Assembly: GCA_008933995.1 (NCBI GenBank)
Contig: WARS01002890.1
Span: forward strand, 1 to 64,000
Reading direction: 5' to 3'
From: Datnioides undecimradiatus
Taxonomy: Eukaryota; Chordata; Actinopteri; Lobotiformes; Datnioididae
DNA: 64,000 bases
A program made the translations under genes and the position numbers. Under the pieces are notes generated by a model that did not search any database, was not told the DNA's origin, and was given only the letters and a program-made list of their open reading frames with translations. This document shows positions 1 to 64,000 of the stretch, piece after piece. Numbering within the stretch: position 1 is the stretch's first letter; each line of letters starts with the position of its first letter.

Positions 1-454
1 GTCTCTGTCAGTGTATTTTCATCACCTCCTAGTATTTAATTACGACTTGTGCTCATAATTAGATACTGACTCAAGGTAATAAACTCAAAGCACAAACCAA
101 ACCAAACAAACAACTTTTGTTATTTTGTTATTCCTAATTTATTTTGTTATTAGTCTCTTAAAACTGTTGGTGGAAGGTGAATCAACCGGATCATTTGCTT
201 GAGGGAAAGTAGAAATAAGAGTTAACTAAAACAGGGACTAAAGAATAAAGTGTTCATCATGCACAACAGCTTATTTCACAATAACATATATGTATATGTA
301 TTATTAAATATTAACTGTGTTATAATTGCAGACGCTTTAACATGTGTGTAACTTTGATGCTGCAGCTGGTGAAGGTGGAGCCGACAGCAGCTGCTTTACT
401 GACAGTGATGGTTTTAGTGTGTTTGTCAGTTGGTGTGTCAAAGTGCTGATGAGT

Positions 455-497
<43 letters not shown>

Positions 498-3400
498 CAC
501 ACCAGGCTCTTATTCTGGAGGTGCTTAGACCAGCAAGCTTCAGTCTCCTGTGTGCGGCCCACGACTCCTCCGCCTCACCTGCACTGTTCCTCAGTGCACC
601 ACACATCAGCTTCACCTGCGGTGTCACAGCTCGAAGTGACGGCCTCAGACCGAGCCGCCATACCTGACTCACCGGGAAACGAGCTGAGTGACGAATGAAA
701 AAAACAAACAAACTCTGAGCGAAGTTGATTCGCTCGTTGAAACCTGCCTGTGGCTTCTCACTTCCTGTGGCTCCAGGGCTTTTGCGGTCTGTCATCTCAG
801 CCATGTGATTTGTGATGCGGATCAAATTGCTTGTTTAGTTTGTGTGTCTGTTATTATTTATTGTGAATGTTATGTGATATTGCAGGCATCTATCGTATTG
901 CTATTCGCTTCATTTCTCAGGGAGTGTGGATGTTTTCGGGCTTTAGACTAATGTTTTTAATGACAGATGTGCTTTCTCTAATATATTTGGGCGCTGGAGG
1001 TGACGGCATGACTCGTTAAAAGCGCTCAGGTCTGTTTCTTTTGGCACACATTCGCCACCATGTCCCTGACTCACTCGAGCTGAAGCGATGCCACAACAAT
1101 TTACATCAGGGGTGGTATTTTTGTTGCAGAAGCTGTTGGAGAACATTTTGACTGCGCCTCTTTCTGACTTTATGCAAAGCAGCACTTTGAAGAATGTGAT
1201 GCGTGTTCCTGCAGAGTAGCTTTCATTGATGACGGTTGGCGCACGTGTCTTCACCTGTTTCCAGCGCCACAGTGCATTGCTCCAGGGGTCTTGAAATGTT
1301 GAGGGAGAGGACATTGTTGCCTCCACAGAACAGTGTGTCATCTCTAATTTTTATTAGTAAAGATACATTTTTTATTGCTTATTTATCATAAAGGATGCTG
1401 ATGTCCTTGTCATTACCATGCAACCTCAAATATAAAGCTACTAAAAGGACTTAAACGCCTCAGACATTAACTATTGTCCATAAACACTTGAACGCTTCTT
1501 TTTATCATTTTCTAAATTTAACTGTTCTTGTATCATCTGAGCTAATCCCGCTGTAATGACTTCCAGCTGGACGTGTGAACTTTCTTTAAAATAAGCAGAT
1601 GACACCACATTTCTGCACCAGAGGAGGAGAGATCATGTACGTTAATCACATCATGAAGTACCTGTCAATCTGCAATCCAGCTGACACTGTAAATGTTAAT
1701 TAAGGCTTGAGAACATATCTGGGTGTGTGCAACAGTTTGCATTCATGCTGCACTGGTGAGTAATAATTTTTCTCCAGATGTTAAAAGTAAATGAGGCTAA
1801 GATCAGCGTGGAAGAACAAAGATGAGAAAGGAAATGAATTCCTGCATGATGACGAGGACATTCCTTCAGAAGAGTTGGAGGATCCTTTCATTTTTCTTCT
1901 GCACAATGTTTTATGATTTCGTTAAAAGCCAGAATACGCCCATGAGAGACAGTTACACTACACCAAGTTACCACAGTGGATTAAAAAGGTCTGTCTTGCA
2001 TCTAAATCACAGGCATCTTCTCTTTGAGTTTAAACTGGAAGTGTTTGTAAACCTCCAAAACAGGAGAGTTACAACGCCCACTTCTGTTTGAAGCTTTGAA
2101 ATCTTCCTTGTTTAGATTTAGGTTTATCTCTAAGTGTTTACTATCTTTGCATGTTTTGGACTGATGCAGTTGTGATTTTCACGCCCATCATTGTGTGTGT
2201 CTTAAAGCGAGGTGGGGTCAGGCTCATTGCTGGCGCGTTGCTGTCTTCAGGCAACAAAAAGTGATTGAGAGCCACTGACCAACAACAACCTCAGGTCAAA
2301 GGCGCATTATTCACGTAATGAGAAGCTCGTACAGAGGCAGGTTCACAGCATGTGGAGGCTCAGCTTGTTCCTCACACAGGGACGCCCACCAGCTTCTCCT
2401 TTACTGCTAAATACCGCAGCATTTGCTCATGCACGTTAACTTGGAGCTGTTGAGTGTTGGGGGAAACGGCGGAGGGTCCACCTGCAGGCGCACTCCAATT
2501 ACGCTGATCCATGTTACACCCAAAACACACCTATGAGGACTTAAATGACTAAATACAACCACTTTTACTTGTTGTGGCTCACTTTGAGCCCAGGTTATCC
2601 ACCATTAATGTGTTTGCATCATGCATTTTCTATTTCAATTCTATTTCTTTTTAAATTTAAAGATCTACTCTTTGAACAACAGCTCCAGATTAAACTGGAA
2701 GATACGTTGTTTGTGCAGGACCAATGTTTTGTTGACCCATCAACTCAACCAGGCCCAGAATAAAGGTCATTTTGACCTTCTAGATGTTTCTAGTGTTCAT
2801 ACTGTTTGATTGTCTTTCACATGCTTTCAACTTCACTTCAATCCTGTCTCGAGCTCAGCGTGGTCAGGTGCCTGCCTACATTAGTGAGCTACGCAGCTGT
2901 CATTATGCACTTATCTTCACCCGACTTCACAGCACTAATGTTGTCCGTGCAGGTTTCTCTGAAAAGTGGGTCACCCTGCTGGAGTTGATCCACAACGCTG
3001 CAGCTGGAGTCGTCGCTACGAGACCAAGAAAGCGGATCGAATTGGTCGGGTTCTCCGATAACGCTGCTGTTGGACTATGAGGCTCTACATGGTTCATGAA
3101 CCATCCAGGAACCTCTTAGGAGCCTCATCCAGGTCTGGACTTATCCCAGAGTAAAAAAAACAAATCATGGAGAGGCATCTTTCAGTTTGTTGATTGCTCC
3201 TTGCTCTGACAGAACTTTTCTTTTGGCTTTTTTCCTCCTTAATTCTCATAAACTCATGTTCACATCTATTTTTTTGCCCTGTTTCCGTTTTGTTTTTGAT
3301 ATGACTTCACTGGATTTCCCCTTGTACATGCTGCAGAGTTCTTCCAGTGAGCTGGCTTTCTGTTGGAGGCTGAGCGGCTACAGGTTAACATCACAGGCTG

Positions 3401-5500
3401 ATGAACGTGCTTGGATGCACTACAGCGTTCCTCGTGTTCACAGTCCTGACAGGAAGCAATTTGTATTTATGAAGATAAGGACGTGTCATGCCGCTGCAAT
3501 CCCACGGGGCTTCATTTTTGTGTTTATCTTTGATCGCATCGCTGAACAGAAGCTGCTAAGGAAAACAAAACGAAAAAAGCACTCGGTCACACAATCTAAA
3601 AATAATACAGCAAAAAAAACAAAAAAAACAACAACAAAAAACCAAAGTGTATTTTTTATTTCAAACCAATCGGCAAAGACATAACAAGGTTATTACAAAC
3701 GTATTACACGGGCAATCTCCAGGGTTAGGTTCGGGTTAGGAAAGACCACCATTTGGGTTCAAAGAACTCTGTTAAATCAGGGTCAAAGGTGTTGATTTTC
3801 GGTTTCCCACAGGGCACAAACAGCGACCTCCTGGGTGAAAACCCCACATTTGTTGAACCCATCAACCCGTCCCGACCTCCTCTGATATGCAGACCTTTTC
3901 ACGCTTCACACTCCATCACATGACCCAGTTTTTGGGCGCCGCTGCTGTATAAATACCGTGGGAAGGATTAGAGACATCTAAAGGCATGTCATCTGCACAG
4001 TGATTAATGAGACTAAGCTGATTTCTTTAGAAAATGTATCTAAGCTTAATCAGAGCTTCTTCATTCTTCCTCCGAGCATCAGTCATTGTCAACCCCATAC
4101 AAATTTGCTGTCTAAACAAACAAACATCTATCAGCTCAAGAGAAAGAAGGTGGAATTTACACATAAAGTGCAGCTAAAAATATCTTTATTTACCACAAAT
4201 GAAGGCGGAAATTAGATAAAGATAATAAAGTGCAATAAATCTGATGTGTACATATTTTATTTTAATTGTTATATTGTATGTAAAATGACATTTTGAGACA
4301 TGTCTGTTAATTGTTAATGTTTCACAGAAGCACGAAGGAACAGAGAAAACATCCAGTTCAGCTTCGGTGGAGGAGAGTGAAGCGCCGCCAGGGCGAAAGA
4401 GAAGCGAAGTGAAGAAACGGTGAAGATGCGTGAAGCTAGAAACGAGCTTTTCAAACAGATAGAGAGCAGTAATTAATTACAAATGTAAGCATCTGTCCAC
4501 ATGAGAGCTATTGTCACAGCTCTTCACTATAATTCATCACATCTTGCTGACAATTTGCAAGCAGACGCTGCTTCATCTTGAAGAAACGTGAGAAGTTTTC
4601 ATCCAAAGCAAAACGCTAATTTTTCAAATGAACGGCCAGAAAATAAATCCGGTTTAGATCCAACGTTTGAAGCCACAGTGACTGATTTTACAGAGGGATT
4701 AAAGCTCGTTCCCTCCCAGCCAGACGGGTGAACTTCAAACCTGCTGTCTGGTGTGACGTTTCCACAGTGTCGCTCTGGTATTGATGCGTTTAATGTTTAA
4801 TCAGGAGAGACTGGATGCCCGGAGGAGCCTATGGCGCCACAAGCACATCGACAGCGTTACTCTTGTTACTCGTGTACTCTGTTACTTTTACATGGGCACT
4901 TAAGATATTCCTCTAATCGTGTTTTCGGCTGGGACTCTCAGGTCTATATTTAGTTCAGTCTAAACCTTTCGTGAGTTTTGGCATAATTAACACTGGCATG
5001 CATTCAACCTTGTAACGATATATGCCAGGACTTGTCCTTCCCTCCTTTGCCCATCCATCCTCCCATCTTACTCCTGGCTCCCCATTGGTGGGAATGTTGT
5101 CTCTACTTTAGCCCGGCCTGGAGAGATGCCCCATTTCTCCAACTCGGGGCTAAAAACCAAAATTTCCTGTTGTCAACTCAGCCCCCAAACATCAAACAAC
5201 AACGCACCAAATCCCAAATATGTGCCCACGCCTACATTTACAACCTGCAAACACACAATGCATGCAACAGAGAGCACATTTGATGCACGTGTCAGCACTG
5301 TTAGGAGGGACTGCTGAGTTCATAAGCTCTTACTGTACTGATAATTGCTCATTTAAACTATTTGACTTCATATTTGGAATCTTAATTGGATCACCTTCAT
5401 GTTCTCGTACAGTCTGCTCCATTTACCTGATCTGACTGCTTACCTGTGCAAGTGTTGTTTGCTCGGAAGGCGGGGCCAAGCAGTGTGTTCATAATGTGGG
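1..5500. other. gene-poor 5' flank of chitin synthase A
   Basis: I see no convincing coding exon here. Open frames are short and lack paired splice sites or recognisable domains. It contains one long CA tract near the start, some A-rich patches (around 3600-3660) and ordinary AT-rich spacer. It may hold distal regulatory sequence for the downstream chitin synthase, but nothing specific can be pointed to. Confidence 0.5.
457..503. repeat. (CA)n microsatellite
   Basis: A run of alternating C and A with a single G interruption near 491. Open frames through it are artefacts of the dinucleotide repeat. Confidence 0.95.
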
Positions 5501-5510
5501 TGTTTACCAC

Positions 5511-5518
5511 TATAAAAG
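5511..5518 (+). promoter_or_regulatory. TATA box of chitin synthase A
   Basis: TATAAAAG lies 45 bp upstream of the ATG of copy A. It predicts a start site around 5540 and a very short 5' leader of about 15-20 nt. The leader is directly continuous with the first coding exon. Copy B has no comparable box at this spacing. Confidence 0.7.
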
Positions 5519-5555
5519 ATCAGAAACCAGAGAGGCACTATTTGCAATAGAAACC

Positions 5556-5796
5556 ATGGAGGAAGACAGAGACTTGCAGAAGTAAGTACACAAAATAATA
5601 TTTGTTATAATATTACATATATTTTTAATTTTTCATTGATCAAGGTTAATTTGCAGCTATGGCCACAAACTTTTATTTAATCAGAAATAATGTGGAAAAT
5701 ATTTATATCTTATTTTCTAATTTTTTAAATCTTTTTTTAGTTGTATATTAGAGTAAATAAGGTAACTTTCTTACGCACTTATTTAAACAGAAAATG

Positions 5797-5827
<31 letters not shown>

Positions 5828-8800
5828 ATTTATTGTTTCTGTCTTCATTTAGGAGGCCGTGGGACACCTGTCGAGAGGTCCCGACCATCGAAGATGAACA
5901 GACGCCATGGAAGATGATCACACTATTAAAGATAATCTCTCTGTGTGCCGTGGCTGTGATTGTGTTTGGATTGGCGCTGTGTAGCAAGGTGCGCTCTTAT
6001 TCTTTTACATAAACTATATTATACAACATGACTACAGAAAGCTTTAAATCCCCTAGAGTAGAGTGTTTAGAATAGAATACAATATAGTGTTTGAACTCTT
6101 GTCCACATATCACGGTATCAACTGGATGATTAAATAATGATCTTTTTCACTTTTCCCAGACTTCCTTTCTCCTTCTCATCACCCTGTCAAATGAAGGCAC
6201 AAAAACCCTCCCAGACGACCAGAAACCTGTCGCTCTCCTGTGCATCGGCTGCTCCCTCATCGCTTCCAGCGTGCTGCTGCTTCTAAAAAGCATCTGGAAG
6301 GCATGTTACAAAACCTCAAAACCGCCAAAAAAAACAACTATTGCCCTGGTGAGACAGGAGAAGACATTTCCTAATTTAATCTCAGTTTTGAATCTCAGCC
6401 TAAAACTGTCCGTTCTTGTTGTTTATGTGGTTTAATTCATGTCTGCTTTGTCTTCAGGTTCTGTTCTTTGAGTTCATGGTGTCTCTGGGTGCAGCGATTC
6501 TCACAATCGTTGCGATGCCACACCTGGATATCGTGACCAACGTGACGATACTGAACAGCGTAGCTGTCTTCTCTGCGCTCCTACAGCTGGTCACTCAGTG
6601 CACTGCCAAAGAAAGGAACCGCTTCCTGGTGCCGTCCATCACCGCTTTCCTCCTCATTCTGCTCGGTTACGGCCTGTTCCTCGCCCTTTACGTTATGAAG
6701 GATCCCAGCGATACCAAGATGGCCATCTGGGTGGGTCTGGCTGTTGGTGGGTCCTTCCTGGTGTCTCTGAACTGGTGGGAGAGCTACTTCAGACTGATCA
6801 GTGAGAACAGCAGCTCCATCTTCCTCAAAGATCTGTGTAAAGACTTGAGAAGAAGCCAGAACATGTTGCACATCATCTCCAGCCTACTCAGGATCGCCGT
6901 GACCGCCTGTGTCCTCGGAGCATACGTCCCTCTTGCCAAAATGGACTGGGACATCGTGAGGTCCATCCCGAGGCGTGAGACAAGAATCATAGCCATCACC
7001 ATTGGCGTCCAGCTGATCTCCTCTGCACTGTGCCACTGGTTTGCGCTCGCAGCCTGCAAGATGCACGCCCTGCGGCGATGCTTCATCCTGCCTTTGTACC
7101 TGGCCTCTCTGGCTGTCGTGGCTCTGTTCATCGTCCCCGTTATCGTCTACTATCAGGACTACAGAATAAGCCTCAACGGGACTGAAAGCACCAACTTCTC
7201 AAGCTACTGCAGTCTAGTTGTTGAAGGGAGAAACCACAGCTTGAACGGCAGCGTGTTCCCACATCTGGTGTTAGATGTTACGCACAGCCTGTGCTTCCTG
7301 GACATGTCCAAGATAATGGACATCGGCATCCTGACAGGTAAAAAACTAGAGCTGGTTTCAGTTTTCTGGTTTTTCATAGTAGGGCCATGAAAACAGTGTA
7401 ATTTGTTTGTATGATCGGGTTTCCACACCCCTTTCAACATACCTGCCAGCTCCAGCGGTTAGCAGACAAAAGTCTGAAAGTCTAAAATCATTAAAAACTT
7501 CATGATACAGTAGAGATGCAGGCACTTTGCATGACCCCAAGTTTGATTTGTCATCAAATGTGTTTTAAATCTTCCCTCAGGCTCTGCAGTGTCATGGTGG
7601 CTTGGTCTCGTCTTGGCCACTCTCCATCTGTGGTATCTCAACATTTATCGTATCCAGAGGACCCAAGACCTGTTCATCAGGAGGCTGTATGAAGGTGCCT
7701 TTATCGAGCAGTCTCTGCTCCTCAACACACGATTCAACATCCAGACCAAGGATAAGATGAAGAAGTAAGTGTGTAGGAGCAGATCTTTCATTTGGAATCA
7801 TCTAAAATTAGGTCTTGTTTGGACTCGAACTTGAAAACTGCTTCTCAAAGTTGCTTGCCTCGTCAAGTTTCAGGCCATTTGAAACGGTGAAGCTGTACCT
7901 GTGTGCGACCATGTGGCACGAGACCTACGATGAAATGATGAACATCATAATATCAATCTTCAGGTGAGTTATGCAAACTCTTTATTTTTTTTGGGCAGGA
8001 AATTTTGTGACGTATCACCTCGCCATCCTTTAAACTCTCCGGAGCGCTGAACATTTGAGTTTTGCAAGAAATAGTTGCTTAATTTGAGTCAGAGAAGATT
8101 GAGAAAAGGGAGTTTTGGTCAGTTTTGTTTGATGCTCTCACAGGATTTTCTTTTCCAAAGAGTTTATGTCCTCACGTTCCTCTTTATGTGCCTCTAAATG
8201 CTGCAGACTGGACAAGTACCGACCAAAGAATGATCCAAAGTACAACGATTTCACCTTCGAAGCCCATATCTACTTTGATGATGCATTCAAACATGAGGAG
8301 GGCCAAGGGTGTCACCTCAACAAATACGCAAAGAACCTTGTGGAAATCCTCACAGAGGTTTATGAGTAAGATCACCTCTAGTGTTAAAAATTAAAATCCA
8401 TTTCTAAAATTGATCAGTGGCAGGAAAACCATTTTTTAGGAAGGTCACATTACTATAAGAACATTCTCCCCTTATGTCTCATCAGCATCTTCACGAATAT
8501 CGACGAGAATATCTTCAAAAAGCAGCAGCAGCAGGTGCCCAATCAGAAGGTCATCAAGACTCCGTACGGAGGTCGGCTTGTGGTCACAATGCCTCACGGG
8601 AATGTCATCATGGTTCACTTCAAGGACAAGGAACTCATTCGACACAAGAAGAGATGGTCTCAGGTGGGACAACAGTGACTTTCTGATGAGCTTTCGCAGC
8701 TTAATGTTTAGAAATGTGTTTTGATTTCTTGAAAAATGTTTTATTAATTGTTATTTCTTATTTTTTTAGGTCATGTATCTTTATTACCTGCTGGGTTGGA

Positions 8801-11800
8801 AGCTCATGACCAAATACTATTCTCGCTGGCAGAAGGGAGGGGATGAGAAGGAGCTGAAAGCAGAGGTCCAGGTGAGATGAGGAAAACAACTTTGGTGGAT
8901 CATCTCTTGAAGTTTGAACCCACATTCTTGGTATTTCTAAATAAATCCTGGATGTAAAGCATATGCAAATGCGTCTTTGCCTCCAGAGAGAGAAGCACAA
9001 CACCTACCTCCTGGCTTTAGATGGGGACACAGACTTCCAGCCGGCTGCTGTGATGTTGCTCATCGACCGTCTGAAGATGTATCCACGTGTCGGGGCAGCG
9101 TGCGGCAGGATTCATCCCACTGGATCAGGTTGGCACGTTGTCCATGTGATGAAATAAATGAACAAATGAACAAAAAACTCTAAGCTCACACGATGTTTGT
9201 GGTTAGGTTTACAGTACCGCTGTGTTTCCCCAACAGGTCCTGCAGTGTGGTTTCAGAAGTTTGAGTACGCTGTCAGTCACTGGCTGCAGAAGACAGCAGA
9301 GCATGTGTTCGGTTGCGTGCTGTGCAGCCCTGGATGCTTCAGTCTGTTCAGAGCAGAGGCGCTGATGGATGACAACGTCATGAAGAGATACTCCACAAAG
9401 TCAATAGAGGCGAGCCATTACATCCAATATGACCAAGGTGAGCGATGCTGTTTCATAAGACTTTCTGTCTCTCTCAGTCTTACCAGTGGTTTCCACATTC
9501 GGCCTCTCCGCCCTCGTCTTATTTCCACCTCTGATCCCGACAGGTGAGGACCGCTGGCTGTGTACTCTGCTGCTGAAACAGGGATGGAGGGTGGAGTACA
9601 ACGCAGCTGCTGATGCTTACACCAACGCACCCGAGGACTTCAAAGAGCTCTACAACCAGGTGAGTTCAGCAGCTGAGAGCTCAGAACCTTCTCGCTAATA
9701 CTACCACAACGGTTGACGAGTTGTCCTTGAGCCAAATTCATGCTAACGACTCTTTGCCTTCGTCAGCGGCGGCGATGGGGACCATCCACAATGGCCAATG
9801 TGGTCGATCTACTGGGCGCCACCAGCGTGATTTCCAAGAGAAACCCATCCATGTCCAAACTGTTCATGTTCTACCAGCTGTTTGCCATCACCTCAGCCAT
9901 CCTGGCCCCCGCCACCATCTGCCTTCTGGTTGCAGGTTGGTGTTATAATCTCTGCACATGTAGACAGTTATAAGCATTTGAGTGCAACTGGACGATTGAT
10001 TATGTTTTATTTAAAATGTGTAATACTCATTTCTTTCCTTGTGCTTCCTCTATTCTGGCCTGCAGGTAGCTTGGCCTTCATCTTTGACATAAATGCCAGT
10101 TTTACCCTCGTTCTGGCCGTGATACCTCCCACCATCTACCTGATTCTTTGCTTCAAACTCAAGCCGGACACTCAAATCACAATCGCAGCAGTCTTGAGCG
10201 TCATATATGCATTCCTCATGTTGGTGGTGATCATGTCCATTATCGGTATGTTATATTCAAACATGTGTATGTTTATGCATCTGCTTTGTTTGCAAATATT
10301 TCCAGAAAAGCCACTTGAAGCTGCTGTAATCAGAAAAAAAAATATATATATTTATCTTTCCTCAGGCGCAATGGTGAAGGACAAAACCATACTGACACCC
10401 AGCAGCATTTTTGTCATCTCCATGGCCATCATCTACATTGTCACCGCGATAATGCATCCGCAGGAAATCCAGCTGGTGTTTCACGGCTTCCTCTACATAA
10501 TCTGCGTTCCCAGCGCCTACCTCCTGCTCACAATTTACTCCATGGTCAACATGAACAACGTGTCCTGGGGCACTCGGGAGTCAAAACCTGCCGCTGGAGC
10601 CGTCAAGCCTGAAGTCGCCGCTCCGCAAACAACAGCCCAGAAAGGTAGATACTAGCATACGTGTGCAACACTAAACCAATATCGTGATTTGTGCCAGTTG
10701 AGCTGAAGCTGATCTCCACCCTTGCAGCCAAAAGCACCTTCCAAAAGTACTTCTCATGGGTCAAATGCTGTAAGAAATCCAGCCAGCGATCTGTAGAGAG
10801 GCAAGTCAACGTCAACCAGGAGAACCTGATCGCACAGCCCACACGGCCTGAACCCACGCCCCTAAACACTATTGTGGAGGATGCAGGGATCACAGAGGAA
10901 GAACTGAGGTACGTTTTGAAGCGTGCGATGTGATATAATGCTGATGTGATATAAGACTGAAGGTGGTCTAATACTTGGTCTAACTGTTTTTCAGGCAAAT
11001 GCAACCTGTTGTTGACCTTCCTGCTCAATGTAAGTCCAAACAATTTAGCAAAGATCAGCATTTTGTCACTTTTATTTTTACAGATTATTCCAACACACTT
11101 GCAAATGTGGTGTTATCTAACATGCTCCTGCCCTGCTGTTTTCTACAGGTTGGGTCACACAACTGCAGAGCATGAACACTGACATGCAACTGCAGGAGGA
11201 TTCCCTCAACAAGGTGCGTGTATCTCGTTTTATCATCCTAACATTTTAATCTGAGTTTATTATTGGTCCGATTTATTAAAATGATACCCTACACCTTCCC
11301 AATGCAGGTGGCAACTGACCACAGCGTGACTTTGAGGCATTTGCCGTAGTCACTAATTGCTGTTGTCAAAACATGCAAATTTACAGAAAAGGTTTCTGCT
11401 TGTCTCTGCAGGAGGAGGAAGACTTCTGGATCGAGCTTCTGGATAAGTACCTGCAGCCTTTGGTGGACGACAAAGAGAAACAGAAGAAGGTAGCCACTGA
11501 CCTGCGAGAGCTAAGAAACAAGGCAAGTGTAGGGAGCTCACCTACGGTTTATTTCTAACAGGAAACCAGTTCAGGTTAAATAAATCATATCTTTCTCCTC
11601 ACGCACAGATAAACTTTGCCTTCTTCATCTTGAACGCCCTGTGGCTTGTGGCGGCATTTACCCTCCAGCTCTTCGATGCCTCCTTCTCCATCGAGCTGCC
11701 CATGGTCAACTTTGAGCTCCAGCGCACCGGAGAGGTCAAAATCGATCCCATCTCCTTCATGTTCATTCTGGGATTTGCTACATCTGTCGTGATCCAGTTC

Positions 11801-12728
11801 TTCGGCATGCTGTACCACAGGTGACCATTATTTTTCTTTTGCTGAGCAGAAATGTGGTTTTGTTCTTTATCAATAAAATCTAACACTGTGTTTTTCTTTG
11901 TTCGTCCAGAATCTACACGCTGATACATTACGTGGCCTTCCTGGACACAGAGCCCAGAGAGCAAAAACCTGAAAAAGAAGATTATTACGTTGAAGGCAAA
12001 AAGGTATTTACAGTTACTGTTGTAACTGCCTCTGCTCCTGCTTGTGGCTAGTTTCTCTGTTTTACAACTTGGGCTACACAAGCACAGCATGGTATTTCTT
12101 TACCAGAGGGAATCCGAGCACATCAGCCAACCATTTGGCTGCAGTGGTAGCTTGCACACTCAAAACATCTTCTAGCTCAAAACAAGAATCTTATTTTATT
12201 TTCCCTCTAAGCGGTGAAGAAGCCACAGAGTAGAGTTGCTTAAGGGTTAGCATAACTTCATTTTGTGCACCGTGTGTTGACATTCATAAGCGCGCGCTGG
12301 ATCAAACAGCATTGTGTGCAGACAACAACGCGAGCAGGATCTGCCTCACGCTAATTATTCAGGCTTGTGCTACGCAAAATGTTAAAGACAGAAGAGAACA
12401 CCAAATTGCCCTGGGAATACTTTTCAATAATTACTACAACCAGCGGGAAATGAATGTACTGACATGAGTCCAACCACACCTGCCTCCTACTGTGGTTAGA
12501 CAAGAAAAAATAGTTTAGTCACCTGCCATAGGTGTTCCAGGTGTGGTGGTATTTTTATGTGTACTGATGTTTCTTGTTTCTGTTGCCTCTCAGATGGAGA
12601 CCGTGTCTCACGTGTCTCAAGCCGAATCGAGCTCCTCCTCCCTGGAGGAGTCTGAGAGCGAGGACAGCGATGATGACTTCTCCTTGACCTTGTACCAAAG
12701 AAGTCACGATGGAGGCACTATGGTGTAA
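5556..12728 (+). CDS. chs1: chitin synthase, copy A (22 coding exons, 1287 aa)
   Basis: Polytopic membrane glycosyltransferase (GT2) that polymerises UDP-GlcNAc into chitin. Coding exons: 5556-5581, 5853-5988, 6160-6348, 6458-7337, 7581-7764, 7874-7963, 8207-8365, 8486-8663, 8770-8871, 8987-9128, 9237-9437, 9544-9659, 9767-9935, 10066-10245, 10366-10644, 10728-10908, 10995-11029, 11149-11213, 11412-11522, 11609-11820, 11910-12003, 12594-12728; they sum to 3864 nt in one frame. Roughly nine to ten amino-terminal membrane segments (exons 2-5) precede a cytosolic catalytic region. That region has CATMWHET (residues 482-489), DGDTDF (660-665), EDRW (764-767) and QRRRW (801-805). A carboxy-terminal membrane cluster follows, with SWGTRE (984-989), a variable linker, then EEEDFW and two last membrane segments. 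A Ser/Asp/Glu-rich tail ends in TMV. The start follows a TATA box. The intron after exon 19 uses a GC donor. The chs1 symbol follows the fish convention; I cannot say which copy is the orthologue of zebrafish chs1. Confidence 0.95.
5796..5821. repeat. (TGTC)n microsatellite in intron 1
   Basis: Six tandem TGTC units within intron 1 of chitin synthase A. Confidence 0.9.
6443..7220 (+). other. near-identical block shared with copy B (gene conversion tract)
   Basis: Within coding exon 4 of copy A, this block matches 33459-34236 of copy B with about nine substitutions counted by eye over roughly 763 exon bases. The match begins in the last bases of intron 3 (the shared tgctttgtcttcag acceptor). 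It ends abruptly at the codons after CSLVV, where the last ~117 exon bases show about twenty differences. Exons 3 and 5 on either side are clearly diverged. The block encodes seven or so membrane segments and part of a lumenal loop with Asn-X-Ser/Thr sites. Confidence 0.85.
11523..11524 (+). other. GC splice donor of intron 19, copy A
   Basis: Exon 19 ends in AAG and is followed by GCAAGT, the consensus of the minor GC-AG intron class. The partner acceptor is the AG at 11607-11608. The frame continues correctly into INFAFF. Copy B has a regular GT donor (AGG then GTGACT) at the homologous junction. Confidence 0.8.
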
Positions 12729-13645
12729 ACACAGACTCTGTGCACAACCAACACTTTTTAGCACTTTGAAATGTCCGCTGTATGTGAGATGCAATAATTT
12801 CTTGAATGTGTGTGTTATTTATGATGTGTTTTAGTCCAATGCAATTTATTTATATAAATAACTTTTATTGAAGGAAACGTCACAAAGTGCTCTGCAGGAA
12901 CCAAATGACACATGCTCTTTATGAAATTGTATAGAAATAAGAAAGAACAAGAACAACACAACCTGTAAAAACTGTTTGTGTGCGTGCATATGTGTGTTGT
13001 GTGCAAATGGAAGGTCAGTCAGTTTAACACTGTTAACTATTTATGAAGGCTCTGATGTCATGTGTTAGTGTAAAGCTTTAGTTTAAGACTCTGCTGCTTC
13101 TGTGTGTTATGAGACTGTAATGTGAAGAGGAATGAATGAAGTCAGGAAACAATTGAGGCAATGTGAAGAGAAAGGTCACAGACAAACCAATGAAGGTCTT
13201 TTAATGATGAACAAAGTCAAGAAATGTCGTTGGAGTTTCTGTAAATCATCACTTGAATACTGAAGATCAGGGAAATCTTAAATCAGGGGATCTTTACTAG
13301 AAAGAGAAAAACAATTTAACTGTGTTTACAACATCTTGCATCCTGATATTTATAGAAATTCACTTATTTTAAACTGAAAATTCTCTTTATTGCAAAAGAT
13401 ACGAGAGACAGTCATAAAATGACAAGAAAAGAAGATTTGTGCTTTTTTTTTGTAAATTCCTTGTAATTATGTTTTTTTTTAAAAAGCTGCTGTTAACATT
13501 TTGTGCATCATCTGTAACAAACAATAAGAAATATCCAATCATGATCTGTCTTCATATTTATTTTTGAATGAAGGAGGAAAGCTGAATTATTGATGCTGTT
13601 GTCTGTCAGAGCCAGTTTTGTGTTGTAGTCTTGTTTCTTAATAAA
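12729..13645 (+). other. 3' UTR of chitin synthase A
   Basis: AT-rich sequence between the TAA stop and the AATAAA at 13640-13645. No coding exon is evident. The real transcript end is inferred from the hexamer only. Confidence 0.5.
13640..13645 (+). terminator. candidate poly(A) signal of chitin synthase A
   Basis: AATAAA in an AT-rich context, followed at about 30 bp by GT/T-rich sequence. Other weaker hexamer-like sites exist between the stop and this point. Confidence 0.5.
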
Positions 13646-14860
13646 GCACTTTGTGGCAAAGTTTTCAAATAAGTCGATATTTGATATTTTTTTCCGTTGT
13701 TTTGGACTATACGTGGTTACTGTAGATTAAAAAATCATTAAACAATAGTTTCAAAGCATATTTATGCATATTTACATTAAAGAGAAAGAAGAAAATAAAT
13801 AGATTGGCTGACAAATTGGCAGTTAACTAATTTAATTTATTTTAACAATATTTGTGGAAAATGTGACATTATTAACTTTTAAATGTCTAAATTAGAATTA
13901 CGATCCATTATACCGTGGGTTTCCCTGCAAGCCTCTTTGCTGTGTGCGGTGATGCCCTCTTACTGTAGGTTTATGTGAATTCCTCAGGCGGTGTAACTTG
14001 TAAGACCTGAATGAGGGGGGTTGATTATAGGAAAAATCACACACCTGCAAACATCCTCTAGTTTAACCACAGCAGGGCAACATTACCTTTAATCAGTCTG
14101 AAAAAATACCCACAAACAAGGACAAACACCTCTGCGAAAGTACAGGTGGAGCTCATACGCTCGTGGGTGGCTGCACGACTACGCCTAGAAACAGGTGTGT
14201 CATCATAATTCAAGAACATTTAGATATTTGTTTATTCTTGGAACGCAGTTATATAAATATATAAATAACCTAGAGAGTTTTCAGTGTTTATTTTAAACAT
14301 CTATCAACTATAAATTGGATTAAACAACGAATTTTAACTCATTTCATTTCCCCGAGGTAGCATGAATTGTACTTTAATCCATGTTCAAAGTAAATAATAA
14401 TTAATGAGCTCTTGATAATCTGGTGATATTTCATTTCATAGTTTTAATACAGTATACAACAGCATTATGTGCCCATATTCCAGACACCATACCATCATCC
14501 CTAAAAGACAGAAGAGGTCAATGGTTGATGAAAAAGTGAGTTATGTGACCTAAATAATGTGAATAATAAATATATAATAAAAGCTGCTATCACAACTGTC
14601 CAAGATTTAAATCTGGCCTCCTCCCAACGCTCCTGCTTGTATCGCCCCCTGAATCTCCTAAAGCATCTTCAGTGTCCTCTGGACTGCACTGACAGTGGTT
14701 CATGTAACTCTGGTACTCTGTACACCGGCTCACCCTGCATCTGCCGCCTCGCTCGTCACCGTGCTGCGTTCAGGATCAGCAGAAACAGAAGAAAATATTT
14801 TTTTGTTAGGACCTCGCAAATTTTTTTGTTTTCCGACCTCTTAGAGCACTTGACAAAAGC
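13646..14860. other. AT-rich intergenic spacer
   Basis: No gene, RNA or repeat recognised. An open frame at 14559-14873 is low in conserved features and runs into the minisatellite. Confidence 0.4.
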
Positions 14861-15605
14861 ATTCACACACTGACGTCAACATTCACACACTGACGTCAAC
14901 ATTCACACACTGATGTCAACATTCACACACTGACGTCAACATTCACACGTTCACAGTTTCACACACTGACATCAACATTCATGTGTTAACAAACACATTT
15001 ATACACTCAGCACTGTCAGCATTCACCCATTCACACACCATGTCAACATTAACCCACTCACATTCACGTCAACAATCACACACACTGACGTCAACATTCA
15101 TGTGTTCACACACACATTTATACACTCATGTCAACATTAATCCATTCACATGCCGATTTTAACACATTTACACACTGACATCAACACTCACTCATTTACA
15201 CACAGATTGATACACTAAACATTTGCTCATTCACAAAGATTCAGGTCAACATTCAAACAGATTCAGGTCAACATTCACACATTCACACACCGATTGACCT
15301 ATTCAGAGACACATTCACACACACTGATGTTGAGATGCAACCATATATACACACAACTTCATACACTGACGTCAGCAGTCATCCGTTCACACATATTCAT
15401 ACACTGGCATCTACATAGACACCCACATTAACACACTGATGTCAACACTCACTCATTTACACACTGAACATTCACCCGTTCACACACTGACGTCAACATT
15501 CACCCGTTTACACACTGACGTTACCATTCATCCATTCACACAGACATTCATTTACTGACGGCAATATTCACACATGCATTCGCACACAGATGTCAAGACA
15601 CAGCA
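14860..15605. repeat. degenerate ~20-bp minisatellite with CRE octamers
   Basis: Imperfect tandem units of the type acattcacacactgacgtca, drifting into longer variants through the array. Six copies retain the perfect palindrome TGACGTCA: 14871, 14891, 14931, 15086, 15367 and 15488 (starts). TGATGTCA and TGACATCA variants are also present. Confidence 0.85.
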
Positions 15606-16139
15606 TTTGACAGGTCTCTCAGGGCGACCCATTAAAACCTCAACAATTAACAGTTCATTTGAAGTTAATTAAGTCATTTATGGTGCTTTTCACATTATTA
15701 ATAATCCATTTGTTGGAAGGATTTCATTACCAGGCCGCTGTTTCGCACTGTTTCACCAAAACCCATTAACACCACCACAGCTTTTACATCAGCATGCTTA
15801 ACCTTTATCTTATTAGAAGTTGGCCAGTTAATAAGCAAAGAGAAACCTGTGACCTTTTGTATTTGGTTATGTAAAACCTGACTCACCCTCAGGAACATCC
15901 GACAACCAGTTTGGTCAGTGTTTGTGATAAAACCCCCTTTAAATAAACTAAAGTGTTGGTTAGTGGTCTCTTTTTAGGACTTTGCCAGTGAAAGTGATCC
16001 AGTCATTCGTCACTACTGCAGCCAATTCATACTGTAAAAGATACTCAAAGTTGTTGTTTTGCCAATTTTTTACCTCGTCCTGTAGATTTTGGTTTTGGCT
16101 CAGAGGAAAAAAGAAACCTTGTGGTTCTGGCACATCTTA

Positions 16140-17353
16140 CACTACTCACAATAAGTTAGGGATATTGTGAGAGACTCAGTGGATGTCATACATACGGTGT
16201 TTGTTTCACTTCAGAGATTTTTGGGATAGGGAGGCAATTGTATTGGGGTGATAGACACAGAACTACTGGCAGAGTTCGTGACAGACCCAGGAGTGGAGCC
16301 CCACGAGTGACAGACCGCAACGATGACCAGTACCTAAGGACCTATGCACTCAAACATCGTTATGCAACTGCCACACAGCTGCAGGCCCGTTTACGAGATG
16401 TGAGGGGTACTAGGGTTTCCAGACAAACCATTCGCAACCGACTCCACCGCTTTGGCTTGAATGCCAGACGACCGTTGCAGGTGACTCCACTGACACCAAG
16501 ACACCGCCGTGAACGTTTGCAGTGGGCTCAAGACCGTGTGACCTGGACAATGCAGCAGTGGTCTACCGTCCTGTTCGCTGATGAGTGTCGGGTCACCTTG
16601 CACAGAAATGATGGTCGTCAGCGTTGCTGGAGAAGGCGAGGTGAGCGATATGCCGAGGTCAACATGGTCCCCAGGGTTCGCTTTGGTGGAGGAGGTGCAA
16701 CAGTCTGGGCAGGCATCACCAGTCAGCGCAAAACAGATTTGGTTATTGTAGATGGCTCAGTCACTGCACGTTCTTACCTCAGAGACATCACAGAACCCAT
16801 CATCATCCCCCAATTCCACCAGCACACCCCCAACTTTCTGTTCATGGATGATAATGCTCCACCACATCGTGCCAGAATTGTCACAGCTCGACTTCAGGAA
16901 GTCGGAGTGCCTCATATGGTATGGCCAGCAATGTCCCCTGACCTGAACCCCATAGAGCACGTCTGGGACCAGCTGAAGCAGAGACTGGATGATCGTACCC
17001 CACCCCCACGTGACCTGGCAGAACTGCGTGTAGCACTTGTGGAAGAGTGGAACGCATTGCCTCAGAACAACATCATGAGGCTAGTGAGGAGCACGAGACG
17101 TCACTGTCAAGCTGTCATTGCGGCAAATGGTGGAAACACCCGCTACTGACGTTGTCAGTTTTTGTTATTTGGGGCTATCCTTGTTATTGTCTAAATTTTT
17201 GGGGTAATAAATATTAAACTAATGAAAATGGTGTTTCTTCTCATTCATTATTAGTAGTATCAAAGGGAACTTTTACTTATTTCATTCAAATTCAGACCAA
17301 ATAGGAAAAGCACTCATGTAAATAACAATATCCCTAACTTATTGTGAGTAGTG
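16140..17353 (+). mobile_element. Tc1/mariner DNA transposon (1214 bp) with perfect 29-bp TIRs
   Basis: The terminal inverted repeats at 16140-16168 and 17325-17353 are exact reverse complements. They are flanked by TA at 16138-16139 and 17354-17355, the target duplication expected of Tc1/mariner. The interior carries a transposase frame on the + strand with an intact DD34E catalytic core. The distance from the left TIR to the conserved [10 protein letters not shown] segment is too short to hold the usual first helix-turn-helix, so an internal deletion or truncation near the left end is likely. Confidence 0.93.
16238..17149 (+). pseudogene. Tc1-family transposase, amino end missing
   Basis: Continuous frame of about 303 codons without internal stops. 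It shows the linker [10 protein letters not shown], a second helix-turn-helix-like region ([13 protein letters not shown]) and the catalytic residues: D in LFADECRV, D in FMDDNAPPH and E in NPIEHVWD. Exactly 34 residues separate the last two, which is the Tc1 DD34E spacing. The frame begins at a TTG rather than an ATG, and I see no in-frame ATG upstream within the element. The first DNA-binding helix-turn-helix typical of Tc1 transposases is absent. The core looks recent (no stops), but the protein as encoded probably cannot bind the ends by itself. Confidence 0.8.
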
Positions 17354-17355
17354 TA

Positions 17356-19187
17356 AAACTGGATCATAGAGATTTGACACTTTCATTTTGGAGCTCCCGT
17401 GTTTTACTTTGGCCTGTTTGTTGGCTCCGATCAACTCTGCTGCAGGCACCACAACTACCAGTCCAGGCTGTTGCTGGACTTGATCCAGCTCAACATGACT
17501 TGAATAAATCAGGAGGAAAGATGGCTCAAGCTTGTGTCGCTATGGCTTGAATTTCCCAGCATGCCTGAAATCTGCATTTAATCACTGGGAAAATCGTTGT
17601 TGTGAATCACTGATGAATTATTAAGAGGATAACCATGATGTGCACAAATTAACAAAAGTGTAAAAACCAGCTGAAATACCTGAAACTCAGTCAGTTACAC
17701 ATGTAAATCAACATGTGTATTGTAAACTTGTAGGAGGCTCATCACAGTGTATCCCGGGGTATTCTGTTTGGGGTAATGCAGGGACATTGGGTACTAGGGC
17801 AGTTGCCATGACTCATTCAGTCCATGTTTAACCAAAGTGAAGGCTGTGTCTTAGCACAGAGTCAAACAAATGATGGCCCTTTGCCAGAAAACTGTGGATT
17901 TGCCCCCGTCTGGGTCCGGGTCGCTCTGTCAGACTGTAATTAGGCACAGCAATGCTTTGAGCTAAATGCTAATGCTAGGATGCCAACATGTCCACAATAA
18001 CCTTGGTGACATGATGATATTTAGCAGGTGCATCTTTGTCTCTATCTTAGTTTACAGTATTAGCATGCTAACATTAGCTAATTAGCCAGAATACTGGGTA
18101 AATAAATGTTTTGACCTGATGACTGTAATTGACAAAATGATGAGAGGCCATCACTTTGTTGTTGTTTCTTCAAAATCAAAAATGCCAATGTCATGATGGT
18201 GATGGTGGTGCTAGAGGAAGCACAGAGGCATCACCAAAGTCACTTATCTTCTGAGAAAAAGGGCAGGTCTGGAAGAGCCAGTTCTGAAAACACAGGTCTG
18301 CAGAGTGATGCTTGTAGGGCAAAAAGGAAGTGAAATTCGATGGAGCAGACAACTGGTTTCATCCCTACTGTCATCAAAGCAGTTCATGCAGTACTTCAGC
18401 AAGTATTTTCAAAGATGACAATGATTTGGCATCTTTTTCAAACATGATTGGTGTCTGGTCTAGACTGGGTAAAATATACTGTAGATAAGCAGTGGTTTGA
18501 CTGATTTATACAACCTACCTTACCACTAAGATCTTTGAACTGGGTTTCACAGAAGCTGTGGGGACTGAGGGAATGAGGAACAAGGGAAAAGACTGAATCA
18601 ATCAATCAGACAGGGGTGGGGTTGACTTGTAGCTACATTTCCGGAATGACCTCACTTGTTTATTAAGGGTTTGGCCGAAAGATAGTTAACGTGTCTGTTT
18701 TCAGAAACAATGCATTTACTTATGCAGCACGTACAAATACTGTTGCTGTTACACTGAACAATTCTTAGCAATAACTCAAATGATTATGTGGAAAAGCGAA
18801 TAGGCAGAGGTGTGGCAATTAATACACAATGTTCTATTGACCTTTTCTTTGTGCTACTGGTTTCATTAACGTGCATGAAAATAAAATGAGTCTAGATTTT
18901 CAAACTGGTCTAAAAGTCTCATTTTACTCACAATTGCTTCTCCAATCATTCCCCTTAACTTCTTTGTATGAGTCATGAGTGGGTCAAACAAAGCATCACT
19001 ATGATGATCTTTTCCTTAACTGAACCAAGTAGTTTTGTTGTCTAAACAAACCAAACCTCAGCAGTTTTGTGTTTAACATGCATGTAATGATAAATGGACC
19101 TGCTCTATATAGGAGTTAATGGGAAGGACTGACATATCGCCTGAATGCAAAACTGGGCTCCAATGCTTTGGCACTAAAAGCTCCAAT
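17356..19187. other. intergenic spacer with an old dispersed repeat
   Basis: No gene recognised. The stretch about 17950-18110, with repeated gctaa/tagcatgctaac words, resembles a dispersed repeat frequent in fish genomes. That assignment is from general familiarity only. Confidence 0.4.
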
Positions 19188-19188
19188 C

Positions 19189-20205
19189 AGAATCAGAATC
19201 AGAATCAGAATTGTGTTTATTGCCATGTAACTGAAGAGGTTTCACATTACTAGGAATTTGCCTTAGTGGTTTGGTGCATACATCAAACATAAAAATAAGT
19301 AACATATAATAAGAAGCATGCATGGGGTAAAATAAAATAAAATAAAATTAGATAAATAGGATAAAATCTAAGTAAGCTAGAATAAGGCTATGAATTTACA
19401 AGATAAACAAATGAACAGAACAAATGAACAGAACATTGTGGAAGGGTTAAGTGTGAACACAAAAATTGATCTTGATATGAACCCAGTGTAACTTATGGAT
19501 CTGTGAGGTGGTACAAGTGTGCAAAGTAGTGCCAAGTAGTGCAAGTAAGGTGAACAGTAGGTAAACAGTGCAAATAGTCAGCAGGTGGATCATGACAGGA
19601 GCATGGTATAGTAGCTATCCTGGAGTAAAGTGACAGTGCAGAGCAGTATGATTAATGAGAGTTCAACAGTCCAACAGCAGCGGGGAAGAAGCTGTTCTTG
19701 TGGCGTGAGGTTCTGGTCCGAATGGACCGTAACCTTCTGCCTGAAGGGAGTGGTTCAAAGAGTCTGTGTCCAGGGTGAGAAGGGTCAGCTGTGATCCGAC
19801 CTGCACACCTCAGAGTCCTGGAGATGTACAGGTCTTGGAGAGATGGGAGGCTGCAGCCGATCACCTTCTCAGCAGAGCGCACAACACGCTGCACTCTGTG
19901 TTTGTCCCTGGCAGTGGCCCCAGCGTACCACACTGTGATGGAGCAGGTGAGGATGGACTCAATGATGGCAGTGTAGAACTGAACCATCACCTTGAGTTTC
20001 CTCAGCTGCCGCAGGAAGTACATCCTCTGCTGGGCCTTCTTGACGAGAGAGCTGATGGTCAGCTCCCACTTGAGGTCCTGGGTGATGGTGGTACCCAGGA
20101 AGCGGAAGGAGTCCACAGTGGAGATGGGGGACTCTGTCAGGGTGAGGGGGAGCGATGGAGCCGACCCTTTCCGACAGATTTGTCAGGACCGCTTGTTTCA
20201 ACTGC
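19189..20205 (-). mobile_element. 5'-truncated non-LTR retrotransposon (LINE), carboxy-terminal RT remnant
   Basis: Read on the minus strand, 20205 to about 19652 encodes the end of a LINE reverse transcriptase protein. It has FLGTTITQDLKWE, QFYTAIIESIL and PSHPGHRLFEPLPSGRR segments and ends in a stop near 19652. A 3' UTR follows, and the element ends in tandem (TTCTGA) units at about 19189-19215. These features match the L2/Rex1-like jockey-superfamily LINEs of fish. The catalytic part is missing through 5' truncation. The exact family is not resolved. Confidence 0.8.
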
Positions 20206-22838
20206 ATTGGATACTCTTAAAGCTTTGTTTGTTAAACTGCTGATTGATTAGTTGGTTGGTGACAAAACGTGATTGATGCAAATGAAATTAGTCAATGTTT
20301 TGCTTTCACAGTAGATACAAATAGTGTTTTCCTTTGTGAAAGTCCTGTGTTTACAACCCCTAAATGCCTCCCCATGCCAACTTATGTGCACTTTATACCA
20401 AATCACCTGATTTCTTTGTTGGAAACTGACTGTAAAGGGCTTCGATAAAGGCTCGGCATGAGGTAGATGGTGTTTTCTGGCCCCTGTGCTCTATCACAGC
20501 ACTTTTAATTTGATTATTTTTTATTTCTTTCTCCCTTTCTTTCTCTCTGTTGGTCTGATCCTGACCCAGGTTCAGCCATAACCATAAAATATAACACGAG
20601 AAATAAAATTAAAACCTCCTGCTTATTTTAAACTGGCCAGGGCCCAACTGCGAGACTTTGCCTGGGAATATATAAACAGAGTCTTTTCCGGTCGTTGGCT
20701 TTATATCATTTAATACAATTTCAAGAGGAACTGGACTGAGTGTCAGATATTAAGAATAACAACATATAAACAGTTAGTACTTGCTAATGGTCTCCCTTGT
20801 TTATGCAGGTCATTCAGAGGAACACAGTTTTAAAACTCCCCACTGTGTTTTTAAAGTGATGGATTTTAAAAGCTTGATGTTACTTTAGTAAAACACTATG
20901 TGAAACCACTTTCATGGCTTTGTCACAGGGACACAGAGCCTTTTTTGGACAGCTCTGCATCAACTCGTAACCATCTTTGTCTAAAAAGTCCTTCAGGATG
21001 GTGTTGTAGATTGCTGAGTCACAAGATCTTGTTTGTCTTGGTGTATGCCATTAATATCCCAGATATTCAGAGCAGCTGACAAAGGCTGTACAAATGGAAA
21101 CAGGCAAGACTCATATGACGAAACACCATGAATTCAGTCCAGTTCAAACAATGGGAAAACTAATTTGCATCTAAAACACAAAAAACACATCCAGTGGCGC
21201 CAACGCATACTTTAATAATGACCTGCAGACATGCCACTGTAACTGCCTGTTCCTGGAGTGTGCAGTGAGCGGTTTCCAGCTGATCAGTGCCATCTCGTGG
21301 TGCGTCACCGATCTAAAACACAGGCAAGAGACTCGTGAAGCTCTTCCCCGTCTGTGCGTCGTCCTTTAATTCAGTTGTTTAATTAGAAAACAAGAAAAAG
21401 GTAAAAAGGCTCAGGATCTGTCAATCTCAACCAAACGTGTTCGCTTTCAGCTGTCGAGTGCTTTGAGGAGTTTCCATTTAATGAATAAAAGACAAGTTGC
21501 TGGAGGGTTTCTATGAATCATCTGTTAATTCAGATTTCGTTTAATCTGGCAAACAAAAAAAAGGTCACAATTCTGGGTTTTTTTGTAGGTTTTAAAAAGA
21601 AAAATCAGAAATTAGACTTTTGGTTTTCTGTTTAATTTGACTAACTACTTCAAAACAAACACAGGAACAAATCAATTTTCAATCCAATATTGAAAAATGT
21701 GAAGATAATTCATTATGTTATGTTATATTGTTATTTATGAATCCTAAAACAAAAACAACAAATCACACGTTTCTTGCTTCAGGATTTAATAAATGCACCA
21801 TATAAAGAAGTCAGCAGCCTCCTGGTCGTTAAAACGAATGAAATGTGAGGAAATGAATGAGAAATGAAAAATTGAGCCATAAATTAATACAAAATGTAAT
21901 TTATTTAAAGATTAAAGAGGATGTTGGTTTAAACAGAGCCTTGTTTGCTCATTTCACCCGTTGAACACTTCTCATTTATCGCCGCTGAGGCTACTTGCAT
22001 TTAGTGATAAATGGTTATTTTGTCTTGTGAGTGATGAACGCTGACGTTAACTTGATAATTCATCACTCATTTCTTCAACTTCACATACATTATAAACCAT
22101 TTATTACCTCTACTGTTATCATTTAATCTGGTGATTTCAAATCAGACACCTGAGTGTTGGTCTGTGGCTCTTTTTTTAATTTGTTTTTGTGTGTCTTTGT
22201 GTTAAATTTACACCTGAATTATCGTCTCGTCTTCTACTCGCTCCGTTGTAAAGTTCGGGACTGGGGCTGTGCTTTGAAACAGATTAGTGTTTAATGAGGG
22301 TGAGTCACGCCGCAGAAGCACAAGTTGAAACTTCAATGACACTTTGAGTTAAAGGATTAACCCAGTTTGCACGATAACACCTGCAGAAGTCCCTTATACA
22401 ACTTCAACGCTGCCGCGCGCACAAAAGGCCTCAGATGTTCTTGCAGCAGCCAATATAAACACACTACAACACCTCTGCTGGTCCGTCGCTAATCTAACGT
22501 AGCTTACCAGCTTTGTGCGGTTTGTAATGACATTGTAATGCATCCAAAGTGCTCCAGCGTTATATAATCAGACGGCAGTTCATTAAAAACCTCCTGAGCT
22601 GGACTCGATCGATGTGTCACGGTACAGAGTGGACGCAAAAAGTCTACACACCCTCGTGAGACTGCAGGCCTTTGAAACCTACAGACAGAAATAACAACAT
22701 TGTAAATGTCAGAGCACTGTTGAGCATCACGAAGATGTCAGATGTGACGGCTCGTTATGGATGAGCAACAGTGACATCGGAGAAGGATGTGTGTTTGAAG
22801 CTGACAGCAAGCACGAGCTCCCAGGGACCTCATGATTA
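20206..22838. other. AT-rich intergenic spacer
   Basis: No gene, tRNA or repeat structure recognised. Open frames are short and lack conserved motifs. Confidence 0.4.
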
Positions 22839-23319
22839 TGTCAGGGTTTTTGAGTTGAGTTTCTTGTTTTGAGTTGAATTTCTTGTTTATTTCCTGTTTT
22901 ATTTTGAAAAGTTGTTTCCCTGGTGTGTTTCTGTCTACTTGTTTCCTGACCCTGATCAGTCCATTGATTTCACCTGTGTCTCGTTTTGCTGCCCTCCCCT
23001 GTCTATTTAAGTTATACCATTGCCTTTGTTCTCTGTCGCTGCATTATTAAGTTAGACCTCATGTTTTTGCCATGCTTGTATCCATGATTCCACGAGCCTG
23101 CTCATAGAGATCTTGGTTTTCTAGTTCTTGCATTTTTTTTGGTTTTTGGAATTATACTTACCACGCCTTGTTTCAGACTGACTTCCTGGATTTTGACCCT
23201 GCCTGCCTTGACCATCCGTAAGCCTAAGCCCCTTGAAAATAAACAGTTAAAAGATCTTCTGCATCCCTGTCCCTGCCTGCGTCTGGGTCCTGCTCTCACC
23301 CCATACCCAAGTCCTGACA
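22839..23319 (+). mobile_element. solo LTR, copy 1 (481 bp)
   Basis: Begins TGTCAGG and ends CCTGACA, the TG...CA termini of a long terminal repeat. It is flanked on both sides by the 5-bp direct repeat GATTA (22834-22838 and 23320-23324). Inside are a TATA-like tatttaag at 23004 and an AATAAA at 23238-23243, as expected for an LTR with promoter and poly(A) signal. A clearly homologous copy lies at 51887-52346. No internal retroelement genes are adjacent, so it is a solo LTR. The Ty3/gypsy class is the most likely, given the length and 5-bp duplication, but it is not proven. Confidence 0.8.
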
Positions 23320-25199
23320 GATTAATGAAGAAAACAGGCGAACGCTCAGTTACTGTTTTTTTACTTTTCTCTGGAGTAGGTATGAATGTGTAAATGCACA
23401 TGTGTGAGTTGGGAGGTGAGGACGTGGTATTTTTGAATTGTCCTTTTATTATGGCATTTATTCATTCATCTGGATCAAAGCAACTAAAGCTGCACTTGGA
23501 CTAAAGATCTGAGACTCAGGTTCCTGACTGGGAACCAGAAAGTTGAATCTGTCTAAAGTCCACGTTTAGTGACCTTTTAGTACGTTGTCATTTGGAATTG
23601 AAGAAAATAATCTCAGCTCTTGTGTTTTTTCCATTAAAATATATGCTGCTGGATGAAACTGTAGGGAAAGCAATTAAAGCTCAATTAGTGTAATCTTTGG
23701 CTGAATACAAGTGAATCACATGAGGCGTCCTGTCGGGTGCATTGTTCTCTGCTTTATTGGGTTCGTCAAGGCCTGCAGCCTGGAGAGGCATTTATAAAGC
23801 CAAAATGGCGTGAAGAAGAGCAGAGATGACATGATTTCCTGTCTGCTCTGCTCTGAATTCACAGCCACTCAGAGTTACAATGATGCTGTATTTCTGTATT
23901 TTCAAAATGCAAATTACTCGAATTTTAATTAAATACATTTTCTCACGCTGGGATTTTGGATTTTATTATGATTTGCTGAGCAAGTATTTGTGTTTGTAAC
24001 GAAACATCTGCACACACAGTACAACAGCAGCGTCAAAGTCCCCGGGACGGTCAAAACTGAAACTTCTGTGTTATGTTGCTAAGATTCGATGGGTCCAACC
24101 GTCCCCGAGTAACTTCCTGCTCAGAGTGCAGCTCTGCCTGCCATGTTATTTATGAGGAATAACTCAAATTAAGGATCATATACGTTCAAAAAGCATGTTT
24201 ACCTCATAAAAAGTAAAAACTGCATAAACAGCAGTTTAAATTATGATTTAAAAATGTTATTGTTTAATTGTGCCCACAGACCCCAGTTTGGGCAGCCCTG
24301 CCCTACATAGTATGTGTGCACATAGCAGAGATATGACAGACAAAATACAGTTGCATACAAGCTGTCACAGCTGCTGAGCAGCAGTGACAGCTACACAAAC
24401 ACACCTGATGGGCCCTCGGGTTGTGAGTTTAAGCCCACAGAGCTTCTGAAGTTTTGTTCTCCGCCTTGTCACAACAAATCAAAAGCATGTCATTATACAG
24501 ATGCTGCGTGCCACCGTGAGCACATCGTTAATACGTTTGCAGCTACCGTCAGCTGAACCGAATCTAGCTGCAGAACACGTGTGTGTCACAGCAGATCCTA
24601 AGATTTATTAGTGTGACCTGCTTCCTGCAGAGCTCCCAGGTCGACGGTTTACAGTTCAGAGAAGAGAAAACTGTTTGTTCTGATTGAGGCTAATTATTTC
24701 TACATATCATTCATAAATCATGTCACAGTCTGAACTTTACAGTGAATAAATACGTAAATGTTTGCAAACTGATGCGGCTCAGGCAGATGATGAGGAGGCA
24801 AATTGAAAGGCAGTAGGTCTGTAATGGATTTAAACACATTATCTATAACTTGTCTCCTGTAAAAGTGCATTTTTCAGCATTCAAGTACAAACAGGTCCTG
24901 AAAACCTCCTCCTGCTAGGTCAGTGCACAAAGGTAAAGGCTCACAGGCGGCGACAGGCCTCCAGCTGCTCATCACATATCTTGTTTTCAAATGCGCTCAC
25001 GCAGCTCGTCACGCTTCACTTCATAAGATTTTGGCGTGTTTTGCAAACACTTTCATTCCAGGCAGGGAGCAGCCAACTGTTTTCTTTCAGGCCAACTTGC
25101 TCCTGGTTTTAACTCTTTATTTCACATTAACTGTTTTATTTGTTTTCTCTGGTTTCTTTATCCCATAAACGATAAACTTATTCTGACTCTGTCGTTGCT
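23320..25199. other. intergenic spacer
   Basis: No gene recognised. It includes one member (about 24472-24570) of a diverged repeat pair; the other lies at about 26180-26285. Confidence 0.4.
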
Positions 25200-25478
25200 G
25201 TTCCATCCCTCTGGATCTGTAACTGATAAACTACTGAGAATCACTGAATTTGGACTTTATATATACTTATACTTTGTTGCACTGGTTTAATGTGCTGTAT
25301 ATATTGTTTATGTTGTTTATATTGTCCTTATTGGTCGTTTGTTTACCTTCTCTGTTCATGTCCTTCTCAATCTAGGTATAGTTGCTCTATGTCTCTACTG
25401 TCATGCTGCTTGCTGCTGTCAGGTCTGCAGATTTCCCCTTCGTGGCACAAATAAAGGAAATCTTAATCTTGATCTCAC
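25200..25478 (+). mobile_element. possible LINE 3' end
   Basis: The stretch ends in tttccccttcgtggcacaaa followed by taaaggaaatcttaatcttg. This style of sequence closes many fish LINE 3' UTRs (a tttcccc...aataaag...cttaatctt tail). No coding part is seen. It is followed directly by a CA microsatellite. Confidence 0.45.
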
Positions 25479-25499
25479 ACACACACACACACACACACA
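25475..25499. repeat. (CA)n microsatellite
   Basis: Perfect alternating AC run. Confidence 0.9.
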
Positions 25500-27231
25500 G
25501 AACTGGATTTCTCTGAATTCTAAATCCCCAAACTGTCGCTGCAGGCCCCACATCCCCACCTATGAAACTGGTTTTTCTCAGTCCTGTAATGTGCACGAAG
25601 CTCTGTGAGCCTGTTCACACGCTGCAGGAGCAACCGTCTGCACTGTCACCACCTTTAGGTTTGTTTACATTTGTGTGGTCAAGGCCAGAGATGAGCTGTC
25701 CTCAGGGTACAGAGAACATGTAGAGAGCATTCATTTGACTTGCTGCGTCTCATGTTTGGAGGCTTCAGACGGCTGCAGCTGCAGAATAATGCATCATTGA
25801 TGCATCACCCATCACTGATAACAGCGAAGAGCAGGATGCTGCTCCACCATCCGGACGACTCTCACTATGATTCTGCACTTTTGCAGCAAACATCTCTGAA
25901 TTTTTCATATTTAATGTGTTTGACATGGAAACTATGGTGCACACAGTGTAAGCAGCTGATGCACATTTGCAGCAATGCTCGCACGGGCCGATGCCACCAG
26001 AGAGCAGCAGCAGCCGCACACAAGAGAAACGATGACAGGGAGGCGAAGACTGCTCCCTCCTCTAAACCCTGTACACCCAGCCGATTACAGTCAGCTGACA
26101 TCTCTGCGTTGCTGCACCCATCCATCAACACACCCCCTTCACAAACAGACCTGACAGGGTGTTGCTCTTTATCGTACCGTAATAAATCAAAGCCATGTAA
26201 TTATACAGACACCCTGCGCCATCATAAACACCAGAGCAACAGTTTCAGCTGAGCTACTGTCAGCTGGACCGTATCCAGTTTATAGAAGCGAATAAACCTC
26301 CAAACCTTTTCACCGAAGCAGCTTTTAAGGTTCCCCCTCTTTGCCGTCATCTGACGTCCACATCTGGGCAGTCAGAGTATTTTCCGAAACATTGCCTTTA
26401 AATATAACAGATCGTCGGTACAGTCTGACAATCTGGACCGTCCTGAAGGGACAGGAGCCGATGATGACAGTGATTAAGAACGGACAGATTAAGAGACAGA
26501 GCTGTGACATTTTGAGCCCTGCTCAGGTATTTTTAGGTCACGCGAGAACAAATCGCCCACAGAACCTGCACCTGTGTTAGATCTGCTGATGTTTAAGATT
26601 CATCAAAACCTCAAAAGTGAATTTTAAAAATGTAAATGTGAGGCGGCTGGTGTTCAGCGTTTGTTTAAACTACTTTTGTCTGTTCATCGCAGCCTGACGG
26701 ATGCTCTTCCTCTGTCTCCAAACACGTATTAATTCATTGTTAATGAAATTAAACCGGAGTCTGACAAACAGTCACTGTCCTGCAGCTGCAAAGACTCACC
26801 TAAGTGCCAAATGTGGATTCATCCACGGCTGAAAATAGTCATTTTAATATTTTAATAGATGTAGTTTAATCAGTTATATTGAGGTTTAGAAACTGGACCA
26901 TGTTCACTGTCAGCACTTAATAAAATGCCTCGCATAAACTTAAAAATTATTAATTATAATAATAAATTAACACGATTTCAAGGAAAAATGTGGCACTTGG
27001 CACTTGAATACCACAATCGTGACCGTAACTACTTGTAATTTGATGCAAAACAATGAATTTGAATCAGACAAAACATAATGTCATTATATCATCATTATCA
27101 TTATCATAATTATTCAGATTATTAGAGGTTGTAATTGTTTTAATCTGTATTAATATTGATCTTGTCTCACAAAATCAGGTTCAGCAGAGTATTTCCCTAT
27201 GTGAGTCCATATGGTCGTGAATATGTTTTCT

Positions 27232-27232
<1 letters not shown>
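25500..27232. other. intergenic spacer
   Basis: No gene recognised. An open frame on + at 25740-26252 has no recognisable domain, biased composition or splice support, and I do not call it a gene. Confidence 0.4.

Positions 27233-27288
<56 letters not shown>
27233..27288. repeat. (GT)n microsatellite, 28 units
   Basis: Uninterrupted GT tract of 56 bp, the longest perfect dinucleotide run in the window. Confidence 0.95.
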
Positions 27289-27289
<1 letters not shown>

Positions 27290-27869
27290 CTGCCCATTGC
27301 GCCTGTTGAAACAACAGCCTGAAGTACAGGTCAGTCTGCAATCCAACACGTGTCGTGACTAACAGTAAAGGAAGTACATGCACGGGTGTGTTCCCATTTT
27401 TTGACCCTGTTTGGTTATTTTTGTCATCAGGCGATAAGGTGGCGCACGGCAGAGTGTATACACTGCACGCTGTGTTTAGGACATCATAACTGCAACCACT
27501 TGAGTGTATTTGTGTGTTGATGTGAAATGCTGTAAGGCATTAAAGTAACCTGATAGCATGATAGCCTGAACCGCTGTGGTTTTTGATCATTTGCATATCA
27601 GCTCTTATTTTGTTTAACTGCACAGTTTGCATGGTTTTTGCATCATAAGCAAATCTTGCACAGAATTTCTAGTTTTGAGTCAATCAGAAGGTTCAGTGGA
27701 TTCAGTGTGATGTGAAAGTGTGAAATCAGGTTATCTGGGCGCAGACAGATGAGAATGAGTTGAATCTAATAAAAGACATATTGTAGTTTGTGTTTGTTAA
27801 TGAGTCAAATCACAAGATCCAATTAGTTGTTTTCTACAGTTTTCAGCCTCATTATGTTGTGTTACATCT

Positions 27870-28060
27870 CATCCAATGTCATCTTAGCTTAGCTTATTGT
27901 ATGGTGCGGTACTGTTGCTTATCTCATCTCATCTCATTTAAGCATTTGCATCTGTTCCGAACCTCTATATTCATATTTCATCTCATCTCAATGCACTGAA
28001 TCGTATCTTAACCTATATTATTATACTGTATCTCATCATATCACATCTCATCTCATTTCA
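27870..28060. repeat. CATCT/ATCTC-rich satellite, left part
   Basis: Runs of tctcatctcat separated by related spacers such as gtatcttaacctatattat. The same sequence family resumes at 29561 after an inserted LINE. Confidence 0.85.
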
Positions 28061-28275
28061 ATTCAGTTCAATTCAATTCAGTTTTATTTATATAGCGCCA
28101 ATTCACAACCAAAGTCATCTCAGGGCACTTTACTTATTACTGTTAGTTACACCCAACAGTTCCACCATGAGCAAACACTTGGCAACAGTGGCAAGGAAAA
28201 ACTTCCTTTTAACAGGCAGAAACCTTGGACAGATCCTGGATCAGGGTGGACGGACATCTGTCTTGACCGGTTGGG

Positions 28276-28318
<43 letters not shown>

Positions 28319-29560
28319 ACAATATAGAATAATGACAGCAAATGGCAGCAGAGGACACGGGGCAGGTCGGTGGAGCCACAGATCAGATGTTCAGCTCTGG
28401 AGCCACAGGTATCTGTAGAGAGGTACAGAGAGAGAGACCAGAGAGAAACAAGCACAGCACTAGGGGAGCGAGGACACAGAGTTAATGGAGTTTAAGGAGA
28501 GAGAGGGAAGAGGAGGAGTGTGGAGACCATCATGGGATGTCCCCCAGCAGCCTCGGCCTATAGCAGCATAACTAGGGGATGGCATGGATGGTGTAGTTCA
28601 CATGGTAACTAGAGCTAGCTGTAAGCTTTGTCGAACAAGAAGGTTTTAAGCTTTACTTTAAAAGTAGAGAGGGTGTCTGCCTCTCGGACCCAGACTGGCA
28701 GCTGGTTCCACAAGAGAGGAGCCTGATAGCTAAAGGCTCGGCCTCCCATTCTACTTTTGGAGATTCTGGCAACCACAAACCTGCACTCTGGGACGAAGTG
28801 ATCTGTTGGGGTAATAGGGACTTAGCATCTCATTGAGGTACAATGGAGCTTGGCCATTAAGGGCCTTGTAGGTAAGAAGAAGGACTTTAAAATCTATTCT
28901 GGACTTTACAGGGAGCCAATGAAGAGAAGCTAAAACTGGAGAAATATGATCTCTCTTGCTAATTCCCACCAGAACCCTCGCAGCAGCGTTTTGGATGAGC
29001 TGGAGGCCTCGCAGTGAGCTAGTCGGACAACCTGACAACAAGGAATTACAATAGTCCAGCCTTGAGGCAACAAATGCGTGGACTAGCTTTTCGGCATCAC
29101 TTTTGGACAGGATACTCCTAATCTTAGCTATGTTGCGCAAGTGAAAGAAGGCAGTCCTAGTGACCTGCCTAATATGGGACTGGCAGGACATATCCTGGTC
29201 AAATATGACTCCCAGGTTCCTCACGGTAGAACTGGAGGCCAGGGTAACACCATCCAAAGCGACTGCGAGGTCAGATAACCTGTCTCTGAGGTGTTTAGGC
29301 CCAAACAAAATCACCTCAGTTTTGTCTGTATTTAGAAGCAGAAAATTATAAGTCATCCAGGCCTTAATGTCTGTCAGACATGTCTGCAGTCTGACTAATT
29401 GATCTGTTTCTTCTGGTTTCATAGATAAATATAGCTGTGTATCGTCCACGTAGCAGTGGAAATTTATGTTGTGCTTCCTAATAATATTGCCTAGGGGGAG
29501 CATGTAAAGGGAGAACAACAGTGGTCCAAGCACAGAACCCTGTGGAACTCCATGATTAAC
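28061..29560 (-). mobile_element. L2-type LINE, 5'-truncated, inserted in satellite
   Basis: The minus strand encodes the second half of a LINE reverse transcriptase. It has [13 protein letters not shown] and the YVDD catalytic box (29430-29460 region), then the thumb and connection segments. The 3' UTR carries a GA microsatellite, the common fish tail containing tttatttatatagcgccaat, and terminal ATTCA units. A 7-bp direct repeat, catttca (28054-28060 and 29561-29567), flanks it as a likely target-site duplication. The satellite on both sides shows it jumped into a pre-existing array. Confidence 0.85.
28280..28315. repeat. (GA)n microsatellite in the L2 3' UTR
   Basis: Perfect AG run inside the LINE 3' region. 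Confidence 0.9.
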
Positions 29561-29563
29561 CAT
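28751..29563 (-). pseudogene. L2 LINE reverse-transcriptase fragment with frameshift
   Basis: About 270 codons with [10 protein letters not shown], the YVDD polymerase box (most relatives have YADD) and the QNAAARVL and HWLPV segments. The frame is lost near 28770. Beyond it the expected continuation ([18 protein letters not shown]) is found in another frame, down to a stop around 28615, so a single-base indel split the end. The upstream part (endonuclease and first RT blocks) is missing through 5' truncation. The element is dead. Confidence 0.85.
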
Positions 29564-30125
29564 TTCATTGTATTGTAACCTATGCTGTCATACTGTATCT
29601 CATATCAGCTCATCTTAACCAATATCATTATATCTCATCTCATCTCATCTCAAGCATGTTCTTAACTTATATTCACGTCAAATCTCATCTCATCTCATCT
29701 CATCTCATTGCATTGTATCTTAACCTATATTATCATACTGCATCTCATCTCATCTTAACCGATATTATCGTATCTCATCTCATCTCATTTAAGTTTATGT
29801 ATTGCATCTGTTCTTAACTTATATTCACGTCAAATCTCATCTCATCCCATTTTATTGCATCGTATCATATCGTAATCTATATTATCATACCGTATCTCAT
29901 CTAATCTCATCTCAGTGTATTCTATCTCTTCTTAACCTGACTTGACATATCTCATCTCATCTCATCTCACCTTAATGTGCTGCATTGTATCTTAACCGAT
30001 ATTATTGTATCGTGTGATATATCATCTCATCTCTTCACATTGCATTGTATCATATCTTAACCAATATTATTGTATTGTATCATATCACATTGTATCATAT
30101 CGTATCTCAGCTTATAATATGGTAT
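29561..30125. repeat. CATCT-rich satellite, right part
   Basis: Alternating short blocks of tctcatctcat and longer blocks resembling ttgcattgtatcttaacc and tattatcatactg, giving an irregular higher-order repeat of roughly 60-110 bp. Continuous in character with 27870-28060. Confidence 0.85.
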
Positions 30126-31010
30126 CTCATCAGTGGATAGAGTTTTCTCAGCAGGAGGGGAAATGAGGCCAACTGAAACATGGTGCAGGAATAGTTAAAC
30201 CCTGTGTTTTGTTTCCTACTCTGCAGTTTTGTCTCGTGAGATGTTGAGCTGTGCGCCGCCCTCCAACCCCTGATTCGAATCTTCACAGATGAGCGGTACA
30301 ATGAGCTCAAACACACCTCAAAGCTTTGAGGAACTACACAGTCACCTGACCCCAACCCTGCTAAATATCTACGAGCTGTCACGGTTAGCCAGGATGACAT
30401 GGCTCAACAGGTTTTCTATGAAACCTGAAACGTACTCCAACATATTTGACTTTTCACTCATATTCTGAAGATTGACATTTGCACCAGAAACATGACATTT
30501 AAAACAAAGGCATAACAGAAGCATCTTGATTTTATCTGAAATGATGATTTACTTTAAGTCAGTAGGTATATTTATACATATGTGCTTTATTTAATAGATT
30601 AAAGTCCAGCATCCTGTTTCTTTTATTGACATTGTACATCATACATGACACTTTAACCAAGTATGAGTCATATTTCTGATTTAATTAATTGCTTATGTGA
30701 TACTTACTGACAGTTGTTATATTGGTTTGTTTTTTTTGGAAAGACAGTCACATGTAATGTTGTGTAACAGGCGAGAAGGATATATAATTAGTTTCAACAG
30801 AGCTCGAATTGGAAAGGAGCCTTTGAACGACACAATGAGGCAACATGACTAAGCCGCTTGGTAAAAACCACAAACATGCTAATTCGTGCCTCCACTGATG
30901 CTCATGACAACAACAGTTTTATGTTCAGTTTCTTTATTTAAATAATGTGTCATGAGTTTAAATTAACATCTCTTTAAATTGTGTTTTATGGTCTACCCAT
31001 CATAATTTCA
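30126..31010. other. intergenic spacer upstream of copy B
   Basis: No gene recognised. AT-rich with no clear repeats. Confidence 0.4.
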
Positions 31011-31190
31011 GAGTTCACACAAATGTCTAACAGGGTAAAATGATGAAGAGATGATGTTTGATACCTGAAAAGGTCACAGTGTCATTACTCAGCAACCTAA
31101 CTGAGGAACAGGAGGGCAGACTGGGACCAGATTTCACATTTAATGCTGTTGATGCTGAAGGTTCAACTCTGCAGCTTCTCTGCAGCAGCG
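31011..31190 (+). repeat. dispersed homologous segment, copy 1
   Basis: Shares an ordered series of words with 49659-49840. These include agttcacac.aatgt, aacagg.taaaa, gaggaac, cagactgggaccag and ctctgcagctt, with indels between them. Both are in the same orientation. The nature is unknown: an old interspersed repeat or a duplicated noncoding element. Confidence 0.6.
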
Positions 31191-31774
31191 GCCATGTTTC
31201 AATCCCTGTCGTCCAGCAGCAGCAGCTCGTTGGCTCGGCTGATGTTGAGCCTCGGCTGACTGTCGTTGCACCATGTGATGAAGCTCTGCTCTGAGCAAAG
31301 ACAGCTGGTTTCTCACATTTTCATTTCAAAACCTTTTATTTGTTTCCTTCAAAGTCTTCACTACATATATTATATGTCTGGACATGGATGATTCATGGAT
31401 GCAAACAAACAGGCAGTGACTAAATGTGTGAAATACATTTGCGATATGACCCACATTAATTTCCATATATTAATTGTTGCTCTTTAAAAAGAAACAGTCT
31501 ATAATGTGTGTGTAGTATAAAGTGCAAGTCACTGTTTAATTTACCAGCAGGTTAAACAGGGTCACGGCTCTTTTACCGTGTTTGGCTGCTCATCCGCAGC
31601 AGCACACACGCTTTGGGTGTTGCCATTTAATGACAGGCCGGACCAAGATGCGATACCGCTGTCATGACAGTGGCATCTGAATGGGGATGAAAGACATCCT
31701 CAGAGCGTCGCTAACCACATAGAATCAGTCAAGCAAAGTGTCAGTGTCAATCTGTCAGGATTCTGTCAGGAAGC

Positions 31775-34700
31775 ATGGATGAAGACAGGAGCTTACCCAA
31801 GTGAGTACAAACGTTTATTACTGAAAAAATGATGCATCTGAAAGATTTAATGCAACTCTTAATATTTAATACTCATCATTTTATTAGCTAATACTAGTCT
31901 GTGGGTTCCCTGTAAAGTTTGATCATTGGTGATGTTTGTGAAGGGAAAATATTTCAAACTTATGAGCAATTTAACCTTATTTATTGCCAATATTTTACTT
32001 AAAGGAGCATTTTAAAGTGGTTCATTAACGCTCAATAAGTGGATTGAAGCATTTTTATAAATGTTTCCTGGCATGAAAAGAACTTTTGAAAGATTAGATT
32101 TTTGATTTTGAAGGTTGAATGAAGGAGATCATTGGAAGAAAGTTGACATAAAATAATGAAAACCAAACTGCTGATATGTCAGTTATAATGGCTCAGGTTT
32201 TAGATTATTATTGTTGTTATTATTGTTGTTGTTGTTGTTGTTGCTACTATTATTATTATTATTGTTGTTGTTACTATTATTATTATTATTATTAGTATTG
32301 TTGTTACTACTATTATTATTATTGTTGTTGTTGTTACTATTATTATTATTATTATTGTTAATACTACTAGTAATAATAATAATAATAATAAAATAATGAC
32401 AAATATATTGACTTCCTGTATGTTGCTGACTGTTTGACTGATTTGTTTAAGTAGTGTATTTAAGCACCGAGCTAACATTGGGAATTCAATCATGCATGTT
32501 TCAAGACGCAGAGATGGACAAAGACAAATGTTCAATTATAATACACATTTTTTTACAAGTGTATTTTTCATGTTTACACAAGATTTTGTACATTTTATAT
32601 ATTTTTTATACATTTCTTTGTTTATTTTTCACCTTTTTTTTTGTTGTGATTCTTACTTCCTAAATTTAAACACGTCTTTAGTTTTATCTTTTACCATCAA
32701 TCTGCGCTGAATTCTCTGTGTCACGTTTTCAATTACTAATCTTGCTACTTACCCAACAAGTTGTATTGCTAGAAAGATGAAACCGGTTGTCTTCACATAC
32801 AAGCTTCCTCACAAACAAGCTTGGCTTCCTGCCGACCTAATTACAACCTGTAAATATGACTTTTGATGCCTTCAAACAGGAGGCCGTGGGACACCTGCAG
32901 AGAGGTCCCCACCATTAACGACGAACAGACGCCATGGAAAATGATCAAACTACTAAAGGTCATCGCTCTCGGCCTGGTCGCTGTGATTGTGTTCGGGTTG
33001 GCTCTGTGTAGCAAGGTTTGTTTCTGTACTTGTGCACATTTATAAGAACATGTTTACTTAAGGAAGTTAACATAAAGGTTAGTTATTTCATCTTAAACAT
33101 TTAAGGGATATTAAAGAAAAGTTGATTCTCTGACTGACTTTCTTTTCTTTCTGTCTCTCCTCGACTTGTTTTACGCTCCAGACTTCTTTCCTCCTCCTCA
33201 TCACCTTGTCCAACGAAGGCACCAAGACCATCTCAGCCGAGCAGAAGCCTGTTGCTCTGCTGTGCGTCGGCTGCTCCCTCATCGCATCCAGTGTGCTTCT
33301 CTTGCAAAAGAGCATCTGGAAGGCGTGTTACAAGTCCTCAAAGATGCCGGCGAGAAAAACTGTGGCTTTGGTGAGAAACCGGACAAGATCTATGAAACTG
33401 TTGTCAATGTAATTTTCTAAACCAGGACACAAGAACATCAATGTTCAATGTTCTCCTTCTGCTTTGTCTTCAGGTTCTGTTCTTTGAGTTCATGGTGTCT
33501 CTGGGTGCAGCGAGTCTCACAATCGTTGCGATGCCACACCTGGATATCGTGACCAATGTGACGATACTGAACGGCGTAGCTGTCTTCTCTGCGCTCCTAC
33601 AGCTGGTCACTCAGTGCACTGCCAAAGAAAGGAACCGCTTCCTGGTGCCGTCCATCACCGCTTTCCTCCTCATTCTGCTCGGTTACGGCCTGTTCCTCGC
33701 CCTTTACATTATGAAGGATCCCGGTGATACCAAGATGGCCATCTGGGTGGGTCTGGCTGTTGGTGGGTCCTTCCTGGTGTCTCTGAACTGGTGGGAGAGC
33801 TACTTCAGACTGATCAGTGAGAACAGCAGCTCCATCTTCCTCAAAGATCTGTGTAAAGACTTGAGAAGAAGCCAGAACATGTTGCACATCTTCTCCAGCC
33901 TACTCAGGATCGCCGTGACAGCCTGTGTCCTCGGAGCATACGTCCCTCTTGCCAAAATGGACTGGGACATCGTGAGGTCCATCCCGAGGCGTGAGACAAG
34001 AATCATAGCCATCACCATTGGTGTCCAGCTGATCTCCTCTGCACTGTGCCACTGGTTTGCGCTCGCAGCCTGCAAGATGCACGCCCTGCGGCGATGCTTC
34101 ATCCTGCCTTTGTACCTGGCCTCTCTGGCTGTCGTGGCTCTGTTCATCGTCCCCGTTATCGTCTACTATCAGGACTACAGAATAAGCCTCAACGGGACTG
34201 AAAGCACCAACTTCTCAAGCTACTGCAGTCTAGTTGTCTCTGAAAGAGATCGCAGCTTGAACGGCAGCGTGTTCCCACATTTGGTTTTGGATGTTACTCA
34301 CACTCTGTGCAACCTGGACATGTCCAAGATAACAGACATCGGCATCCTGACAGGTAAAAACATGACAGGTACATTTTGACAGCATACATGAAGAAGAAAC
34401 TAACACTTGGGCAGGGGATACAGGTCAATTAGGCCACTAAGTCCTTTTTAGTGAGTCGTAAAATCACTGTGGAGAGCCCACAGGTCAATGATTTCAGAAT
34501 CATTGAATCATTGATCATCTGAAATGTTAAGGTGGAATTTTCCTTTCATCCTTCTCAGGCTCAGCAGTGTCCTGGTGGCTCGGGCTTATCTTGGCCACTG
34601 TCCACCTCTGGCGCCTCAGTCTGTATCGCATTCAGAGGACTCAGGACCTGTTCATCAGGAGGCTGTACGAAGGGGGATTTCTCGAGCAGTCGCTGCTTCT

Positions 34701-37700
34701 AAACGCTCGATTTGACGTCCAGATCACAAAGAGGAAGCAGTAAGTGTGTGTTTTGCTTGGGTGGTTGGGAATACCCAGTGAAGTCAATCAAGTCAGTCAA
34801 GCTTGGACTTTAGTTGTTAGGGTTTGATTGGTTTACCTTAGACGGGGGGTAAAGATAACAAATGTCAATATCAAAAAAATAATCTAAATCTAAATCATCT
34901 TGTCATTTTCAGATTTAAACCACTGGAGCCAGCAAAAGTGTTCCTTTGCGCGACGATGTGGCACGAAACCTACGACGAGATGATGAAGATAATCATTTCA
35001 ATATTCCGGTAAGTTTCACATAGTTTTGTAATTTCCCCACCCCAACAAATAATTTTAGTGAATGGTTTAGTTATCGCTCTGACATGCTCGTTGGTAGGCG
35101 TGGATTTCAGTCTGAAACCAGCCAGTGCATAGCAATACAAGAGCTAACCTGTCGCTGCTGGTCTTCAGCATCATTACAATCCCAGTGGTTTTGATCACTG
35201 TGGTCACCTGTACAGCAGCAACTGTACAGGAAGGGTGAGTTTGGTTTTGTAGTTTAATCTAGGAATAAGGTAGGTACTAAAAGCATGACTGTCCAGAGAA
35301 TTTAGCTCAACCAGCTGGGATAGTTTCACACAAAATCCTTAAAATTCATTGAAAACATATAGGTTTTTGTGGTTTTATGCAAAAGACAGTGTCTTTATTG
35401 AAGAGTCAAAACCTCCAATTTAATCATGGTAGACATCCCTTTGGATTATAACCATCAGCTTCATCACAACACCTTATTTGATTCTGGTGTTTCCCCAGAT
35501 TGGACAAGTACAGACCGAAGAAGGAAGGAGAAACAAATGATGTGAATTTTGAGGGACACATCTACTTTGACGACGCCTTCCAAGATGTTCCCGGAAGTCG
35601 AGGGCGCCACGTCAACGAATATGCAGAGATGCTTGTGGAAATCATCAGAGAAGTCTACGGGTGAGATCTGTGATTGGTTTATAGGAAAATTACAAAATGA
35701 AACACGAGTAGCTGTTAGAGTCTGCGAATGATGAGCTCTTGCAATGAAGCTTAAGTATCTCTCTCCCTCTTTCTGTCATCAGTATCTTCATGAACATGGA
35801 TAAAGGCCTGTTCAAAAAGCAGCAGCAGATCCCTGATCAGAAGATCATCAGGACGCCGTATGGTGGACGCGTGGTGATCGAAATGCCTTGCGGAAACTCT
35901 CTGACGATCCACTTCAAGGACAAGCAGCTCATCCGTCATAAGAAGAGATGGTCTCAGGTACAGTTCAAGTTAAGTGTAGTCAGTGAGACTTGAAGTTATT
36001 CTTTTATCAATCCATAAACAACTCAATGAATTAGAGGATTGAGAGGTGAAAATGTGTTGTTTAATGGCCGTGTTTGATTGAAACTTTGTCTGACTTTAGG
36101 GGACTGTGTTTGCTGAATCATATTTGATGTTTTCTAGGTCATGTACTTGTACTATCTGCTGGGCTGGAAGGTCACAACCAAGTATTACAGAAGGTGGAAG
36201 AAAGGAGAAGATGAGGCTCAGCTGAAAAGAGAGTTAAAGGTGAGACGATAAAATGGGAAAAACACTAGACACTTCTACATGAAAGGTAGCTGAATGTAAA
36301 ACAATAACGAAACTGCGCTGTTCCTGCAGAAAGAGAAGCACAACACCTACCTCCTGGCTTTGGATGGAGACACAGACTTCCAACCAGCTGCTGTGATGTT
36401 GCTCGTCGACCGTCTGAAACTGTATCCTCATGTCGGGGCAGCGTGCGGCAGGATTCACCCAACTGGTTCAGGTTGGTCATACTAAAACAGGAAACAAGAC
36501 ATAAGTCAAGTTTAATGTGAGGAACGTTAATGTCTGGTTCAAACACAAAGCTACGATTTGGACAATGTCCTTCAAATGAACCACAGATACGCAGACGACA
36601 CTGTGATTTCGATGAAAAGTCAAAAACTACCTGATTATGGGTTGTTGATGTGTGCAGTGCAACTGTCACAAATGGTTCTCTGTAACAAACCATCCGGTAT
36701 GTCAGGTTACTTCCAGCTAATTTACTTAAACTTGGCAGTTGCCCCAAAGCTCAAGACAATCATTATGCATCAGATACACAGAAGAATAAACAGCAACGGG
36801 TGGTTTTGACAACACAGCTGTGCTCTTCCCTGGCAGGTCCCCTGGTGTGGTACCAGAAGTTTGAATACGCGGTGGGCCACTGGCTTCACAAGGCAGCAGA
36901 GCATGTGTTTGGCTGCGTGCTGTGCAGCCCCGGATGCTTCAGCCTGTTCAGGGCGGCGGCGCTGATGGATGACAACGTGATGAAGAAATACACCATCAAG
37001 GCCTCAAGGGCTAAACACCACATCCAGTACGACCAAGGTGGGTTAAAAGCCTTAAAAACCACAGGAACAGTCGGTCAGAGTGAATAATGAGAACATGAGA
37101 ACATGTTCCTCGGCTGGATGTGCTGCAGAAGCTAAGGTTAGGGAACTGGAGAACACAGAAAGATCTACTGCTCACAAACTATGGATAAGTCTAAAAAGTC
37201 TGCTCACAACCACAGAAATCACCTAATTAAAACTGAAACTAGGTCATTCACTCAGCTGCAAAATGAAATAAAAGCTTATACCAGTTAGCTACAGGTAACA
37301 AACAACCATTGTCTTAACCTAAAACTGAAATATTGGCTTTCTGTGCATCAGATAAGTCACCAGATGTTTATGTGAATGGTACATGGAATAAGTCGTACTG
37401 CTGCTTTACTGCATATTGAGCTGCACTTTCACTGCCTGAGGGTGTGTTATATCTCAATCCTGTGTAGGCAAAGTAGATTGCGAAACAGCTGAAAACTGCC
37501 AGTTGCCCTACAGCAACTTGCAACCATCAGTTAACTCTCTGCAGCGTGGCTCAAACCACAAACCTGCTGCTTGCAGGCGCTCGAACGCTGGCTCAAAAAG
37601 GCGAGAAAGATGCATTTTCAAGGAAAATATCGAGCATACTCACATGAACACAGTTCTGTTTAGATTGTGCACATGCAGGATCACGTGAGGCCCAAACCAC

Positions 37701-40700
37701 TTGCTGAAATCTTGCTAAGTTTTGATTTTCATTTTCTCTCATGATCCTCCATCTGCCAATCCCTGCAGGTGAGGATCGCTGGCTGTGCACTCTGCTGCTC
37801 AAGCAGGGGTGGAGAGTGGAGTACAACGCGGCCTCGGATGCCTACACCAACGCCCCTGAGGAATTCAAAGAGTTTTACAACCAGGTGGGACACTTTTTGC
37901 ACGTTATCATGCTAGCTGTGCTAACTCTGGACCTGCCACTGTGGCTGCACGGCTCCTCGTTGATCAGACCATGTAATGGGTGCTGGAAAATCCTTTGGAC
38001 CAGACCCAGTTTTTGGTTAATTGGCTGCTATTTCTGGTTTCTGGAGTTTAACTCTATTGTTCACAGCCATCATCAATAAGTGGTTAATTACAATATGAAG
38101 AACTCAAAGAATAAATGTCATAACCAAAATTGTTTTGGTATTATCTCGATAATTAAGGCATTGTAATCATGACTTTAAAAATATCCTCTCATATAACTTC
38201 CTCCCGTGAGGATGTGGTAACCCAGTTAAACAAGTTAGCACTGTAGCTTTGTCTTGACTGAAAGAAAACTCAGGTCATCACGTGTTCGCTGCTGTTTATG
38301 CAAAAAAGACCAAAATATTGACATTTGGTGCAAACTTATGTTGGTTTCTGTACAATCCAGAGTTAGTACAAATACATTTTCAGTCAGAAATGATGTGATC
38401 AGACTTTCAGACCAGGTTTTTAAATACATTAAACATTTTACAAACTCGGTTCATTAAAACTAAGCCACTTAGCCTCCATGATGCAGATTGCTGCAGAAAC
38501 ACAGAAATACTCTGACATGATGTCAAACATTTTAATATTCTTACTCATAATTATTCCAGCGTCGTCGATGGGGACCGTCCACCATGGCCAACATTGTGGA
38601 CTTGCTGGGCTCTGGCACCCTGATTACCAAGAGGAACCCGTCCATGTCCAGGCCCTACATGTTCTACCATCTCTTCAGTTTGGCCTCGTCCATACTGGCG
38701 CCGTCCACCGTCATCCTTATGATAGCAGGTCAGGCTTCATGAAATTAAGCTTTTGTTGTTTTATTGTGTTGCATTTCAGAGTTGTTCCCAAACAGGTGCT
38801 TAGAGAGTCACATCAAGCAGTGCATGCTTTAGGATTATTACATTTCATTACAAAACTAATAAACCTTTTGATTTGCATCTAAATGGATGCTCTCATTTTA
38901 AGTTCGGTGTTGGGACATTCTTGTTTTATTGCTCAGGTGATGAAGACGTCAATACTATTCAACCAAATGAGGATGTGGTTTTACAAAATTAGGTCACAGA
39001 AACTTAACTATGGGTTTGTAAAACCAGTTCTTTTGCATTTTTCCTGTCCACACTCCAGGCAGTTTCACCGTGTTGCTTGACATTCAGCCAAATGCAGCTC
39101 TGGTCTTGGCCGTGATACCTCCTACTATCTTCCTCGGCATCAGCTTCAGGATCAAGTCAGACCGTCAGATCCTTGGTGCGGCGATCCTGAGCATCCTGTA
39201 CGCCTTCCTCATGATGATCGCGGCACTTACCATAATAAGTATGTCACATAAAAACTTGACAAAGCCTGTTTATACTGAAAGGTTTCTGGCATCAAAGTCT
39301 CATTTCCCATTTATTTATCATCCATCAGGCAACATGGTGAAGGACAAAACCATCATGGCTCCCAGCAGCCTCTTTATCATTGCCCTTGCTGGCTTTTACT
39401 TGCTTACTGCACTCTTGCATCCCCAGGAGGTAAGCCTGGTGTGCTACGGCATGCTCTACATACTCTGCATCCCCAGTGCCTACCTGCTGCTAGCTATTTA
39501 CTCCATGGTCAACATGAACAACGTGTCCTGGGGCACCAGGGAGACAGCACCTGCTCCCGGAGCCACCGGAGCTGCTGGTGCTGCAGGAGCTGCAGGAGCT
39601 GCAGGAGCTGCAGGAGCTGCCCAACCTGCACCAGCAGCTCCACAAACAGAAGTCCAGAAAGGTAGATGCAAGCTGAAACTTGAAAAATAACTAGGATAGA
39701 TTAATGTGCATGTATGCATTTTGCAGTTATTCAAACATTTTACATGATGAGCTACACTGGCCTGGACTTGGCAGGTTTGCCCAGTTTGATGCATTGGATC
39801 CTTTTCCATTTTATCATTTAAGCTAAAACTGATCTTTACTCTTGCAGTCAAAAGCGCGTTCACACGGTTCTTCACACGTTCCAAGTGCTGTACAAAACTG
39901 TGCCGGAAAGGCAGCGAAGAGGAGCTCATTTACAGCCGGGAGAACCTGACCATGTTGACAGCGGAGCCTGAACCCCAACCTGAGCCCCAACCTGAATATG
40001 AACCTCTACCCCAAAACAGCATCGTGGAGGATGTGAGGGTTCCTGTGGACACCAGGTAAGATCTGAAGGTGTAGCAGTGACTGGAGGTTGTAGTTGATGT
40101 TGGCTCATATTCAGAAAAACGAAACTTCAAGAGTGTGAAGCAGGTGGTTCAGTCGGCAACTGAATGATGAATAAACTGTTTTTATCTTGGTTTCTTATTT
40201 TAATTCAGGGAACCGGCGCCTGCTTACACCTGCCCGAACCAGTGTAAGTCCCAATATGAGTGAATTTTACAAAAACATCATCTTCAGACGATTGTGATTT
40301 TTCATGTTGTGTGATAATTTCCTTTTGTCCAGGCTGGGTCACGCAGCTGCAGAGTTTATCCGATGACATGCGCCTGCGGGAGGACACCATCGACCAGGTG
40401 CAGATTCCGCTCTCCGCCGCTCAGCTTGAATGTTCTCCTCTGAGCCGTTTGCATCATAAACATAATTGATTTGAGTAAAGAGACGCAGGAAACAAGCGCC
40501 CTTGAGTCTTTCTCTTAGATCTGACGGCACTTTGTCGCTATCCAGCAGCCACATTATCGAGAAAATAGGTGCACTTGTGCAAAAGTTTAAATATTTAATA
40601 TTTTTATTCATATTAATATTTTTGTTTACATCTTTTTTTCTCATGCAAAGATATTTATTCTCAACAATCCTTCAGATTGCTCCATATTGAAATATAGCTG

Positions 40701-42310
40701 CATTTGTCTGCAGGATGAGGAGCAGTTCTTCAGAGAGCTGACAGCCAAATACCTGGAGCCTCTGCCCGAAAACAAGAAGAAGCAGAAGAAAATGGCTGAC
40801 AAACTCAGGCAGCTGAGGAACAGGGTGACTGTGGCTCAGAGCGGAGCATGTTTCTGTGGTGGCGTTGGTGTTTTTAAGGCTGTCAAATAAAAAACAAAGC
40901 TATGCAACAATAAAATAAATCCTTTCCTTCGCCCTCGTGCACAGATCAGCTTTGTCTACTTCATCTGCAACGCCTTCTGGCTTGTGATGACCTTCGTGCT
41001 CCAGCTCAAAGGGAGTTCCATCTTCATCCAGGTGCCAAAGGTGGACATCAACCTGCAGTTCACCGGGCAGTACATGTACATCGACCCTCTGGGCTTCATG
41101 TTCATTATCTCCTTCGCCCTGCTGGTCTTCATCCAGTTCATAGCCATGTTGTACCACAGGTAACCAATCACCAGACAGATCAGATCAGAGATGTTCCTGA
41201 CATCAGAAGATCAGTTTGTTCACTTCCTTGTTTTCTGGTTTATCACAGAATATGCACCCTGATCCATTTCGTGGCCTTCATGGATACAGAGTTCATATCC
41301 GACAAGCAGAGAGAGCAAGAGCAGGTACAAACAACTGTTGTAAAGAGCTGTCAGTACAACCAGTACTGCTGCAGATACAACTGTATGTGGCACTTTAGCA
41401 GTTCTGCTGTGCTGCTGCTGATATTTCTACTACTCACTAGCAATTCAATGATTAAAAGATCACAAATAGACGGACCACGGTCCAGATCTGGACCAGACGC
41501 CGTAAATATCCACAGTTTAAAGTCATTTCTCACATTTAAGACATGTCAGGAAACTCTCAGAACATCTGCATGCACTGTAAATCACAAAGCACAGAGCATC
41601 TTTTAAACGAACATGCACTTCAATCTGAAATGAGGGCGCAGATAGTTCAATATTTGATGCAAATGGAGCCTTTTCACTTTTTATTTTCAATCTAAATTAT
41701 AGATATTCACGGCGTCCTTGTTGGAAAATTAACAAATCTCCTACTGGTCACTAGTCCTGCTATTCATTACAATAAACACCTGTTCACCCGAGAGTGAGGA
41801 TTTTACAGTATTCTCAATAATTAATAAAAAACAGATTGGACCGAATCCCCCGCCCTGACTCCTGCTGCTGATAATGACAGTGATAAATCAAAGGGACACA
41901 GCTCAGCTGGAATTCAGCGCTAATAGACGCGTCCTGAACACATTGTTCAGCCTCCTCTGCGTCTCCGGAATTTGCAGGTTATTTTCAGATTTTAGCTGAG
42001 CTCGTGTCTTGTCCGTTGCAACGGGGCTCATTAACGTGCCAGCTGCAGAAACGTACTACTCAAGAAAATGTAGACGCTGTGCTGATTGCAGCTTAACGTC
42101 ACACCGTGCCCTGCTAATGCTACGGTTCGAGTGGAAAGTTTGCTGGCATATCATTAATACGGCCTCGGCGTGGGTGTGGCGGCGCAGAGATGACAGTGTA
42201 CTCATCATCTGAATTCTTTGTAGGTCAAAGATGATGAGGACAATGACAGCGACGCCTTGACGTTTCCAAGTCTGCTCAACACAAGCAACGAGCGAGGAAG
42301 TCTGGTGTAA
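31775..42310 (+). CDS. chs1: chitin synthase, copy B (22 coding exons, 1294 aa)
   Basis: Tandem paralogue of the gene at 5556-12728, with the same exon number and identical phase at every junction. Coding exons: 31775-31800, 32880-33015, 33182-33370, 33474-34353, 34559-34739, 34913-35008, 35499-35660, 35783-35957, 36138-36239, 36330-36471, 36837-37037, 37769-37884, 38560-38728, 39059-39238, 39329-39661, 39848-40055, 40209-40243, 40333-40397, 40714-40824, 40945-41159, 41249-41324, 42224-42310 (3885 nt). CATMWHET, DGDTDF (661-666), EDRW (765-768), QRRRW (802-806) and SWGTRE are all present, so catalysis should be intact. It differs from A by an Ala-Ala-Gly expansion in exon 15, a Glu-Pro-Gln repeat in exon 16, a shorter acidic tail ending SLV, and no TATA box near the ATG. 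All introns appear GT-AG. The symbol is shared with copy A because I cannot assign a/b names. Confidence 0.95.
32203..32391. repeat. (ATT/GTT)n trinucleotide repeat in intron 1 of copy B
   Basis: About 190 bp of mixed TTA/TTG triplets with a few ACT interruptions. Poly-leucine or poly-isoleucine open frames here are artefacts. Confidence 0.95.
33459..34236 (+). other. near-identical block shared with copy A (gene conversion tract)
   Basis: Partner of 6443-7220. By-eye differences inside the exon: att/agt, aac/aat, agc/ggc, gtt/att, agc/ggt (two), atc/ttc, acc/aca and ggc/ggt. Confidence 0.85.
35169..35234 (+). other. candidate 66-nt cassette exon in intron 6 of copy B
   Basis: Preceded by a pyrimidine-containing acceptor (gctgctggtcttcag) and followed by a strong donor (gg then gtgagt). 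Its length is 22 codons, and its phase fits exons 6 and 7 exactly. Inclusion would insert a hydrophobic stretch (R-IITIPVVLITVVTCTAAT...) before LDKYRPK, in a region of the protein that is normally cytosolic. Intron 6 of copy A has no matching exon. It could be a chance match. Confidence 0.35.
39562..39624 (+). repeat. coding 9-bp minisatellite (Ala-Ala-Gly)n in exon 15 of copy B
   Basis: Tandem gctgcagga units encode repeated AAG tripeptides just after SWGTRE. They account for the 54 extra bases of exon 15 relative to copy A. The segment is predicted to be a flexible cytosolic linker. Confidence 0.9.
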
Positions 42311-42428
42311 ACAACGAGGAAGCACTTTGAAACGACCGTGTACTGTAACGCAACTTATTTAAACTCCTGACTTTTGTTATATTTATACACACAAAAACCT
42401 TTTCAGTGACCCAGAATGAGCACAACTT

Positions 42429-42472
<44 letters not shown>

Positions 42473-42628
42473 ATGAAATCAGCTGCTAATGACTGACAGC
42501 CAGGGCTCGTTAATTCAGTTTTTAATTAGAGGAGCATCTGTGAAATGACAGGCATCTGATTCAAACCAGATATATAGATGAATTACAAAAGGGAGTTGTT
42601 TCTTTTATAAGAGCAGAAGCAAAATAAA
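42311..42628 (+). other. 3' UTR of chitin synthase B
   Basis: Includes a GT microsatellite and a candidate AATAAA at 42623-42628. Other hexamers lie further on (about 42859 and 42890), so the end is uncertain. Confidence 0.45.
42431..42471. repeat. (GT)n microsatellite in the 3' UTR of copy B
   Basis: Perfect 40-bp GT run. Confidence 0.95.
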
Positions 42629-45600
42629 CAACAATAACATGCAAAAAGCTGAAAAGAACGAGCCTTCCTGCCTTACACAGTGTATCACTGTCACTTTACC
42701 TGAAGGATCTGAACTAGTTTTTACTTTTAAATCTGTTTTTCTGTTTGTTTTGACGCACAGTCGGTTATGATCATAAGCAAGAAATGAAGTTTAAAGACCT
42801 CAAAGGCACAAAAATCATGAAATTCACATGAAAAGAGATGAAGAATGAAGTGAATAAGGGAATAAAACACACTTGATACTGACGTAACTGTAAATAAAGC
42901 GCCACAGTTCATGTAACATAACTTTATTTAAAACGATTGCATGTGAACAGTTAGAGCTGGAGGCTTGTAGCGAATGTCGATGGGAACAGCAGTTACACTT
43001 TAATCTCTCTTCTCCTGATGTCGGACTGCGACGCCGGGGTCAAAACTGTTTTTACTGTACTGGTGGCAAAAATCAACAAAATCCATAAAAACTAATCTCC
43101 CGTCACAGTAACACTGCAAACTGTCATTTCAGACTAAAAATAACTACAGTTATAGGAAAAATATGAGTTTCTTCACACAAAAAGCAACATTTAACCGAAG
43201 AAGATGGTGATGTGACGTCCCCTGTGTTCTTTGCTCCAGTGTTGAGCCTTAATTATTGTATTTAAAGTGTCTGGCTGCTTGTTCTCAATGCATGGAGTCC
43301 GTCCCTGCCTGCAGAGCGTCGTCATCATCTGTCACGCCACAAGATGTGGACGATGTGCGGCTCTTTTATTTGTTGGCAGCGGGCTTTTAGCTTAGTTGTG
43401 CTGCCTATGTGATGAAGTTAGGCAGGTTATGTAAATTCAGTTTCTCTTAAATCGCAGACTTTACTCTTCCTCTGATTGGCTGGTGCTTCTCGCTGTGTCA
43501 GTCTGGTTAGGACGGTGGGATTCATGATTCCACCAACTGACCACCCCGTTACCCTGAATCAGCTATATTCCCATACACTGTGTGACCAGTGACACATAAG
43601 TCAACATATACAAAGTAATTGCATATATAAATATTAGACGTAGGCACGAATGTCGAGCAGTGTCTCTGTTTGTTTAAAAATAAATAAATGAAATATATTT
43701 TGTTATGTTTGCAACACGTGAAACCATAAAAGTTCATCATATAGATCGTTTAATATCTAAAAAAAAGCTCATGTTTATGTTACAAACAAATATCTTCATG
43801 TCTTCATAATGTGCACGTAATTAATAATAATATGTGACCTTATAGGTAACGTATATAGTGACTTCACCCTTGATAACATATGTCATATATTACATTTAAC
43901 TGTTGTGCAGCCACTTTGTAGGAACAGAAGAATAAAATATGGAGGCTTTATATTTTATTTGACAGGTGTAACAGGTGTAGCTCCCATGTGTTGTGATTAA
44001 ATAAAGGTTTAAAACACATTTATGTGAGATATTATAATGTTAGTGCACACACAAACTGAGACATCTTAAAACCTGCAAACAAACTGAGATGAAATTTGAT
44101 TTAAATGAGCATTTTTTGGTGTTTGACATCTATAAAAAGAAGATATTAAGTTTGCAAAAAAGGCTTTTTAATCATTTTTTTTCTATTAATGCACTGATTT
44201 AAATTAAAAAGCAACCTCTGCCTTGTTTCCGTGTGCGTGTGTTCTCTCTAAACACGCTCCGAGCCGTCGTCTTGAGACGTGAGCATGCGTTCATCCAATA
44301 ACGAGAGAGATGAGCATCGAAACCACGGCGCTGAAGTGAGACTCCTCTATAAACAACATGTTGTAACTGGTCCAGACACAAAGAGGAAGACCGCGTCCTA
44401 TTTTTATTTTTCTTATTAGTTCATCTGTCCGTTCATGTCACCTCACAGTTCAGCTTTTCAGAAGAGGAGTTTAAACCAAAGCTTCGAACACTGATTTCAC
44501 AGAACGCTGCAGGGTCAGATGTTCTTTCCACAGCAGATGTGTTTCACAGGTTTTAGTTGAAGTTAAGTATTTTCTGAAAGTGTGATGATCAAAGGCAGAA
44601 ATATGGCTCAATGAGCAGCTTCGACCTGTGAAACTAACCTTTATTCACCAGTCGCTGAAACAAAGAAGGTGCTGATGTCACTTTTTTTAATGTATTACCT
44701 TGAATCTGCACAAAAACACAGTCTAAAAACAACTTTTATTCTCCATGTGGGATATTTACAGAGTCGTATATCTGTCATGTGTAACAGTAAATGTACCGAG
44801 CTGAAATCAGAGCTTAACACTGTGAGCCTGCATCATTAGCACCCAGAGAACAGAGAGTTCAAGGTAAACAGTCTGGTCTGCAGAGCACGAGCAGCTGTGG
44901 TTTATGAGCTGGTTGCTAAGGATGGATCATCGCGGCGCAGGTTGTCTGGCCTCTAATCTTGGTTTTTATTATGCTTGTGTGCACTTGTGGAAAGCGGCAG
45001 GTTAGTTGAAAAGCGTCGTTTCTGCAGTTTCCCTTGACCTTCTGAACACCAGACAGACGCAGAGTCTCACTTCCCTCCTCGCCGCTCCAGTTCCACGTTC
45101 CACTCGAAGCGACAGTCGATCCAGTCGGTGTCTTCACTTCAGTTTAAACAAATACAAAATGAATTTAGACATTTACATCAAGTTCTCTGTTCAGCAGTGA
45201 ATAAATACCTGCAGACGCCACCTGGCAGCTGCAGTCAGGCAGCAGGAAAGTCTCAGGTGTTAAAGGACCAAACCAGGGCCTCTGTTCGCTGTCAGGGTCA
45301 AATGTCTGAAGAGGAACGTGGCTGTGTTTCAGAGTGACATCAGATCGCCTCTGATCGCACTGTCTCCTGACCGTGGCCCTGACAGGAAAATAAAGAGCAC
45401 CTCGAAACCACAGGGAGTTTCAGATCTCTGCCACTTTCACATGTTACTGACAGTCATTTGAAGTCAACAGATTCAGGCTGAAACGAAAGTTAGACCCACA
45501 GTAGCCGGCCTGCATAGACGTGCAGAGCTGAATATACGCTGCGTATGTATCAGTGCGTAACATGTAACATGCCGGGCTGCAGGGATTAAACAGCTCCTCA

Positions 45601-46210
45601 GTCTCTCCCGTCTGTGCACAAACAACAAACGACCTCCGACTTTCAAACCGTGTGCAGAGTGAACGCCGAAGTCCAACTCTGCAGCTGCTACAATCCGTCT
45701 TATTAAGGTCTAAGGAATAAGATGTGGTGGAAAGAGTTTTCACGGAGGATGTTGGAGGCCAATCAAACAGGACTTTCACCTGCATTTACAGCTCTAACAA
45801 TTTAACTGACATTATGCACAAAATAAAACTAAACTGCTCATTTTAACCCAAATTATGATCTTCATGTAAACCTAAAAAGGTGCTTTTTGGTGCCTGAAAC
45901 CAACAACACTGCTACACGATGTCACACCTGTGTTTTTTTGTCGCCGTGACAACAAAACTCACCAGATTATGGATGTGTTGCCCAGAAATGTTGATGGACA
46001 TGATTGAAAAGGTGTCTAAATCGGGTCTTTGAGGACAGTGAATGTGTTTTCTGAGCTCTAATCTTGTGTCTTTGTGGTTTTCTCGTATTCAAAGTACAGA
46101 ATGTGTCGGTTTCTATATAGAAAATGACTTTTTTAAGAAAACAGGTGAAGGAGGTGAAGGTGGAGGACGCCCGCTTTGGAGCCGCCAACAACAAACTAGG
46201 AAACTCCATC
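42629..46210. other. intergenic spacer, no gene recognised
   Basis: AT-rich sequence between the chitin synthase B 3' end and the GPCR. Open frames such as 45444-45785 (-) have no recognisable domain or splice structure. Part of the right edge may be the GPCR 3' UTR. Confidence 0.4.
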
Positions 46211-48097
46211 TCAAACCTTCGCCACAGTTGTCTGGCTGCGTCCCGCCACCGCCACTGTGCTGTGCTTCGACGTGGTGCTGTCATCCAGAGAGCGCTCGTT
46301 GGACTGCGTCGTCTGCCCGTCCACGTCGTCCGCCAGAGCTCTCCGGTACACCCCCGCCAGACTCTGCCTGAACCGGCCCCTCACGTCCAGCCCCATGCAG
46401 AAGTACAGCAGCGGGTTCACGCAGCTGTTGAAGTAGGCGATGCCCGACGCCATCGGGTGCCAGATCTTCACCACCAGGTTCTTATTATCCACCATCTTCA
46501 CCAGCAGGAGGCAGTGGTACGGCGCCCAGCACAGGAAGAACGCGACCACTAATGAGGCTAATATACGCAGGGGGCGGGACTTCCCTGACAAGCGGGTGCG
46601 TCTGATGCCGACCCCGGCCAGGATGTAACAGATGAGGATGACCATGAAAGGCAGCATGAAGCCACACAGGAAGCGAATGCAGTAGAGGGCCAGTTTGGCG
46701 CTGTTGTCCCCCTGCGCCGCCTCCTTCACGTCCAGGGAGCACTTACTCAGGTTGTTCTTCCCGTTGTAGACTTGGCGGTAGACGAAGTACGGCGAGCTGA
46801 AGATGACCGCCACGATCCAGACGCACACAGCCACCACCCTCGCGGCCCACAGCGTGCGGTGCCGCTTGGTGAAGACGGGCCGCCAGATGCAGAGCGCCCG
46901 GTCCAGACTGATCACAGCCAACAGGAACACGGAGCAGAACATGTTGGCGTATTTGAAGAAGCCGTTGAACTTGCACAAGAAGCTGCCGAAGGGCCAGTGG
47001 TCGAAGAAGAGCTTCTTGGTGAGCGAGAAGACCCTCGTGAAGCAGAAGATCAGGTCGGCTATCGCCAGATTCACCAGCCACACGTTGGTGACCTTCGGCT
47101 GAAGAACAGAAGACAATAAAACAGAAAAGTTCATTTTACTTGATGCACGAACTGATCACTCACTGCTTAGGAAACCGTAACCGAGCACAGCACGTCCGTC
47201 GGGCTTTGGTTTACTCCTGGATGTTCGACATTTAAGCCTGTTTGTGCCGTTTCAGCTTTAAATTGAAACTTTTCATTTTGTTTCGAGTCGTTTACTCTCC
47301 AGCAACTCAACCTTTCATGTCGAGTCTGTACCCAGAACGCAGAAATGCGATGTTTCAGTTGCACACTGTGTTATCTCACTCCTAATTTAAAGTGTTTTTG
47401 GTTCTTTATTTCCAAAGCAGCATGAGCAAACTTCCGTCTTCATGTCTGAGGACGCCTTTGCAGTAGACTTATCGATACACGGGCCCTAGGTGTTGTAGCA
47501 ACATCAGATAAAACACACTCAGTTCCTTCTTCATTTTAAAGGCTGGGGCATGAATCTTTAGTGAAATAACCCCCCAAAAAGCAAATAAGCAGCACTTGTA
47601 ATGCTTTTTTATGCCACAGGGACGTTTCAGAGCAACGCCTCTCTTCAGCATGTGCAGGCAATTACAGTGTGATTACAGCGTAATTACCTGAGCGAGCTCG
47701 GCTGATATTCGTGTAATTATCTGATCAGGGAATTCTGATTATGTTTTATAATCACCTTCTGGGTAATTGCTGCACGCTATCTTAAATAACACATCTTGGA
47801 AAGCGTGGAACAATTTCCTGTCTGGTTGATGCAGCAACACTTGGACGATGAGCTGCAGCGAATCATTTGCGTTTTTCTAGAAAGCATCATTAACTCTTTA
47901 CAGTCTTTACGTCACACCTTGAGCTTGAATCCGGCCACCCAGATCACCATGGAGTTCCCCGTGATGCCGAGCACGACGGTCAGCGTGTACAGGACGATGG
48001 AGACGTTGTCCATGATGGCGTCGATGTCCACTGTCGTTGCCTCGTCGCTCTTGGACATCTTGGGGATGGGAGGAGTCAGAGAGGCGTTGAGAGACAT
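46211..48097 (-). CDS. chemoattractant-type class A GPCR (2 coding exons, 355 aa)
   Basis: Coding exons on the minus strand are 48097-47918 and 47098-46211. The intron falls just after TM1 (...GFKLK then PKVTNVW...). Residues 1-60 hold a short extracellular end with Asn-linked glycosylation sites, and TM1 with GNSMVIWVAGF. Exon 2 carries NLAIAD (TM2), Cys102 before TM3, and SLDRALC at 124-130 (the DRY position, here DRA). It also has a Lys/Arg-rich third loop, FFLCWAPYH (TM6), NPLLY (TM7) and a Ser/Thr-rich tail. The pattern is that of the complement C3a/C5a, formyl-peptide, chemerin and PTGDR2 receptor cluster, which signals through Gi in leukocytes. The exact orthologue cannot be settled by eye. 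A tttccag acceptor directly before the ATG suggests a noncoding 5' exon upstream (higher coordinates). Confidence 0.88.
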
Positions 48098-48112
48098 CGT
48101 GAGGCTGGAAAA

Positions 48113-49658
48113 CAGAGAGTGTAAGGAGTGGAGACGTTATCGCCCGTGCTGCTTCTGCTTGTTGCATGAAAATAACAACATGACCCGACAAATGATGATT
48201 GAAGAGGATGAGATTCAGACTGCGAACATGTATTTCTGCAGAGTCTGAACAGCTGAGAAACTTTGGGAAACAAATGACGCATGGTCGCTGAAACACGGCA
48301 GACAGCTGGTGGACAGCTGTCAGTCAAAGAAGCCCCGCCCCTTCATCCTGCATAACAGTCAGGTGGGGACTGACTCGCTGCTGGAGCCTCTGGTGGACGC
48401 TCAGGGAGCTGCAGCTCTGACGTGAAGTTAATGTTGCTAATTCATAGAAACAATGCAAATGAAGTTGTCATTGAATGGAAGTTTCCGATTCATGTTATTA
48501 AGCTGCAGGTCATTTCCCAGTAGACACTGTGATCTTTATCTCCAGCATGAACAACAAGGTAATCTTCCCAGTAATGCAGTCAGCTGAAGACAGGTAGATA
48601 GCCATCAGAGGACGTGTCGCTTGTCTGTCGTTCACTGCTGAGTTTCTCGGTCACTGATGCAGGAACACGATCTCTGCTTCACTTTGATCTAATATCAGAT
48701 AACAAGACGTTGCTCGCAGTCTGTTTGCAGGTGATACACCAGTTACCCTTTGTTGAGAGAGCCACAGTCAGGTGACCTTTGTCGCCACGGCAACAGAAAT
48801 AAACATGTGGTCTGCTTTCCACAGAAATTGCCGTGACTGATTTGTGCATCACCTGCATGCGAACGTGGACTTTGACATGTGCGCTGCGTGAAGTTACGCA
48901 GATTGAAGAGATGCCGCTGCTATTTTAGAGGCCACTTCGTCGGTTTACGAGCGCAGTGCGGGGTTAGGGTTACTTCCTCTTTCTCTTCCACGCCTAGAAA
49001 ACACGCAGGGCGTCTTTGAGAACCTGGACAGCCGTGACTGAGGAAAAACAGTCGCAGGCTTTAAGGAAAAACAGGGCTCAGCGCGTCTGAAACGTTTCTG
49101 ATCACAAGCCTGATTCTTCATATGATGCTATGAAAATAGACATTAGTCGACCGCGTGAATGAGCGCGCGCGTGTGGACGAGTCAGTCGTACCCTGCTGAG
49201 TCATCGTGCTTCAGTGTCTGAGAATGTGCCGAGGTGTCTGTGTGTGTGTGTGTGTCTGTCTGTCTGTCTGTCTGTGTGTGTGTGTAAAGTCTATTATTTG
49301 ATGTTCCCCATTCACTCTGTTGCACCCGAGGGACCTTTTGCATAACTGTTGACCAACATTTAACAACAGTTCACTGAGCATGTCCCAGCTCTATAATGTG
49401 TCCTACAGAAGTGGTTTTACTGACTCAACTTGACCTTTATCTGTGATTAGTTCTGTGTCTAACGACTGTTTTTATTTTAATTGTAATTTAGTGATTAATA
49501 AAGGATCTTGTGGTGAAAATGCTTTGTTAAGCGTTGTTTCTATCGTCCAGAGCAAACTCTGACACTGCAACAGGTGGTTTAAGGCCTGAGCGTCCACTCA
49601 GGGTCAGAGGTCACAGCGAGCTCCCACAACTCGGGAATGAATTCGCTGATTATGACAG
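48113..49658. other. intergenic spacer with GT/TGTC microsatellite
   Basis: No gene recognised. A GT-(TGTC)-GT compound microsatellite lies at about 49236-49285. The 5' exon of the minus-strand GPCR is probably within this interval but cannot be identified. Confidence 0.4.
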
Positions 49659-49840
49659 AAGTTCACACGAATGTGAAACAGGATAAAAAGATGTTTTACA
49701 GGCAGGAGGTCAAAGGTCAGACTTCACTGTGGCGTCATGTTGTTGTGTCATTCTCCAGCAGCGTCTCTGAGGAACGGACGAGCAGACTGGGACCAGGCTC
49801 AACTTCGCAGCTCTGCAGCTTCACCGGAGTCGGCACGGTG
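49659..49840 (+). repeat. dispersed homologous segment, copy 2
   Basis: Homologue of 31011-31190, in the same orientation. It shares the gttcacac.aatgt.aaacagg start and the gaggaac...agcagactgggacca block. Confidence 0.6.
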
Positions 49841-51584
49841 AGGTCGAGTTCACACGCTTCAGTCTGTGGCCACAGATTCATCTGATCTGGAGCGACGTCT
49901 GACAGAAAAGCTCAAACCTGCTGCTGCCAAAACCTGCGAGATGCCACAGTGGAGCGTGGTGCAGAGACAGAAACCCACCGGACCAGTGGAAGCAAATCCA
50001 GCAGAGCGTCAGAGAAGAAAGAAAACAGCCCGGCTGATGAGAGCAGACGTGGTTTCTGCTGAACTGAGGCCGCCGCTCTTAAAAAAGGAAATGAAGAAGA
50101 AGAAAATGCAGAAACTGACCAGTTTCCCTCAAAAACCCCCAAAACACCCGGCAGCCGATGGTGTCATCAAGGACATCGATGGCAACAAGAGAGCAAAATG
50201 CAACGAATCCGAGAAATCACGTGACCAGCGAAGAAGTGACAGTATGACATGAAGCTGACACAAGATTGTAAACAATAACAAAGTGCAGAATGACGCCAAA
50301 GTGGAGAAACAAGAGAAGTGCGACCGAGTCTTCAGTAGTTCAGTGGTTAGCGCTCAGATCATTGACTTAAAGGTGCCCTGTTGAGTAAGAACAAATAAGA
50401 TGTTTATACGGAGCAACTGCAATGCTTAGAATTCAATATAACGCGCTGTTCTGACAGATGTCTCTTCTGTTTGTTCAGCATGTTGGTGCGAAACAGAAGC
50501 ACTGATGAAAGCAGAAAATTCACTATAACATGAAAACAATACGTGCAGAATGAAGACGCAGTGGAGTCTGCTGCAGGAACTGCAGCGTTACGGTAGCATC
50601 GCGCTAATCTGATACAACTGCTGCACAAACCGAGTGCAACAGGTTCTCAGTGCAGGCCCAGACTGCGGGACGTCATCAGATGAGCGTTAGCTTAGCTCAG
50701 GTGTGACTGAGCATTGTTTAAGAAGTGCCCCTCGCTGACATTCAAAATGAAACTGAAGGAATTTTGGATCCTTTCTTCTGCACGTGATGTGGTTAACCAG
50801 CAGGAAACTGAACACCACAAACTCGACTTCTCAAGACGAGTGAGGGTTGTTCGACTCAGCTGACAGCTCGCCACAGGAGTTTCGCAGCAGCCTGCGTGTG
50901 AGGCTCACTTTGTTTACAGTCGTCCTGCCATAGTTTTGGCCGTCAGTCCTGTTGGTTCAGACGCATTTTACTTGTGGCCGCTGATATTCCTCAGACTCCA
51001 GTCTGTCCAAACCATTTATTTGAAGGTGAAACTAAACAGAGAACATACCATACATGAGATAATTGTTTCTGCACAAAGAAGCGGGAACTGGATCAGATTT
51101 AAACCAGGATGCAAGTCTTGCTCAACCTATTGAACTTTTACAGGACCTCTGAGTTATAATTAGACCATTACTGGTTGTTGTAAAGTTATGTTGGTCATCA
51201 GTGATTACAGGCTGGCGCTGGAACTGGAACAGAAACGGTTTGACGGTCAGAGGCAGCAGCTGCAGCTCAGACGTCATGTGATGTTGGGGCTTAATTAACT
51301 GTTTAAAGGCTCTATTTTAATTAGACTGAGTGATTTTTAATGTTGGTTTCTCATGAGTTGATTCAGGCGTGACAGAAGATTTACTGTTTTACTCCTACGC
51401 GGTTTATAAAGATGGATGGCGTGACAGCTGATAAGCTCCGCCCCCTCCGTGTCAGCAGATGTTTCCTGTCATTTATCACGCTGATGTTTGTTCAACAACT
51501 CATCAACTGCTGATGCTATAAAAAGAGGGTGTGGCTAAAGTGGGCGGGACCTCGAGACAGCGGGTCTCAGTCTCAATCACTGCC
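49841..51584. other. intergenic spacer
   Basis: No gene supported. A lysine-rich open frame at 49866-50252 (+) lacks any recognisable domain, and I do not call it. Confidence 0.35.
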
Positions 51585-51633
51585 GATGGCAGCGCTATTG
51601 CAACCTCCTGTTTGTCAAAATAGCGCTGCCATC
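51585..51633. repeat. perfect 15-bp inverted repeat (hairpin)
   Basis: The arms 51585-51599 (gatggcagcgctatt) and 51619-51633 (aatagcgctgccatc) are exact reverse complements around a 19-nt loop. Each arm contains the palindrome AGCGCT. It could be part of a small palindromic repeat element. Confidence 0.8.
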
Positions 51634-51886
51634 TATTTCACTTCCTGTTTGTTGCAGTGGGAGGAAGTGGCGACGTGGCAGCCATCTTCGTCTACAGTCT
51701 ATTATACATTGAGGACTACATCATCGGTACCAACCATCACTGTATGTAACAGTGCAGCCAATCAAGCAGGACATAAATCAGCATATTGCCCTGTCATGAT
51801 TTATTGATGTTGGCAGGAAGAGCGCGTATGCCGGAGTCTTAATTAAAGTCAATTAGTGATGAATCATCCTGCATGAATCATGCATC

Positions 51887-52346
51887 TGTCAGGGTTTTGA
51901 GTTGAGTTCTTCTTCTTTTGTTGTTTCCTGTTTTATTTTGAAAAGTGTTCCCCTTGTGTGTCTCTGTCTACTTCCTGTCCTTGATTAGTCCATTGATCTC
52001 AGCTGTGTCTCGTTTTGCTGCCCTCCCCTGTCTGTTTAAGTTGTGCCATTGCCTTTGTTCTGTGTCGGTTCATTTCCTCTGTTAGCGTCCATGTCTCTAC
52101 CTTGATTCCATGTGCTTGATCACTGAGATTTTGGATTTTTGTTCTTTTGGTTCGTTGACTATTTTTGGATTTATGATTACCATGTTATGTTTGGACTGAC
52201 TCCCTGGATTTCGACCCTGCCTGCCTTGACCATCCGTAAGCCTGGAGCCCTGTCAGCATCCATTAAATAAACTGTTTAAAGACCTTCTGTCCCTTGTCCT
52301 TGCCTGCATCTGGGTCCTGCTCTCACCTTGTAACCAAGCCCTGTCA
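51887..52346 (+). mobile_element. solo LTR, copy 2 (460 bp)
   Basis: Homologous throughout to 22839-23319, in the same orientation. It starts TGTCAGG and ends CCTGTCA (one mismatch to the ideal end). The 5-bp target duplication GCATC flanks it at 51882-51886 and 52347-52351. An internal AATAAA lies at 52266-52271. No retroelement genes are nearby. The different target duplication proves an independent insertion. Confidence 0.8.
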
Positions 52347-52371
52347 GCATCGATTACATTCTAATCTGAGG

Positions 52372-52790
52372 CATGAAGCAGGAGATGCAAAATGATTACA
52401 GAGACACAAAACTACACCAAGACACCAGAACAACAACAAAGAGACACAAAACAACCACAAGGAGACACAAACAGATACAAAGAGACAGTTAAAATCTAAA
52501 AAAGACCCATAACAACCACAAAAAAGCACAAAGAACTACAAAGATGCAAATCAAAAGACACAAAGTTCTGCTAAGAGACATAAAACGAGTATGACGACAC
52601 AAAATCACCCCAGAAGATACAAAACCAGGTCACAAAACTGGACACGAAACCACAACAAAGACACGCAAACAACTACAAAGGGACACACGGACCGGATCAG
52701 AATGTGACAGGAAACAACCATAAAAGGACACAGTGGCTATAAATAGACCCAGAATGACCACAAAGAGACACGAACAGCTGCACACAGATA
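52372..52790. repeat. A-rich degenerate minisatellite
   Basis: Repeated words of the type gagacacaaaacaaccacaa with much drift, about 20 bp per unit. The minus-strand reading frame is an artefact. Confidence 0.75.
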
Positions 52791-52799
52791 AACAGGTTC

Positions 52800-54119
52800 T
52801 GCTGCCACGGCCGTAGCGTTGTGGGTTTGTCTGTGCGTCCTCCTCTTCTCTCTCTCTGCACGCTCAGACTCTTCCTGTTTGTGTTGCCTGAACATTAATG
52901 TGACAGAAAAGTGAAAACAGACAGATTGTTTCTGTGGTCAGACCAGAGTGATTCGGCCTCGCCACGAGGGAACAGATCTGATCTGAGAACGGATACGAGC
53001 GACCAACAAAGGCGAAACAAGACTGTGTTTGCACCTTCTGCCTCGTGCTGCTGCTGCACCCTTAGTGTTATTCACCAAAGCACGAGTATAAACAACAACA
53101 GCAACGACGTCTCCGTGGCGTTCAGTGTCTCAGCTTTGCTGCATCCCTCGCCTCCGTTGCCACGGCTGCAGACTTCAGGTGTCACCGTCAATCAGGCTAC
53201 GACCTCAGATCAGATGACATGACTTTAACTACATCTGTCTAAAAATCCCGGTTTGACTTGTTGCGTTGTGCATTTCTTTGTTTTTCAAAACAATAAAGGC
53301 GTTGCCTAGATAAGCAAACCTTCTTCTCAAAACACACCTTTATCGCCTCGCCTTCCTGTAATCCTCCTTTCCTCCTTCATCATTTTACATCTGTTACATC
53401 CACGTTTTACTTACTCTTACTCTTTTAATATTAAGGACTATGTGGTTTTCTATATTTAATGTCATGTTGCAAGAAGCACAGCCATATAAATGATCATTTT
53501 AATGTTAATGAAGAAAGGAAAACAGCTGTGGCACCAACAAATATCTCACGTCAGGTACCAGAATCAGGTCTGAACGGCAAAAAAACTTGATAGTTGCATC
53601 TTTTGGAGGTTTGTTGTTTTATGTTTGCGTGCTTACTGGCGCTGGATGTGTTGACAGGACGTGCATCGAAATCCCACCAAAGACAAATGCAGGTCACCAC
53701 CACAAACCCAGTTTCACCTCAAACAACCACAAACATCCAAACGCGCTGTGAGATGCACCGGCGCAACGTTAAACCACAACGACAGTTTAGACAAGAGGCG
53801 GACACAGAAATGAAACAAAACAGCAGAAAGATGTTTTCAGCTGAAACAGGAGAAGGTTTGACGAGATTCAACCACCGGCGCAGCTTCAGCCTTTGTAGTG
53901 GTGGACAGAAGAACTGAACACTTCCTGTCCTGAACCACCTCACTTCCTGTCCTGAACCGTTTCATCTTTCTCCCAGCGACAAACAAGCAGCAGATGTTTG
54001 CTTTCTGCTCAAAATCCATCCGTCGTTTCCTCAACGGGTTTCACCAAGTTATCACGTTCTGAGTTTTCACTTTGCAAAGGGAAAGAGAAAGCTTTGTCGT
54101 AATGAGGCGATGAGTTTGC
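52800..54119. other. intergenic spacer
   Basis: No gene recognised. Short open frames lack domains. Confidence 0.35.
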
Positions 54120-54890
54120 ATGATGTGATGAAACAATGAAATTGTCTGGTTATAAAGTAAAAAATGTCTTCAAGCAAAACAAAAATATTTTGTTATAACG
54201 TAAAAATAACTTTTATAATGTGAAAACATCTTGTTAAAACATAAAAATAACGTGTTAAAATATGAAAATACAGCGTTATAATATGAAATAATATGTTATA
54301 AGATTAAACATTATTCAATATATCAGGAAAAATCTTTTTTACATTAAAATTTCTTGTTTTTACTGTAGAAATCTCTTCATACAACACAAAAATGTGCAGT
54401 CATCATTTAAAAATATCATGGTGTTTGGAAAAACAATGCTCTCATCACGGTAAAACTATTTCAATATGACATGAAAACATCTTGATATGACGTGAACTAT
54501 ATGAACTTGTTCTAACAGTAAAACATGTTTCATCAAACATCTTGTTATTATGAGAAAATATCTATTTATAATTTAAAAGTTCAGCAGGAAAATGTTTGAT
54601 TTTATAAAAAAGATAAATGGTACATTGTTACTGTTTCTTGTAATGAGCTGATGCACGTGTAGTAAAACTAAAATACATAACAAAAACAATAAACTGCTGC
54701 AACAAAACAAGCTTCTTTATAAACCGTGATAAGTTTGTTTGTCAATGTAACGTCATAAAATACATAAATAACATAAATAAATAAATATGCTTTGCGTTGT
54801 TTTAACAAGATAAATTCAGTTCGTGACATGATTTGTTATAATATGAATTATGTTGTTATGATGTGGGGAAACAACAACAAATAAATAAAC
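54120..54890. repeat. AT-rich degenerate minisatellite
   Basis: Recurring words such as cttgttataa, acgtaaaaat and atgtgaaaacat, spaced roughly 20-30 bp apart and heavily drifted. Confidence 0.6.
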
Positions 54891-55104
54891 TATAACTGAA
54901 CCTGTGCGCTGACGGGGTCGTGAGGTGATGCCTTCAGGTACAAAACGAAATCTCACACCTGTGTTTGTCCTGCAGATGAATAATGTTGAACGGAGTCGGC
55001 AGAACGTCCTGGCGTCTTACCTGCGGCTGTTGGACGGATGTCACGGCTGCTTCAGGCTCAGCGGTCGGACCCAGAAGTGAGGACGCGTCCTCATGAAGCG
55101 TGCA

Positions 55105-55508
55105 TGTGTGTGTGTGTGTGTGTGTGTTCATTCACGATAACCACCACCACCACCACCACCACCCCCCCACCCCCCCACCCCCACGTCACTGCTGCTTTAA
55201 GTGGGTTTATTGCCAAAAGCTGGATGTGTGTGTGTGTCTGTGTGTCTTCTCTCTCTCACCCACTCACACACACACACACACACTCACACACACACACACA
55301 CACTCACACACACACACCAGACTCAGACCCTTCCTCTTTCTGTGTCATGTGTCTCCGTCTTCCTGTCTGCCTGCTTCTCTTTTTCTCACGAAGCCGCGCT
55401 CACTTTGCCTCCCCTTCATTTATGTGACACACACACACACAGATAAACACACACAGAGAGATAAACACACACACAGATAAACACACTCCCACAGATAAAC
55501 ACACGCAG
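55105..55508. repeat. cluster of simple repeats: (GT)n, (CCA)n, (CA)n, cacaca-gata
   Basis: A GT run (55105-55127) is followed by CCA and C-tract DNA (55140-55185), CA runs with CT interruptions (55264-55318), and a short acaga/taaacacac repeat (55428-55508). Confidence 0.85.
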
Positions 55509-56205
55509 AGTGGACATCTTCCATGAATCAGCTGAGAGTTATTACTCTCCCCCGCAGCCTCCCCGGCCTCTGACCCCGCGTTAGTGCGGACCGTCCTCAT
55601 TGTTCCAGCGGTAAAGCTCGTGAGAGTGCCCCGCTGTGCCGCGCGCTGCACGCTGCACGTTACATGTGTTCAGATTTAGATATGATCTTCCTCCCCACAT
55701 GATGAAACTCACGTCATGAACCCGCCGTCGTTTACGTTGAACAGGCCACAAAAGACGCAGCTCCGTCCTCTGAAGTTACAATAATGCAAGTTATTCACAG
55801 ATCAGTGATAAAAGTCAAAGGTTTTGCTCTTTAAATCCCGGCTGCTCCATCCGCGGTTCAGCTTTTTGGACAATTCGACATAAATGTGCGGGTCAAACTT
55901 CAGCCTGGCTGAATTTTCAGCCTCCGGAAGTGAAAGTTCAGAGAAACATCATCAGATATTTTTAATCTTCTTTGGTATTATTTATTATTTTCATTCCCTC
56001 CTGCTCTGTTAAGTGTCTCAAAGTGCGACCACTTCCTCCTTCTCATCGCCCCGTCGGCCAATCGGGTCGCTCCCTCGCCCCGGCTCGCGACCTCCTCACA
56101 ATGTCGCAACAGGTCACGGCAGAAATATCCCGATGGCATCATCAAGAGAGGTTATTTGGCAAAAACACGCTGCAGTCCACAACTTCTGCACACACACGAT
56201 CTGTG

Positions 56206-56236
<31 letters not shown>

Positions 56237-57012
56237 ACATGCATTTAATGTACACGCGTGTAATTCTGCATTTCTCTTTCAGCTCTTGTTGCCGACGTGC
56301 AGCCGAACACAGGGGTTAATCTCACTCACGCACCTCAGGGTGAGCTGTTTCATCACAACACGAATCATGTGCGTATAAACCACAATCCACCGGGCTCCTC
56401 TCTGCCGCCCGGTTCACTGCAGCTTATTTTCGAAGTTAATGACGGTAATGATTGATATTTTTAAAAGAAAGCCATAGAAACATTTCACATTGGCTTTAAA
56501 AGAGCTCAGATTTCCCTGCTCCAGGCCTGAAAACTACACACTTACACACGACTGCAATTAAAATGCATCCTGCCTGTTTTACTGTTCTTACTCTTATTCT
56601 TTTACATCTTTTTTATGTGAATTGTGCTCTTTTTAATGCATTTTATCTTCATTTTACTTTTATTATCCAGCAGCTTTTGTGTATCGTCCTGTTTTCCATA
56701 ATTAACGCGTCTCATCTCGGTTTGAATGTTCGTTGTGTGTCTTTATATGTGAAGCACGTCCAACACTGAGCTGCGTTTCTCGTTTAAACTGTGCCAAACA
56801 AATAAAGTTCACCATCTTCCTCTGCAGGCGTCGCTGCACCAGATCATGTGGGCATTTGTATTATTGGCATTGAATGATGCGTTCAGTGTCCCAATATTTC
56901 TTAGATGTAAACTGCAGTCATCTCACATTGTGGCAGCTGTGCAGTGTAAATGCAGACGAAGTGTCCGCTCAGCAGCCAGTAAGTCTCCAAATGCTGCACC
57001 CTGGTGGCTCAG

Positions 57013-57053
<41 letters not shown>

Positions 57054-58662
57054 GCATCTCCGTCTGGTTCTGCCGCCCGCTGCCCTCTAGTGGCGCGCAC
57101 GAGTCGTTTCAGTCTGATTCCTCAGATATGGGAACCTTAAATCTCAGCAGCGTGCAAGGAAACAAGTGTGCACTGATGAAACTGAAGGAATCAGCTTCAG
57201 CGAACGATCAATAACCCGATAACCTGTCTGCATGAGCCGCTGACAGTGGCAGGATGTAGTTAATGACACTGACTGAGGAGCTGCACCGACGCACAGCTGA
57301 GTATTTCCATTGCATACTCACTGTCGCTGTGCTTCATCAGCTAACACAAGTTTCCCTTTAATGCATTACTTCACTCACTGCATCTGAGCTCCACCTGCAG
57401 CAGCTCAAACATCTAATCAGGTCATATTTAGTAACGACGCCACAGGAAATGTTCGTGTTCATGTGTTTCTGACAAAATAAAATCTCGAACATCATCAATT
57501 TACCGGACAGAACTCCTTCTCTGGGATTTTAAATTCATAAAATTACCAAAAAAAAAAACAAACCTTAAAATCTCTGAAACATTATTTTTCATCACAGAAT
57601 GACACAACGTCACTCTGATCAGGTTATGTTTATAATGATTTGGTGATTCTGGGCTAAAGCCCTCAGTGTTGTGATTAGATTCATTAGTGCCATCTCATTT
57701 TGTTTAAAGACTTTTATTTTGTAGCATTTTTTACTTTAATCTTGGAAAAATTACTATTAAAAAATGAAAAACTATTAATCTCTTGAATATTTCAGCTCCT
57801 TCTCATGAATGTGTGTTTGTTGCTTGTGAATTTTCCACTTTAATCTCAGAGATTTATGACTTTAACTTTTTATTATTAGTTAGTATTTAATGTAAAACCT
57901 TTTAAATACGCCAATTAGCATGTTAGCCCGCTACGCTAACACAGTGAACACATTATTCCACAAGTGCAGCTGTTAGCATGTCTGCAGCCCCCTACAAAAT
58001 ACCAGTTAATTTAATTTAATTTAATTTAATTTAAAAACACTGCAGACAATGTTTCCCACTTTGTTTCGTGTTTGACGGATAAACGAAAACCATTTCTCGA
58101 ACACAGCGGTGGAGATTTCACCACACACACACACAATCTCGGCGTTTTGAAACACACACTTCATCACTTCCCTGTTTTGAGGTTTTCTTTCCTCTTTCAG
58201 CGCGGAAACACTCGGACGTCGGCTTTGGGTGAGCTGCTCGGCATCGTTTGACAGGTAAAGATGCTGAATATGAATCCATGTGTCGTCTAAAATCACAGAA
58301 TACTTTACTGAATCAGTGAAAATATTTAATTTTTTCCAAAATTACTATTTGTTTAACTTCACTATTTCCTCATAACAGATATTTAATGTTGATTTAAGGC
58401 GGGATGTATTTCAAAAATGAAAAAAATGCTGTTTGGGGGGAAATAAGTTGCTTTTTGGCATCTTATTCCTAAAATGTGAACATAATCTCAATCTGACTTT
58501 GATTTCTAACTTCCTGCAGTTTGATGAAAGACAGCGTGCACATCAGAGTTTTACTTTAAGCGCTTTTTGTAACGTGCTAACTTTGCATCCAACGATTTAT
58601 TCACTTTGTTGAAATGTCTAATTCTTCACCTTTGTTCAGTCCGCTCCAGTTGTCCAGCAGAG
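55509..58662. other. intergenic region upstream of the Siglec-like gene
   Basis: No coding gene recognised. It contains GT microsatellites at about 56207-56236 and 57014-57052 and a (TTTAA)n run at about 58008-58034. A tttgttcag acceptor-like site at 58632-58640, before the ATG of the Siglec-like gene, suggests an upstream noncoding exon. Confidence 0.4.
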
Positions 58663-61600
58663 ATGGGTGTTGGTCCACCGGTTGTGGCTTTGCTCATCAC
58701 TCTGATGCAAGGTCAGCAGTTCCCCGCTTGCGCAGGAAATAGATGTATAAATAGGAAACAGAGCCGCCTGTGATAACGTCAGAATATCTGGAATGTTCTT
58801 CTGGTTCAGTGAGCTTTGCAGTTCTGCCTCCTCATCCAGAGAAACCACTTTGCTCTTCCAGGTGTGTTTTGTAAAACCTGGGACATTTCGCTGCCTCAAA
58901 GCATCGTGGGCGTCAGCGGCTCCTGCGTCACCATCCGGTGTCGTTTCGAGGTCCCAAACGATCAGGAAGAAAACGTGCGAAACTGCTCGGGCCGCGGTTT
59001 CTGGAGGAAAGGAAGTCCCTCTGGTCCTCTTGTCCTCGGTGCACGCAGCTCTCTCGCCTTACAGGTACATGCATCATGAGTATCATGTAAGTTGGTTGTG
59101 AAGCAGCACTCTGGGCTCTGGATCCTACACATTTAAAGGTGCAGACACATCTCTACAATAAAACAACAGGCTGGTCCTAAAAGGTCGGTTAGGATCTGAG
59201 ATGAGCAGCAGCGTGACTGCAATGACACTGAATATGCACCGAGTTTGTCGCTGCATCGACGCCCTGCAGAACCGACGCACGTCTTCACACCATCCCTGAT
59301 CCAAAGTCATCATTTCAGTTCATGAACATGCACCGCAGCTTGCGTCTGGCCCGAGGTGTAGCAGGCGGCTGGTTGCACGCTGCAGGTTAAAGTTGCACGT
59401 ATTTTAAAACTCAGCCGCACAGAGTAACCGCGTGTAATCAAATATATTATATATAAATTGATTTATTACTCATATGTTCTTCACAGCCATCCATTATGAT
59501 GAACTCTGCTTGTTGACTGATGCAGGTAGCGTCTGATTGGTCGATTTTGTGCATAGTGAAACGTTAAAGTGAAGTTTTGTGCTATCTGCTCTTTCAGGGG
59601 AGAATAATCGGGGACTTAACGAAGAAGAACTGCACGACAGTGATCGACAGCTTCCCGCAGGGTCACAGCGGCTTGTTCTTCTTCAGGCTGGACTGTTCGG
59701 AAAGCCTCAGGTTCACCTTCACAAACGGGCTCAACATCACGGCGCAGCCAGGTGCGGATGGAGGAAGAGCTCAGAGCGGCCGAAGTCCCTCTGTTTCAAA
59801 TAAAAACACGATGAAGCGGTGACGATTCAGTCATTAAATCAGGATCAGGGTTTGGATGTTTGAGCATTTTAAGAATCTTAAATTAAGCCACATCTGGGTT
59901 TTTGCTAAAGGAAGCTGGTGTGTTGCTAAGCTAAGCTAGCTGAGTAAATAACTGGGCTTTACTGGTGCAACACATGCTGCAGCAGCTTCTCCATCCTGCT
60001 ACAAGCAGCTGTGATTGGCTGGAAGGAGGTCACATGTCGTCATCTCGATCTCGTCTGCAGAGGAAGCGAGCAAAACAACTTTTAACTGCACGCATTTAAA
60101 AAAACGACACGAGTCCTGACCGTGTGCATCAGCTTTTAGGTTTCCATGGAAACAGTTTCCTTGGTCATCGATGCTACTTGCATCGTTTCACTGTTTCATC
60201 ACCGTGCAACATGTTTTTCAGGCGAACCGGTGGCCGGCGTTTCCTTGTTTTGCTTTTGTTTTGTCGATGTTAAAAACGTTTCCTGCTGCTGCAGTGTGTT
60301 GACCCCTCAGGGCCACCGTATTTCCAGAATCCAAACCAACCAACAAGCTGCTGCTGGTGTGTAATCAACCTGCATCTCTAACATCCTGTGTTTCCTCCTC
60401 CACAGGCGCGCCTCCTCCCCTGCTCGCCCCCGTGGCTCCGGTGTCTGAGGGAGCGCAGGTGAGGCTGCGCTGTTCGGTCCCAGTGCCCTGCTCCACCCTG
60501 CCCCCCTCCATCGCCTGGCACCCCCTGGACGGCACCCAGCAGGAGCAGACACTGCTCCAGCAGGTGAAGTTTCCCCGAAACAGCCGCTCGCTGTGCAAAC
60601 AAATAAGTAAAATACTTCCCCTCTGATACGTTTACAATCCACTTTTCAGCTGTAGTCACAGGTTTTCCCATTAAAACGTCCACAATATAAAGATACGATG
60701 CATTATTATTGATCAAACAACCCAAAGTTATATTAAAATGAGCTCACGAGTCGTAATAACAAAGGAATAATATGACACAAATAGATTTTATTAATCTGCA
60801 CACTCAATAATTTTATTTATATACATGTTTCTGAAACTTATTTAAATTAATTTTAGTTTTCCTGTTTTGTTTTTTTTAGTTAATTCTGATTAAACTCCTC
60901 AGTTCAGCAGATGTTAAATTAAAAAAGCGTCACTCTGTTTGTTTTTATTTCCTCTTCCTCTTCCAGAATAAGGGCAGGCAGACGATCATGACGTCCACGC
61001 TGACCTTCGTCGCCGCGGCCGCTCATCACAACCAGACCATCACCTGCTCTGTGTCCCAGCCGCTGGCAGGAGGGGGCGTCGCGGGGGCGTCAGCATCGAC
61101 TCAGAGACTCCACGTCCTGTGTGAGACGCGCTGCAGCGACCTCTGCCTGACAGCTGGTTTACAGACTGATACAGCTGCTTCTCAGTTTAACATGTCACAT
61201 AAAACACAGGAGCTTATGAAATAAAACAAATTTGCTTTTTTAAAAAAACTAATGATCTTGAAAGCAGGAGTTTGACTTGCAGTGGAGGATCGGTGCTGCA
61301 CGTGAGATCTGAACCATCTGAAAATGAGTCTCAGAGCAGGTCGATAAATAATAAAGTGCTCATGCAACCCCGCTTACAGCTGGTATTAAAATATGATCCA
61401 TATCAGGAATAAAACATGATGATTCAGTCATTTGCAGGAGCTGCTAATGCAATCCATGCATACAAAGCGCTGGCATCGGTGCACAACGTGACACTTTCAG
61501 CTAACGCGAAATATAAAACATACAGTTATTATAATACTTTGTGTCATGAAGGTGATAAAATATGTTTAATTCAACAGAAATGTGTGCGAAACAAGTGAGC

Positions 61601-63252
61601 GTGCAGCTGGTCCTGCAACACACGAGGAAAACTCAAAATTAAAAGTTCATATATTACACATGCCGAATTAACAGCAGAGGGTGAGTGAATGAGTATCTGT
61701 TGTAAACAGTGTTTAGCAGAGTTTAGAAAGTTTCCCTCAACTCAAAAATGCTTAAAACTCAGATTTTTTAAATGAAGTCTGGTGCAGAGAACAGGAGGAG
61801 AACAGATGCACGTTGCAGACACCAGGTGTAAACAATCAGGTTGTTCATTGACCAGAAGATGCGTCCAAACACAGATTTGAATACCAGGTGTGAATGAGGC
61901 GAGGCGCACGCTGTGGACCGGCGGAGGAACCGCAGATCAAAACATCTTCGCTAAATAAGTAGAAGAAGAAAAGCTTAAAGGAACTGATTCTGCCGGAGAG
62001 TTTGGACGCTGAGCAGCTGGATCATATCCAGGTAGTGACGGCGGATTGATTCACCGACAGTTCGGCTCTTCCTCCTTCCCGCTTCATGACGAAACTGTGA
62101 TGCTGAGTTACTGATCGCAGCAGAGGGAGGTCCGACGTGTCCCAACACGACTGCGTCTGACTCACTGCAGGGGATTTTCACGGTTTTTCTGCACCGATGG
62201 AAGTTTTTCTTTAACCTGTCGCCGCCTGAAGAGCTGAACTTGTCCTAACTTGGAGTTGACGGCAGTGCAATGAGGCGCTGAAGCGGTCGGCTGCACGTGT
62301 CACACAAGCCGCCATTGTTTGTGGCAGCTGTGGAGGAAGTACTCGGATACTCTGTTCACTCGAGCGAAATGTGCAAAAGCGTTAAAATAAACACGAAGCA
62401 CCGACGTTCGTGAACTGACTAATCATTAATTAACTGGGTTTTAATCGACATGCAGCACTTTGTTGAACACCTGGAAGATGTTTTTGCAGCTTTAACCTAA
62501 AATGTGATATCTCTGTCCTCAGACGCTCCTAAATCCACCGTGGCAACGCTCAGCACGCGTGGTCCAGTTCCTGAGGGCGACACCGTGACGTTTACGTGTT
62601 CGAGTGACGCCAACCCCCCCGCGAGCCTCTACTCCTGGTACAGAGCCAACACTGGACAGGTCGGTATACTGGCTGATGTGTTTGTGTAGCTGCTTAGTTT
62701 TAATGTTAATGTGGCCAAAAGTATGTGGACAATGATCTTCAGATGCATTTTGTGGATTCCCAGTTTGAGTTCAGGTCTCTAAACGCAACATAATGCAACT
62801 GCTTTAACCCGAAGCAGCAGCTCCACAGCGGCGAGGACTGAGTGAAGCTTTACGGCTCAACGCGCCTCCGACTGTGACTCCTTGGTCGTAACTTGAAAAA
62901 TGAGGCAGTTCATTAACGCCTCCACCTCACCGCAGCACGATGGATTTCATTGTCGCTGCAGGACTCGAAGCTCGAGTTCAGAGGTTCAGTCCTCAACCAC
63001 CGACTCCAGCTCGCTGAATTGTTACTGTGGTGCGTTCAGGGACACCAGAAACAGTTGGGAAATGCTATTTACGTCACTTTCTCCAGATGATTTATCACCT
63101 CTGCTCATCACAGCTGGTGAAAGTAGGCGAAGGAGATGTGCTGGTCCTGAGGGTCAGTCAGTGGCACACCGGGGCGTATCTGTGTGAAGCTCAAACCAAG
63201 AGGGGGTCTCAGAGGTCCAGACCGGTGTCTCTGGAGGTCAGCGCCACGACAG
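58663..63252 (+). CDS. Siglec-like immunoglobulin-superfamily receptor (partial, 7 exons seen)
   Basis: Coding exons: 58663-58711 (signal peptide start), 58862-59064, 59598-59751, 60406-60563, 60967-61120, 62523-62659 and 63114-63252, with all phases consistent. Exons 2-3 encode one V-set domain (CRF...W...GHSGLFFFRLDC). The Arg in FFFRLD sits where sialic-acid-binding lectins carry their essential arginine. Exons 4-5 encode a second Ig domain (VRLRCSV, ITCSV). Exons 6-7 encode a third (VTFTCSS, SWYRAN, TGAYLCEA). The likely family is Siglec/CD22/MAG-type cell-surface lectins. Each Ig domain is split over two exons, which is unlike mammalian Siglecs. No transmembrane or cytoplasmic exon is visible by 64000, so the gene continues or is incomplete. 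The ATG is chosen for the hydrophobic leader VVALLITLMQG. Confidence 0.8.
62713..62800. repeat. possible DNA-transposon fragment in intron 6
   Basis: The words ggccaaaagtatgtggaca resemble the ends of a DNA-transposon family widespread in fish. Only a fragment is present. This is recognition from memory, not shown by the sequence. Confidence 0.35.
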
Positions 63253-63605
63253 GTAAACTTAGATTCACAACAAACGTGAGTTATGTATCCTCCAGCTGCA
63301 GGGCTCTGTTATGTCTCATTATTACAGAGGACGACTGGAGACACCTGCTCGGCTGCACTTTGACTTTGTGAAGTCATGTTGTTTGCACGCGCGCTGAGCC
63401 AAGCGTGAAGCTGCCTGGGATCTGAGCTGCAGGTCGTGACTTATGATTCAGAAGCCGCCGCTGAGTCGGTGAACTCTGTGAGCGCTGATTCATGAGTGAA
63501 ATCCAGCGCAGTGGGGAATGATTCACCTCCGGCTGGTGTGTGAACCCGAGACACGCAGAATGTAAACAAGGTGCAAAGTACAGTGACAGCACAGAGCAAG
63601 CAACA

Positions 63606-63631
63606 GTGTGTGTGTGTGTGTGTGTGTGTGT
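63606..63631. repeat. (GT)n microsatellite
   Basis: Perfect GT run of 26 bp. Confidence 0.9.
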
Positions 63632-63856
63632 CAGGGCGGGTTTTTTTAAATGATGCACTTGTTATTCCCCATAAAAACAGACATCAGATCAGATGTGACA
63701 TAAAGCCACAAAGGCAGCTCACTAAAGTCAGATGAAGAGATGTAACTGGGCGAGTTCAAACTGTAAGAAGCAAAGTGAGGCGAGAAACAGGTGGAGCTAC
63801 ACAGTGAAGCAGTGAAGCTGCAGAGCGAATGACGTGTTCACTAAAACACGGGGAAA

Positions 63857-63882
63857 TGCAGCAGCAGCAGCAGCAGCAGCAG
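63857..63882. repeat. (CAG)n microsatellite
   Basis: Eight or so GCA/CAG units with no evident coding context. Confidence 0.9.
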
Positions 63883-64000
63883 CCGTCGGCCTGCAGGAGG
63901 AGCTTTACTCGGCCTGGGAAACGACACAAAGAGCTGAAGGTGCAGCACGTTACAGGGGACAGGCCTAGTTTAAGTCAGCTGAACCAGCTCAGAGAGTGAG

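What the first reader, a model, noticed from the sequence alone, without database searches (positions are those of the whole stretch)
6443..7220. Sharp gene-conversion tract in exon 4 of the two chitin synthases
About 763 exon bases differ at only about nine sites from the paralogue at 33459-34236, while adjacent exons 3 and 5 and the last ~117 bases of the same exon are clearly diverged. The left edge sits in the final bases of intron 3. Such a bounded tract points to interlocus conversion of just the amino-terminal membrane domain.
Basis: partly seen in the sequence, partly recalled or inferred. Interest (0 to 1): 0.8.

Follow-up and report, generated by a model that had tools for sequence, protein, structure and literature searches.

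The report
Fish chitin synthases repeatedly share exon
In this fish, two neighbouring chitin synthase genes that differ widely elsewhere carry one stretch of exon 4 that is almost identical, likely because DNA was copied from one gene to the other; in 18 of 26 other fish genera compared, the matching stretch of protein also groups by genus instead of by gene copy.

Summary
Tandem chitin synthase genes A (5556-12728) and B (31775-42310), both 22 exons with intact frames, share a 780-bp tract (A 6442-7221, B 33458-34237) with 9 differences. Ks is 0.022 inside it and about 1 outside. The left edge lies 16 bases inside intron 3, so the exchange was at DNA level. A near-identical (allelic) contig of the same assembly carries the same tract and edges; only 6 differences are fixed. 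Constraint and misassembly are very unlikely.

In 27 fish genera with both copies (window included), A and B form separate clades outside exon 4 (0 of 27 pairs are sisters). In the tract 19 of 27 pairs are sisters (17 strongly supported), and one A clade is rejected (AU p 8.5e-55). So the tract is the latest of repeated, separate homogenisations centred on one exon. Exon 4 (880 bp) is over 2.5 times longer than any other exon, and introns 2-8 do not align between A and B. I infer a self-sustaining island of homology; a hotspot or selection is not excluded. Closest precedent: mammalian TLR1/TLR6. Eight of 27 pairs do not group this way. Species, direction and expression are unknown.

The parts
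5556..12728 (+). chitin synthase gene A, 22 exons, 1287 aa, intact
   Evidence: exon model in frame; Pfam Chitin_synth_2 E 4.2e-32
31775..42310 (+). chitin synthase gene B, 22 exons, 1294 aa, intact
   Evidence: exon model in frame; homologues listed
6458..7337 (+). exon 4 of A (880 bp)
33474..34353 (+). exon 4 of B (880 bp)
6442..7221 (+). conversion tract in A (16 bp of intron 3 plus 764 bp of exon 4; 9 differences from B)
   Evidence: same on the second haplotype
33458..34237 (+). conversion tract in B
   Evidence: same on the second haplotype
7222..7337 (+). diverged tail of exon 4 of A (19 differences in 116 bp, Ks 0.41), possibly left by an older exchange
   Evidence: 27 of 31 degenerate same-amino-acid codons identical against 318 of 516 in exons 5-22, Fisher p 0.004
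34238..34353 (+). diverged tail of exon 4 of B
6349..6457 (+). intron 3 of A, not alignable to intron 3 of B except the last 16 bases
7338..7580 (+). intron 4 of A, not alignable to intron 4 of B

Best explanation
The 780-bp near-identical tract in exon 4 of the tandem chitin synthases A and B was likely made by non-crossover interlocus gene conversion, the latest of an inferred 17 to 19 separate homogenisations of this exon among 27 fish genera. Shown here: the tract, its sharp edges, the 16 intron bases it includes, its presence on both of two near-identical contigs, and the switch from grouping by paralogue to grouping by genus at exon 4. Inferred: a break in one copy is repaired from the other copy 27 kb away, and the repair stays inside exon 4 because that exon is the only long uninterrupted block of A-B homology (880 bp; the next longest exon is 279 bp in A and 333 bp in B, and introns 2-8 do not align). 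Each conversion resets exon 4 to near-identity and so keeps it a substrate for the next, while the shorter exons have diverged past the point where exchange can start. The conversion step is close to certain; I put the homology-island reason for its confinement at about 0.5.
For: Ks 0.022 against 0.97. Segment score beyond all 20,000 shuffles. Intron bases inside the tract: run of 16, against at most 7 in the other 20 introns. Second contig C197, 98.6-99.8% identical over about 50 kb, has the same tract and edges; 6 fixed A/B differences in 764 bp. Tract tree: 19 of 27 pairs sisters, 17 of them at bootstrap >= 95 and SH-aLRT >= 80; rest tree: A group 99, B group 100, 0 of 27 pairs sisters. Three control blocks of 253 columns: 0 of 27 each. 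AU tests: one A clade on the tract rejected, p 8.5e-55; Window A+B as sisters on the rest rejected, p 4.4e-7. Excess identity peaks in exon 4 (+0.131). 23 of 25 significant shared segments (of 29 pairs tested) are centred in exon 4. Exon 4 is the longest exon and introns 2-8 do not align.
Against: 8 of 27 pairs are not sisters in the tract tree, and Ophioblennius shows no excess at all (163 of 251). The tract tree's bootstrap had not settled. Other species are seen only as predicted proteins, so silent sites and introns were not compared there. 4 of the 27 pairs, 3 of the 19 sister pairs, are of two congeneric species. For the island idea: exon length is not significantly correlated with the signal over exons 2-21 (Spearman 0.36, p 0.12), while distance from exon 4 is (-0.50, p 0.02; -0.42, p 0.07 without exon 4); labrids only partly behave as escaped; some other-species signal reaches exons 2, 3 and 5. 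No GC3 rise in the tract (p 0.11 and 0.82).
Confidence: 0.9

Rival explanations
1. Conversion, but placed by a sequence-directed initiation hotspot inside exon 4, not by the length of homology.
For: The signal falls off with distance from exon 4 on both sides (Spearman -0.50, p 0.02).
Against: Exon 4 is not a CpG island (o/e about 0.6, as the other exons) and has no GC3 rise. No motif was sought.
Confidence: 0.2
2. Conversion occurs along the gene but selection keeps only what falls in exon 4: exchange in the catalytic exons is harmful, or a common membrane module is favoured.
For: A and B keep separate clades for exons 5-15 across 27 genera, as if their differences mattered; exon 4 stays common in most genera.
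Against: Both genes persist where exon 4 has diverged (Ophioblennius, Xyrichtys, Halichoeres), so sameness is not required. Post-conversion differences in the tract are ordinary: 5 replacement and 4 silent.
Confidence: 0.25
3. Strong purifying or silent-site constraint on exon 4.
For: Both copies are nearly identical, silent sites included.
Against: Between species exon 4 is no more conserved than the rest (A-A 0.766), and only 38% of tract residues match the catfish Hemibagrus against 62% of the rest. In Ophioblennius A and B differ at 88 of 251 tract residues.
Confidence: 0.01
4. Assembly artefact.
For: Tandem copies can be mis-joined; no reads were available.
Against: 9 real differences remain, two contigs agree on tract and edges and differ by allelic singletons, and 18 other genera show the pattern.
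Confidence: 0.01
5. Transfer through a spliced cDNA.
For: The tract lies almost wholly in one exon; a reverse transcriptase fragment lies between the genes.
Against: 16 intron bases are inside the tract.
Confidence: 0.03

Closest known systems
Mammalian TLR1/TLR6 gene conversion (PMC2077338; listing and nine passages)
   Same: Tandem paralogues; one internal part more alike within a species than between species, by conversion that occurred independently in several lineages with nearly the same borders; flanking parts diverge.
   Different: There the whole reading frame is on one exon, so the borders lie inside the exon; here the genes have 22 exons and the signal is centred on the one long exon between introns that no longer align. 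More lineages are sampled here, but as proteins.
Concerted evolution of BMP8A/B, DDX19A/B and TUBG1/2 in mammals (PMC2720389; listing and passages)
   Same: Old neighbouring paralogues with part of the gene homogenised by ongoing conversion over long times.
   Different: By that paper's design the concerted regions span at least two exons and the intron between, and a rise of GC was used as evidence; here one exon, and no GC3 rise.
Atlantic salmon chitin synthase copies in the MHC class IB region (PMC1971071; passages)
   Same: Several chitin synthase copies near each other in a fish (three, about 45 kb apart).
   Different: Described there as an insertion with two further duplications; the only mention of gene conversion in that paper concerns TAP2.
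Fish chitin synthase subclades I and II (PMC10234404; passages)
   Same: A and B both carry the CATMWHxT motif that the paper gives for subclade II (sequence).
   Different: The paper's main text holds neither 'tandem' nor 'gene conversion'.

Membership tests
Interlocus gene conversion | Bounded tract of high identity, silent sites included, between paralogues that are diverged on both sides | tested here: met
Interlocus gene conversion | Both copies kept with their own flanks (no crossover product) | tested here: met
   exons 1-3 and 5-22 of both genes are diverged and in frame on the window, and the second contig keeps the same order
Interlocus gene conversion | DNA-level exchange, intron bases included | tested here: met
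   16-base intron run against at most 7 elsewhere
Interlocus gene conversion | Direction of transfer (donor and recipient) | tested here: inconclusive
   the nearest listed relative, Dicentrarchus, is itself homogenised
Recurrent domain-limited conversion (as TLR1/TLR6) | Grouping by species inside and by paralogue outside the part, in several lineages | tested here: met
   19 of 27 against 0 of 27 pairs
Recurrent domain-limited conversion (as TLR1/TLR6) | Similar borders in different lineages | tested here: inconclusive
   of 25 significant protein segments, 9 left ends at aa 116-118 (exon 3/4 border) and 12 right ends at aa 402-430 (exon 4/5 border at 411), the others wider or narrower; protein ends are coarse
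Biased (GC) gene conversion | Raised GC3 in the converted part | tested here: not met
   184 of 255 against 673 of 1008 in A (p 0.11), 181 of 255 against 707 of 1008 in B (p 0.82)
Chitin synthase | Chitin synthase catalytic domain | tested here: met
   A: PF03142 at residues 654-868, E 4.2e-32; B not scanned, but its listed homologues are named chitin synthase
Chitin synthase | Makes chitin | not testable with these tools
   needs an enzyme assay

The most novel reading that the evidence does not exclude
Exon 4 is a shared, exchangeable membrane cassette: across these fishes the two chitin synthases stay two enzymes with diverged catalytic exons but one common amino-terminal module, kept common by recurrent conversion so that both track the same changing membrane partner in each lineage.
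Probability: 0.15. Interest if true: 0.8.

Novelty: new member of a known kind. Interest (0 to 1): 0.6.

Why it matters
It offers a replicated natural experiment: the same two genes and the same exon, with an inferred 17 to 19 separate homogenisations and with unconverted genera as controls. That makes the old question of what confines gene conversion (length of homology, initiation sites or selection) testable in one gene pair. It also warns that gene trees, orthology calls or short-read expression counts that rest on the exon 4 part of fish chitin synthases can be wrong or ambiguous.

Tried and rejected
Constraint: rejected, because exon 4 is no more conserved between species than the rest. 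Misassembly: judged very unlikely, because a second contig has the same tract and edges. A further donor copy: exon 4 DNA matches only the two loci on two contigs, and none of 62 protein matches in the window lies outside A and B. An older tract in exon 10 (Ks 0.32): not significant, 3058 of 20,000 shuffles reach it. CpG island or GC3 signature: absent. Exon length as sole predictor: not significant over exons 2-21. A structure model of a relative (P0097, 1195 aa, 56 sequences) was poor (mean pLDDT 56, pTM 0.39), so no fold search was run and nothing rests on it. Solved structures matched 7 distinct sequences, all within residues 656-991 of P0003, so no template covers exon 4. Labrids as a clean case of escape: only partly borne out (tract A-A 0.792, B-B 0.836, A-B same species 0.805, A-B other species 0.768). 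A-type pairs as independent replicates: Cyprinodon (two species) and Anableps show higher identity in exon 4 than in exons 3 and 5, but Anableps is not significant (68 of 1000 shuffles), Gambusia, Xiphophorus and Pholidichthys show no clear peak, and Oreochromis shows the reverse. Direction of the transfer: not resolvable here.

Literature searches for a prior report: chitin synthase with teleost and gene conversion (1 paper), with fish, gene duplication and vertebrate (45 papers, 20 listed), with fish, chitin and Actinopterygii (4 papers), with gene conversion (32 papers, 15 listed), with concerted evolution (9 papers). None of the listed titles and abstract starts describes this; unlisted papers were not seen. 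Searches on exon-restricted, opsin and general concerted evolution served for comparison.

Full report
What is there. The window holds two chitin synthase genes in direct orientation, A at 5556-12728 and B at 31775-42310, each with 22 exons and an intact frame (1287 and 1294 aa). A matches Pfam Chitin_synth_2. The named homologues listed for both are fish, nearly all spiny-rayed (group name recalled). The window is the start of contig C198 of an unnamed assembly of 581 Mb in 497 contigs; I did not identify the species.

The tract. Exon 4 (880 bp) has 28 differences between A and B: 9 in the first 764 bases and 19 in the last 116. Ks is 0.022 in the tract (4 silent changes in 184.5 sites) and 0.97 in the rest of the aligned coding sequence; Ka is 0.009 and 0.23. 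At four-fold degenerate sites 3 of 127 differ in the tract and 113 of 275 elsewhere. A maximal-segment test on 876 degenerate same-amino-acid codons gives a score of 237; 20,000 shuffles reach at most 95. With the tract removed the same test finds nothing significant (3058 of 20,000 reach the best score).

Edges. On the left the identity runs 16 bases into intron 3 and then stops; in the other 20 introns the run from the splice site is at most 7 bases. Introns 2 to 8, tested without their splice-site ends, do not align between A and B better than shuffles (z -2.3 to 1.0). So the maximal tract is A 6442-7221 and B 33458-34237, and the exchange was between genomic copies, not through a spliced cDNA. 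On the right the tract ends inside exon 4. The 116-base tail has Ks 0.41, and 27 of 31 degenerate same-amino-acid codons are identical, against 318 of 516 in exons 5-22 (Fisher p 0.004), as if an older exchange had once reached further; exons 2-3 show no such excess (51 of 86, p 0.72).

Two contigs. Exon 4 DNA has four matches in the assembly: A and B on C198, and A and B on C197. Fifty kb of C197 align to the window in the same order in pieces of 98.6 to 99.8% identity, so I take C197 as the other haplotype; a recent duplication of the whole region is not formally excluded. It has the same tract and the same edges. Across the four copies, 6 of the 764 exonic positions are fixed differences between A and B, and 6 more are singletons: 2 differences between the A alleles and 4 between the B alleles. 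The A-B distance (9) is about three times the mean allelic distance (3), so the last homogenisation is young on the scale of allele ages. An absolute date would need a rate that I do not have.

Other species. 133 proteins were collected (the best 120 of 481 and of 382 hits were listed). They were aligned and called A or B by their parts outside exon 4. 27 genera, window included, have both; for each genus the best-covered pair was taken, in 23 from one species and in 4 (Channa, Micropterus, Perca, Sebastes) from two congeners. Tract identity within the pair is 0.94 or more in 11 of 27 and exceeds that of the rest in 26 of 27; that of the rest is at most 0.77. On 697 columns outside exon 4, A rows form one group (SH-aLRT 99) and B rows another (100), and 0 of 27 pairs are sisters. 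On the 253 tract columns 19 of 27 pairs are sisters in the careful tree, 17 with bootstrap at least 95 and SH-aLRT at least 80, and 21 of 27 in a quick one. Three control blocks of 253 columns give 0 of 27 each, and exons 2-3 give 2 of 20 (Paralichthys, Scophthalmus). Holding all A rows together on the tract costs 1281 log-likelihood units (AU p 8.5e-55). Holding Window A and B together on the rest is rejected too (p 4.4e-7). Each sister pair excludes all other sampled genera, so 17 to 19 separate homogenisations are inferred. The tract tree's bootstrap had not settled.

Shape of the signal. Excess A-B identity within pairs over that between genera is +0.131 in exon 4, +0.046 in exon 3, +0.019 in exon 5, +0.018 in exon 2, +0.026 in exon 22 (11 pairs only), and at most 0.013 in the others. 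Exon 4 itself is not more conserved between species (A-A 0.766, B-B 0.773). Segment tests on 29 pairs (the 27 plus A-type pairs of Anableps and Cyprinodon) give 25 significant segments, 23 centred in exon 4; left ends fall at aa 116-118 in 9 of 25 and right ends at 402-430 in 12 of 25. These protein segments are coarse: the window's own runs from 42 to 420 under the same scoring, wider than its DNA tract.

Results against a universal process. 8 of 27 pairs are not sisters in the careful tree; Ophioblennius has 163 of 251 identical tract residues, no more than in the rest. Labrids are mixed. Among A-type duplicate pairs, Cyprinodon (two species) and Anableps show higher identity in exon 4 than in exons 3 and 5, but Anableps fails the segment test; Gambusia, Xiphophorus and Pholidichthys show no clear peak, and Oreochromis the reverse.

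How it most likely works. The conversion itself is as well supported as sequence comparison allows. Why it is confined to exon 4 is inferred. Exon 4 is by far the longest exon (880 bp against at most 279 in A and 333 in B) and stands between introns without A-B homology, so it is the only long continuous block on which repair between the two copies, 27 kb apart, could act. Each event restores near-identity and keeps the block usable. Exon length alone does not explain the small differences among exons 2-21 (Spearman 0.36, p 0.12), while distance from exon 4 does somewhat (-0.50, p 0.02; without exon 4 -0.42, p 0.07), which would also fit a hotspot in exon 4. Selection that keeps a common membrane module, or removes exchange in the catalytic exons, remains possible. 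No GC3 rise or CpG island was seen. Hydropathy gives five clusters of peaks inside exon 4 of A, so the converted part is predicted to be a membrane module.

Known relatives. TLR1/TLR6 in mammals show the same pattern of repeated, similarly bordered conversion of one part of a tandem pair (PMC2077338, passages read), and other pairs show long-lasting partial concerted evolution (PMC2720389, passages read). The fish chitin synthase papers found (PMC10234404, PMC1971071; passages read) do not describe conversion between chitin synthase copies in what I saw. The case is a new member of a known kind, with unusually many inferred replicates and a signal centred on one long exon.

Noticed in passing
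window 11523-11608: Intron 19 of A begins with GC, that of B with GT.
   Followed up: no
window 39329-39661: Exon 15 of B is 54 bp longer than that of A and encodes a short Gly-Ala repeat that A lacks.
   Followed up: no
window 16238-17149 (+): Open frame of 303 aa with Tc3-type transposase and DDE domains between the two genes.
   Followed up: partly
window 28751-29563 (-): Open frame of 270 aa with a partial reverse transcriptase domain between the two genes.
   Followed up: partly
window 22880-23320 and 51913-52347: A pair of 78%-identical non-coding-looking repeats of about 440 bp in direct orientation, outside both genes.
   Followed up: no
window 46211-47134 (-): Rhodopsin-family receptor frame about 4 kb behind B; the Knipowitschia protein P0120 joins a chitin synthase and a PF00001 domain, which may reflect the same neighbours fused by gene prediction.
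   Followed up: partly
window 63027-63371 (+): Weak immunoglobulin-like match, below the family's cut-off.
   Followed up: no
P0004, P0094 and P0112 (Dicentrarchus labrax): Two A-type proteins of sea bass: P0094 matches the B protein P0112 at 253 of 253 tract residues, P0004 at 239 of 253. A converted allele, a third copy or a gene-model mix-up could explain it.
   Followed up: no
P0038 and P0045 (Oreochromis niloticus): The two A-type tilapia copies show the reverse pattern: exons 2 and 3 at 0.98 and 0.97, exon 4 at 0.87 and exon 5 at 0.85.
   Followed up: no
window 8987-9128 / 36330-36471: Exon 10 has the lowest Ks outside exon 4 (0.32), but not significantly so.
   Followed up: yes
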